Below, in pieces: positions 1-64,000 of a stretch of DNA of 64,000 nucleotides; position 1 is the stretch's first letter; each line of letters opens with the position of its first letter. The notes under the pieces were generated by a model. It had not been told where the DNA came from, made no database searches, and saw only the letters and a list, made by a program, of their open reading frames with translations. The position numbers were made by a program, and so were the translations under genes. Origin of the DNA: Antedon mediterranea (taxonomy: Eukaryota > Echinodermata > Crinoidea > Comatulida > Antedonidae); assembly GCF_964355755.1 (NCBI RefSeq), contig NC_092676.1, positions 26,394,288-26,458,287 on the forward strand, written 5' to 3'.

Positions 1-3000
1 CTTTAGTCATAGGAGCATCACCAAGATTTTGAAGAACCTAAACGAATACAAAACATGTAACCAATAATTTGAGAAGACAATGAACAACTTTATCTGATAA
101 ATACTGTTTAAATAATATTTGTTGTTATACAATGCATACCTCTTTCAATCCCCTCTCACTGCTGGATTTGAGTTCAGCTCGCCTTGCAATGCCCTCCAAA
201 TGATCCAACGTCAGTAGGCTAGCAGTCAAGTCAGTACGGCAGTTGGGTAGAAGAAACCGCCCCTGTGGATCTGTCGCCTTGAAGTCTATATATTCCTGGA
301 TGCTAAGAATACAGTGGATAAAAATGAAATGATATCAAGACAGTATAATCAAATGAAGAAAGAATTTAAAAAGGAACCAAAAGATGTTGAATGAATTTTG
401 ATGTTTGTTTATGAAGAAACGACAATTTTATAAAGAATGGACTTGAATAAAATTCCATAAAATCAATTACTTTATCTCCTTAGCGTGTATAGATAACAAG
501 GTACTGGTAAACGCCTTTAGATTTGACTTCTTGAATGATGAACATTCCTGAAGCGACGGCCATGGTTCCTGGGTTTGACCAATCAATTTGATAAACTCTG
601 GAGAGACAAAAAAATTGTAAAAATATTATAACCATCGTGATTCTAAATACTGTAAGGAATCAGGGCTGTAGCCACCAGTATGATTGGTAATGTTTCAACC
701 CGACAACTATTTTGACAGAGGCCTTTGACAACCCAGTGGCTTGAACAGAGATTGTTCCCTTCCCACCACTTTATTTCTTGTGGATTTCTGTGAATATAAC
801 TGTAATACTGTTGGCAAAATCTGCATGATGGTGGTGGTACTGATAAACAACAACATAATATTTACCATCAGTAATGAATGAAGGGGCCGGTATCTTTGGA
901 CCATACACTGAAGCAGGTACACCATTTTTATCCTTCACTATCTCAGTATGATCATCGTTTTTAACATTCAATCCAACCGACATCTAATAAAAACAGGAAT
1001 AACAACAAATTAGAGAGAATTTCAACGTTATCGGACATAGTGCTATAAGTTGACAAGCTAGAGATACAACAAAGTACAGAAGTACAATACAGTCAGTTAA
1101 AATTTAATATCTAAATATTACTACTTATTGTGATTCTTAGCCCATATTCTGGTGTTTGAAGAGTTCAAGGTTGTCTAATAATGTGAGTGTTTTCTGTACA
1201 GATAATGTTATTATTACCCCTTCTGTTCCATCCGTGTTCACACCAATATAATGACTGGTTTTCAGTAGTTCATCCGGCCTATCAGCATTTGTCTTTCCAT
1301 CGTTATGTTGCTGAGTGTAAGGTGAACTATTCTTATGGCTTGCAGAATTCACCATGTTATCACTGGAAAGTGATGACGTTTGAACTATTTCACTTTTGCA
1401 GCATGTTTGCTTTAACACGCCATCTGGACATGGACACACCTTGACCCTTTGACCATCACCTTTTATATTCACTTCTGGGTCATCGGCGTAGCAGCTACTT
1501 GGTATTGCACTGTTTTCAGCATAATTACAACTCTGTATACTGTCTTCGTCAGAAATTGATTTTTCCTTTCTACCAGATAGCAGGATATCGCACTTGGAAC
1601 GCTTCCTACGTCCAAGAGTTTTTCTCCAGCGTGGAACAATTCTTTCGCAATCTTTGCAAAAATAGCTTACATAGCAATAGATGTGACGAAAGGCAAGTTT
1701 GGCAGGCTCGTAATTCTCATCGATCTTGAGAGCTTGGCGATACTGTTCAGCAGCTAATGTCCAGTTGCCGTTGGCAGCTAAGACATTGCCAAGTAGGAAG
1801 TAGGTCAAAGGCTAAAACAAAAAGAACACAAACATGATATTCAATAAGTTCCAAAATATACTTTTCCTTTTCTCTTCTTTTGGAAATTTAAAAATAATAA
1901 AAGTTTTACCTCTGTTTTGTTGACAACCAAAGCCATTCTGAGTAACTGGTTAGCATCATTGTACTTCCCAATGGACAGCATCAAGTTAGCAACATTCACT
2001 AAAGGAACATCACCAGATTCGACCGGAACATAATGCACAGCGCGGCGGAAACATTCAATGGCTTGATGAAAGTTTCCATTTATACGCCAGAACAGACCAG
2101 CATGATTGTAGATCATCCAATGATCATCTTCACTCTTTAATAAAACAAATTTTTTAAAGTTCACTTCAGAAGGATCATGTAGATTTCTTAAATATGTTAA
2201 AATGACTGGTAAGCAGAACTTCTAAGCAATATAAGTTATTCACGAGTTTTGCCAAACTCAATGGAAAATTGAACTTACTTTTGTAACGTGCCAAGCTTTG
2301 CGAACTCTTTCTGCCATTTCTTCCATCGTTATCCATCTACTCAATCCATACTTCAGAAATTCCTGAAAAAAACCCAACAGAAATGAAATTATTTCTCAAC
2401 TCTTAAAATAAAATTGGATAACAACACAAACACAGGTGGTACATGAGAATTGGGGAAGATCCTTTGAAAACATTTCTAGACCACCATTGATTATCTTTGT
2501 CAATGTCAGTGACTTATTTTTGTTCAAAGACTGGTCAGCATTTGCAGAATTACCTTTATCAGTGACTTCTGTCCATTGTAGTTGTGCATGGATCCACGTT
2601 GTGTAATACATTCAACGTAGTCCATAACCGTATCTCCTTGATCTAGCTTTGATTCCTGGACACATGTTGGGTGATAGTATGGAAAAGCAACAACCTCGTC
2701 CCTCTCAATTCCCAAGTTCTCGTTAAAAAGCTCAACCATTCTAAAGGATAAATTTATTCATTAATCTATATAATAAACTAAATTCCAAAACCACCTTCTG
2801 GTCATCCCCTGTGATGATACTAAAGAATCTTCATTCTTACCGAATACCCTTTTTTTCTGGGTGTACATGACTTATTGAGTAGGTCGTCCAATCTGGTAGA
2901 GTTGTGTAGACCTTGCATTCATCCTTTGTCCATTCATCCTGTATACAAGGGCCGTCATCTGTATGCTGCCAACCTTTAGGTACCGACTTTTCGTGACGAT

Positions 3001-6000
3001 CAGTCTGCTCTGCAAGATGTGCAGCATGGAATTTAGCTGAAACAAGAAATAATAATATTGTAGCTCTAGAGATTATAGGGATGGGTATCAAAAAAGGATG
3101 CCTGGGAAAAGCTTTAGGCTAGATGGAAGAATTTTAAGTGATTTCAGTTAATGTGCAGTATACTGTATTATCAAAATTAAAAAAACTTCTCTTTTTATGC
3201 CTATTAAAGACAATATTGTTTACATATTTAGGCAAATTGCCAAGGATAACCATAATTCATTCACTATCCTTCTTAAAGGTGGCAATCCTGTTTACAACAC
3301 AAACATACACAAGATGCTCTACATAAACAAAGTCTTTGGGAGTGGAGTCATTTATCATTAGAAAAAATCCTGACATGAAAGGACTTGAACCCAGGACTCT
3401 TAGATTAATAGCCACGTATCATAACCACCAAGCCACAACTCACCACTGTCATCTCTTTTCATAACAGTCAATCTTTTGTTATTCACTATGAGAAAATCAT
3501 CACTGGTAGAATAGTACCTTCCCGGATCGTTCAAAATTCTATCAGATTCTTCCTGTTTGGCCAGGATCCTCAACCTTTCTTCTTCAAGTTCACTTTGTTT
3601 AAGAGACAATGAATCTGCACTTGTTGTGGCACTACTTTTTGTTTCAACACTTCTGCTACTGGCAGCACTGCTTCTGGAACTACTTCTCTCTACTGGTGGT
3701 GAAGCATCACCACTAGCAGCACTGCTTCTGGAACTACTTTTCTCTACTGGTGGTGAAGCATCACCACTAGCAGTATTGCTTCTGGAACTACTTTTTTCTA
3801 CTGGTGGTGAAGCATCACCTCTGGATTTTGGAATCAATTTTTCTTGATCTTTATTTGGTTTCGCACCATTGATGGATGTATTATTTTTTGATCTGCGCAT
3901 TTTTTGAAATTTCGATAGTCTTTCATACATTTGCTTTTCCTCCTCAGTCGTTGGCTGGTGTGCTATTGCGATGATTCTGGGTGGTTTCTTAAACTGCTTT
4001 TCATATTTGGTATAGTTGAAACATAAAACTGCCTAAAAATACATTTAAAAACAACTAATCACAGTAGATCCCATAATTTGGGACACTCTTATTTAAAGGG
4101 ACACTTTACTAATGAAAGGCAATATTATTGTTGTTTAAAAATTGATCAACCACTATTCAGAGGACACATTGTTAAGACCTGAAGGCGTCTCCTTAATAGG
4201 GTATGTATATGTTATAACACTATGTCCAACCTCTATTCAGCGAACACCCGTATAAAGGGAACATTTGCTGATGGTGTCCCCTTAATACAGGTTCTACTGT
4301 ACAAGAAACTATTTGTTTTTATAATATCTACATTCAAATATTTGTATACATGAAATGAATGAAATCTTGTTATTAGGCTTAGTGACATGAGGCCATGAGA
4401 AAAATGTGATGTCTGGGAAAGTATTTGACCTTTGTACTCTGGTAAACAAGCATGTTAACAATCAACTACCAAAACAATGGTCAGGTAAAACTCACCTCAT
4501 TATCAGTATAAATGCAGTGAGGAATTACAGTATTCAAAGCAGTGGCATTAATCTCCTAAAAGCAATAACAAAAAAATGTAGAAAAACTCTCGTAGAAATA
4601 AGCCCTGTCTACACTATCAAATTTTACGTGACAAAAAAATGTGATTTGCCCATATATGGACATGATGTCATATCACTACCATATTTGAGCATATCACTAC
4701 CATATGTAGGCACATGACACTTTTTTTGTCAAACTAGTTTGATAAAGTAGAGAAAGAAATTAATATGTCCATTTAAATACTAATACTAATTTATACTACT
4801 CACATTTTCCTTTAAAAAAAGAGGATTTCCAAACATCTCCGTCTGTGCTCCCATATTATTCCTTTTGCAGACAAAATACTGATTATCCTTCTCTTCTCTC
4901 AACTCACATTTATGTGTTTCATCTAAAAAAAGTCTAGTACCTTTAATTATAGAGAACCCAGACCCTGAGGTTTTGTATGCAAGCATGTTAACCACTAGAC
5001 CATAATGGCAGTACTGTACATGAAAACAAATTTACAATGAGGTTTTAACCACAAGGCTACAATGTCACTACATAAAAAAAGTTTATTTTTAAAAATTACG
5101 TTGTAGTTTATGACGATGATAGTTCATATTCTTCTCATACTGTTCTTCGGAGGTCAACTGAGCTGCCTGTATCTTCTCCTGAATGCTTTCAAAATGATCG
5201 TTTAGTTTCTGGTATTCTCGGAGTTCTGACAAAGTTCGCTGCAAAGAACTGGGGAAAAAACACCAAGAAGTATAATAAATGATTCATTTGTTTTTATTCT
5301 CAAATATTACAGAGATAATATTATTAAAAATATGTTATGTCGTTATAATATAATTATATATAACGTGCAAAATCTAAGTTACTTACTCGTGCTGAGCCTC
5401 TAGGGCAGCCTCTAACTTGCGTTGGCAGTAGATTGCGTGTATTCTCTTCTTAGCCGCCTCAAAGTCCGGTTGTTTCTGAAGCGTTTGCTCATAGAATAAC
5501 AAAGAGCTATTTAATTCACCAAGAGCCTACAAATTAACATTCAATATTAACATTAGATATTACTGTATTGTTTGCATACATTCCTTAAGCTCTGTCCAGG
5601 GAGTTGCCTGCTCTGTCTACACTACCAAACTTTATGTGTCAAAAAAATGTGATGTGCCCATATATCAACATGTCATATTACTACCATATTTGGACACATC
5701 ACTACCTTATTTGGGCACATCACACTTTTTTTTTGTCAAACTAGTTTAATAGTGTAGCTTTATTACAGTAAATACCCTATAGTATTATTATAATAAAACT
5801 GATTAAATGCTTTATTGTTATTTGCTACTACTAAAAAAAGCTGAACTTTAACAGAATATTCTTAGATTACTAATAATTAGATTACAACTCCCTGCTTTAA
5901 CTTACCCCATAGACGTTAGCTAATGTAAAATATAGACCATTGACATCTTTTGAAATTCCCAATGCAGCATGGGTAAGAATGACGGCGTCAGCTGAATGTC

Positions 6001-9000
6001 TCCCTCTATGTAGTACATTTGCTAAATTCAGTAATGCTATATCTTTCTTTTTTCTAAAACAAACCCAAACAAAATTTATAAAAATCTTTGTTGTTTTATA
6101 TTTGGAAATAAAAAGAAAATAAAAAAGAAATAAAAGTTACTTGTAAGTTGTAATGTGTTTAAGTGAGTGAGTGGTCGAGCGGTTAAGACAGTGGAACCGT
6201 AATTACGTAGCCATAACATCGGCAGGGGTTCGAGGCTCACTCACTCCATGGTTCTGGTGGTAGAACGAGTCTTCTCGGATAAGGACTATAAACCGTAGGT
6301 CCAGTGTACACAACTTGCTCGTGTGCACTTTAAAGAACCTAGTACATCTTTCGAGACGAGTAGGGGGTTACCCCGGTGTATTAGTACATCACAGTCACTG
6401 ATCACCAACTGGGCCCTCTGGGAGATCAGTCTTTGACTGAAGAGGTCACCCAGTATAAAGATAAAACAAACAAAAAATCCCGAATACGATAATACAAACA
6501 AACAAGTTCTTGGTACAAATGTTTAGACAAATACCCATAAAAAACCCATACAAACACCTATTATAGTTGTTCTTTTGCTGTATGATTCAACATGAATGAG
6601 GCAATTTAAGCATTCACAAAATTTAAATACAATATGAATGTGCATTGAAATATAAACCTTCCATGCAAGAGTAATTATGTTTTTCAAATTCATTGATGCA
6701 TAATGTACAATAATTGGCTGCATGTCAATAAGCCTCTCTAAATACATTGCTAAATTACAGGAAATGATGTGGTTTTTCAGATAAGATTTTGATGATATAA
6801 ATAATTTAAGGTAAAACCCTCTTTCTTGACACTCCTATTCATGGGAAAATTTTATGTGAAATTAACCAGGAGCAATATACAGCATTTACAATAACACTGG
6901 TCCACCGGCCAATGACCAGTTAAATGCGTGGCGGAGCAGTTATATAGTCAAATAACCTTGACTAAATGTTAACAATTGGTTAATTTTCTGTACCTCATTT
7001 TTAATTTGTTTAAGTTAATTGAAGGTCTCTCCCTTATAGGCCCATAAAAGGAGTGGAGGACCCGTAAAAATGTGATTTTACTGGTCCTCTAGTCTAATCT
7101 AATAAAACCTTAATATATGATTTAATGGCTAACCCATAATAAGGGTCCTGAAGGTGTTCCCTTAATAGGGGATCTACTTTATATGATAAATAATGATAAT
7201 TCCTATCATTGTTAGGATTCTTGATGCTGGTGATACTGACAATGACAGACATCCACACACACCCACACCAGTAAGTTGTTACCTTGAAGAAAAATGCAAC
7301 GATCGCCGTGCACACTCAATAGCCATCAGGGCATCGCCTTTGATCCTCCAATAAAATGTTGCCATGTCGTACAGAACCCAGGATGATGCATTCTGACAGG
7401 TAAAGAAATATATAATAAATATATGCTTATTGGGTGCTTTCACAGTATATTCGTAAAGCATGAAATCTTGTTAAGTTAAAAAATTCCTAAAATCACACTT
7501 TTTTCTTAACATTGCTCAACATTTATTTTTAGTTATCTGTAATGCGCCTTAAGGTTTTAAGGTGCATTAAAAATGGTGTATTTATGTATGCTGTTGGTGC
7601 AGCTTGGGCCATTAATGAAATTAATCATTTTTAAATTTTAATATATATTCAGTGTATTTTCACATATTTATTTACATATATTATTGATGAAGTACCTTAG
7701 TCAATGCTTTGTTGATGTAATGACCTATCTTATCAAGTTTTTTATTCAGAGGGTCATTGTCAGGTAATGTACTGTATAGACCCTTCTCTGGCTGTCCACT
7801 AACATTTGATCTTGTTTGCATACCCTGAAAGAAGAGATTAAGCCTAGCAAAGGTAAGGTAGTAGAGGACACAGAATAATAGTAACACTGGTGGTAAGGAT
7901 TTCCTTTGTCTTGGTCATGGAACAAGTGTTTTCAGATTCAAGGATAATATGAATAGGTTTTATTACCAAGTCCTATCATTGGGACAAAAATAAAATATAA
8001 AAAAATTTATGCGGAGTTGTTCAGATTTAGAAATGGATAGAAGTGTTCAGTGAACTTTCTATTTTTGAGTTCAAGGAAAATAATAGGTTTATCCAGATGT
8101 AGATATTTGTACAGCAATTATAATAGACGTTAATAGACATTATGCTAATATAGTTAGCAAATTATTCTAACTGAATAAACCACTCTGTGAGAATGAGGTT
8201 CCATTATTTATTATATTTATATTAATAAAACAGAACATATATATGTATGTAACCAATTGTTGAGAAACAGTATGTACCTGAAGATGCTCATAAGTGTACA
8301 TACTAAATGGTAAATCAACAATCTTTGTACAGTTTGGCTTTTTAAATTTCTTCACTTTTCCTTTTATGAGAATATAATCTTGAGGCCTGCAAAAGAAAAG
8401 GGACTTGTTTGATAAGTTACACAACTTCTATCAACCGATTTTATTGTTACACAATACAATTAAAAATAAAGTAACATAGCAATTTTAACCACTTTTTTGT
8501 AAGTAATTTTTAGATATTTCTGGATATTAAATTATATATTGTAAGGTCAGGGGTCATCTTTTTAATGTATTGTATATTTTTTTATCTACCATGATTACCT
8601 GACTTTGAACTCTTCAATGATAAACAGAAAAAACATAACCAAATGTAAACAAAAATAACAAATAATTTCATTTTCTCTATTTCTGTAAAACTTGTTTAAG
8701 ATTTATAATTTTGGTTATTATGAAAAAGGTAAATACTGAGGGCTATAAGAAATTATTTTGACAGCTGTAATTGTCTACATTATCAAACTTTATGATGTCA
8801 TATCACTACCATATTTAAGCATATCACTACAATATTTAGGCACATCACACTTTGTTTGTCATACTAGTTTGGTAGTGTAGATAGAGCTTTAGACTTTACT
8901 TACATTACTAATTGCAAAATACTGTGATCTATTTATTAAGAGTATTCTTAACATATTTTAGAAGGTTTTTGTCTACTTTTGTGAGTCTGCCACCACTTAT

Positions 9001-9928
9001 AATCTACCATGACCAAAAGAATTTAAAATGAAAAAATGCATAATATTTTACAGTACTAATCTCTCTTGTTCACCATTCATTCTAATTTCTCTTTTAATGA
9101 AATGATGATGAGATGATTAATGACTATGATCATAGTATTAGTTTTTTTCAACTTTCATAGTAAACTTTAGTAGACTGTTATTTACCAAATTTATGTTTAA
9201 CTTAACTTATTTACGTTCATTCAAAATGCGATTAGACTTATTTTCTACATAATAATATTATTTTCAAACCAATACCACCAAACGTACCTTATACCCTTGT
9301 TTTCTAACGTTAATACGGTACTGGTATAAAGGTCAAACTCCTCAATTGGTTTCTCGGAGATGACACAATCAGGATCCGTCAGCAGAAACCTCTTTTCAAG
9401 ATCATGATCCTTGTCCTCAGTGTCTTCGATGTGTTTCTTCTGTCGAATTAACTCCATTTCAATTGCATCGGATTCTTTCGTTAAATTTTCTTGACGTAAA
9501 AGCGTAACAACGTTGTACGACTCGCGTAAGTTGTACACTGATTCGATCTACAGTAAAATATTATTTCAGATTTATTGTGAATTAACATAATTTTTTTATT
9601 TGCACAAATTTGTTATAATTATATATTTTCCTAGCTAGGCCATAAATAACCTTAAATTGTCTAATTCAGTGTTTGGACAAAATAATAATCTTTACTTAGT
9701 CAAAGAGGATTCAATATGGTGCTGTGCTAGGCTTTCTCTTACAACAATAGGGAGTAAACAATGCCTATAGTATAGCGAGTACTGTATACTGAATATAAAA
9801 AAACAATCAATATATATTTACAACAACGGTACCTGATTGTTTATCATTCCCTTTTCAGTTACAAACCAATGTGTAACTGCTTCACAACTACAAGAAATGC
9901 TTAACATTAAAATTACTCCGGCCCACAT
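1..9928 (-). CDS. TTC17: TTC17 orthologue, tetratricopeptide repeat protein 17 (20 coding exons, C-terminus off the left edge)
   Basis: Exons in transcript order: 9928-9833, 9547-9288, 8386-8278, 7824-7696, 7392-7283, 6053-5906, 5526-5387, 5248-5100, 4922-4804, 4555-4496, 4032-3444, 3036-2841, 2740-2554, 2362-2279, 2134-1910, 1811-1218, 983-866, 597-471, 302-140, 37-1. All junctions are GT-AG and phases agree throughout, giving about 1213 residues in the window (human protein about 1141). The start has a signal-peptide-like segment (MWAGVILMLSISCS) followed by THWFVTEKG, as in vertebrate TTC17. TPR blocks read SSWVLYDMATFYWRIKGDA, IYNHAGLFWRINGNFHQA and TYFLLGNVLAANGNW. Near the end, PWPSLQEC, IQEYIDF and LTLDHLEGIARRAEL match the conserved C-terminal region. 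In vertebrates TTC17 is linked to actin polymerisation and ciliogenesis. The middle (exon 11) is disordered and carries an 18-residue repeat. The 866 donor and 597 acceptor are the least certain, chosen because they keep frame and the WPS-EC motif. Confidence 0.93.
3222..3438 (-). mobile_element. tRNA-derived SINE, family B, abutting a TTC17 splice donor
   Basis: Read on the minus strand it begins TTGTGGCTTGGTGGTTATGA (A-box-like), then TCCTGGGTTCAAGTCC (B-box-like), a body matching 38553-38808 on the plus strand, and a tail near TTTGCCTAAATA. The element starts five bases into TTC17 intron 11, directly after donor GTGAG at 3443-3439. Confidence 0.8.
3665..3826 (-). repeat. 54-bp in-frame tandem repeat (3 copies) inside TTC17 exon 11
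   Basis: Three copies start at 3665, 3719 and 3773, exactly 54 bp apart, and encode an 18-residue unit (GDASPPVEKSSSRSSAAS) with few substitutions. Being in frame, it lengthens a Ser/Pro-rich disordered linker without breaking the protein. Copies differ at a few third and second positions, so it is not an assembly stutter. Confidence 0.95.
4599..4752. mobile_element. Palindromic MITE, family 1, copy 1
   Basis: Termini resemble GTCTACACTATCAAA and its inverse (AGTTTGATAAAGTAGAG). The interior has GTGACAAAAAAATGTGAT, ATATGGACATGATGTCATAT and two CACTACCATAT motifs. It sits in a TTC17 intron. Confidence 0.85.
4925..5011 (-). mobile_element. Degraded tRNA-like repeat upstream of TTC17 exon 9
   Basis: On the minus strand the sequence reads TGGTCTAGTGGTTAACATG (A box) and CAGGGTCTGGGTTCTCTAT (decayed B box). 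It ends within a few bases of the polypyrimidine tract and AG that precede exon 9 (4922-4804). Confidence 0.55.
5585..5762. mobile_element. Palindromic MITE, family 1, copy 2
   Basis: CTCTGTCTACACTACCAAAC at the left, CTAGTTTAATAGTGTAGCTT at the right. An extra 25 bp at the left begins TTAAGCTCTGTCC, as if the terminus were duplicated. Lies in a TTC17 intron. Confidence 0.85.
6164..6478 (+). mobile_element. tRNA-derived SINE, family A, copy 1
   Basis: The 5' head looks like a class II tRNA (Ser/Leu type): A box GTGGTCGAGCGGTTAAGAC, B box GGGGTTCGAGGCTC. A conserved body of about 220 bp follows (TTCTCGGATAAGGACTATAA through GGGGTTACCCCGGTGTA) with an A-rich tail. Other copies lie at 19315-19620, 34013-34324 and 53305-53622. 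It is in a TTC17 intron. Confidence 0.9.
8765..8891. mobile_element. Palindromic MITE, family 1, copy 3 (internally deleted)
   Basis: TTGTCTACATTATCAAAC at the left and TTTGGTAGTGTAGATAGAGC at the right. The left arm jumps straight from the terminus to GATGTCATATCACTACC, so about 35 bp are missing relative to other copies. Confidence 0.8.
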
Positions 9929-10152
9929 TTTAAAGACGTCTTAAGTACGATAATATTCTCAGAAACTTTAAAAAGGCTAGCCTAAAGCTAGGCCTACCAC
10001 CACGACCTATATCAGGCAGTAGTCCACGGGCTAGATAGACCTCTTTCGGCCGTGTGTGGTTTGTGGCTTTCACGCATCATTGATTCTGCTATAATAAAAT
10101 AATAACAAGTCCTAAATCCTAAAAGTCCGAATTTATTATCAGACGTGCTAAT

Positions 10153-10357
10153 CTATGGAACGCCGGGAGTATGGAACGCCGGGAGTGCCACTTTCGGCGA
10201 CCTTTTAATGCGGCGACTGCTATTTCTTTCGGCGACCTAAACATTTCGGCGACTTTGGTACTTAGCGGCGACTTTTCCATGCGGCGACTCGGCGAATTTA
10301 CCATTCACCTGCAACTTTTTTATGCGGCGACTCGGCGACTTTACCAGCGTTCCATAG
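10153..10357. mobile_element. Inverted-repeat element packed with GGCGACT motifs
   Basis: Terminal inverted repeats CTATGGAACGC (10153-10163) and GCGTTCCATAG (10347-10357) are perfect over 11 bp. Between them CGGCGAC recurs about nine times in one orientation, separated by short A/T-rich words. It is CpG-rich in an AT-rich setting and lies about 225 bp upstream of the TTC17 start codon. Likely a non-autonomous DNA transposon; a regulatory role is possible but unshown. Confidence 0.65.
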
Positions 10358-13300
10358 TAAGAAGCGCAAGAATTAATGCAAATGGTTTCAGGCCGCGTGC
10401 GTGTCATGTCACTGGGTTTAATCAAAGAATATAATTATATTATTATCTTCTTTGGTTTAATAACAACTATCCATCGCGTAAAAAGGAAATGCGTACACTC
10501 ATCGCGTAAAAACGCGTAGAGTAGCGCTTGGTACGCAATAGGAAGAGTATACTGCTGCTGCAGCTATGCGTGCATGCACCGCGCACAGTATTTTGATATC
10601 ATCATGTTAATTTAATAGCTTGCGCCAAACGAAAGCCCCACTATTCGAGAATTCCTGATGGTATAATTAATGATTATATTATTAAAATATTACCATCAGA
10701 ATTAATATAAAATACATTAAACTGTGTTAGCGCCCTCATTTAATTTTCGCATACTTTATTGCTATATGCTAGGCCTATATTTATCCGTATTGGTTAATCG
10801 ATCAATTATTGATAAGTACTGCATTCTCTAAAGAATTTCAATAAGGAGAGACGTATGTTAAGAGTTTTAATTACATATCCAATTAATTATGGATTCGAAT
10901 TGTCAACAATTCTATACGAGTTGTAGTTGTAACGTGGCAACAAATCTAATTTTAGCCAGATGTTTAACTGATGATAGGACACGACGTACGTAAAGTATGA
11001 CGTGGGTGTACCCATAGGCCTATTTGCGCGTATGTACTGACGTTAAAATAGAATATTTGTTAGCAAAACATCTGGCTACTGCGTGGGTTTCTTGACGCAA
11101 AAGATAGCACATTAAAAGTCGATTCTTTTCACTCACGTGCCAACATTTTTTTAAACCAAACCACGGCAATAAAAACAATGTTTTAGTTAGGCCACTATAG
11201 GCCAGTCCAGAAAAGAGCGCCAAATTTGAAGAGGGATTATCAGCACGTGTTTCTCAATTGTTTAAACTTAACCAGAGATTGCTGAATCCCGTGCAATCGA
11301 GAGGTTTTTATAATAATACATGAAATTAACACAAACTGTTTTATAATTTATTATTAACAGGGTAATGGCTACGTATGTCAGTAACTAAGCCACAAACATG
11401 GTTTGGGGGGAAATCAAGGATTATATAAATCCATAGAAATATTTTGATGAGGGAGGTATAAATACCTCCCTGTTTTAATATATCTCTATGTATAATCCCA
11501 TCATGTCGTCTGAGGCATGATGTTAATCACCTTTGAAAGTAGAACAGCTCAAATCTTTAATCCAAATTATCATTTAATAGTAACATTTCACGCAGTTGGT
11601 CCTTTTATAATCCAACGCAAAATGTAAGTGCCAGTGGTGTTCTGGGAAACAACCCGAAATTTCAACAGAGTCTTAAGACAATTTGCAGTTTTGGGGAAGA
11701 GATATAGATTCACTAATTTTATTATCATTGATTACAATGACTGTTACCAGTTCAATTAAAACCTTTCTTTGAAACAGAAAGTGATATTTTTTATTTTCTT
11801 ATAATTTATAGGCCTAAATGTAGCATTTTTGTAATTTGTTTTAATTTTGCCATTTATCTTAGAGTATATTAGCATTGAAATATAAAAAAGTTAATGTGGG
11901 GAGAAACACAAGATTATATATTTTGGACCGTAAATTGAAGACAGAGGACCAATGCACTAGTTTTTTCTCACATTTTAGTCGGAGAAAAAAAGCAGACCCT
12001 GGGGGCGCACCCCTCCGTGTTGTTTTAAGGAAATTAATTGCAAAATAATTTTGCCAAATCGAAGTTATCGCTAGGAAGGAGGCCTAGCTACGCATACTGA
12101 TGATGATCCGATCAGACGATTGCCAATTTTTTAAAGAAATATGATTAGTGTATATTTCCTAATTTGCCAGGAATTTTGCGTAAGTACAGACTAATTATTT
12201 TTTATACGGAAATTCAAGGTTATTTAGAAGCTAAGCTATATGTTTAGTCGCGTGTGTTTTGATGTCGAGTCTTTGTTGGGAGGCTAATTGGCGACTATCG
12301 TACTATATTACGGTTTGTATGTTCCGGTCGCGGCCTAGCCTTACTAATTTACGTAATTAAATAATATAAAGGAAACTATTATTGTTTTCTTTTGTGTGTT
12401 ATCAGTAATTTATGTGAAAACGTGGTTTTGAAAGAAAAAAATGTTTTTCAAAGAAAAACTAGGGAAAACCAAGATTTAATCACAAGAAAATAACCTAAAA
12501 CGGGACCCTTCCTCCTGCCATATTAATATGTCGATCTTAAAAAATAGAGCATGAACGCTGAGCAAATAAACTGTTATAAATACTTTGTTTTTTTCCAGAA
12601 TAATAATTAATATTTTCATATATTATATAATCACGTTTTTACACATTCTTTTTTTTATATTTTGTTTTATTTTTGTTGTCCTACTTTGTAAAAATTAATC
12701 TTGGTAGGACAAAATAAATGGTGATTATTTTCAATCTCAACGCACTTGATTAGTTGATATATACAATCAGTCATCTAAAAAACTGTAGTACTTTTCTTCA
12801 TGGCAGCTTGGCAAATAATACATGAACTCATAATCTGGGATGTAAAGGGGAATTCCCAACACAATCTAGCCAAGCTACTATCATGACTGTAGGAAGGTCA
12901 CGCCTTAATGGTTTTCACCGCTTGTGATGCACTGTAGGCAGTTGCATTTCTGTATAAATAGCATAAAAGCTTGCTTACTCATAATTCTTAGATGACACTT
13001 GGGAGAATTTCTTTGGAGTAATAAGTTGGGATTTTTCCCCCTTTTTTACCCGAGAAGAATGTGTTGAGACTCATGCTTTTAATGGACACATGTAAGTAAA
13101 AATAGGTCAGAGTTTGTTTTGTTTTACTACTATCCTTAGATTAGTCACACACAGTATAACTTAATCCACCGTACCCACCTAAAGTATATTGAACTATCTT
13201 TCTTACTTAGTGCCTCTTGCTTATCTTAAATCTTTTTCTTGTCCATTACGCTAAGTGTAGTGTAGTTTTTTATACTGGTTAGCACACATACTTGTTTTGT

Positions 13301-13950
13301 ACAGGCTGTACTTTATTGCTATCTTGTCATGTGTGCAGTGGGGACAGGCATTTAATGTAGCCCTATTAGCCATATGTTCACACTTTAGTTCTTTACTTTA
13401 AAAAAATTAAATATTCACACAGTTTACAACAATGTCTGATTTTTGTCTCTGTAATAATTTTACAATTAAATTCTGAATAATGTATATTTACAATATATAT
13501 ACAGTGTGCACACAGTTAGGTTTGATGGGTTTTTTTAAGTATTATTTTTAGCATAGCAAAGAAATAGATTTATTTTTAGATACCTTGTTTGTAAGTGTAG
13601 AAGATATAAGCATATTGTAATATTATTTTCTGCATCATATGATTATCAAAAGGAATTTTGACTTTTTAAGTTTTATTTATATTGTGCAAGGAAATAATGT
13701 TAAAACAATTGCTGTTTTTTAAAAATAAGGTTTATTCCAAAATACCACAATGTATTTATAAACACTTATATATACAATTCTATGGAATACTCAGAACTAA
13801 ATCAATTAAAAAAATGTGTTATTGTTAGAGCTATCTAATTTAAACATTCATGGAACTGCTCTGGTATTAATACTGTACTTAAGTCAATTCAATTCAACTT
13901 GATTTCAGACAAAGTGTCCATATGAACATATACATATATATATGTATGTA
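10358..13950. other. Intergenic DNA between TTC17 and TRAF6; no coding exon recognised
   Basis: Mostly AT-rich unique DNA with no ORF showing protein similarity I can recognise. It presumably holds the TTC17 promoter and the upstream non-coding exon(s) of TRAF6, whose first coding exon is preceded by a splice acceptor at 16971-16972. The donor partner could not be placed. A hairpin at 11418-11497 and a weak inverted repeat at about 12656-12722 (GTCCTAC/GTAGGAC) are present. Confidence 0.5.
11418..11497. repeat. Imperfect 80-bp palindrome
   Basis: Arms run GGATTATA...CATAG...GGGAGGTAT and ATACCTCCC...CTATG...TATAATCC around a two-base centre. The inner nine pairs are perfect. The loop is too small for a typical microRNA precursor, so a small foldback element is more likely. 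Confidence 0.7.
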
Positions 13951-13956
13951 TATGCA

Positions 13957-14143
13957 GGCGGTCCGAGTTCGAGTCTCGGTTTGGGCGACTTTTTCTCATT
14001 CTCACAGATTTCCTCATCTTTATCGTTTCAAATTAATTAATTAAATTTCAGTATATCACCGGGCGGTTTAGAATTAATGTTCTTTGCCTCTTGTGTTTAT
14101 ATATATAAAAGTATCTCTTCGGAGATCCCGCCTCGTGAATAAA
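13957..14143 (+). repeat. tRNA-like repeat unit, truncated copy
   Basis: Starts in the 3' half of the tRNA-like part (GCAGGCGGTCCGAGTTCGAG) directly after a TATATG microsatellite, then continues with the same downstream body as the full copies (ACAGATTTCCTCATCTTTAT, CACCGGGCGGTTTAGAATTA). The 5' half, including the A box, is missing. Confidence 0.85.
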
Positions 14144-14543
14144 AATACTGAAAGATGAGGGCGTATCAATTTGATCTCTGTTGCACGTGCGTACAACTGA
14201 GGACTAGTGCTGTTCCGCCGTACCACCCCAGTGGTCTAATGGTTAGGACATCTGCATATCAAGCAGGCGGTCCGAGTTCGAGTCTCGGTTTGGGCGACTT
14301 TTTCTCATTCTCACAGATTTCCTCATCTTTATCGTTTCAAATTAATTAATTAAATTTCAGTATATCACCGGGCGGTTTAGAATTAATGTTCTTTGCCTCT
14401 TGTGTTTATATATATATATATATATAAATAAAAAATAATAAAAAAATAAAAATAATAAAAATACTGAAAGATGAGGGCGTATCAATTTGATCTCTGGTGC
14501 GCGTGCGTACAACTGAGGACTAGTGCTGTTCCGCCGTACCACG
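14144..14543 (+). repeat. Tandem duplication (about 315-bp unit) carrying the tRNA-like sequence
   Basis: The block beginning ATACTGAAAGATGAGGGCGT and ending near GCTGTTCCGCCGTACCAC occurs at 14144 and again at 14459. Between them lie the tRNA-like part, its body and a TATA/AAAATAATA-rich stretch. A reverse-complement fragment of the body recurs at 39402-39484. Confidence 0.85.
14225..14296 (+). tRNA. tRNA-like sequence (anticodon reads ATC), probably a repeat-borne tRNA pseudogene
   Basis: It folds as a cloverleaf: D arm GTCTAATGGTTAGGAC, anticodon stem TCTGC/GCAGG with loop ATATCAA, T arm CCGAG-TTCGAGT-CTCGG, and acceptor CCC paired with GGG but with mismatches. A box (TGGTCTAATGG) and B box (AGTTCGAGTCT) are intact and a T-run terminator follows at once. 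Anticodon ATC would nominally read GAU, whereas animal tRNA-Asp uses GTC. This and its place in a duplicated unit argue for a SINE head or pseudogene. Confidence 0.5.
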
Positions 14544-14595
14544 CCGAGAATGTTAAAGAGTCGCTATCCAATCGAGTTTGAACAATACTATGAAA

Positions 14596-14666
14596 GCCCC
14601 AGTGGTCTAATGGTTAGAACATCTGCATATCAAGCAGGCGGGCCGAGTTCGAGTCTCGGTTGGGCG
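14596..14666 (+). tRNA. Second tRNA-like sequence with anticodon loop ATATCAA
   Basis: Begins GCCCCAGTGGTCTAATGG and ends CTCGGTTGGGCG. Compared with 14225-14296 it has a better 5' acceptor strand (GCCCCAG), A for G in TTAGAAC, GGGCC for GGTCC, and one T fewer in the 3' acceptor strand. It is followed by a T run and the same body. Same interpretation: Pol III-type repeat head rather than a proven tRNA gene. Confidence 0.5.
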
Positions 14667-14789
14667 ACTTTTTCGCATTCTCACAGATTTCCTCTTCTTT
14701 AGCGTTTCAAATTAATTAATTAAATTTCAGTATATCACCGGGCGGTTTAGAATTAAATGTTCATTGCCTGATTTGTTTATATATAAAAA

Positions 14790-16972
14790 AAATGAAATAT
14801 AAAGTATTATGTGACAACTTTCATGGAGAGAGGACCAAGAATTATCTTTTGACATATAGTGCCTCTCTTCACATAAAACACATTTATTTCTATTAATATT
14901 AACATTTTTTGGCAGACTGAATTTTTTTGTGTTTTTTTTTTAAATATTAGTATTTGGAGATATTTGTTGAAATCACATGGCAATCAAGGATGTGAATTGA
15001 TTGGCCAATTGCAGGATGTTTGTTAAGCAGTGGAATTTGTGTGGATTAAATTAAGGGGTTTTTTAAGGAAAAAAGATTATTTTAGATTATATTGATATTT
15101 TTGCAATTCCTGGTTGCAATAATAAAAGCATCACGATTTCCATTCAGGACACCAGCTGACTCATTTATTTTAATTTATCAAACCTGATAGAAAGACTAAA
15201 TAAAAATATTTAGTTGCACAAAAAAACAACATTATTTTTCCAATCATGTTTTGTTTTTATTTTTTTGCTACTCTAACAATACAATTAAAATCACTAATTT
15301 ATGCCATTTATTTCATGTCTACCAAAAAACTGTTTTGTCCTTTGTCCTTCAATCCATTTCACAACCTTATTGAATTTGTTTATTTCTTGTTGTACATGGC
15401 GACAGAATTCCACAACAAATGATAAATTCCTTTACAAAACAAAAATATCCAGAGAATGAATAAATAATAAAATGAAAAATATTATTCATTCAACTATACT
15501 CAGGGACTGAGTTGGAAGTATTGGAAAAAAATTGACTACAGTGCGGTATAAAATATGTATGAACTGAGTTGGTGAACCTGTATACCAGGATACAACAGTG
15601 TTTTTGAGTATATGCTTAATAATGCTGTTGATAATCATTTTATCATATTTATTTTTATCAGTTTATTTCTAAGTAACCAAACATTCTTGGCAATTCAGCA
15701 TCCTGGTGCGTTGTATTGTATTAATACAAGAGGTACTGTACAGAGAAAGACGTCTGACATAAAGAACAAAAAATGACTTGCTTAATATCTGTATACACTT
15801 ACTAATCTGATGTACGGATGCATTGAAAGCACTTTGGGAATAGGAAAATATATCTTTTGTATGAAAAATTCCGATAGTTTTACCACCCTGACTCATAACA
15901 ATAAACAATGTTAGCATATTTGGCAAGTGTGATTAATAAAATCCACACAATACATTTGGTAATTTATTTTAATAATATTAATAGATTGACTGTGGTAAAA
16001 GGTGGTAAAAGTTTTGGTTTTAAAATTGAATTTAGTATAGTATGCAGTATAATAATCCTTCCCTTTTAGTTTTTAATTTATTTTGATCTAAAAACAATTT
16101 ATAGAGCGCGACAGATTTAACAATATTTAGTTATTTTAGACACAATTTATATAAAAATGGTTTATGCACTATTTTTTCCCAAAAAGAAATATTTAATAAC
16201 TTAAATTACTTGGTATAAATGTTTGTGATAGTATTTTTATTTATCAGACAGTGTCGTCAGTCAGTTACGAATATTACTCTGTGGAGTGTAATACTGTACA
16301 TTTTTTGGCTTAAATCCAAATTTGTATTTATATATTCAAGCTTATTTATAGAGGGCGTATGCTGACAATCAAGGGGCCCTCATGATAAGTTTCAAAGGAT
16401 CACCCTCATGATTTATATTAAATTTAAAGTACCTAATATACAATAACTTCTACAGTACAGTGCTGGATGGCTAAACCCAGCAGCCACAGAGCATGAGACC
16501 CCATTACAATTACCTAGTGTTGGAAGGCCCCTTAGGAGTGCTAAACCAGGGGGTTATGCCACTGCTACAGTTGTCCTGCCTAGCTTACTTGGATTCATTG
16601 AGCCTGTCAGTTATAATTAAATACTGTAATGATGTTTTTTTAAATAATTTTTAAGTGGGTGTTACATTGTTCAAAATATAATACTAATCATGATTTTGAT
16701 GTATTGAACCCGAGTTTTCAAAATGCTTTTCCAAACTCCACCTAAAAAATATTTTTGAACATTTGTTTTTTTCTCATCCATGCTTGAAATGATGCCCAAT
16801 AGAAGTTATTATTTAAAATCCGGTTATTTTATATTGTATTAACCTTCACCTAATTATAATTTTGGTTTATTATCTTGTTATCTAAATTTACCAGTGATTT
16901 TATGATTTGTGGTATAAATTTCTTTTTTTGGAATGTTTTTTGTTCATAGTTTTTAATTTTACTCATTTTACA
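14790..16972. other. AT-rich DNA upstream of TRAF6; no gene recognised
   Basis: No exon seen. A fragment at 16348-16410 (TATGCTGACAATCAAGGGG) matches 19330-19385 next to a SINE, and 16480-16565 is a dispersed repeat. The end is a 3' splice site (TTTTACAG) for TRAF6 exon 2, so a 5'UTR intron runs through at least part of it. Confidence 0.5.
16480..16565 (+). repeat. Dispersed repeat, copy 1 (GTGCTAAACCAGGG family)
   Basis: Shares AATTACCTAGTGTTGGAAGG and GGAGTGCTAAACCAGGGGG, then TTATGCCACTGCTAC, with 37720-37850, and more weakly with 17300-17500. Class unknown. Confidence 0.6.
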
Positions 16973-16991
16973 GAGGTGATTGTTTGCCGGT

Positions 16992-19900
16992 ATGAGTAAA
17001 AAATCTGATAAAGAAAAGCTCCTTAGTGAGCCAGTCCGACCCGGTCACCGGCCGCTACGAGCACCGAGCGGACCAGGACCACCTCATTCTGGTGCATCCA
17101 TCGATAATATTGAAGGGTATGATCTCAAGTTTGAGCCGATCCTAAATCAGAAGTACGAGTGCCCGATATGCCTGATGTGTCTGCGCGAACCTTTACAAAC
17201 AGAGTGTGGACATCGATTTTGTAGCTCATGTATTAGAAAATGGTTAAGGTAATAGGAAGTTTTTTATTTTGCAATGACATGACATCATGTTGCAATGACT
17301 TAAGACTGCATGTGTTGGCTATGAGCGCTCACTGGCTAAGCCTAGGGGCCCTACGCTTGCAGAGGCACCTGATCAGTGCCCAGAGGAAAAACCAGGCATT
17401 AGAATATGGAAAAAAGGGCTAAATACGCCCAAGGCCTCCAGCATTGGAGAGCCACTTAGGGTTCCTAAACCAGGCCTCTGTGTTACACCACTGGACTTAC
17501 GACACTTATGATGTCATGTGAATGCACTATTTGCATACATAGGTTTTGGTTTGGGTTTTTTGGTTAAGTCGTTGACCAACTTTGTCTAGACATTCTGGGT
17601 GTATTGTCGTTGGAACAATTTGAAATTGATTTTTACAGAACTTGGGCAGATGATGTAATTCATAAGTGGTTGCAAAAACTAACTTCAAAAAGTCATAGCT
17701 AATATTGTATCCAACCCTCGATAATTATGTTGAATTTTGAAATTAAATTGTTGATTTTATTTTGTAGGGATACAGGTGAACGATGCCCAATTGATAACAC
17801 ATCACTCACAGAGAGTCAGGTAATTAACTTAAAATGAAACTATGTTTTTAGTAAAATGTAAATATGTATTGTCCCCCCAAAAAATGAAAAAATAAGATTA
17901 ATAAAAATAGACTTTGAATAGGCCATTTCATAGTTTTTAATAAAAATAATCACTTTTGTACCAAAAAAAACAAACAAATTATGTTTTCGCTTATAAAAAG
18001 ACAAAATAAACGGTTAAATACAACTAAAAACTTTAAAGCTTTACATAAAGTTTTTTTCAGGTAAGCGATTTTTTTTGTTTTCATTAAAATTTTTGGTCAG
18101 TTAAGTGAATACCTATTATGTGATATTAAAATGGCATATTCAATAACAAACAAAAAAATTTCAGGGGGAAAATATATGTGATTTCTTCTTCCAAACATTA
18201 ATTTTCAATTATTTGTTGAAATTAAAGTAACCCACAAAATTATATGACCACTATCCATCAAATATAGAACCAACATGCAATAAAAGATTAGGTTTAAAAC
18301 AAACATTAACAAGAAAGTAATTGAGAAGTTTTCTAGGTACTTTGTAAGTGCCATTTTATTATCTTTTTCCAATAATTTACACAAGCTTTGTTTAATGGTA
18401 GCAACAATAAGTAACCCTTTAACAATAAGAATATCTAGGTCAACTAGATATAGAATGACATATAGCCCTACAGGTTTTATGCTTTGTACATTTTTATTGG
18501 AATTCAAGATTATAAACATACTTTCCCACATCATTGTGAATTGTAGCATTCATAATTGTAATCGGTTTTTCCGTTTTTTTTTCCATTCAACATTGAACAA
18601 TAAGTGACTTATTTTTAATGTCTGCAGATATACGTTTTTTCATTGTAACTCAATATCTAGTTTTCTTCTATAGAGTAGTGCTAAGACTTTGTAATATCAA
18701 TACTGGGTTAAAATCTTACAGGATTTATTTTCTCATGACATCAACTTTACCTCACCTGTTAAAGTTCAATCCTACCTAAAGCTATTCATTTATAAATTTT
18801 CAAATAAATAAATATTTTTAGTATAAGCTGTTGATTTATTGAAGTAGACTAATCTATGTAGGATTAGGGGAAATCCCTCAAAAGACTAATAATAATGTTT
18901 TCTATTTTATATTATATAAATTCCTTACATTTTTGTTTAATGATAATTATATGGATAATTATTTTGATTAATAATTATAATATTGATAATTATTTTAATT
19001 AATTATGATAATAAAATATAATTAATCAATTATTATACCAAATTTTGACACAATATAAACACAAATTTTCTATTTTTATATGCATTTCACTTTTTGGTAA
19101 TTATTAATTATTATATTGATAATTATATCAATAATTAAAAAAATGAAATATTATTTTTTTTTATTACTGTAGCACTAATTGACAAACTCAACCATTGTAA
19201 AGATACAACAAGATTCAATAGATTGTTTTTACTTACTTACTGCAATAACAAAAGTATTAATATTATATTAATGATCGTGTAATTATTTATAGTATTTTTT
19301 TAGTTCACCTTATTTATAGAGGGTGACCCTAAACAGTGTATGCTGACAATCAAGGGGATTGATCAGTTATGATAAGTGTCTGTGTCTGACAGTGGCTGTT
19401 TGTATACTACACCGGGGTAACCTCCTACTCATCCGAAAGATGTACTAGGTTCTTTAAAGTGCGCATTAGCCAGATGTGTACACTACGGTTTATAGTCCTT
19501 ATCCGAGAAGACTCGTTATACCACCAGAACCATGGAGCGAGTGAGGCTCAAACCCTTGCTGATATTAAGTTGGCAGGGTATACGGTTCCACTGTCTTAGC
19601 CATCTATTCGTTCACTTTTTAAATAGTACTGTAATTATGGCACCACCTTTTTCTTCCCCTTCGCCTTTTTCTCTTCAAGTGGTTTCCATTTCCAGATATT
19701 AAAATATTCAGTTTAATTATGTAATCCAATAATTAAACTACATACTTATCATATTTTATTGCTCAAGAATGAGAATGTAGATATCGCATTGTAAAAACGA
19801 AATGTACTGTTGTTGGCATTTAAGTGAATAATTCCACGGCATTTTCATTTTCTCGCACATTATGAGATTAGATACAGACACATTGATCTTATAGTTGGTG

Positions 19901-22900
19901 TATGTTTGGGAAAATCCCTTTATCTTTACCTTTCAGTGTAAAAATGTAATGTTACATAAATTACTGTACCTGTAATAAGCAATTGTGTTTCACTATATAT
20001 TTGTAATTAAAATTTAATACAAACATATACCATAGGTCTTATTTAATACCTCCTTGATACGAATAAGCGTTTGATTAATTGTTACCAAATTTAAACAAAT
20101 TATTTGCCCAGAATGTGGAATTATTTAGGGAAAATTGGTTAATAATATTAATTGAAAAGTGATAAATTTATTTTACTTTGAGAATAGGAAATAATATTTT
20201 GACAAAACTTTCAACAAATTATTTGCCCAGAATGTGGGATTATTTAGGGAAAAATAGTTAATTGAAAAGTCATATAGTATTTTTCATTGAGAATAGGAAA
20301 TAATATTGTGACCAAACTTTCAACAAATTATTTGCCCAGAATGTGGGATTATTTAGGGGAAAATTGGTTAATAATAGAAAAGTCATAAAGTTAATGAATT
20401 TTACATTGAGAATAGGAAATAATATTATGACCACAATTTATACAAATTATTTGCCCAGAATGTGGGAAGAATTAGTTAATCGAAAAGTCATATAGTTAAT
20501 GTATTTTACATTGAGAATAGGAAATAATATTGTGACCAAAATTTAAACAAATCTTAATGTCAGTAGGGGGTACTTTAGGGGAAAACCCAAATTTGTAAAT
20601 AAAGGTATTGAACCTTTGTATATTAGTCATATATAGGTTTAGTTCTGGTGTTGGTGGTATTATTTGTTGTGTTATTTATGGTTTTACTTCCTACTTTAAC
20701 AGGAACTGTAAATAAGGATGTATTTGGTGGGGGGTCATTTGGTTGGGGTCAAACCACTAATGAAGGTAGTAATACACTTGAATTAGGCAAGGCAAGGTGG
20801 TTTATTTTGGAGTCTAGTGGTGATTTTGGAGTCTGGTGGTGATGTTGGAGTCTGGTGGTGATGTTGGAGTCTGGTGGTGATGTTGGAGTCTTGTGGTGAT
20901 GTTGGAGTCTGGTGGTGAGGTTAGAGTCTGGTGGTGAGGTTAGAGTCTGGTGGTGAGGTTAGAGTCTGGTGGTGAGGTTAGAGTCTGGTGGTGAGGTTAG
21001 AGTCTGGTGGTGAGGTTAGAGTCTGGTGGTGATGTTGGAGTCTGATGGTGATGTTGGAGTCTGGTGGTGATGTTGGAGTCTGGTGGTGATGTTGGAGTCT
21101 GGTGGTGATGTTGGAGTCTGGTGATGATGTTGGAGTCTGGTGGTGATGTTGGAGTCTGGTGGTGATGTTGGAGTCTGGTGGTGATGTTGGAGTCTGGTGG
21201 TGATGTTGGAGTCTGATGATGATGTTGGAGTCTGGTGGTGATGTTGGAGTCTGGTGGTGATATTGGAGTCTGGTTAATTATTTTACTTATTAAGTATGTT
21301 ACCAGCTAAATACATTTGCTTACATTCTGTTTATTTTACCCATCTAATAATAATAATATTATTTTACCGACGACGTGCAGTGTTTGGGAAGTTTACATAT
21401 ATCATCATAATTTCTATGAGACTTCAACACATCAATAAATACCATACTTAAATTCTGTATGAATCAACACAAATACCGTACAGCTGTCATGTGGAAATAT
21501 AAATAATATTACTATTAGAGATAACTTCAACTTGTCAAGGGGAAAACTAGAGGAATTTTGATTAGGAAATGTTATAAGTGAGAATTCTTTTATCTAGAGC
21601 AGTCTTGAAATGATTCAATTAAAAGGAAAACCTTTGAAGTGACAGTTTGTAAGGTCAACTGTGCTGTGAATTGCAATGTAACAATGAAAGGGGAATTTCC
21701 CTTTTTTATCTTTTATTTATTAATTAATTTTGCAAGGATTAAACTGGTTACTGGTTGCCATATCCTGTGGTGTAAGTATCCTGTCGCGTGGTACAGGTTA
21801 CAGGCCAATGTTTCATTTCAATAAATTGAAGAGTTTCACGTGCGATAATGATTACAAACTACCTTTGTCAAAAATACTTTAAAGATTAGTTTATTTTAGT
21901 GACATCATCTTCTTTCTGTGCAGAATGTCATTAGAGTACTGTATACAGTACCCATCCCAAGGGACACCCTTATTAAGTCAATCGTTCTAACAGTATTTTT
22001 CATTGCCTTTGAAATCTGCATTTTTAATAGTTTTTAATCAGTATTTTAGCACAGGCCTATAAATAATATTTTTAACATTGCCTTTTGCATTTTTATGTGT
22101 TTTTATTTGTTGTTTTATTGTCTTAATTGTGCCAAGCAAAATGAATTTCCATTTTAAAATGGGCCAATAAAATTTGTTGAATCTTGAATTTTGAACCCTC
22201 AAACTTGAACCAAAACACTGCAAGAATGTAGAGAGATATGCGAGGGAGATATATAAGCATGGTTGGGTGTCAAAGAATTAAGGATAAATGTGGTGGGGGT
22301 GGGGAAGCAACATGGTATATCAGGTATCTATAGTAGTGGTTACTATACTTGGTTTGGTGCTGTGTTTGAATATAGGTGAAATGACTTAAAATAAACTTTA
22401 ACTACTAAATTGTTGGGGGTTTTTTTTGTTTATTCTAGGAAACATTTAATCAAAATATCAATATTGCATACTATTTCCTTTTGTTGATTTTAATTCCACA
22501 ACTATTGGCCTGGAAAATAAACAGATGGATTTTCCCCCCATAAAAAGTAAATTAAAATCTGTGCGATACATTCTTGTGTATTTGTTTAGTTGACCCTGGA
22601 TGACACCATTGTTACCTTGCTTTACTTTACATGTGTTTGGTTGAAGTATGAACCAGGTTAGCATCAATTTAGGGGATTCCCCTTTTTGGCTTGTACTTAC
22701 TTCTGGTTCAGTTCAAATAAATATGTATTTTTTCTGGTATTTTTATTCAATTCATGATTAGCAACTACCTGATAAACATCTGTTGTAAACACCTTAGGTG
22801 TGTTCCGCAAACTATTTTTATTTTTTACAAAAGCAGGTAAGACTTTAGTAATTAATACAAGTAATTAACAAGGCTATTAAATTTATAATCTAACACCTAT

Positions 22901-25900
22901 GCATAGAAGTTATTCTTAATACTATATTGGCTATGGCTATACCTTGTACACTGTAAGCTGTTTTTATTTAAAATGTTATACCCAGGGATAGCCACATGCG
23001 ACTATTACATGTGTAACATTTTTATGTGCAAACAGGCCCTTGGGTTGAGTTATATTTAGAAGTAATTGAGGTTGATTATTTAGGGGTCTAATGACATAAA
23101 ACGTCTAGTGGTACTATTGTGTGGAGTGTGCTGCATGTGCAGTAGGACCCATACTGTACCTTGCTGCTTGTACATATCACCAATGTTTACTTACAGTAGA
23201 CCAGTACTGTACATGCATAGTTTACCTGTTAGAATATATTACTACAAAACAAACAACAGAATAGGTGGGCAGGATTGTATACATATTGTTTTAAATAAAT
23301 ATAACAGAAACATTTGATTCCTCCTTATTTTATCCTCAACCCGTTTAATTCCCTTTCCTTAAGCTCTGTCTACACTATCAAACTTTCTGTGAAAAAAAAT
23401 GTGATGTGCCCATGGAAATGATAATGTCATATCACTACCATATTTGAGCATATCACTACCATATTTGGGCACATCACACTTTTTTTGTTAGATACAGTAC
23501 TAGTGTAGACCGAGCTTAATACAGTACTATCCCTTCACCATTTCCTTCCATTTTCCATAAACTTTTGTTTCACATTTTAATAGAGATAAATTTATGTATA
23601 TACCAGTATTTGTAATACCATAAAGTTATGTACACAATCACAGGATCCCTTTATTTAGCAATCGCTCTTGTACAGATAGTCTTATGATAACTAAGTAATC
23701 TAATCTCTTTAAAAACCATGTCTAAAAATTGTGAAACGTGAATACCACGGAAACAAACATTTCGAAAAACAAAATCGTGTAACCAATGGATTGTATTTCA
23801 TAATCCTGGTTGTAGTGCTCGAAATCTTTTGATTGGCCAGTTCTATACACATGTGGCATACACCAGTTTTTATTATTTTACTATAAATATATATAAAATC
23901 TGCACACATAGTTATTCTTGCTGTTAATTAAAAATGAATTACAGTATATGTATATTCCCATCCTCGAATGTAATCCCACCTCCTAATTTAGGCTAAATTC
24001 AGTCACAAGACTGGTAAATTATTTTGTTAATGCAATCCAATTATAACCTAACCCCTTAATTTGGAAAATGTCACTCATACCCAAAGGCTATTATGAACAT
24101 ATTTGTGCAAAATGTTCCTATTTAAACAAATAATATTTACTAGCCCCATGGCATTTTTTAATAATATAGTCTCTGGTTATTTTTTATACTTCTTTTTACA
24201 ATGTGTATCTGTATAATCATAGATTATATTTACCGTCAACATTTAACGGAATTGGTTTATTTGAAACCAGATTTTCGTTTATAGTGAAGGACAAAATTGC
24301 GTTGAACTTACCCAACGTGGCATGCGTTATCATGGCACTTTATCAAGGTAGTGAGCCACACATACTGTATACGATGATTTGTTAGAAGAAGGAATTGGTT
24401 TATATAGGTACGCTAATTATACCAACATTTTAATTTTTAGATGTTTTTGGATGTTTGTGTTAAGCGTGAGATCATGGACCTTAAAGCACATTGTCCGCAT
24501 CCAGGTTGTCAGGAAATTCTTGAGTTGAGACACATCGAGGTAATAATATGTTTATTAAAGTTGTACAATGTCTACATCAAAAAAAGTCACTAGCTAATAT
24601 GTTTTTAATACCAGTGTACTTTTTAAAACTTTAACTAGTTTGACAAATTAAGTGTGATGTACCCAAATATAGTAGTGATATGACAAAATATAGTAGTGAT
24701 ATGACATCATCATGTCCATATTTAGGCACATCACATTTTGTTGTCACATGAAGTTTGATAGCTGTGCAGACAATAGTGCTTAAAACTATTATAACACAAG
24801 AAATGTGCCTGCTAAAGTAGGTGATAAACTCATATTTGGAATGTAGTGCTCTATACACTATTAAACTTTATGTGACAACAAAAATTTGATGTGCCTAAAT
24901 ATGGACATAATGATGATGTCATACCACTACCATATTTGGGCACATCACATTTTTTTGTCACATAAAGTTTGATAGTGTACACAGAGCTTTAGATGTAATA
25001 GCAAAATTGCATCATGTTAATAAATATGTGATATAAAATGAAACTACAGTTATTTTGTATGTATATTATTCTACAAGTGGTAGCTGACACATTTAGGTTA
25101 TAGCGTTGAATCTACCCCTGCTCTTGATTTTCTCATTTTATATGTTGTATGTATAGTATGTTATTGTTGCTATGCTAGTCGAATAAATAAACAAATTAAA
25201 TATCTACAGACTACAACAACAAACAGACTATTGAGCCAAAAAATAAATAAAATCAAGCTTTACAATAATTTTACAAAGCACAATATCCTATATCTACTTA
25301 AGGTCTATAAAAGTCCTAAACTTTCTTGTTATCGAATTATATAGCGATATCATGATCCAAGCGATACCATGATCCTGTGTAACAGCAAAGTTTATTTGTT
25401 TTGGTAACAATGGAAATTTATTTCATTTGGCTTCAACCCAGCGTTTAAACATGAAGCTCACCATCAACATATTATTTATTATTTTATTTCCTGGTGCCTT
25501 GTTAAATACACCTATGAAACTATAGAGTTTGAAAATATTAAAAGTTATGACATCCTAAATGCACTTGAAGTAATGGAGCATTCTTCAGGCTCGAAATTTT
25601 ATTCTTGACCATTGATTTGCCAATTTCTGTTAATACCACTTTTTGTAGAATTATGAAATTTTCTCAAAAATGTGATTACTTACTAGCAAGGTTGTTTATT
25701 TTTTGTTTACAACTAGTAAAGATAGTGGATAAAAAAGTAACTTTCTAGTCCCCTTTTTTTGTAATTTAATACAGTATGAATTTAATACAATATTTTTGTC
25801 ATATGATGACAAATTCAATTTTAAAAGATCGGGTTACTAATAAAATAATGTTCAATCAGACTTTAACAATTATACCCAGCTTTCTATTTGCAGGTACATG

Positions 25901-28696
25901 TCATTTAAGTTTGGTCTGGACTTTTTTTTTCCGTTTTCACAATTTAGAGTTAATTTCTTCTTTCGTGTTACATTATTTAACATTGCCTTTTGCAATTTGA
26001 TGTAATTTTCTTTGTTGTTTTATTGTCTTAATTATGCCAAGCAAAATAAATTTCAATTTTAAAAGTAAACCAATACAATTTCTTGAATCTTGAATCTTTT
26101 AACCAAGTTATTTTATTTCATTTATTTTAGGTTCACCAAGCCAAATGCCAGTTCTTACCCATTCCTTGTCCAAATATGTGTGGATGTTTATGTAATTTAG
26201 CAGAAATAGAAAATCATCTTGCAGTATCTTGTGAGAAACGGCAGGTGCCATGTCAGTTTTGCCAATGTATGGTTCAACTAGACAGAATGCAGGTAAGAAT
26301 ATTGTGTATTGTTTGGAAATGTTTCATAGTAGAAATGCATATACTGTAATAAGAGGACACGGCCTTCGGGACCCAATAATGTATCTTCTTGCAATCACAT
26401 AGTTGTCTCCTTTTTCCTATTGTTTTATATTTCCCCTCATTCGTTTCATGATAGGGTTCCCCCTGAATAAGGTTGCAGCAATGGAGTTTGGGGAAGGGGG
26501 GCTCTTCTCTGTTTTATATGAAAAATTAACCCCAACATAAAATGGGAAAATTCTTTTTTTTATGTCAAATAACTCATACTCAAACATAAGACTTTAATTG
26601 AATTAATTTTTTTTTCTCCCAGCATCATCATAAAGGATGCCCAAAAGTGAGTGTAAAATGTCCTCATTGTGAAGAGATGATTATACAGGAGATGTTACAG
26701 TCACACATTGACATGCAGTGCTCTAAGGTAGAGGTACCATGCGCATTTACAACAGTGGGCTGCAAAGAAAAGGTCAGTGTACCCAAATATGGTAGTGATA
26801 TGTCCAAATATGGTGGTGGTATGCCCAAATATGGTAGTGATATGACATCATGTCCATATATGGGGCACATCACATTTTTTTGTCACATAAAGTTTGATAG
26901 TGTAGACAAGGCTTTAATCTGTACATACTATAATACCACAATTTCTGCCACAAAGGGTTTCGAATGGTGTATGGCACCATGTGATTGCCACCATGTAAGA
27001 CAATCTACCGTATACAGAAGCAGACACACTGCTGTCGTCTCAAAAAAAACAAATTTGTTTCCGATTTGATTTGGATATCTTAGGTCTCTTATAGGCTGAT
27101 CTAAAGGGAGGGAGCAAGCAAAAATAATAGTGCAAGCGACAGATTAAGTTCAGCACTTTTTAGGCCTTACCACCTCTGTTTCAAAATCTTGAATCAATCA
27201 ATATTAATCTGATATATTTTCAATTTCATTTATTCATGGTCAAACACAGTAAAATGTAGTACATGATTTGAAATTATTTTTGTTTGTTCAAAGTTAAAAA
27301 TTCACATAAAAATGCAGATAAAATACATTGTTTAAAATATAAGAAAAAAATCTCAATGTAATAAAGTAATAAACGGATTAAAGTGCTGGAAAACAATATT
27401 ACAGAAGATTGATTATAAAAGAAGGAAAAAAAAACAAGGAGTGAAAAAATGTTATAACAATAATAATAAGGATATTAACAGAGACGTTTATAAAACCTTT
27501 GCAATGTGTTTGACATTGCGCCAAAGGCGTATATTTGATTATTCTTCTTCTTTAATCTATTTCAGATGAAAAGGGAGTTGTTAGAAAAACATTTAGAGAA
27601 GTGCATTCATCAGCACATGGCACTCCTTACAAATAGTCTGATACGATTTCAGTTTTCAGTGTCACAGTTGATCACAAACCAACACAGATCAATGGTAGAG
27701 GGTCCTTCACTAGACTTTGCGCCAGATTATAGAGGCCATATGAACGTAACTGGTGAAATGTTTCCACCAGGGTTAAGACCCCATTATGTGCAAGATCCTA
27801 TGGCATCTGAGTCATCTCCAGTACTCAGACCTTCGTTTGTGCACGATCCCTCCAATTTACAAAGACCAAGACTTTCAGAAGATTCTCATACATCTGGAGT
27901 GTCATCCATATCTAGCAGTATGGAAAGTCTGCAAGTACAACAGTCGGAATATAGTCAGCAACCCCGTAGGTATCAGGCCTGGCCGATTTCAAGAGGCGGT
28001 AAGACGGAACATTGGCAATCAAAGCAAGACGGACGTAATTCCCCAGAAGTACTCGTACTGAAAGACCGATTAAAGTATCAGGAGCAAAAAACTGCCGTGC
28101 AAGAACAGAAAATATTTGAACTGCACACTAAGGTTCGAAGTGGAGATCAAAAGCTAGCAGAGAAGGATGAAACCATAGATTCGTTGAGAGATCAACTTAG
28201 GAACATAGAAGCACGAAACTGTGCGGGAAAATTTTATTGGAAATTAGAACAATTTAGTAGTCTTTGCGAAGAAGCAAACTTAAAAGGTTCGGATTCTGTC
28301 GTAAGGCATAGCCAAGGATTTTACACAAGTTTCCATGGTTATAAACTATGCGTGCGGGTAAATATAAATTTTAAAGATCCGAATAAAGGCTACGTCGCTC
28401 TGTTTATTCACTTTATGAAGGGCGAGTTTGACGATTATTTGGAATGGCCATTTGAGGGTAACATAACATTATCTATTGAGGATCAAAACATTGACTATAT
28501 AAAACGCAAACACATCAGTGAAACGTTGATCGCAAAGCCAGGTTTGGCTGCTTTTGACAAACCTGCTAGCAACCGCAATCACAAGGGTTTTGGGTATATG
28601 GAGTTTGCGCCGTTAGCATCGATAGATAACGGAACTTACGTTAAAGATGGAGCAATCGTAATCAAGGTTATTGTATGTCCTACCTCTGATAAGTAG
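16992..28696 (+). CDS. TRAF6: TRAF6 orthologue, RING E3 ubiquitin ligase and signalling adaptor
   Basis: Coding exons: 16992-17248, 17768-17819, 24441-24539, 26131-26292, 26623-26772, 27566-28696. They join in frame to 616 residues (human 522). ATG 16992 is chosen because it is the first in-frame ATG after the acceptor at 16972. The RING has ligands C57, C60, C72, H74, C77, C80, C92, D95 (ending CPID, as TRAF6). TRAF-type zinc fingers follow (HCPHPGCQEILELRHIEVH, VPCQFCQCMVQLDRMQHH, VKCPHCEEMIIQEMLQSH), then a Ser/Pro linker longer than in vertebrates, a coiled coil at about 401-458 and a MATH/TRAF-C domain at about 462-612 (KFYWKLEQF, FYTSFHGYKLCVRV, KGFGYMEFAPL). TRAF6 makes K63-linked ubiquitin chains downstream of Toll/IL-1 and TNF-family receptors, in the cytoplasm. 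Intron 2 is 6.6 kb and repeat-rich. A MITE starts just after the exon 5 donor. Confidence 0.95.
17300..17500 (+). repeat. Dispersed repeat, copy 2 (diverged)
   Basis: Shares TGAGCGCTCACTGGCTAAGC with AGCGCTCACTTGCTAGAGCC at 37718, and CTCCAGCATTGGAG...TTCCTAAACCAGGC with the other copies. Lies in TRAF6 intron 1. Confidence 0.55.
17985..18025 (+). repeat. Fragment shared with 29849-29880
   Basis: TTATAAAAAGACAAAATAAA followed by CGGTTAAAT occurs here, and as the reverse complement downstream of TRAF6, so it is a dispersed element fragment. Confidence 0.65.
19315..19620 (-). mobile_element. tRNA-derived SINE, family A, copy 2 (diverged)
   Basis: Reverse orientation. ACCGGGGTAACCTCCTACTC, AAGATGTACTAGGTTCTTTA and CCACCAGAACCATGGAGCGA match the body of the other copies, but the tRNA head (19560-19615) and the 3' end are more diverged. 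The 3' end carries TATGCTGACAATCAAGGGG instead of the tail of other copies, suggesting a different subfamily. Confidence 0.8.
20078..20560 (+). repeat. Tandem repeat of about 109-119 bp, four copies plus a partial
   Basis: TATTTGCCCAGAATGTGG recurs at 20101, 20220, 20329 and 20448, each followed by TTATTTAGGG-like and GAGAATAGGAAATAATATT blocks. Not coding. Confidence 0.9.
20804..21274 (+). repeat. 19-bp minisatellite, about 25 copies, strongly G/T-biased strand
   Basis: Unit GGTGGTGATGTTGGAGTCT. A block of six adjacent copies (about 20917-21030) carries the variant GAGGTTAGAGTCT, flanked on both sides by the standard form, so variants spread locally. The 19-bp period rules out a coding role. 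Confidence 0.95.
22075..22195 (+). mobile_element. Retroposon 3' tail, copy 1
   Basis: ACATTGCCTTTTGCA, GTTGTTTTATTGTCTTAATT, GTGCCAAGCAAAAT and a tail TTGTTGAATCTTGAAT are shared with 25980-26100. A short tail of TTGAATC words suggests the 3' end of a LINE or a SINE using it. Confidence 0.65.
23359..23519. mobile_element. Palindromic MITE, family 1, copy 4
   Basis: TTAAGCTCTGTCTACACTAT at the left, CTAGTGTAGACCGAGCTTAA at the right, with two CACTACCATATTTG motifs inside. Both ends show TTAA. Lies in TRAF6 intron 2. Confidence 0.9.
24628..24781. mobile_element. Palindromic MITE, family 1, copy 5 (left part of a composite)
   Basis: AACTAGTTTGACAAATTAAG at the left and TAGCTGTGCAGACAATAGTG at the right. 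It is followed by a 65-bp spacer and copy 6. The whole arrangement recurs inverted at 30894-31210. Lies in TRAF6 intron 3. Confidence 0.8.
24845..24990. mobile_element. Palindromic MITE, family 1, copy 6 (right part of a composite)
   Basis: AGTGCTCTATACACTATTAA at the left and TTTGATAGTGTACACAGAGC at the right. Interior as other copies. Confidence 0.85.
25980..26100 (+). mobile_element. Retroposon 3' tail, copy 2
   Basis: Same blocks as 22075-22195, with a TCTTGAATCTTGAATC tail. It ends about 30 bp before the acceptor of TRAF6 exon 4 (26131). Confidence 0.65.
26776..26915. mobile_element. Palindromic MITE, family 1, copy 7, abutting the TRAF6 exon 5 donor
   Basis: From AGTGTACCCAAATATGG to TTTGATAGTGTAGACAAGGC. 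The left terminus (about 35 bp) is absent, and the first recognisable MITE bases lie four bases into the intron (donor GTCAGT at 26773). Three tandem AAATATGGTRGTGRTATG words sit inside. Confidence 0.85.
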
Positions 28697-28705
28697 TAGT
28701 TTTTG

Positions 28706-28711
28706 AATAAA
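28706..28711 (+). terminator. Likely TRAF6 polyadenylation signal (AATAAA)
   Basis: AATAAA begins 10 bp after the TRAF6 stop codon (28694-28696). That is very close, so a later site may also be used. Confidence 0.4.
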
Positions 28712-30893
28712 ATTAAGACTTTAAAATATTTTGCGCCTTAAAAATGAAAGGAAAAAATGTAGAATTTTTTTTGTAACCCATTATACAAGAAGGCCCTAAT
28801 TTTGTTTTATTATATTTTATTAAAATAATAAGTCTAGGGGATGTTCTGATTAAAGATAATTTGTATCTGACGTTATTTTATTTCTATTGTTTTCAGACAC
28901 TTATTATACTTCACCTCAGCAAAGTTTTTTTACCAAGCTAAAATGTTCTTTTGTTTTAAATTATTTTACATTATTGTCCAATATTTTGGATATTTCTTCA
29001 AAACTTTACAAATAGTGATTTGCTGTCTAAACTTGGTCTAAACAATTCCCTTCCCACGCCTATATCTGATAGTCTTACTAAAATAAATGATAAAAAGATA
29101 GTGATTACTATTAGACAGTAGTCTTTTGATAAAATATAAAATTATTGCAACTCTACCAATATCCAAGATTAAAGGAAACTAACTTTACTGAACGTTATTG
29201 ATTGAAGTCCCTGATTTTTAACTGCACTTAAAGCAAGTACAGTAGTTAGAAACAAGAGCACACTGGCTTTATAAACATGATTATGCAATATAGAGATCTA
29301 CTAATAATTCCTAGCTGAGTTCAGTCAATATTAACATAATTACTAGTAATATAAAACATTTTCTGCCTTTAATTGTAACAAAAAAAAAGATTAAAAAATT
29401 CATTAAGCCTGTAAAAACCTATATCTGTATTTAGCAATGTAAAATGTATATAAAAAATAAGAAGTATGGTAACAAATTTGTTTCATCTTGTTTTGTTATT
29501 GATTGATAATGAATATTTTTTTAATTAAAAAAAATTAGCAATCGCAAATACAGTGGTTTATATCCATGAAAGTTAACAATACAACTTAAAAACCAATGTT
29601 TTCGTGTTAAAAGTACTTTATTAAATTTTAAAACCTAAAACATTCTTACAAGATACATACTTTTTGATTAAAGATAATCTGGAAAAAAACATTTTTCAAT
29701 ATGCCATTTCAATGTTGCATAATAGTTATTTATTTTGACCAAAAATTGGATCAGAAAAAAAAACCAATTTACTTTATAAAAAAAATGTAATTTAAAGAAA
29801 AAATATAACGGAAACCCATTGTCTGTCAAACAATGGGTTTTTTGTTAAATTTAACCGTTTATTTTGTCTTTTTATAAGTTAAATCATCATTTTTATTCCG
29901 TTTTTTTTAACGGAAGTCAATAACTATATTAAACCTGCAACCTGGCATATTCAGGGTTAGATTTTATTCATCAAGACATTTTTTTACCAAAATTTAAAGT
30001 TATAACTTAGAAATGTTTTCAATTTAATATAAATGCAGTACCTGGTCATTTTGGCAATTCATTTGGTAATTCATTTGGTAATTTCACATTGTGCGAGTTT
30101 GGAATGAAAAGGGGAATTCCCTATTTGAAAGGTTACACAACTGTGATATATATAGTATAGTATTACACATGATATAGTGTGTTTTGTTTTAAGAATATGA
30201 ATCATATAAATAGCTGTAATTCGTTGAATTATGTATTTATGAACATCTTATTTCCTATGGGAAAAAAATTGTTTAGTTCAGTGGACTAATGCATTAAACA
30301 CGACATGATTTTTATTAGTTGCAATGTTAGCATTATCAAATTTAAATGGAGTGAATTTTGCCTAAACTGATTTGAAAATTGTACAGTTGGGAAAGCATTC
30401 TCTTTATTCGGTAAATTTTGTTCAGTATGAAATTAACTTCATACTTTTTATCTAAACATCTAAATATATTTATTGACAGCACTTACCGTTTTTGGAAGAA
30501 TGTAATAACAAATATCTTCCAGGATAAATTAAGCAATTATTTTATAAAAAGTGATATATTTAAGTTAATATTAAAACCAAATATGGTCATGTAGGTTGAT
30601 AAACCAATTATTATAAATATAAAACCTAGTTTTTGAGTGCTTAATTTATGTATAGGTGCAAACTAGTGACGAACACAATCTGAACTTATTACAATAAATT
30701 TACTAGCATGAAGAAAAACTATTGTTGTTTTTCTTGTGAGTAAATAGTTACCTGTATAGTGCAGAAACCTAATTCTAATCATTATATTCAATCATTTTTG
30801 TTTGTGTTGTGTTCCTCTAAATATTGAATTACATTTATTTATAATTTGGATTATAAATTTCCTTGTTTTGTAAACAGTCACAACAGGAACCTC
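28712..30893. other. Intergenic AT-rich DNA 3' of TRAF6; no gene seen
   Basis: No coding similarity. A hairpin at about 29813-29842 (ACCCATTG...CAATGGGT) sits inside a fragment shared with TRAF6 intron 2 (17985-18025). Confidence 0.6.
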
Positions 30894-31046
30894 TTAAGCA
30901 CCGTCTTCACTATTAAACTAGTATAATGTGCCCAAATATGGTAGTAATATGCCCTAATATGGTAGTGATATGACATCATAATGTCCATATATGGGCACAT
31001 CACATTTTTTTGTCACATAACTAGTTTAATAGTGTATAGAGCGTTA
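30894..31046. mobile_element. Palindromic MITE, family 1, copy 8 (composite, inverted copy)
   Basis: TTAAGCACCGTCTTCACTAT at the left and TTTAATAGTGTATAGAGCGT at the right. With the following spacer and copy 9 it mirrors 24628-24990. Confidence 0.85.
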
Positions 31047-31103
31047 CATTCCAAATATGAGTTTATCACCTACTTCAGCAGGCACATTTCTTTTGTTATA
31101 GTT

Positions 31104-31210
31104 TTAAGCACTATTGTCTACACTATCAAACTTTATGTGACAACAAAATGTGATGTGCCCAAATATGGACATGATGATGTCATATCACTACTATATTTTG
31201 TCTTGCTTAA
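31104..31210. mobile_element. Palindromic MITE, family 1, copy 9 (truncated)
   Basis: TTAAGCACTATTGTCTACAC through CATATCACTACTATATTTTG, then the right arm is lost after TGTCTTGCTTAAG. Confidence 0.8.
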
Positions 31211-31918
31211 GTTATTTACTATCATACTGAGTGGGCTTTATTTTATTGTGCATTTATTTATATTTTTTGTTAAATTCTTAGTTTTTTTCCCCATAGAAAT
31301 TTGTACAATCAACGCCTACATTATAGAAATATAAACACAAATCTATTATTATTATCATCTACTTTGAATGTATTCTACATTCACTGTTCATACACATTAG
31401 TATTTAATGTTCTATCTGCCGACATTACATGGTTACTAATAGCATTTGTTTTCTGTTAACAAAAAAAAGTGTTAATTTACTAGCCTACTAGCCGACAGTG
31501 AGCAAACACACGTTTAAGTGCTAAGAGTTATTTTATCTCGCTAAGCCATGCATTTATTAGCAAATCAAAGGGTTTTCCCATTAGTTTTTTGCGGTTTATA
31601 TTGCGCTTCATCAAAACGGAAATGACAGGTATATCAGCTGATAACATTACAACCCTGGATGTAAAAAAAGACTTTTTAGAGTAGGCAATTGAAATATTCT
31701 GTTGATGGTGTAAACATGTTTGTTTACTTATCAACTGATCTTATATCCATATCTCTTGTTATCAGGGTTTTTCTCATAGTGAAATAGTATCGCTTACATG
31801 TGTGTGTTGCAATTTTTTTTTAAATAGATACATTTATTTAGTTGGATGCAGTAGGAACACATCAAACAATTGCAATATATTTATGGTTGGCTACCAATCA
31901 ATATTAGCTTTTTTTCTT

Positions 31919-32037
31919 ATGTTAACTATCAAATTTTGATGTGGCGATATACTGTATTCGCATGATGTCATATCACTACCTAATTTGGGTAAATCACACC
32001 TTTTTTGTCAAACTAGTTTGACAGCATTGACAGAGCA
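31919..32037. mobile_element. Palindromic MITE, family 1, copy 10 (damaged)
   Basis: AACTATCAAATTTTGATGTG at the left, GTCAAACTAGTTTGACAGC and TGACAGAGC at the right, with CATGATGTCATATCACTACC inside. Confidence 0.75.
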
Positions 32038-32970
32038 GTACTGAAACTACTGTATCTTAATTTGTTCTGTATCTTATGGAAGTTCCATGCTACAGTGTCA
32101 CAACTGTATGATTGGAATAATTTAAAGGTTTGGTTATAATTTATGGTAAAACTGATGCTGTATTTAAAAATTTGCCTAGATACCCTGCTAAATAAGCACT
32201 TTTTTAAAGAAAATAACATGTAATATTATATTTATATTATTTTGCAATATTCATAATATAAATTTTAAGATATAGGATATTTTAAGATTTAAGATATAAT
32301 AGGGAAATCATGTAGACAAAGTGTATAAACACCATGCTGGTACTTTTTTCTAGTCTAGACCAATACAATGACATTCTACCACTTTTTCAATGGGCTCTAG
32401 AGAGCAATTTCTTCCAAGAAATACTGTACATATTTTTAAATAATGAAATTTAAGAAGGGAATAGGGAACTATTTTTAAATTGCAAATCAGCTTAGACAAA
32501 CACCACATAATGCATTCAAATCTTCTCAAGAAATTTATTTCTAAACAACTACATCAATGATAATTTAATTCTATTTCGTAAAGGGAAAAATCTGAAAATC
32601 TTTACTTTTTATTATAACTTGCACCTGCTAAAAACATGTCTAAGTACAAATTAAATTACAGTACATGATACAAGATGCACCAATACTACATGACAACTGT
32701 AAAATTTAATGTGATAGAAAAGAAAGATATTCTGTTATATGATATCGTTTGATAGTTTTCCAACAACGGAACTAAAATCAAAAGTGTTGGTTGAGTAGTG
32801 GAAAAATTACCTTAATATTTAAAATGTTTTTCACTATCATAAGCACTGTACATTATTGGAAAAGTAAGCACTTAAAAAGTTCAACATAAAGTCACACATT
32901 TTAACTACTGTTCAGATGGCACGAAAGTATATTTAGAGCATGAGTTAGCAATAGCATGTGTCTAAAGCTT

Positions 32971-33088
32971 GGTTTCCACTTGGACGCAACGACGTAGAAG
33001 CAATGACAGTTTGAATAATACATCGCTTGTGATTGGTAAAATCGCTTACGTTGCATTACGTCATTGTGTTTCGTCTCCAGTGGGAACC
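32971..33088. mobile_element. Short palindromic element with GGTTTCCACT/AGTGGGAACC ends
   Basis: Left GCTTGGTTTCCACTTGGACG, right CGTCTCCAGTGGGAACCACG, plus inner inverted pieces GCAATGAC/GTCATTGT. About 118 bp, a MITE-like structure unrelated to family 1. Confidence 0.75.
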
Positions 33089-33173
33089 ACGCATTATCAA
33101 CTAAAGTCTGAAACATACCTATTGGGTGGATGTCCCTGATAGTTACAAATCAGAAAACATCCACGCAATAGAG

Positions 33174-33620
33174 ATGTACCGTATATTTCGGTGTATAAGT
33201 CGCACCTGTGTATAAGACGCACCCCCTAACTGAGAGTAAAATATCGGTATTTTTTATATCGTCGGTGTATAAAACGCACCTTATATTTCATCAAAACAAT
33301 GTTTTTTTAAATTGTAATCAATATTATTGTAATAATATATTTTAAATTTTATCGCCATAATGAACAAATCTTTTCATCATATTTAGTATAACATCATGCT
33401 AAAATGCCTTGAAAACTAGGCAGAAGCAGGTTGCCGTTACGTTAGTTAGTTACTGTAGCTAGGCCTAGCCTACTCAGGCCTAGCAAACGAGGTGACGATA
33501 GCCTATATGTACAATCTGTGTGGTGAGGCATTTATGTTCGGTGTATAAGACGCACTTTTAATTTAGAGGTCAAATTTGCGTATCAAAAGTGCGACTTATA
33601 CACCGAAATATACGGTACAT
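33174..33620. mobile_element. 447-bp inverted-repeat transposon of the TATAAG-CGCACC type
   Basis: Ends ATGTACCGTATATTTCGGTG and CACCGAAATATACGGTACAT are perfect inverse complements. The arms continue with TATAAGTCGCAC, and subterminal GTGTATAAGACGCACC words recur at least four times. There is no transposase. Similar TATAAG-CGCACC palindromic elements occur in many animal genomes (general knowledge, not checked here). Confidence 0.9.
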
Positions 33621-33991
33621 AGTGATTTTGTTGAAATGCTATAACATTATTTTAAATATGGGAAAGGGGAGGGGGGCATGGGAGATTTATTAAAATTAAT
33701 TTTAATTACTGAAATTCGTTTGCACAATCGAATGTATTTGTACATATTTTTACTTTTTTTATATACAAAAAGAACACATAAATTACCATATTAATTAATT
33801 CAATGTATTTAATTCAACACTTTACTTTTACTAAATTGTTAAAAATGTATTGTCTTATTTATCTCATAATTGTAACAATTTAAATTGATCCTAATTGTAA
33901 GCATAATAATAGTCTATTGTAAATTGGGAAAGTTGTTATTTAATTCTACTTTTTGCATAAATTAACATTCAGCTTGTTTTAATCTCTCTTT

Positions 33992-34419
33992 CTAAAGCTC
34001 TGTCTACACTATTGATTGATTGAAATTTATTTTTATACTGGGTAACCTCTTCAGTCAAAGACTGGTCTCCCAGAGGGCCCAGTTGGCGATCAGTGGCTGT
34101 GATGTACTAATACACCGGGGTAACCCCCTACTCGTCTCGAAAGATGTACTAGGTTCTTTAAAGTGCACACGAGCAAGTTGTGTACACTGGACCTACGGTT
34201 TATAGTCCTTATCCGAGAAGACTTGTTCTACCACCAGAACCATGGAGTGAGTGAGCCTCAAACCCCTGCCGATGTTATGGCTACGTGATTACGGTTCCAC
34301 TGTCTTAACCGCTCGGCCACTCACCCACAAATATGGTAGTGATATGACATCGTCGTATCCATATATGGGCATATCAAATTTTGTTGTCACATAATGTTCG
34401 ATAGTGTAGACAGAGCTTA
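33992..34419. mobile_element. Palindromic MITE, family 1, copy 11, split by a SINE
   Basis: TAAAGCTCTGTCTACACTAT (33992-34011) and AAATATGGTAGTGATATGAC...ATAGTGTAGACAGAGCTTAA (from 34327) are the two halves of one MITE, separated by SINE-A copy 3. Confidence 0.85.
34013..34324 (-). mobile_element. tRNA-derived SINE, family A, copy 3 (nested in a MITE)
   Basis: Reverse orientation. Tail side ATTTATTTTTATACTGGGTA, body ACACCGGGGTAACCCCCTAC, head ending AACCGCTCGGCCACTCACC. It interrupts family 1 MITE copy 11, so it inserted later. Confidence 0.9.
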
Positions 34420-34485
34420 ACTTTCCTTAACATATTCAGTCCATTTCTTAATATATATCATGGTAAATAATTTTTAATTCTGCAT

Positions 34486-36674
34486 TTACTGAGCGCTGAC
34501 TTGTCTCCGCCTTGCTTGTCGTTGACGGTCAAATCTTGCTTCCATCTCTTCTAGAACTTTGGGTGTGTATCGGACGACTAATTTCACATTTCCATGTGCG
34601 GATTTCAATAACTCTACAGCTTTTTCATGCTGTTCACCTTCCACAGACTGTTAAAAACAAGAATAATTGTTTATTGTCGATCAAATGTTGTCTATATTTT
34701 GTTTCTAAATATTAAAACTTTGAAATAGCTCTAAAGCTCTGAGTACCATATCACACAAGTGTGACGTGCCCAAATATGGTAGTGATATTTATATCATCAT
34801 GTCGATCATATTTTTTTGTCACATCAAGTTTGATAGTGTAGACAGAGCTTTAGAAAATTCTGGTTTTCGGAGGGTTTCTGGTTTTTAATTTCATTTATTT
34901 AAATATTTTCATTGAAGTGGAGATGTACAGTTTTTAAATACTTAAACCTCATGTTTACAAGTAAAACCCATTCAATAAACTCATGAGTGTGTGTCAAAAT
35001 AGGAAGAGCTAATTAATTAGGATGTGCTGTTGGTTTCCTTTAAAAGGCATAGTAAAAGGTTGACAAAAAAAAAGAAAACTGTAAAAACTTGGATTGCTGT
35101 CAAGCTCTGTCTACACTATCAAAATAGTTTGACAAAAAAAGTGATGTGCCCAAATATGGTAGTGATATGACATCACAATTTTTTGTTACGTAAAGTTTGA
35201 TAGTGTAGATAAAGGTTTATATTTCACAGCCAGTAACTTGGAATAGAATGTTGTATGTTTCAAACTGGTTTATAATATTGTATCCTAGATTTATTTTATT
35301 TATTTCTTTATTCTGACATAAAATCATAGGATAAAAAAACAATAAAGTACCAAGACGGCAAACTTATTTCCATTGTGGTCCTAGATGGTAGAAGATCCAC
35401 AACAATCAACTTACCACGCCATTAACGGATAGCAATTGGTCACCTCTTTTAAGACCACCGTGTCGATCTGCGACACCTCCAGGTATTATGCGTGAAATAT
35501 AGATAGGAGAGTTCTGTTCTTTACCACCCATTACGTTAAAGCCTAAACCTTCATCAGTCTTTGGTAGTTCAACGACTCTGGGGTGGGCGTGGCCCTCACT
35601 TGCAGCGAAGGCAGCCACTGTTGCCTAAAGAGGAATGGGTAGAAACATAGTTAAAGTACCAATCTATATCAATTTAAGAATTTTTTTTCACCCTAGACAA
35701 GGTATGAGCAAGGCAATCTAACCTTGGACACTGAGCTCGCCTTGCCAAGATAGTACTTGCCAGCAGTACTGTACTACTATGTACACAAGTCCGCTGTGTG
35801 TGGCGTCTGTTAAGGGACATGGAACTGATTGTGCTGCAGCCACAGATAAACCCTTTGATCTCCGGAGCTCAGCATCCTGTTGTTAGATTGCCTTGTTATG
35901 AGTACCAAGAATTGATCAAATAATGGATGTTATGTAATATGTAATTAAAACAACATGCAGGAGGTTGTATGACGTTGCTTAGGATACCTTTGCGGTAGCA
36001 TTGGCTCGGACCTCTGGATTGCCTTGGATGTCGACGGTCTCGTACACGTGTTCATACACTTCTCGTACAGCATTGAAGAAGTCACTTTCAAGGACCTTCT
36101 GTAGAGCAATTAGCTTTTGTGTTGGGACTTCACCGCCTAAAAAAATGATAAATATTATTACTGTTAGTTACAGTACTGTTGTTGATTTAAATACCTGCTT
36201 TGTACAGTAGTTGATTATTAATTATTTCTTCATTTATTTATATACTAGGCCTATAGATAGAATAATGCTTGTAAGATTTTTTTGATTTTTTAAATCAATA
36301 TATTTTTACTTACTTCTCTGCAACCCTTTTAACAGTTCAATAGCTCTTGATACATCTAAAAAACAAAAATATGACTCTTACATTATTCTAGGCCAATGCC
36401 CTATGTAGAAGACGGGAAGAATACTATTTATTAGCCTAGCAAAACTTTTCTTTCAGTGGAGTGTCATTGCGTAGCAGAATTGGGACGAGGCCTGGACGTT
36501 ATGTAAATTGAGATGAGAATATCTACTTTCATTTCTTAACTTTTTATTAAAAAAATACAACCCAGCTATAATTTATTAATTATACAACTTCATGAACGTG
36601 TATTTAGAAGGTTTTGTTTTAAGTAATCCTTATTATTTACCTCTTTCAAGTGTCAATTCTTGTGTAGTTGCCAT
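34486..36674 (-). CDS. LIN7: LIN7 orthologue (Veli/MALS), L27-PDZ polarity scaffold
   Basis: Exons: 36674-36641, 36355-36314, 36136-35988, 35624-35415, 34647-34486. They join in frame to 198 residues (human LIN7C 197). An in-frame ATG two codons upstream (36680) would add Met-Lys; 36674 gives [11 protein letters not shown], aligned with the family start. Residues about 5-65 are the L27 domain ([32 protein letters not shown]). The PDZ domain spans about 91-174 with carboxylate-binding loop GLGF at 101-104 ([20 protein letters not shown]). LIN7 forms the LIN2/LIN7/LIN10 complex and places receptors and channels at junctions and synapses. Introns hold MITEs at 34732-34852, 35102-35219 and 35709-35895. 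The gene is head-to-head with ACSS3. Confidence 0.97.
34732..34852. mobile_element. Palindromic MITE, family 1, copy 12 (shortened)
   Basis: TAAAGCTCTGAGTACCATAT at the left, AGTTTGATAGTGTAGACAGA at the right. The left arm is degraded. Lies in LIN7 intron 4. Confidence 0.8.
35102..35219. mobile_element. Palindromic MITE, family 1, copy 13 (shortened)
   Basis: AAGCTCTGTCTACACTATCA at the left, AAGTTTGATAGTGTAGATAA at the right, with one AAATATGGTAGTGATATGAC block. Lies in LIN7 intron 4. Confidence 0.85.
35709..35895. mobile_element. 187-bp inverted-repeat element, copy 1
   Basis: Perfect 14-bp ends CAAGGCAATCTAAC / GTTAGATTGCCTTG, and inner ACACTGAGCTC / GAGCTCAGCAT. A second copy is at 62615-62813. 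Lies in LIN7 intron 3. Confidence 0.85.
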
Positions 36675-36864
36675 TTTCATTATTGACCAATCCTAAAACA
36701 AATTGTCTAGCGCCCTCTAAATTAAGTTTTAAAAGGACGTACTTAGTACCAACAGTGCGATTTTTTGATTGACAGATGTTTATCAATTCATTCAACCGTT
36801 ACGATTTCAGACGAACTTTCACCTGTCGGAGTGGAGGCCTAGATTTAGAGAAAGCATTAATAAA
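36675..36864. promoter_or_regulatory. Shared LIN7/ACSS3 intergenic region, probable bidirectional promoter
   Basis: Only 190 bp separate the LIN7 and ACSS3 start codons, which point away from each other, so both transcription starts and both 5'UTRs must fit here unless upstream exons exist. No TATA box is evident. The human LIN7A and ACSS3 genes are also divergent neighbours. Confidence 0.6.
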
Positions 36865-36868
36865 ATGA
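36776..36868 (+). CDS. Upstream ORF (30 codons) whose stop overlaps the ACSS3 start codon
   Basis: ATG at 36776 opens a 30-residue frame ending TGA at 36866-36868, overlapping the ACSS3 ATG (36865-36867) as ATGA. It is real only if transcription starts upstream of 36776. It could lower or re-initiate ACSS3 translation. The peptide is rich in Arg and Phe; no homologue recognised. Confidence 0.35.
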   Translation: MFINSFNRYDFRRTFTCRSGGLDLEKALIK

Positions 36869-39800
36869 ACACTTTAAGAAATACTTTAGAATTTATGAGG
36901 AGTAGGTCTAAATGTTGTTTAAATCTTGCAAATCAAGCACGTAAACTAAGCACACGACACCCTGTTAGATTAAAGCTAGCCGCGGGTGGTGTCCGGCGAG
37001 TTAGTTCAGCCTCAAATGACCTCCTTTATCAGTCCACTTTTGATAGAGCGAAGGACAACCCCTCTGAATTCTGGGCTGAGCAAGCAGAACAAATTGTGTG
37101 GTTTAAGCGATGGAACAAAGTTTTAGATGCAAGTAATTTACCCTTCACAAAATGGTAAGGTGTTGCTTTCTAAATAAATTAAATAAACAAATTAAAAATT
37201 TTCTATCGGCACAGTTGACTGTACCTGAAAATTCTATCCGCATGTCTGTGCCGATAGTCAACATTTGTGTAGTGGCTATTGGCACAGTTAGCAGTGCATG
37301 AAAAATTAATTGTTTCCTATCGTCAAGGTGAATCATGCATCTTTTATAATATGATAATAACTATATTTAGCTTATACTGTATAGCTTCAATGCTATTTAT
37401 TATTTATCCGATATTTGCAAATGTACAATTACTGTATTATCCATATCACAATAGCATCTATCATGTATTACTCTTCTTACAATTTTATAAATTGATAGGT
37501 TTGTTGGTGGCGAGTTAAACACTTGTTATAATGCAGTAGATCGTCATGTGGATGAAGGCAACGGCGAACGTGTTGCAATTATTCACGACAGTCCAGTCAC
37601 AGATTCACAAAAAAAATTAACATACAACCAATTACAAGAAGAGGTAAAGTTTGTACTAGCTGAGCTGCTAACTGAATATTATACCCTTGGTACACCAGCA
37701 GTGACGAAACAGCTATCAGCGCTCACTTGCTAGAGCCTCCGAGCATAAGGGGCCTCAGAGCATAAGCAGCCCCAATGCAACTACCCAGCGTTGGAGGCCC
37801 GTATGAGTGCTAAACCAGGGCTTTTGCCCCCTGCGTTATGCTACTGTACATACATCTTATCTTTTATAACAATGCTGGCATATTATCAAACTTTTATCGT
37901 TCTATTACAGACTTCAAAACTAGCCCGTGTACTTATAGACAATGGCATTAAAAAAGGAGACAGGGTGTTAATATATATGCCAATGATACCAGAAGCTGTA
38001 GTAGCTATGCTGGCCACTGCTAGAGTTGGGGCTATTCATTCATTGGTCTTTGGCGGGTTTGCATCAAAGGAATTGGCCGTAAGGATTGACCATGCTAAGG
38101 TAACTTATAAGACTTTCTTTTTTTAAACTCCCCCACTTAATTTGAGGTTCATTTACATTATTCATCATCATCATCATTATCATCATCATTCATTCATTCA
38201 TCTCTTTATTTCGGAATACCATGATCACAAAATGTATTCATAGCAAATAATAAACTTAATCTAAGAAATCATTGTACAGCTAAATACTGGTTATTTTTTA
38301 TTGTAGCCAAAAATGGTACTATGTGCAAATGTTGGTTTAGAACCAGGTAGAATTGTTGATTATAAATCGATGCTGGACACTGCGATAGACTTGAGTGTGA
38401 ACAAACCATATAAGTGCATAGTTTATAACAGACCAAATGTAAGTTTTATTGTAGTGGAAATACAGTCCTGTTAAATTAACATGCTTTGTTCTAGACAAAC
38501 TTATTCTTCCTTGATAATACTATAGCAAATCAAGTACTGTACGCTGTAGTAGAATTGTGGCTTGTTGGTTATGATGCTTGGGTACCAATCCAAGGGTCCT
38601 GGGTTCAAGTTCTGTCAGGATTTTTTCTAATGACAATGACAATTTATAACTCCACTCCTAAAGACTTGTAATAAGACTTTGTTTATGTAGAGCATCTTGT
38701 GTATATGGTTTGTCTTGTGAACATGATTGCCACCTTTAAGAAGGATAGTGAATGAATTTGATTATTGTTATCCTTGGCAATTTGCCTAAATAAAAAAAAA
38801 TAATAAAAAGCATGGTTTGGTCTTTTATGAGTGATTAAAGATACATAATAATAATAATGGTAGTCTTATATAGCGCCTAATACAATGTGTTAGTGCTTTA
38901 ATTAATAAATTGAACTCTTTGTTTTGGTTAGCAAGACAGTGCAAAGCTAGTTTCCGAAAGGGATTTGATTTGGAATGATGTCGTTCCAGCAGCCAAAGGA
39001 CATGACTGTGTACCAGTGTCAGCTAATGACCCGCTTTATTTACTGTACACGTCTGGTACTACCGGTATGCCTAAGGTATGTTGGTTGGATGAGGCCGGAG
39101 ATCATATCCTTGTATCTTTATTTTACAAAAATAGTGTGCCCAAATTTTTGTATCAGCTGCTAGTGAGTTTTAGCTATCTATTTCGTGCAAGCTTACCTGT
39201 ATAAACCGACAATAGCCCTTTCTCCTTGAGGAGCAAAATATACCTCGAAAAATATTAATTTTCATTGAACACCCCTCTTCACAAATGGTATAGTCCATGA
39301 AGTATGCCCTCAGATGCCCACAAATCACCAGCATCATTTCTTTTCTATGCTTGGTAATGAATACTGTATATTAAATATTATATATGAACATCACAGGCAC
39401 AGAACAAAAAACCACCGGGTGATATACTGAAAATGTATTAATTAATTTGAAACGATAAGATGAGGAAATCTGTGAGAATGAGATTTACTGTATACAACAG
39501 CGTGATCTTACCCCTATGTGTACTACATTTATGTATTTCTCCTATTTCATGGTATTACTGTATAATTACCATTTTTACTTCCCTTTGATGAATGCCATTT
39601 GTCCAGTGTATCCATATATCAATATATTTATTATCAAATGCAATACAATACACATCAGTTAAAAAATAACATGATGATAATACACAGGTTTTATATTGAT
39701 GTTTGCCCTCTGCGATGAAGCTATACTGTACATATAGCTTTAATATGCAGTATCTATTTGTTTTAGGCAGTTGTGAGACCGAGTGGAGGCCATGCTGTAG

Positions 39801-42800
39801 CCCTTAAATGGACAATGAAGAATATCTATGGATTAGACCCTGGTGAGGTAAATAAAATATCATGATGTTGTAATTGTTAATGTAAATATTAGATTATGAA
39901 GATAAAAACCTATGACTTAATTCCCATCTGAAGGATGAGGTAATGAAAGTAAAGCCCTTTTGAGAATTGCCTATGGTTCTTCCCGCATGGCAATTACGCC
40001 ATCCACTCTCATATATACTTTGCTGTGATGATACCATACTCTACAGTATATATTCACCAACCAACAAATAAAATGTATTGTTTTAGCAATCAAACATTTG
40101 CTTTCAATATAATTTATTTTCAATCAGGTTTGGTGGGCTGGATCTGATTTAGGGTGGGTCGTAGGTCACTCATACATTTGCTACGCTCCTTTACTAAATG
40201 GCAACACTACAATTGTGTACGAGGGTAAACCAGTTGGGACACCAGATCCAGGTAGCTTCTTCCGAGTGCTTCATGATCACGACGTGGCAGCCATGTTTAC
40301 TGCTCCAACAGCTCTTAGAGCCATTATTAAAGAAGACAGCAATGGTACTTATGCTGATAAATACAAATTTGAAAAGTAAGTGCACTGTTGTTTTCTTTCA
40401 TATTCTAGTAAAGGGTCTTTCAAACCTGTTTCGGCACGCTAACAGTCCGGCGCTGGCAAATCATATTGAACGTCAATGTTTTGTTTTCATGACACTTCAC
40501 GCTGCCTTTTGATTTATTATATATCCGTTTCATTTGTACTTTAGTTTTCGTTACCTGTTTGTTGCTGGTGAACATCTGGATCTTGATTGTTATAATTGGT
40601 GTCAGAAACATTTCAGATCTCCTGTATTGGACAACTGGTGGCAGACGGGTAAGAGATAATGGTGGTAGTGATATTGTAACCTTGTAGGCCTACTTTACCG
40701 ACGTATATTTTAATTACAAATCTGTAAAGCTCTGTCTACACTAGGTTGACAAAAAAAGTGTGTTGTTGTAACCAAATGTGGTAGTGATATGCTTAAATAT
40801 GGAAGTGATATGTAATCATCATGTCCATATATTGGCATATCAGATTCATAAAGTTTGATAGTGTAGACAGAGCTTTAAACTGCACAATTTTTATATTAAT
40901 TGTGTATCACAGGTTAACTATTTGTAATCTTATCTTCTAGAAACAAGTTGGGCTATAACAGCACATCATGTAGGTCTGAGGAATGACCTTTCACCCCCTG
41001 CCGGCACCACTGGGAAACCTGTTCCTGGCTGGAATGGTAAGATGAAACTGTTTCAAACCTAAAATAGTAATCAATATTAGAAGTTCACCTAGAGAACTCT
41101 CCGCAATTCTTGTCTGCGATTAGGTTTTTCAAGAACGTTCCTTGTCCTATGACATGGAGAGATATTATGATGGAAACTCTTTAGCTCTGTCTACACTATC
41201 AAACTTTATGTGACAAAAAAATGTGATGTGCCCATATATGATATGATGATGTCATATCACTACCTTATTTGGGCATATCACTACCACATTTGAGCACATC
41301 ACACTTTTTTAGTTTGATAGTGTAGTCTTTGCATTGTTAATCAGCGCTGGCCGCACTGTTGATGAAATTTTTTTTAATCTAAAGCTCTGTCTACACTATC
41401 AAACTTTATGTGACAAAAAAATGTGATGTGCCCATATATGAACATGATGATGTCATATCACTGCCATATTTGGGTATGGCACTACCATATTTGGGCACAT
41501 CACACTTTTTTTGTCAAACCAGTTTGTTGGGTTTTGTCTTTCAGTAAAAGTATTGGGAAATAATGGTGAGGAGTTGGAACCAGATGAGCTTGGTACAATA
41601 GCAGTCAAGTAAGATTCTTTTTTCGTTATTATTTAAATATTTTACTCTGTTCTTTCTCCATGTCCATAAATGTTTTTGTTTTATAATTGCATGCTATGTT
41701 TATAACGGTTTCTACTTTTTTTTCAATTAATTTAGACTGCCTCTTCCACCAGGAGCATTTTCTACTCTATGGGAAGCAGATGATAGATTTAAAGAAGTAT
41801 ACTTTACTAAATTTCCTGTGAGTTAATACAGGATGTACCATATCCTTCAGGTGTAATCCCACCCCCTACTTTATGTCTGGCCCCCAGGTATAGTCCCAGT
41901 ATTCACTTTTGGTCTGGATGTAGGCCTCTCTCTAGCCAGTTTAAATGACTATTTACAAGAAATGCTTACCAATCATTTTTTTCCGCGGTCCCACACCCCA
42001 AAGTCAGCCCAATTTCATGTTCTAAGGGGTGGGATTATACCAGAGGATCTATGGTATATTAATATGTAGTTTCAAACATTTTTACTTGGAATGTTTCCAA
42101 TTTTTTTTTTAAACGAATCATTTTGTAGAACCATCAAGAATTAAGGGGTTATTTTAACTGGGTATACATTGCCCATGTAATTCCACAAAATTCAAGTACT
42201 GCATTAATATTCATTTTTTAATTTGTATAGGGATATTACAACACCATGGATGCAGGCAGCTACGACACTGATGGATATATCCACGTTAAGGCTCGTGCCG
42301 ATGACGTCATTAACGTTGCCGGACACAGAATAGCGTCTTCTGCTATTGAGGAGGTAAAATAAATATTTTAATTTATTTATTCTATTTTTCCCATACATAG
42401 TTGTTGGATATCTCCTAGTATGGCCACTGCGTACATATTCTGGTATGGGTCTGTTGGAACTGTTGGATTGTATAGCCACAAGTTGTTTACAGACCAGACA
42501 AGTCAGAATGTTCAACGTTAGAAATTTGTTTTATTTACTATTAATTTCATCATCTTATGCAATTTGTATTAATATACTAATTTTTATTGAAAGGCAATTA
42601 TGTTGCAAGGTGATATAGTAGAGTGTGCAGCTATTGGTTTAAAAGATGCGTTAAAAGGACATGTCCCAGTTGGACTGTGTATACTTAAAAAAGGTAAGTA
42701 GGATAATTTAATTATCTGTTAGTAGAGTCATATGGCTATACATCCACGTCTGTTCAAGTCTTGTGGAAGTGTGGGCCCAGGAAAACCAAGCCTTGTCAAC

Positions 42801-43613
42801 AGGGGTTAACACACTTAATGATAACTCATATCATGAGGTTAAATTAAGATTGACAAAACTTAACCCATTCAACTTATGACATTCAAGTTAGTTTGCAAGT
42901 TAATATACAAATAATAAATACTAGTGACCAATCAAAATGTCAGAATACAAGTGTGTTATAAACAGTAAATATATTTATATATATAAATTTCTTAGATGTT
43001 GACAAGTCCAATGAACAAATAACTGCAGAAATCATCAAGGCCGTACGAAATGCAATCGGACCTGTAGCAGCATTTAAAAAGGCCGTCATCGTGAGCAAGT
43101 TACCAAAGACGAGGGCAGGGAAGATATCAAGGCAGACTGTAGCTGCTATGGCTAATGGCGAACCATTCATAGTAAGTTAATAGTCTTTCACACCTGTTCC
43201 TGGAAAAAGTCATGCGCCGGCAAATCCAATTGAACATCAATGTTTTGTTTTCATGTGGCTATGTGCATATCTGCGTGGGGCGTGGTAAAAACGAAATATT
43301 GCCTATTTCACCGGACTAGAACCGTGACGGAACAGGTGTGAAAGACCCTTTAGACTTGACTCTACGAGACATTTGTTTGATGTTTCAAAGTATTTTTACT
43401 ATCTTTTATTGTTTTGATATTTTTTTCAATAGAGATTATTTGATTATTTATCAAAATTTATAAGTTACTACCTGCGACATACAATTAATATATTCTCACT
43501 GTGGATCTTAAAGTGAGTGAAACGCAACTTTCTTTCAGATCCCTGTCACAACAGAAGACGTAACTGCCTATGATGATGTTAAAACTGCCTTGGAAACAGA
43601 AGGACTGTTATAA
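36865..43613 (+). CDS. ACSS3: ACSS3 orthologue, mitochondrial short-chain acyl-CoA synthetase
   Basis: Exons: 36865-37154, 37499-37643, 37911-38099, 38307-38438, 38932-39075, 39767-39847, 40128-40375, 40545-40648, 40941-41036, 41545-41608, 41736-41817, 42231-42353, 42594-42693, 42996-43171, 43539-43613. They join in frame to 682 residues (human 686). The N-terminus ([18 protein letters not shown]...) is basic and non-acidic, as for a mitochondrial presequence. [15 protein letters not shown] starts the ACS N-domain. The AMP-binding signature [10 protein letters not shown] lies at about 291-300, followed by A where G is usual. [15 protein letters not shown] and DNWWQTE mark the acyl-adenylate site. 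The C-domain lysine motif KTRAGKISR puts K642 as the catalytic and acetylatable lysine of the family. It converts propionate/acetate, ATP and CoA to acyl-CoA, AMP and PPi. A second last exon lies at 44614. MITEs crowd introns 8-10. Confidence 0.97.
37202..37256. repeat. Short inverted repeat CTATCGGCACAG/CTGTGCCGATAG
   Basis: Perfect 12-bp arms at 37202-37213 and 37245-37256, with a related CTATTGGCACAG at 37277. Lies in ACSS3 intron 1. Small foldback or element remnant. Confidence 0.7.
37720..37850 (+). repeat. Dispersed repeat, copy 3 (GTGCTAAACCAGGG family)
   Basis: CAACTACCCAGCGTTGGAGG and TGAGTGCTAAACCAGGGC match 16480-16565; the AGCGCTCACTTGCTAGAGCC start matches 17300-17340. Lies in ACSS3 intron 2. 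Confidence 0.65.
38553..38808 (+). mobile_element. tRNA-derived SINE, family B, full copy
   Basis: Head AATTGTGGCTTGTTGGTTAT, B-box region TCCTGGGTTCAAGTTC, body CTTTGTTTATGTAGAGCATC and GAAGGATAGTGAATGAAT, tail TTGCCTAAATAAAAAAAAA. Matches 3222-3438 on the other strand. Lies in ACSS3 intron 4. Confidence 0.85.
39402..39484 (-). repeat. Reverse fragment of the 14-kb tRNA-like repeat body
   Basis: CACCGGGTGATATACTG, ATTAATTAATTTGAAACGAT and GAGGAAATCTGTGAGAATGA are the reverse complement of the body after the tRNA-like units at 14297-14390. No tRNA part is present. Confidence 0.8.
40425..40505. mobile_element. Half copy of the TTTCACACCTGTTCC element
   Basis: GGGTCTTTCAAACCTGTTTC, CCGGCGCTGGCAAATCATAT and GAACGTCAATGTTTTGTTTT match the left part of 43180-43352. 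The right end is missing. Lies in ACSS3 intron 7. Confidence 0.75.
40725..40877. mobile_element. Palindromic MITE, family 1, copy 14
   Basis: TAAAGCTCTGTCTACACTAG at the left, TTGATAGTGTAGACAGAGCT at the right. Lies in ACSS3 intron 8. Confidence 0.88.
41180..41326. mobile_element. Palindromic MITE, family 1, copy 15
   Basis: TTTAGCTCTGTCTACACTAT at the left, TTTAGTTTGATAGTGTAG at the right, all interior blocks present. Lies in ACSS3 intron 9. Confidence 0.88.
41380..41525. mobile_element. Palindromic MITE, family 1, copy 16, ending at an ACSS3 splice acceptor
   Basis: Left end complete (TAAAGCTCTGTCTACACTAT). The right arm stops at GTCAAACCAGTTTG; the terminal AGTGTAGACAGAGC is missing and 20 bp later comes the acceptor of exon 10 (TTTTGTCTTTCAG to 41544). 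Confidence 0.88.
41836..42056. mobile_element. 221-bp inverted-repeat element (TGTAATCCCACC type)
   Basis: Left TACCATATCCTTCAGGTGTA then ATCCCACCCCCTA; right TAAGGGGTGGGATTATACCA then GAGGATCTATGGTA. Ends are inverse complements with mismatches. A possible relic is at 23955-23985. Lies in ACSS3 intron 11. Confidence 0.8.
43180..43352. mobile_element. Inverted-repeat element with TCTTTCACACCTGTTCC ends
   Basis: Left AGTCTTTCACACCTGTTCCT, right GGAACAGGTGTGAAAGACCC, near-perfect over about 17 bp. A half copy is at 40425-40505. Lies in ACSS3 intron 14, just after the exon 14 donor (43172). Confidence 0.88.
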
Positions 43614-44613
43614 AGCTAACTAAACTAAAAAAAACTAAACACTGTAGTCAGATCTATGTAACCATGCTAAACTGACAAGCATGTAGCCAGGATTTTTACA
43701 TGAGGTCTTTTTTCCACAAAGAACACCTTTTTCCACAATCATAAGCTAGACTAATCTAAGCATACTTATCATCACTTTTGCTACTGGTATCTAGTTTTAA
43801 AAGAACACCTCATGAAACGGGTTCATTTAAATAAGTTCACCCCCTTCACCATCATCATCAGCAGAGAAGATGCATTTACAAAATATAGAACAACAAAAGC
43901 AAACAAGAAGTTAAGACAAAATTACTAGCTGTCGGGAAAGACAGATATGTTCAGTTTTCATTACCCACCCGAATTCCACAGCAGATAACAATATATTTTA
44001 TTATAATACTTATACTTGAAACAACTTTGCCTCGTCTGTTTTTAACCTCTCGATACGGCGGCCTTGAAAGTAGCTATATGGCGTCTTCTACGATATTAAT
44101 AGAAATATATGTATTGAGAAGCATCATCAAACTCAATTAAGATTTTCAATACTTAACATTATATTGCACTAATAATAGTTTCTAAATTTAAAGAGATTAA
44201 AGCCATGAAGCAGATTTACTTGGCCATCTACTTCAAATACATCTATATTAAATATTTCTTTATAGCATCAATATTGTTCTATTTTTAGTAGATATTGTTT
44301 CCTTACTGTCAATATAATTGACTATGATAATTATTTGGTTCTAATATAATTGATTCTAAATATAGAATGTGTGTAATTGCAAGCCATTTAATACATTATG
44401 ATGAAATAATCTCATTTTAAAAATCAATTTATTTGCTAATAATAGTATACTTGATATCATATTCCTCTCAGTGTCACTAAGAAGTAGTTCTTCACAATGT
44501 TTCAACAAAATGATTACAATCTTTTTGTTCATATATTTTTCAACATCCTAGCTGTTCAATATCTGCTCATTTGTTTGTGTCATTCATTTCATTTGTGTAT
44601 TTCCATCTTCTAG

Positions 44614-44679
44614 ATACCACCTACTATAGAGGATCCTACAGCCTATGATGAAGTCAAGGCTGCTTTGGACAAAGTATGA
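44614..44679 (+). CDS. ACSS3: Alternative last exon of ACSS3 (duplicated exon 15)
   Basis: Acceptor CATCTTCTAG precedes a phase-0 exon encoding IPPTIEDPTAYDEVKAALDK + V and a TGA stop. The annotated last exon (43539-43613) encodes [20 protein letters not shown] + EGLL. About two thirds of aligned residues are identical, and both fit after exon 14. The downstream copy looks more like vertebrate ACSS3 (TIEDPS). Splicing to either gives a complete enzyme differing only in the C-terminal tail and 3'UTR. Confidence 0.8.
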   Translation: MPPTIEDPTAYDEVKAALDKV

Positions 44680-44689
44680 ATAACAATGG

Positions 44690-44940
44690 TTATCATCACC
44701 ACCATACATACCATCAGAGATCATGCTACCATTTGGTACATTTCACTATTAGGTCTATATTGAAGTGAAGCCATGACCATCGGTTTGTTTACCATCACCA
44801 TAGCAATCACCATCAGAAATCATGCTACCATTCGGTACATTTCACATAAGGTCTATATTGAAGTGAGGCTATGACCATCGGTTTGTTTACCATCACCATA
44901 GCAATCGCCATCAGAGATCATTGTACCATTCGGTATGTAA
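44690..44940 (+). repeat. Tandem repeat of about 115 bp in the distal ACSS3 3'UTR
   Basis: CCATCAGAGATCATGCTACC, GGTCTATATTGAAGTGA and ATGACCATCGGTTTGTTTAC recur two and a half times, directly after the alternative exon's stop. Confidence 0.85.
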
Positions 44941-45029
44941 CACCATTGAGTATTATTCACCGTTGTCTTTCACTGTATTATGAAAACTACTATAAAAAAC
45001 AAATATTTTAATAGCAAATGTATGCCTTA

Positions 45030-45035
45030 AATAAA
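45030..45035 (+). terminator. Likely polyadenylation signal for the long ACSS3 isoform
   Basis: AATAAA about 350 bp after the alternative stop codon at 44679. Confidence 0.4.
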
Positions 45036-45639
45036 GTTGTGTTCGCATTTAGTCTAATAAACTTAAAGATATATTTTATAGATCTTTATTTTCCATGATG
45101 TTGGAGGACAATACATCTTTAATAAACGCCATTACTCTGGATCCGTTTATGTGCTTAGTATTTAATTTATAGTAGAGGAGAAGACAACTAAATGAATCTC
45201 TGTTGAAATTTGAACTTTATGAATAGACCATCGCCCCCCAAATAAATAAAAAATGACTATACATAATGATATCATATTTACAATATAAAAATCCATTCAA
45301 ATGTCTGTAATATGGTAATGTTACTGATACAAAATCTAACAATTTTATACTACAACTAGTCTTCCAGTATAGGAGATATTCTTCAATTAAATGTGTATAT
45401 TAATTTTGATTAGTATTTTTAGTAGGCCTATATTTTATACACTTTCCTTAATATATATTGTATATTTTATTAATTGTTGCTAAAAATAAACAAATTGATT
45501 ATCTTCCTGATATTATATTGGTTGAAAAAATCAATTGTGATTGTAGTTTGTTGGAACTGTTGAAAAATAGCCAACTATTCACTTTCTAAGTCAATAATAG
45601 TACAGGGATTTTTTCCAAAAAATGACCAAATTTCGACCC

Positions 45640-48600
45640 TTTTATTTTTTGACAAAACTGGTTACAAACACTCTATAAGATGATGGTAACGCAATATATG
45701 TGCATATATGGCAATATTATTCCATAATAATTGAATTTTAAAAAGTTGATATTTTGGCCATTTTTAAAAAAATCCCCCGAAAAATTACTAAATTTCGACC
45801 CTTTTATTTTTCCACAAAACTGGTTACTATGACTCTATAAGTTGATTATAATGCAATATATGAGCATATATGGCAATATTATTGCAAAATAATTGAATTT
45901 TAAAAAGTCGATATTTTGGCCATTTAAAAAAAAAAATCAACCGAAAAATTGCCAATTTTCGACCCTTTTATTTTTTACATAAATGGTTACTACAGCATAA
46001 TAAATATGCGTAGAGTAGAATAATGGGCTCTGCGCATGTCAATTATGCTATAGTAACCAGTTTTATCGAGGAAAAAAAAAAGGCCATTTTTTTTTTCTGA
46101 AAAAATTATGCTATATAACCAGCCCTTTTATTTGTTGACATAAATGGTTACTATAGCATAATAAACATGCGCAGAGTTGAATAATGGGCTCTGCGCATGT
46201 CAATTATGCTATAGTAACCAGCCCTTTTATTTTTTGACATAAATGGTTACTATAGCATAATAAACATGCGCAGAGTAGAATAATGTGCTCTGCGCATGTC
46301 AATTATGCTATAGTAACCAGTTTTATCGAAAAATAAAAAGGTCGAAATTTGGCCATTTTCTGAAAAATTCCTGAAGTACAGGGAAATTTTCGAAAAATGA
46401 CCAATTTTCGACCCTTTTATTTTTTGACATAAATGGTTACTATAGCATAATAAACATGCGCAGAGTCGAATAATGGGTTCTGCGCATGTCAATTATGCTA
46501 AAGTAACCAGCCCTTTTTTTTGACATAAATGGTTACTATAGCATAATAAACATGCGCAGAGTTGAATAATGAGCTGTGCGCATGTCAATTATGCTATAGT
46601 AACCAGCCCTTTTATTTTTTGACATAAATGGTTACTTTAGCATAATAAACATGCGCAGAGTCGAATAATGGGCTCTGCGCATTTCAATTAGGCTATAATA
46701 ACCAGTTTTATCGAAAAATAAAAAGTTCGAAATTTAGCCATTTTCTGAAAAAATCCCTGTACAGGGAAATTTTCGAAAAAATAGCCAATTTTCGACCCTT
46801 TTATTTGTTGACATAAATGGTTGCTATAGCATAATAAACATGCGCAGAGTAGAATAATGGGTTCTGCGCATGTCAATTATGCTATATAACCAGCCCTTTT
46901 ATTTGTTGACATAAATGGTTGCTATAGCATAATAAACATGCGCAGAGTAGAATAATGGGCTCTGCGCATGTCAATTATGCTATAGTAACCAGTTTTATCA
47001 AAAAATAAAAAGGTCGAAATTTGGCCATTTTCTGAAAAATCCCTGAACTATAGTACAGGGAAATTTTCGAAAAATGACCAATTTTCGACCCTTTTATTTT
47101 TTGACTTAAATAGTTACTCTAGCATAATAAATATGCGCAGAGTCGAATAATGGGCTCTGCGCATGTCAATTATGCTATAGTAACCAGTTTTATCGAAAAA
47201 TAAAAAGGTCGAAATTTGGCCATTTTCTGAAAAATCCCTGTACTATAGTACAGGGAAATTTTCGAAAAATAGCCAATTTTCGACCCTTTTATTTTTTGAC
47301 ATAAATGGTTGCTATAGCATAATAAACATGCGCAGAGTCGAATAATGGGTTCTGCGCATGTCAATTATGCTATATAACCAGCCCTTTTATTGTTGAAATT
47401 TGGCCATTTTCTGAAAAATCCCTGTACTATAGTACAGGGAAATTTTCGAAAAATAGCCAATTTTCGACCCTTTTATTTTTTGACATAAATGGTTACTATA
47501 GCATAATAAACATGCGCAGAGTCGAATAATGGGTTCTGCACATGTCAATTATGCTATATAACCAGCCCTTTTATTTGTTGACATAAATTGTTACTATAGC
47601 ATAATAAACATGCGCAGAGTAGAATAATGGGCTCTGCGCATGTCAATTATGCTATAGTAACCAGTTTTATCGAAAAATAAAAAGGTCGAAATTTGGCCAT
47701 TTTCTGAAAAATCCCTGAACTATAGTACAGGGAAATTTTCGAAAAATAGCAAATTTTCGACCCTTTTATTTTTTGACATAAATGGTTGCTATAGCATAAT
47801 AAACATGCGCAGAGTAAAATAATGGGCTCTGCGCATGTCAATTATGCTAAAGTAACCAGCCCTTTTATTTTTTGACATAAATGGTTACTATAGCATAATA
47901 AACATGCGCAGAGTTGAATAATGAGCTCTGCGCATGTTAATTATGCAATAGTAACCAGTTTTATCGAAAAATAAAAAGGTCGAAATTTGGCCATTTTCTG
48001 AAAAATCCCTGTACTATAGTAGGCCTACAGGGAAATTTTCGAAAAATAGCCAATTTTCGAGCCTTTTATTTTTTGACATAAATGGTTGCTATAGCATAAT
48101 AAACATGCGAAGAGTCGAATACTGGGTTCTGCGCATGTCAATTATGCTATAGTAACCAGCCCTTTTATTTTTTGACATAAATGGTTACTTTAGCATAATA
48201 AACATGCGCTGAGTCGAATAATGGGCTCTGCGCATTTCAATTATGCTATAGTAACCAGTTTTATCGAAAAATAAAAAGGTCGAAATTTGGCCATTTTCTG
48301 AAAAATTCCTGAACTATAGTACAGGGAAATTTTCGAAAGATGACCAATTTTCGACCGTTTTATTTGTTGACATAAATGGTTACTATAGCATAATAAACAT
48401 GCGCAGAGTAGAATAATGGGCTCTGCGCATGTCAATTATGCTATAGTAACCAGCCCTTTTATTTTTTGACATAAATGGTTACTTTAGCATAATAAACATG
48501 CGCAGAGTCGAATAATGGGCTCTGCGCATTTCAATTATGCTATAGTAACCAGTTTTATCGAAAAATAAAAAGGTCGAAATTTGGCCATTTTCTGAAAAAT

Positions 48601-51020
48601 CCCTGAACTATAGTACAGGGAAATTTTCGAAAGATGACCAATTTTCGACCGTTTTATTTGTTGACATAAATGGTTAATATAGCATAATAAACATGCGCAG
48701 AGTAGAATAATGGGCTCTGCGCATGTCAATTATGCTATAGTAACCAGCCCTTTTATTTTTTGACATAAATGGTTACTTTAGCATAATAAACATGCGCAGA
48801 GTCGAATAATGGGCTCTGCGCATGTCAATTATGCTATAGTAACCAGTTTTATCGAAAAATAAAAAGGTCGAAATTTGGCCATTTTCTGAAAAAATCCCTG
48901 TACAGGGAAATTTTCGAAAAATAGCAAATTTTCGACCCTTTTATTTTTTGACATAAATGGTTGCTATAGCATAATAAACATGCGCAGAGTCGAATACTGG
49001 GTTCTGCGCATGTCAGTTATGCTATAGTAACTAGCCCTTTTATTTTTTGACATAAATGGTTACTATAGCATAATAAACATGCGCAGAGTTGAATAATGAG
49101 CTCTGCGCATGTCATTTATGCTATAGTAACCAGTTTTATCGAAAAATAAAAAGTTCGAAATTTAGCCATTTTCTGAAAAAATCCCTGAACTATAGTACAG
49201 GGAAATTTTCGAAAAATGACCAATTTTCGACCCTTTTATTTTTTGACATAAATGGTTACTCTAGCATAATAAACATGCGCAGAGTCGAATAATGGGCTCT
49301 GCGCATGTCAATTATGCTATAATAACCAGTTTTATCTAAAAATAAAAAGGTCGAAATTTGGCCATTTTCTGAAAAATCCCTGTACTATAGTACAGGGAAA
49401 TTTTCGAAAAATAGCCAATTTTCGACCCTTTTATTTTTTGAAATAAATGGTTGCTATAGCATAATAAAAATGCGCAGAGTCGAATAATGGGTTCTGCGCA
49501 TGTCAATTATGCTATATAACCTGCCCTTTTATTGTTGAAATTTGGCCATTTTCTGAAAAATCCCTGTACTATAGTACAGGGAAATTTTCGAAAAATAGCC
49601 AATTTTCGACCCTTTTATTTTTTGACATAAATGGTTACTATAGCATAATAAACATGCGCAGAGTAGAATAAAGGGCTCTGCGCATGTCAATTATGCTATA
49701 GTAACCACTTTTATCGAAAAATAAAAAGTTCGAAATTTAGCCATTTTCTGATTATTTCATTTCTGGTTATATACAGGGTAATTTTCGAAAAATAGCCAAT
49801 TTTCGACCCTTTTATTTTTTGACATAAATGGTTACTTTAGCATAATAAACATGCGCAGAGTCGAATAATGGGCTCTGCGCATGTCAATTATGCTATAGTA
49901 ACCAGTTTTATCGAAAAATAAAAAGGTCGAAATTTGGCCATTTTCTGAAAAAATCCCTGTACTATAGTACAGGGAAATTTTCGAAAAATAGCCAATTTTC
50001 GACCCTTTTACTTTTTGACATAAATGGTTGCAATAGCATAATAAACATGCGCAGAGTCGAATAATGGGTTCTGCGCATGTCAATTATGCTATATAACCAG
50101 CCCTTTTATTGTTGAAATTTGGCCATTTTCTGAAAAATCCCTGTACTATAGTACAGGGAAATTTTCGAAAAATAGCCAATTTTCGACCCTTTTATTTTTT
50201 GACATAAATGGTTACTATAGCATAATAAACATGCGCAGAGTAGAATAAAGGGCTCTGCGCATGTCAATTATGCTATAGTAACCACTTTTATCGAAAAATA
50301 AAAAGTTCGAAATTTAGCCATTTTCTGATTATTTCATTTCTAGTTATATACAGGGAAATTTTCGAAAAATAGCCAATTTTCGACCCTTTTATTTGTTGAC
50401 ATAAATGGTTGCTATAGCATAATAAACATGCGCAGAGTCGAATACTGGGTTCTGCGCATTTCAATTATGCTATAGTAACCAGCCCTTTTATTTTTTGACA
50501 AATGATTACTTTAGCATAATAAACATGCGCAGAGTCGAATAATGGGCTCTGTACTATAGTACAGGGAAATTTTCTAAAAATGACCAATTTCCGACCCTTT
50601 TATTTTTTGACATAAATGGTTACTCTAGCATAATAAACATGCGCAGAGTCGAATAATGGGCTCTGTACTATAGTACAGGGAAATTTTCTAAAAATGACCA
50701 ATTTCCGACCCTTTTATTTTTTGACATAAATGGTTACTATAGCATAATAAACATGCGCAGAGTCGACTAATGGGCTCTGCGCATGTCAATTATGCTATAG
50801 TAACCAGTTTTATCTAAAAATAAAAATGTCGAAATTTGGTAAATTTTCGAAAAATGACCAATTTTCGACTCTTTTATTTTTTGACATAAATGGTTACTCT
50901 AGCATAATAAACATGCGCAGAGTCCATACTATACTGTACTATAGTACAGGGAAATTCGACCCTGTGCATATATGGCAATATCATTGTATAATTTAATTTT
51001 AAAGTCGATGTTTTGGCCAT
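45640..51020. repeat. 5.4-kb array of nested palindromes (about 30 hairpin units)
   Basis: Two palindromic cores alternate. Core A is GGTTACTATAGCATAAT...ACATGCGCAGAG, about 12 bp, then CTCTGCGCATGT...ATTATGCTATAGTAACC. Core B is CCCTGTACTATAGTACAGGG, a perfect 20-bp palindrome. Connecting arms (TTTTCGACCCTTTTATTTTT and its inverse AAAATAAAAAGGTCGAAATT) occur in both orientations, so the array is one arm of about 100 bp repeated in alternating directions. Some A cores follow each other directly through CCCTTTTATTTTTTGACATA. Both outer edges carry GCATATATGGCAATAT and TTTTGGCCATTT blocks in the same orientation. Conserved ORFs seen here are by-products of the repeat. Confidence 0.95.
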
Positions 51021-51492
51021 TTTGCTTCTAAACTAAAAGAGAGGGAAAAAAAACACTAACAGTAACACCATCTGATCCATAAATTGGATTGGTACATTAT
51101 ATTATTAAAGTTTCGTCATCATATTAAATTAACAACAGAAACAAACATACATAATTGGACAGCTTAACATATGAACTACTGTAAACCATGATTTAATTTA
51201 CACATCTATCATGCAATGCAAATAATTATTTCTAAAAAAAAGAAGAAAAACACAAAGTTTTATTATTCCTCTCTGTACTACCTTGTTTAAGTAGAACAAA
51301 TAAAATAAAAACATTCAAAAGATGAACAGGTTTTAAAAGGCATGTCGTATGGATACAAATAAAAAACATATCCATTGTCATTCTGCAGTACAAATATGTG
51401 GTAATTTTTGTTATACTGAAGATCCCTAAAATAAATGTATTGAAAATATTAAAGATAAAATCTATAGATTACAATAAAATAATACCAGTCTC

Positions 51493-51632
51493 TAAAGCTC
51501 TGTCTACACTATCAAACTAAATGTGACAACAAAATGTGATGTATAACTAGCATTTTTGGGCACATCACTACCATATTTGGGTACATCACTACCATATTTG
51601 TCAAACTAGTTTGATAGCATAGACAGCGCTTA
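51493..51632. mobile_element. Palindromic MITE, family 1, copy 17
   Basis: TAAAGCTCTGTCTACACTAT at the left, TTTGATAGCATAGACAGCGC at the right, with ACATCACTACCATATTTG twice inside. Confidence 0.88.
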
Positions 51633-52339
51633 AAGAGAATAATTGCAATCTCAAAGAATCACTCTTGTTGTTGTTTTTTTTGTAATAGGACTACTACTTG
51701 GTACATAAAACAAGGCAAGACAATAAGTGTAGAAGTATGCAATAAAAATGTACTCTTGTAGCACAGCTCAGTTGATGGAGGTTTTAAATGATTCAATTTG
51801 TTCCAGTCATAATTTAGATTTTTTAAAGTGTTTTAATCTAAATCCTAGGTGCATTTGAAATGAGATAAAAAATAACAAATATCTTCCCACACGCCGTCTC
51901 ATCATTTACATTGGCAAGGTAAGTTTAGTTTTCAAATAAAACGTTATTACAGTATTTATATAAAGTAGTTCATCAAGCAATATTTTATATTCCTCTTCTT
52001 CCTCTTCATCATTCATTCAACATAATTATTACTATGGGAACTCAATGGCATGGGTTTAACAAATTATTCATAACATTTATTATCATAATCAGTGTTCTAC
52101 AATTACACAAATTCTTTTATATGCCACGTCACATTGGGTTAAAAAATAATCCTTACTAACAATACTATTTACAGGTGTGTGTATACCAATGCCTCACTGG
52201 TAATCTAGTCAATAATAATTTAGTTACACAATTCAGTAATAAACAATTCTTGTTTTCTTTACAACTGTTTATGTAAGAAACTCTGGGGGTTTACACTTAA
52301 CAGTAGCACCAGTAGACCATCACATGATCAGAAGCTCCT

Positions 52340-52770
52340 CAACACTGCCATACATTCTTTCAGACTTCCATAAGTTCTTCAAGGTAAAACTACCAATTGA
52401 TGTTTAAGTGGTCAGATTCCTCAAGACGTGGTCACAAATAGCTCAAGATGTGTTCTTTAAGACTTCCATATATTCTTCAAGCCTCCCATAAGTACCTCAA
52501 GACTTCCATAAGTACCTCAAGACTGCCATACGTTCCTCATGACTGCCATAAGTTCCTCATGACTGCCATATAGCAAGTGAGGTTCTCGATAACCAGTCTT
52601 TCACTATAATATATAGACTTTAAGACAAATATAATATAGTCTTCAAGGAAGCATATAGTCTTTTAGACGACCATAAAATCTTTTAGACAACCACAAAGTC
52701 TTTTAGAGAACCATGAACTCTTTACAATGGCTACTACAAGTTTATAAAAACTTCCATCGTTCAATACCAT
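52340..52770. repeat. Degenerate tandem repeats (CTTCCATAAGTACCTCAAGA and relatives)
   Basis: About ten imperfect copies of a roughly 20-bp word (CATAAGTACCTCAAGACTGC), grading into a second set (CTTTTAGACAACCA). Likely within the PHRF1 3'UTR. Confidence 0.7.
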
Positions 52771-52903
52771 ACAGTCTTCTGTCATAAGTTACTTATGACC
52801 ACAATACAGTGAATATTACACTACTATACATCAACAACTGAGTTAACCGCAAGCATTTAATCTATAAGCGGTTCATCAATGTTCATTTCATTTAGCGAAT
52901 CCT

Positions 52904-55900
52904 TCATCGTTTTTTCTTAACCTCCGGTTGCTTTTTCTTTTGTTTGACGTCTTTGTCCACATGTTTCTTCTTGAGTTGAAATTTCTTCACATATCCATCT
53001 ATTAATCTACGGATTTTTACTGGATTAATTTCACCACTTTTACTATGACAAACCTGAAAAAAAAAAGCAAGTTATCTCTATATTTCAAGGAATACAGATC
53101 TGAAAAGCAATGTACCAATGATTTCTACAATTACCATTGTCTTTTGTAATAGAACTTTTGATTTATGAAGACATGGGATCAAGTCATGTCAATTTATTTC
53201 ATTGTGTGTACAGAGAGAAATTGTGATGTGCTTCCTCATCCTATCCTTCTAAGGCCAGGCAACGATCTTAGGTTGTCTCAAATCATAATCTTCCAAGAAT
53301 AATAGAGTGAGTGGCCGAGCGGTTAAGACAGTGGAACCGTAATCACGTAGCCATAACATCGGCAGGGGTTCGAGGCTCACTCACTCCATGGTTCTGGTGG
53401 TAGAACGAGTCTTCTCGGATAAGGACTATAAACCGTAGGTCCAGTGTACACAACTTGCTCGTGTGCACTTTAAAGAACCTAGTACATTTTTCGAGACGAG
53501 TAGGGGGTTACCCCGGTGTAGTAGTACATCACAGCCACTGATCACCAACTGGGCCCTCTGGGAGATCAGTCTTTGACTGAAGAGGTCAACCAGTATAAAG
53601 ATAAAACAAACAAAAAACAAATAAAATTCTGGTATAAGCTCTTAATTGTGAAATACGGTCTATTTTTCAGATGGGGAAATATGAGCTTGTATTGAAAAAC
53701 TGAAATATGGTTGGCTGCAAGGAAAACAATTTGGTGGTAGGATCAGTATTACTATTTCTTTGAAAAAAATAGAGTTAAACTCACTTGATTTACAGATCTT
53801 TTAAGTATTTCTTTGTAGTCATTTTTGTCAATTTCTTTACGTTGATAGTACGGCTTAATAGCTAGCTTCACCTCCTCCACGACACGCTCTTGGTGGTGTA
53901 ACTTCTTCAAGTACTGTGTAAACATAAATTGAAATGTAAGAATAATTGCATTAAAAATCAATAAATGCTTTAACTGGTTAAAAAAAAATGGAAGGACTCA
54001 ACTCTACCAAAATCTTGGACCTTAAAAAAACAGATGCAGGAACACGCACATAATATAAATACTGTAGTCACAAATATATATCAAAAAGTAGTTTTATAAA
54101 ATCATTTTAGCTGTCAAAGGGGGGAGCATGTGACCCTCCTAGATCCGCCACCAAAATGCTGTATGGAACTAAAATATTTACCCTTTCTCTGGAATTCTTG
54201 TTTTGAAGTTCAACTGCAGAAGACTCAATATCTTCTTCGTCATTAAATTCAAATTCAGCATCTGATTCATTAGGAGAGGGGGCGTTAAATATCGACTTGA
54301 AATCCTTATTTGCAGTGCTTGCAAATTTACTGGATCCGGGTAGGGCCTTTTCGGCGTCTGTTTCTTTAGAATCTAGAGTTGCCTTTCCCGATTTATTTAC
54401 AAATGTGTCAATCAACTGGTTTAGTTTGGATCCATCCTGTGTAACAAGCTGCGGTAAAATATCATTGAATGGTTTTGTCACCGGTTTATCTTTCGTTCCA
54501 TCCGGTGACGACTTTATTCCCGTTTCAACTTTTGGACGCTTTACAGCTTCAAAAGCACTGTCCGTGGAATTATTCAAAGAACCAAAGTCCGAGCTCAATT
54601 TTCGTTTTGAGTTTGGTGGAGGAGAATGAGTTTGGAATGATGAGCAGGGAGATGAGCTGGTTAACGATGGCGACGCAGTTGGTTCAAAGGGATCGTAGGG
54701 TTCATCAACCTTATCAACAGATTGTTCAAACGTTTGGGCTGGTTCTTTGGTCTTTTTGTCTACAACAGTTACATGTGGTGGAGAACTTTCTTTATCATTA
54801 CACTTCTTAACACTATTTTGTACTGGTGGTGGTATAACTTCTTTTATTTCTGCTTTTTTATGAGTTTGTTGTTTAAACGCAATAGCATCAATTTTGGCTT
54901 TTAAGCTTGCTACCTCACGTTTATCAATATCGTTCATTTTTTTTCTTTCGAGTTCTTCCTTTTTATCTGTCCTTGTTGTTTCCTTCACATCTGAAATGAC
55001 TTCTTTCTTTTTCTTCACTTTTTTGTCTTTCTCTTTTTTCTCTTTCTTCACCTTTCCCTTTATTGGTTTTTCTTTTTTCTTTTTCTTTTTATCTGAAAGT
55101 TCTGTTTTAGTACTTTTTGAACTGAAATCTATATTCTCTTTAGTTCTTTCTTTACTTTTTCCCTCTGATTTTCTATTCTCATTATTATTACCTTTTATTC
55201 GCTCATTTCTTTCAACCTTCTTTTCGTTATTTATACTTTTTTCAGATTTTACAATATCCTTTGACTTTCTTTGTTCTTTATTTGTACGGTCAGATTTATG
55301 TACTTGAGGAGTTGCATCTAATTTACTGTTTTTATCGCGTCCATTTGTTCTACTACTACTTCTCGAAATGTCTTTTTGATTTGTAGTTTCGTTTCTGGAC
55401 TTATCTTTACGGTTGCGATCATGATCTCGATCTTTGTTCTTATCTAGTGATTTTTCCCTGCGTTGGGAATCGGCTCCAGATGAATTGCTTCTAGTCGTCG
55501 TTTGGCTGTGACTGTATCTCTTACGTTCTTGCTTATTATCCTTTTTATCTTTTTCACGAGTATCACGATTTCTACGATCACTGTTTGTTTCCCATCCAAC
55601 ATCACGTTTATCCATACTTGCTTTTTCTCGGCTCTTCCTCCTATCAAAAATCGGCGAACGTTCACGTTTAACAGTAAAATTTTCCCAAGATCGTTCTTTT
55701 AAATAGCGTTGCGAACCGGCGCTGTTTTGACGCTGCCAATCTGCAGCAAACGCTTGTTCATAATTACGATGTTGTTGTTCCCATGTGGCAGACCATTCCG
55801 GATGATACTCGACCCACTTGCGATTATAATCATCCCAATACATTTCATAACGTGGATTATCGTAATTACGTTTAACTTGTATAACATGACGCAAATCATT

Positions 55901-58900
55901 ATAACCACTACCGCGATCATATCTATCACGATCTTCAATCCTACGAGAATCCTGATTTTTAGGGACCTTCGAAAGATCCGACACATTGTGGTGTTCATTT
56001 ACTACAACATTGCGCGTATCACGGTCGTGGCTATGTTTTGCTTTCTTTGTTTTTTTTTTTGGCAATTTACGGCCTTTTGTTTCCTCATCGCTTTTCACTT
56101 CCCCTTCTTCTGCAGATGAATCACGGGTGCTTCCTGACGTATGGGAGCGCTTACTTTTCCCATGCTTGCTTGATTTTTTCTTTTTATCATCTACCGACTT
56201 TCGCGACTTTCGTTCATCAGTTTCCGAGTGCGATTCAAAGCTGCTCGTTGAGGCACGACACGTAAGCGTACCTTCTCTGTGTTCTTTACCAGCACGCTCA
56301 TTTTGAGTGGACTTTGAATTCTCATCTTTTTTTACTTGTAGATTTTGCTTTTCCGTTTCCTCTTGTTCTTCATCTTTCTTCTTAACTACCTCTACCCACT
56401 GTGCTTCCTCCTCTACTATTTCATCTTCATCTTCTTCCTCCTCCTTTTCATTATCCTTAGTCCCATTAATATCTTTTACCTTCGAATCATCTTTAGCTTT
56501 ATGAGTAACTGAAAAAGGTGTTTGTATATCCCATTCAATCTCATCGTTCAATTCTTCCTCTAGCTGGCGCTGTTCCTTCATACTTCTCACTTCTTCTTCT
56601 CGTTCAGCTGCTCGTATATTAGCAAGTTCGCGGGCAGCCGCTCGCTTACCCTTTGTTTCAAGAAAATTATGTGGTTTAACATCATTGGAATCGTCGTCGC
56701 TATCTTCAGAATGTTCTAGATTTGTTTCGCAATATTTCGAGGTATCAACATTAAACTTTACTTCAGGTGGTAAACTAACATTGTACGTATTCTTATCAGG
56801 TGACTCGTTTAATATTCCAGATTTTACGTCACCCTCAGAAGATGTGCTCGTTCTTTTCCTCTTCCGAAGTGATGATTCTGAATAAAGAAAAATAAACATT
56901 ATTACATCATTTTGAAAATGAATTCATTCAAATATCTCAACAGTGAACATAATTTAGGGAACATACAAACCTAATTGGTGACAGTGGCTTAGTCTGCTTT
57001 TGCGCGTTCCTGTCAGCTAGTGACTATGATTTTATATTTTCTCCTTTTGTCATGTGCATGTTTGTTTCCTTTGTTGATTTGTATAATATTTTGTAAAATG
57101 TATCTTTTGCCTGAATAAATAATATAATAATACTAACATTAACTGAAATGTCCAACACTAACCTTTGGAAAGAGGGTTGGCTGATAAAGTACCATCTCGG
57201 TGTATAGTAACGTTCTCACTCTTAGTGTGAAGTAATTCCTGCCCTTGCATAATACTGCTTAAAACATCTACGGACGATTCCTGGTTTGAGCTGTGTTAAC
57301 ATTTTAAAAAAGGCAAATATATCATTTTACTTGTACTGCATTTATGTATGAAGTCATATCAGTTTGAGGAAAATGGGTGTGTTCATGTTACAAAGTGAGT
57401 TAAAAGTTGTCAAATTAATAGACTATCTGATAACTCCACCACATAAAAGTCCTAGAAAGTAGAAAGCCTTTTGCCATTTTCTCCCCGACTGTTATGCCAA
57501 TGATGATGAAGATGTGTCAGAACAGTCTACAAACCTGATACTAGAAGAACTTACCTAGTGGATTTAAAACTAGACAGGGTCTCTGAGGTATTAGAAACAT
57601 TGCTGTAAATAACAAAAAACATTGCATTAACATTGCATTAACATTTATTTCTTATCTTTCAGTAAGTAAACAAAATAACAATTTAAATATAAATAATTAA
57701 GAGGCAAAACCCAGAAAATAATAACATTTGGAATAACATACTTAACTCTCCTTTTGAAAGTAACATAAGCTGATATAAATTAATTCAAACTATGAATAAG
57801 TAGTAAAACTAACCTGATTTCTGTGAGGTCATTCCCGCCAAATATATTCAGTTTAGCAGCGCCGATACCGGCTCGTTGATTATCCAAACTTGGTTCCAAG
57901 CGCACTTTTCGGCCAGGTAACAAACTTCCTGCTCTTGGCTTGACAAGGCCTAGCTTGCCAGCGATCCTCGTTTTTACCGTTACAGGCTGTAGTCGTTTGA
58001 CTTTTCTTTTTACAGTTCTTCTTAATTTTTTACCCTTTTTTTTCTTTGAACCTTTTTTTTTCACTTTTTTTGAAGTTGCTTTTTTCTTTCTTTTCATTTG
58101 TACTCTGGGTAAACGTGTCTCTTTCTTAGTTAAAGAACCACTTGCCTAAAAAATCAGAAATTAAATAATTAATATGCATCAGTATTAAACAGCATAATGT
58201 CAGGTACTGTACATCGGTTCTTCCATATACAGCATCCATGTTCCTTGTTGTATACTGTAAATGTATGAATTGATAGTCCTTGAAAGATACCGGAAATGAT
58301 GCTGTAGTGTAAAGTTCTGTCTACACTATCAAAAAATGTGAACAAAAAAAGTGTGAAGTGTGCCTAAATATGGTAGTGATATGCCAAATATAGTAGTGAT
58401 AGGACATCATGTTCATATATGGGCACATCACATTTTTTTGTCAAATAAAGTTTGATAGTGTAGCTTATGTAATATTGTATGGTTATTTAATTAATGAAAT
58501 ATGGTAGCCATGTAATTCATGATTCATTCATAGTGTACCTCATTTACATCTTCTTCGCGTAGTCGTAGCGCTCTTGCTTTGCTAATCTGTGTGACAACAC
58601 GTTCACTAACTCTGGTTCGAGCAATAACACGTGGAATTCCTTGATAAATTTGAGAGTTCCTTGTCTCCATTGTACTTCTACTGGTAGTGTCTGGTTTATC
58701 TTCTTCTTCAACCTTAACTTCACATTGTTCTAGGAAACATAAATTTATGAATATTTTAAATTGTTGTTGTGAGAAACAGGTTATGATAATAAAACGTTTA
58801 CCCACGTTCCATGCAAAAACTATGTGTGTGAAATGCTAACATAGCCAAGCATTACCTCTGGCCTCAAACCAAATGCAGCGGACTAAGTGTGAACGCAGCT

Positions 58901-60674
58901 TTACCTCTGGCCTCAAACCAAATGCAGCGGAATAAGTGTGAACGCAGCTTTATCTTTAAACAAAAAGTTTCTTACTTTGTTGTTCTACAGGATCTAGACA
59001 CGATGGCGTACATTCTGGACAATACCATTCTTCAATGGGGATGTGTTCCAACGGTGGATCTAAACATTCCAAATGATATCCATTATCGCAACCATCACAC
59101 AGTAGGAGCCGATCTTCACGATCGCATCGTCCGCAAACCTCGCAATACGTTACCGATTCGTCTTCTTCCTCTTCTTGTTTGTTGCATGTGGCAACTTCTA
59201 TGTTGCGTTCAATTGGGCCGCCAACAATGCTTCGTACTAATATGCAGTGAAACACAGTGCGATCCACAGGGCAAGTGTTTACATGCTAAGTATTTAAAAA
59301 AACAAAAAGATTAGCATTATAAACCTGTAACTAAAGTATCACACTATTCTTTCTCACCAGTGAAAAGTAAAATACTGTACCCATATACACTGTAAAGTAA
59401 AATACTGTACCCATATACACTGTAAAGTAAAATACTGTACCCATATACACTGTAAAGTAAAATACTGTACCCATATACACTGTAAAGTAAAATACTGTAC
59501 CCATATACACTGTAAAGTAAAATACTGTACCCATATACACTGTAAAATAAAATACTGTACCCATATACACTGTAAAGTAAAATACTGTACCCATATACAC
59601 TGTAAAGTAAAATACTGTACCCATATACACTGTAAAGTAAAATACTGTAAAATGAAAATGGCCTATGGAATGAGTATGATTTTGTTTTGTTTTTTGTAGG
59701 TTTTCGTATGTTTATTTTGGTTTTGTATAAAATAATTTATACCTTTGACCATTCTTGTATACATTCTAAACAAAATGTGTGGTCACAGCTCTCTGGAGTT
59801 CCCAACTCTTGATCCCGGAAAGTAAGTAAACATATGTAACATCTCTCAGCGTCCTCATCGCTCTCGTACCCACATGCGCCAAGCTGACTTTGATCCTCGG
59901 GCGATGCTTCGTCCTCATTGTCTTCTTCATCCTCATCATCCGATTCACCCTCCTCTAAAATTTAAATATTATGAAATTCTTTAGGCAAAAATTAATTGAT
60001 TTTTAGATGTCTTTGATGTTTTAAAAAAAGTTGGAAGCAGTTTCCGTGCTAATGCACTTTTGCACTACTCAACTCTACTAGAGCTTACCCAATTTAAAAA
60101 CATTCACCCACTGTGTGGCGGTGATGGTAAGTGACCATGAAGTCTTATGCCCAGACAACCTGAATAACTATACACTGAAAATGTACTGACGGTACATATT
60201 ATGAATGAAAATGTGTATAATTTAGACAAATTTATTTATATAAACTCCATTAAATTACAAACCTTCGTCATCTGTGACCTCTTCGGTGACTTCTTCCCAT
60301 TCTTCAACTTCTTCATATTCTTCCGATTCATGAGTTGTTTCATCCATAGTACTTTCAAGAGTTGTTCCTTCTTGGTCATTCCCTGAACTTGTACCTAAAT
60401 TATCCTCCAAACTTTCATTCGTTGCCTCTCCTTTCTGGTTTCCAGCACCAGTTTCGACCAATCCATCCATAAACTCTTCATCAAATTCATCCCCGACATC
60501 AAATCCGTCCACATCTTCATTATCAAAGATTTTCTCCTTATCATTGCTATTATCATCATTTTGGAAAATATCTACCGGAGTATCATAACATTGTTTATCC
60601 GTAGAGTCTACCATTTGTGTGTGTGAATTTGCATCTACATTATTTGCCATCTTGATTTCATCAAATTTGTACAT
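52904..60674 (-). CDS. PHRF1: PHRF1 orthologue, PHD and RING finger protein 1
   Basis: Exons: 60674-60263, 59954-59743, 59285-58976, 58729-58539, 58145-57814, 57602-57555, 57290-57163, 56877-54182, 53913-53785, 53053-52904. In frame they give 1535 residues (human about 1650). A second ATG at 60650 (AAGATGG) is a better Kozak start and would give 1527. An acidic N-terminus leads to a RING at about 176-216 (CYICLLTF...[13 protein letters not shown]...CPVD), then a PHD finger at about 256-300 ([19 protein letters not shown]). Exon 8 (2.7 kb) encodes a Lys/Glu/Arg/Ser-rich disordered region. The C-terminus ([38 protein letters not shown]) is SRI-like, which in relatives binds the phosphorylated RNA polymerase II tail. 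In mammals PHRF1 is a nuclear E3 ligase (TGIF turnover) and histone reader. Confidence 0.95.
53305..53622 (+). mobile_element. tRNA-derived SINE, family A, copy 4
   Basis: Nearly identical to the copy at 6164-6478: head GAGTGAGTGGCCGAGCGG, B box GGGGTTCGAGGCTC, tail AAAGATAAAACAAACAAAAA. Lies in the last PHRF1 intron. Confidence 0.92.
58310..58468. mobile_element. Palindromic MITE, family 1, copy 18
   Basis: AAAGTTCTGTCTACACTATC at the left, AAAGTTTGATAGTGTAGCTT at the right. Lies in a PHRF1 intron. Confidence 0.87.
58854..58950. repeat. 49-bp direct duplication
   Basis: ACCTCTGGCCTCAAACCAAA through GTGTGAACGCAGCTTT occurs at 58854 and 58903 with one difference. It ends 25 bp from the donor of PHRF1 exon 3. 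Confidence 0.9.
59367..59650. repeat. 30-bp tandem repeat, about nine copies
   Basis: Unit ACTGTACCCATATACACTGT + AAAGTAAAAT, almost identical between copies, in the PHRF1 intron between exons 2 and 3. The 30-bp period creates a false repetitive ORF on the minus strand. Confidence 0.95.
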
Positions 60675-60685
60675 GAATCATGCAT

Positions 60686-61390
60686 GCTATAGATAAATTA
60701 GTGAAAAATATGATATTCATAAAAGTAAACAAAAGAAGTAAACGGTACTGTAATATTTATACTACCAAAGCTATCAGTCTAAGATTAAGATTAGTCCGGC
60801 CTAATTTAGTTTGGCTAGCCCCCCTAGCTAGCTAGGTGTAAGTATGTGCATTGTTCTGTCATTCACACCACCACACACCGCATCCTGTCTCTGTGTGTCA
60901 ATTCGTTTTCATCATTTTGTAATTTTTTTTACAAATAAATACAAATTAAATTATCAATCATGTGTACTCATACAAAATCAAAATAAAATACAAATATGAT
61001 GAATTTTGAAAACATCGATATCTTGTATGCAAACAAAAGCCGCATTTAGTCATGCTTTTCGTGCATATCGTAGGTTAGTAGCTAGGCTAGGCCTTCATTT
61101 ATCCAAAAATGCTTCATCGCGGTCGCGTCGACAATTTCAAGACGATGGAATTCACACTGTATTTACACATGAACAAATAAATAATGTAAACTGTAATAAT
61201 AACAGAATATTGAGTAAAGTTTCAGATCAAATTAAATGAAAGAATATTCTATGGTTCATGTATATTACCTGCAAATTTTGAGAAATTCCTCTCAAAAATC
61301 GAGAGGCCTCTCAGCCGCCATGATAATTAGAATCATTCCCAGTTGCCATTGCGTGGATTTTCAATCCGGAAGTTAGTCTTCAATTCCAGT
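60686..61390 (-). promoter_or_regulatory. PHRF1 5' region: intron, non-coding first exon and short upstream ORF
   Basis: A donor (GCAG then GTAATA, exon end 61269) pairs with an acceptor (TCTATAG, exon start 60686) to give a 5'UTR intron. The first exon holds ATGGCGGCTGAGAGG, opening a nine-residue frame (MAAERPLDF) that stops at 61292. The ATGGCGGC word resembles a YY1-type site common at TATA-less starts. Exon start not determinable. Plus-strand ORFs here lack similarity. Confidence 0.5.
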
Positions 61391-61399
61391 CGTTATAAC

Positions 61400-62360
61400 G
61401 TGAAAAATGAAAGTACCCACCCGTAGGCCTAATTTCATTTGGATATAAGATGCATGCTTAGTATCCTTTTATATATTAATAATTATATTGTTTAATTAGG
61501 CCATAATACTATGATAAGAGAGGATTTATTCCTTTATTAAAATACGGGTTTAGAGACGGAGCTGAGCAAAAAAAGAAGACTATTTTCCCCAAACCAATAG
61601 GCCCTACTAATTATAGTCTCAAATTTTTTTCCCAAAATATGTGCCAAATAACTCCTTTTTTAAAGTCTTCCCTTTTGGTCTTTTTTCCTATCACCAACCG
61701 TAGTTCGTCATACCAACGAAATGCCGGCCAGGTGAATACGTATGCTATGTATTGCGTCGAATTTCCTAGATGTCATTAACACTTGAAATTTCTGTTTCTA
61801 AACACTATGCCCTCATTCGCTCCAAGAAAACGTTCACGCATTTATCATCACTAGGCCTATATCGACATTTTTGATATATTTCTCGTCATATTATTACATC
61901 ATCATCATTATCATCATCATGGTCGTCGTCATGGGTGAATTTTCTTCATTTAGGCCTACAATAGGCTATCAATCGTTGTTTTTTAAATAAAGACACGAAA
62001 TTTAATTTGTATTTCCTTTTATAGCAATTTTCATTGTTTACAAACAATTACAAAAAAAAAAACCGAAAAATAATGCATAAGAATATATAACTTTATATGA
62101 TTCCATGTCATATACTTAAAACAAAAACTAAACAACAATATAACCATGGCGGTTATACCCCCTCTTTTGAAAACGGAAGATGTTCTTGTATATAACTTGT
62201 TTATTGGAGGACATAATTACGAACCATCCCACATTTTTTTTAAACCAAAAACAATACTGCATAAAAATATATAACTACTACTACATTTCTTGTCTTAATT
62301 AGTTTACCCTCTTTTTAAAAAGTGAGTAAAAACAATGAATATGGGCTTCTACTATTTGAG
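61400..62360. other. AT-rich intergenic DNA; no gene seen
   Basis: Contains an ATC/GTC microsatellite at 61896-61935. No exon recognised. Confidence 0.6.
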
Positions 62361-62363
62361 GAA

Positions 62364-62586
62364 GGACCTCCCCAAGGACACCCCCCCCCCCCAAGGACCT
62401 CCCCAGGGGCCTCCCCAAGGCCCTCCTCAGAGACCTCCCCAGAGACCTCCCCAGGGACCTCCTCAGGGACCTCCCAAAGGTCCTCCCAGAGACCTCCCCA
62501 GGGACCTCCCCAAGGCCCTCCCCAGGGACCTCCCAAATGCCCTCCCCAGAGACCTCCCCAGGGACCTCCCCAAGGCCCTCCCCAGT
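62364..62586 (+). repeat. GGACCTCCCCAG minisatellite
   Basis: About 18 copies of a 12-bp-based word (CCTCCCCAGGGA and variants), after a run of ten C. Open in several frames on both strands as Pro-rich or Gly/Trp-rich ORFs, which is expected for this composition. The minus strand has many GGGG runs. Confidence 0.9.
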
Positions 62587-62614
62587 ATCATTGGTCCACC
62601 TCTAAAGATACACC

Positions 62615-62813
62615 AAAGGTAATCTAACAATAGGACACTGAGCTTGCCTGTTCAAGATAGTAACTCGTAACAGTCCTTTGATCTTATGTCTGGCTGCGAC
62701 AAATACCAACAGTACTGTACTATGTACATGCTTATGTACAACTGATCGTATCGAAGCCACATATAAACCACTTTGACCTCCGGAGCTCAGCATCCTGTTC
62801 TTAGATTTCCTTG
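62615..62813. mobile_element. Inverted-repeat element, copy 2 (cf. 35709-35895)
   Basis: AGGTAATCTAAC at the left, CTTAGATTTCCTTG at the right, with ACACTGAGCTT / GGAGCTCAGCATCCTG and CAACAGTACTGTACTATGTA shared with copy 1. Confidence 0.82.
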
Positions 62814-62829
62814 ATAGACCTGTACTCCA

Positions 62830-62933
62830 TTTCTCGTCGCACTCTATTTCTCGTCGCACTCTATTTCTCGTCGCACTCTATGTCTCGTCGCACTCTGTTT
62901 CTCGTCGCACTCTATTTCTCGTCGCACTCTATT
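62830..62933 (+). repeat. 17-bp tandem repeat, six copies
   Basis: Unit TTCTCGTCGCACTCTAT, near-identical copies. Confidence 0.93.
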
Positions 62934-62939
62934 TCATCA

Positions 62940-63683
62940 TCGGATGTTGTAGAGCTTTATTTTATTGTACTTTTTCACTTTTGAAAGGAAATCCGGTTTG
63001 TTTAAACAAACCAAATTAGTTTAATAATGGACCTGTAAATCCCTGCATCATCCTCTGCAATACGTATACCATGTTTTTATTCGGCACGTATACGGATACA
63101 TTAGGCCGAAATATAAATATTTCTTACATAAATACATACATAAAAACATGGTGTCGGGAATAAAATGTAAAATATACAACGATTAATTTATTTAACACAG
63201 ACGCGTATATTTTACCAAAATATAATATAATATATATATGCATTCATTAATTACTTCAAGATTATTACAGTATTTTGGTCACACAATTTTCAATAAGTAA
63301 AAAATATTTATAATGCATCTTAACATAAATTCATTAATGAAAAGTTTTTTCTAGAATTGTTTACGGGGCGCCATATGGGACATTGGCAATCGTTCACCCT
63401 CCCACGCCACAATTAGCAAGAAGACAAAATACCGACGACGTCATACAACAAAGATGACGGCCTCAATATGACATCAAAAACATGTCCATATAGTATCAAC
63501 AGTTATAGACTTTAGGCCTAAATACATGACTAAAGATGAAAGAACGTCAACAAAATTGCATTCCTATGGCTCTGTCGTCACTTCCGTTTAAACTTTATAG
63601 TCTTGGTCAATCAAAATATTTACCACAATTCATTGCACAAAAATATTTAAAACTTCCGTTTCAAAATCAAACGTAAACAATCG
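62940..63683. other. 3' flank of the RERG-like gene; nothing further recognised
   Basis: AT-rich, with no ORF of note. Presumably holds the 3'UTR of the minus-strand GTPase gene. Confidence 0.5.
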
Positions 63684-64000
63684 TTAGTGAATGTTGTTTA
63701 TTTTCGTAAACATTCCTTTCAAAACTTGTTTCATTTGCTGTGACGTCGAACTCCTTCTTCTCTGTTTACTATCTACCATTTTCCTCCGCCTGACCTCTCT
63801 GACAAGTTCGTGAAATGCCTCATAAACGTTCCTGTCTCCTAAACAAATAGATGTCTCATAAAAGGCACATGCTAATTCTTCTGAAAGTTTTTCTCCTTCT
63901 TCGTACGATACTTCTCGTTCGTGTTCCAAGTCGGCTTTGTTGCCGAGTATCACAATGGACACGTTACGCGCTTTCTTTACTTCATCTAGAAAAGACTTGA
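63684..64000 (-). CDS. RERG: RERG-like Ras-related GTPase, last exon (runs off the right edge)
   Basis: About 105 residues of the C-terminal half. Visible are the G4 motif NKAD (in [20 protein letters not shown]), [11 protein letters not shown] covering G5 (ETS), and [20 protein letters not shown]. Nearly every block matches vertebrate RERG ([32 protein letters not shown]). Like RERG it ends without a CAAX box (…FTKINNIH), so it is probably not prenylated. In mammals RERG is an oestrogen-regulated growth inhibitor. No acceptor is seen, so the exon extends beyond 64000. RASL12 or another RERG-group member is the alternative. Confidence 0.85.

Follow-up and report, generated by a model that had tools for sequence, protein, structure and literature searches.

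A dispersed satellite of palindromic monomers in Antedon mediterranea, probably descended from a non-autonomous transposable element

The tandem array at positions 45,601–51,035 of the window analyzed here, a stretch of 64,000 nt from Antedon mediterranea (C7:26,394,288–26,458,287), consists of nearly palindromic monomers which follow each other head to tail. It represents one of the loci of a dispersed satellite family, which probably descended from a non-autonomous transposable element by the history proposed below. The family is a new addition to a known class, the transposon-derived dispersed satellites, and a function for the host is not indicated.

Structure of the array and direction of its units

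The limits of the array were taken from the edges of BLAST matches. It is intergenic and lies between two converging genes, as had been stated in an earlier note on this DNA, which was made from the sequence alone. To the left, an ACSS3-like gene is found on the plus strand (36,769–43,180; AMP-binding and AMP-binding_C domains), whose last coding exon ends at approx. 43,180; to the right, a PHRF1-like gene is encoded on the minus strand (53,752–60,677; RING, PHD and SCAF11-like C-terminal domains), with its last coding exon at approx. 53,752–53,997. Both genes are named solely by their domain content.

Two kinds of repeat unit were distinguished, termed A and B. The left edge of the array is formed by two older B-type units of approx. 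165–178 bp (45,601–45,945, plus strand) with the ends TACAGGGATTTTT...AAAAATCCC and a weak dyad, ATATATGNGCATATAT; B units in general measure approx. 165–180 bp. The main array of palindromic A-type monomers follows at 45,946–50,930 (plus strand), and at the right edge, a truncated B unit (50,950–51,035, plus strand) is joined to a broken A core. We counted 33 hairpin cores in the array, where the earlier note had estimated roughly 30 in 5.4 kb. The two palindromic motifs named there were also recovered: the 20-bp hinge CCCTGTACTATAGTACAGGG is present in six exact copies and three more one-sided variants, and the stem CATGCGCAGAG/CTCTGCGCATG is repeated throughout the array with some mismatches. 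Each unit has two kinds of dyad. A units with a hinge measure approx. 196 bp and those without approx. 99 bp. Altogether, the array contains 62 inverted-repeat pairs, with long arms of up to 219 bp which are 77–83% complementary.

These dyads had been read as an arm of alternating direction, and the array as something other than an ordinary head-to-tail satellite. Neither reading holds. Each unit can be oriented, since its arms are distinguished by fixed differences (ATAATAAACATG in one, ATAATTGACATG or ACAATTGACATG when the opposite side is read), and all 33 cores in the window lie on the plus strand. Tandem Repeats Finder detected head-to-tail periods of approx. 99, 195, and 294 bp, and direct copies are 96% identical over 1,041 bp. 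What looks like alternation is the internal symmetry of a single palindromic monomer, since a palindromic unit in tandem creates two dyads per period, one at the unit centre and one at the unit junction. Inverted-repeat arms can, thus, mimic an alternating array despite direct copying. In the other arrays, nearly all units also have the same direction (23 arrays), and one orientation of all monomers, which defines a head-to-tail array, was found in most of them as well as in the window. True inversions do occur elsewhere, namely as two switches in locus L048 and as isolated inverted units or switches in L031, L036, and L059. Further, the monomers of L035 genuinely alternate in a +-+-+- stretch; they are regularly spaced, as would fit a single inversion and later amplification of the dimer.

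A family dispersed over the genome

The genome (354 Mb, 11 large chromosomes) was searched for further arrays, as the earlier note had suggested. The core pattern was detected at 4,767 places with at most two mismatches, compared to none for a reversed control, and the same monomer was found in 23 arrays. The exact hinge occurs 627 times in the 354 Mb. Arrays of A units are 1–8 kb long and dispersed along the chromosomes. Many A arrays have B units at their edges, and B units also form arrays alone, e.g., at C2:37.29 Mb and C4:1.81 Mb. In the loci read, array edges fall at varying points within the unit, and neither an outer end common to whole arrays nor a target-site duplication was seen. 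A foldback transposon was considered and rejected: there are no long bounding inverted repeats with a target-site duplication, as the edges vary and share no outer end. No flank shared with the window array was found. Flanks shared among other arrays are mainly an unrelated, abundant short repeat and an element of approx. 900 bp in L041. The latter (TATAACACCTATATAAATTCC...) is located at L041:7118–8009, where it splits an A array in two, and pieces of it lie near arrays in L059, L040, and L038.

Monomers were compared in a sample of 531 full cores from 23 arrays. On average, two cores differ by 5.7% if taken from one array and by 8.4% if taken from different arrays, and the nearest neighbors of window monomers are local in 97% of cases. 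The consensus of an array differs from the global consensus at 0–4 of 93 sites (23 arrays). This pattern fits ordinary local homogenization in a family which spread within a limited time.

Within the window, direct duplication of whole blocks of monomers is evident. The block at 46,520–47,558 (plus strand) is duplicated head to tail at 48,661–49,700 (plus strand), with 96.4% identity over 1041 bp at an offset of 2141, and a further, overlapping block duplication is found at 49,035–50,482 (plus strand; 95.8% over 875 bp, offset 575 bp). Hence, the array shows both array-wise homogenization and higher-order repeats, as is characteristic of a satellite.

Loss of the hinge

Hinges have been lost in some units. 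In the window, the junction AACCAGCCCTTTTATTTTTTGACATAAATGG (46,216–46,246, plus strand) is an example in which 97 bp of the hinge were deleted without microhomology. This junction, AG|CCC, is termed D1 and is also present in L042. Genome-wide, D1 was found with at most one mismatch in only five clusters, located at C7:26.44 Mb (the window), C7:27.67 Mb, C7:27.90 Mb, C8:4.01 Mb, and C2:3.69 Mb; three of the five are, therefore, on C7 and within 1.5 Mb. Another type of hinge loss with TTTT microhomology is present in L031, L040, L041, and L043, and one-base variants of its junction are found in L033, L034, L038, and others. Separate breakpoints were seen in L037 and in L028/L039/L045, and L032, L046, and L047 contain no hinge-loss junction.

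Deletion of the hairpin during replication, followed by amplification of the shortened dimer, fits these observations, and slippage across the hairpin would be the cause of the loss. Junctions common to different chromosomes suggest the movement of blocks of two or more monomers. The TTTT-microhomology junctions could have a repeated origin instead of common descent. As a tentative and rather doubtful generalization, the palindromic monomer may have been fixed once, whereupon replication across the hairpin may have removed the hinge many times in independent events, each of which may have seeded a new higher-order repeat and a new set of arrays that moved from chromosome to chromosome in blocks of several monomers. 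As a single genome contains thousands of copies and several hinge-loss variants, this family would allow measurements of the frequency of hairpin deletion and the onset of higher-order repeats.

The B unit and a sharp-ended element

B units carry the inverted ends TACAGGG...CCCTGTA, and when the outermost 45 bp of both ends are aligned, 32 of 40 bases are identical. Terminal inverted repeats are expected of a Tc1/mariner-like MITE. When compared to a single B unit from the window, the two A arms match its left arm at 58/68 and 61/68 positions over 70 bp, and its right arm at 46/63 and 49/66. As both A arms are nearest to the left arm of B, one inverted duplication of this arm would be the simplest origin of A. 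Judging from these sequence similarities, the palindromic A monomer was probably made by a foldback-type event before the spread of the family, most simply a single time.

Starting from short B loci, we reached a conserved segment of approx. 400 bp, which contains short palindromes. Its outer end is sharp, as 34 of the 40 matches begin at one position or no more than a few bases away, and its terminal 29 bases are present in 37 copies genome-wide. The sharp end of this non-autonomous element reads TAAGTGAGTATTGAATAAAATAATTATTG; examples of the segment lie at L041 2351–2638 (minus strand) and L043 approx. 808–1210 (minus strand). On the inner side, the segment continues through ...CAGGGCAGTATAGTACAGGG or a near variant into a B-type unit, which may have either orientation and is degenerate in L076. 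All seven readable copies (L041, L043, L070, L071, L075, L076, L077) adjoin the B-type unit at a half-hinge, which argues for a transposable-element origin of B. Accordingly, B is part of, or repeatedly located in, a non-autonomous mobile element. For B, a position within an interspersed element with fixed ends, as expected of a transposon-derived satellite, is found with one of the two ends identified, and A is linked to it via its arms. A second conserved flank was not found, the single right flank tested (L070) being unique, and the window has no match to the sharp-ended segment. Since, in addition, whole arrays have neither a target-site duplication nor a common end, and no autonomous partner was found, we infer rather than observe that A arrays moved as units.

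Two more specific versions of the transposon-derived origin were weighed. In the first, B is a Tc1/mariner-like MITE with a TA target and CAGGG ends, which inserted into the sharp-ended element and was then tandemized in the manner of Xenopus miDNA4 or Xstir. The inverted ends and the palindromic, AT-rich junction agree with this, and so does the occurrence of B in either orientation beside the same segment. However, among the six short B loci read, there is no clean, full solo insertion of B with a target-site duplication. We consider this version possible, though it falls short of being probable.

The second version, which is somewhat less likely still, assigns the arrays to Helentron-type non-autonomous elements (HINE/DINE-1/pearl-like), which carry tandem repeats in their centre and spread by rolling-circle transposition. 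A sharp-ended segment of this length with short palindromes, adjoining B repeats, would suit such an element, and the genome contains dozens of intact Helitron-like genes: 87 matches to Helitron_like_N were obtained, many of them in intact frames of approx. 3,000 codons, and these are apparently young rolling-circle elements. On the other hand, the failure to find a second conserved flank speaks against it, and B follows the segment in both orientations, whereas HINEs of C. gigas keep one (PMC7492417). Neither does any terminus lie near a Helitron gene. A search for an autonomous Helentron partner was negative, as 0 of the 37 termini lie within 459 kb of the 87 Helitron_like_N matches, a distance test by which a diverged partner could be missed. 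The Helitron-like genes have near-equal scores, and several of them are clustered, e.g., at C1:23.05–23.17, C8:0.80–0.94, and C4:19.88–20.02 Mb.

Hairpin potential, selection and foldback growth

The palindromes are real and well above chance. Single strands of a core and of a hinge were folded and compared to shuffled controls. The core (GGTTACTATAGCATAATAAACATGCGCAGAG-loop-CTCTGCGCATGTCAATTATGCTATAGTAACC type; 49,228–49,350, plus strand) has RNA-fold z-scores of −11.1 for the plus and −12.9 for the minus strand, and a DNA z-score of −10.5. For the hinge CCCTGTACTATAGTACAGGG with its imperfect arms of approx. 45 bp on both sides (49,318–49,440, plus strand), the values are −8.6 (plus), −12.0 (minus), and −8.6 (DNA). 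An edge unit and a nearby control gave z-scores of 0.83, −0.09, and −0.56. The strong hairpin potential claimed in the earlier note is, thus, confirmed for both strands.

Such stable folds between two gene 3′ ends might indicate that the array was selected for cruciform DNA or double-stranded RNA, and that it serves, for instance, to terminate transcription between the converging genes or to supply small RNAs. This is very unlikely, as the stems show no excess of compensatory changes, the hinge was lost repeatedly and thousands of copies exist elsewhere. Among 16,921 stem cells in the 531 cores, 12 double changes were observed and 11.1 expected from shuffling within arrays; two were compensatory, compared to 3.7 expected. 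Selection on the stems was, therefore, rejected.

Even less probable is growth of the array by hairpin or foldback intermediates, as assumed in the earlier note, in which one arm templates the other and alternating inverted copies arise. Under foldback copying, both arms of one unit would be sister copies. The arms, however, are only 79% alike within a monomer, while a left arm is 94% alike to the left arms of other monomers (531 cores, 23 arrays), and the fixed arm differences are common to arrays on many chromosomes. Together with the lack of any excess of mirrored changes, this led us to reject foldback growth. Within the window array, long inverted matches reach only 81–85%, compared to 96.4% for direct matches. 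Besides the hairpin potential, this mode of growth could draw on the alternating units of L035 and the single inversions in a few other arrays, but the spacing in L035 fits one inversion with subsequent dimer amplification. The comparison of arm similarity within and between units offers a simple test of foldback growth versus ordinary tandem duplication. Since the arms evolve independently, the palindrome is older than the spread of the family. Finally, an assembly artefact is scarcely credible: the DNA is repetitive, but its monomers differ by approx. 6%, and many similar, independent arrays are found in a chromosome-scale assembly.

Proposed history and comparison with known systems

The history which we propose for the transposon-derived family would have started with a sharp-terminus element, which carried a B repeat of approx. 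180 bp with inverted TACAGGG ends. The left arm of B would then have been duplicated once in inverted orientation, which created the nearly palindromic monomer A. This monomer would have been amplified in head-to-tail fashion, either within B repeats or next to them, and would have spread to many sites by a route that we infer, as we do the exact enzyme or exchange mechanism. Later, some units in each array would have lost the hinge hairpin by deletions at various breakpoints, and direct duplication of multi-monomer blocks, by either unequal exchange or replication slippage, would have produced the array-specific higher-order repeats.

The closest parallels are found among satellites derived from mobile elements. 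The Xenopus satellites that derive from MITEs, Xstir (Hikosaka and Kawahara, 2004) and miDNA4 (Scalvenzi and Pollet, 2014), both summarized in PMC12628747, resemble the present family in that tandem arrays, single units, and array-carrying elements of a single family are dispersed in a genome, in that the source element has inverted repeats, and in small deletions or additions at microhomologies. The dominant monomer here, in contrast, is fully palindromic and has a second dyad, the hinge, which is lost in an array-specific manner. The Helentron-carried, satellite-like repeats of oyster, Cg_HINE (PMC7492417), and the DINE-1/HINE elements (PMC4067079) also form short, dispersed arrays of 100–200-bp repeats, which adjoin a conserved flank belonging to a non-autonomous element, whereas only one flank was found here and the orientation of the adjoining repeat varies. 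Tetris, a foldback element and satellite of Drosophila virilis (Dias et al., 2014, as cited in PMC12628747), is similar insofar as an inverted-repeat transposon provided the building blocks of a satellite; whole arrays in the loci read here, however, lack both terminal inverted repeats at their flanks and a target-site duplication. The macro-dyad satellites of Tribolium share the potential for hairpins and cruciforms, but there, whole arrays of tens of kb are inverted (PMC13081366), while here the dyads lie inside each 100–200-bp monomer and the arrays are short and dispersed. The family is, thus, distinct by its dyads within each short monomer and by its set of hinge-loss variants.

Other repeats in the window

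Several further repeats were observed in the window. Near the 3′ end of the PHRF1-like gene, a repeat at 53,299–53,656 is 94% alike over 361 bp to L033:1957–2313 and carries a short open frame; an ORF at 34,020–34,205 was grouped with it. A short dispersed repeat with internal units of 21 bp (CATATCACTACCATATTTGGG or similar) is present at positions 5680, 8799, 23428, 24643, 26782, 30924, 41253, 51546, and 58361. Its copy at 51.5 kb is flanked by the inverted ends CTATCAAACT/AGTTTGATAG, and a similar repeat is common near other arrays. Minisatellites are located at 20,807–21,274 (19-bp unit), 59,364–59,649 (30 bp), 62,389–62,585 (12 bp), and 62,824–62,935 (17 bp), the one with the 30-bp unit being inside the PHRF1-like gene.
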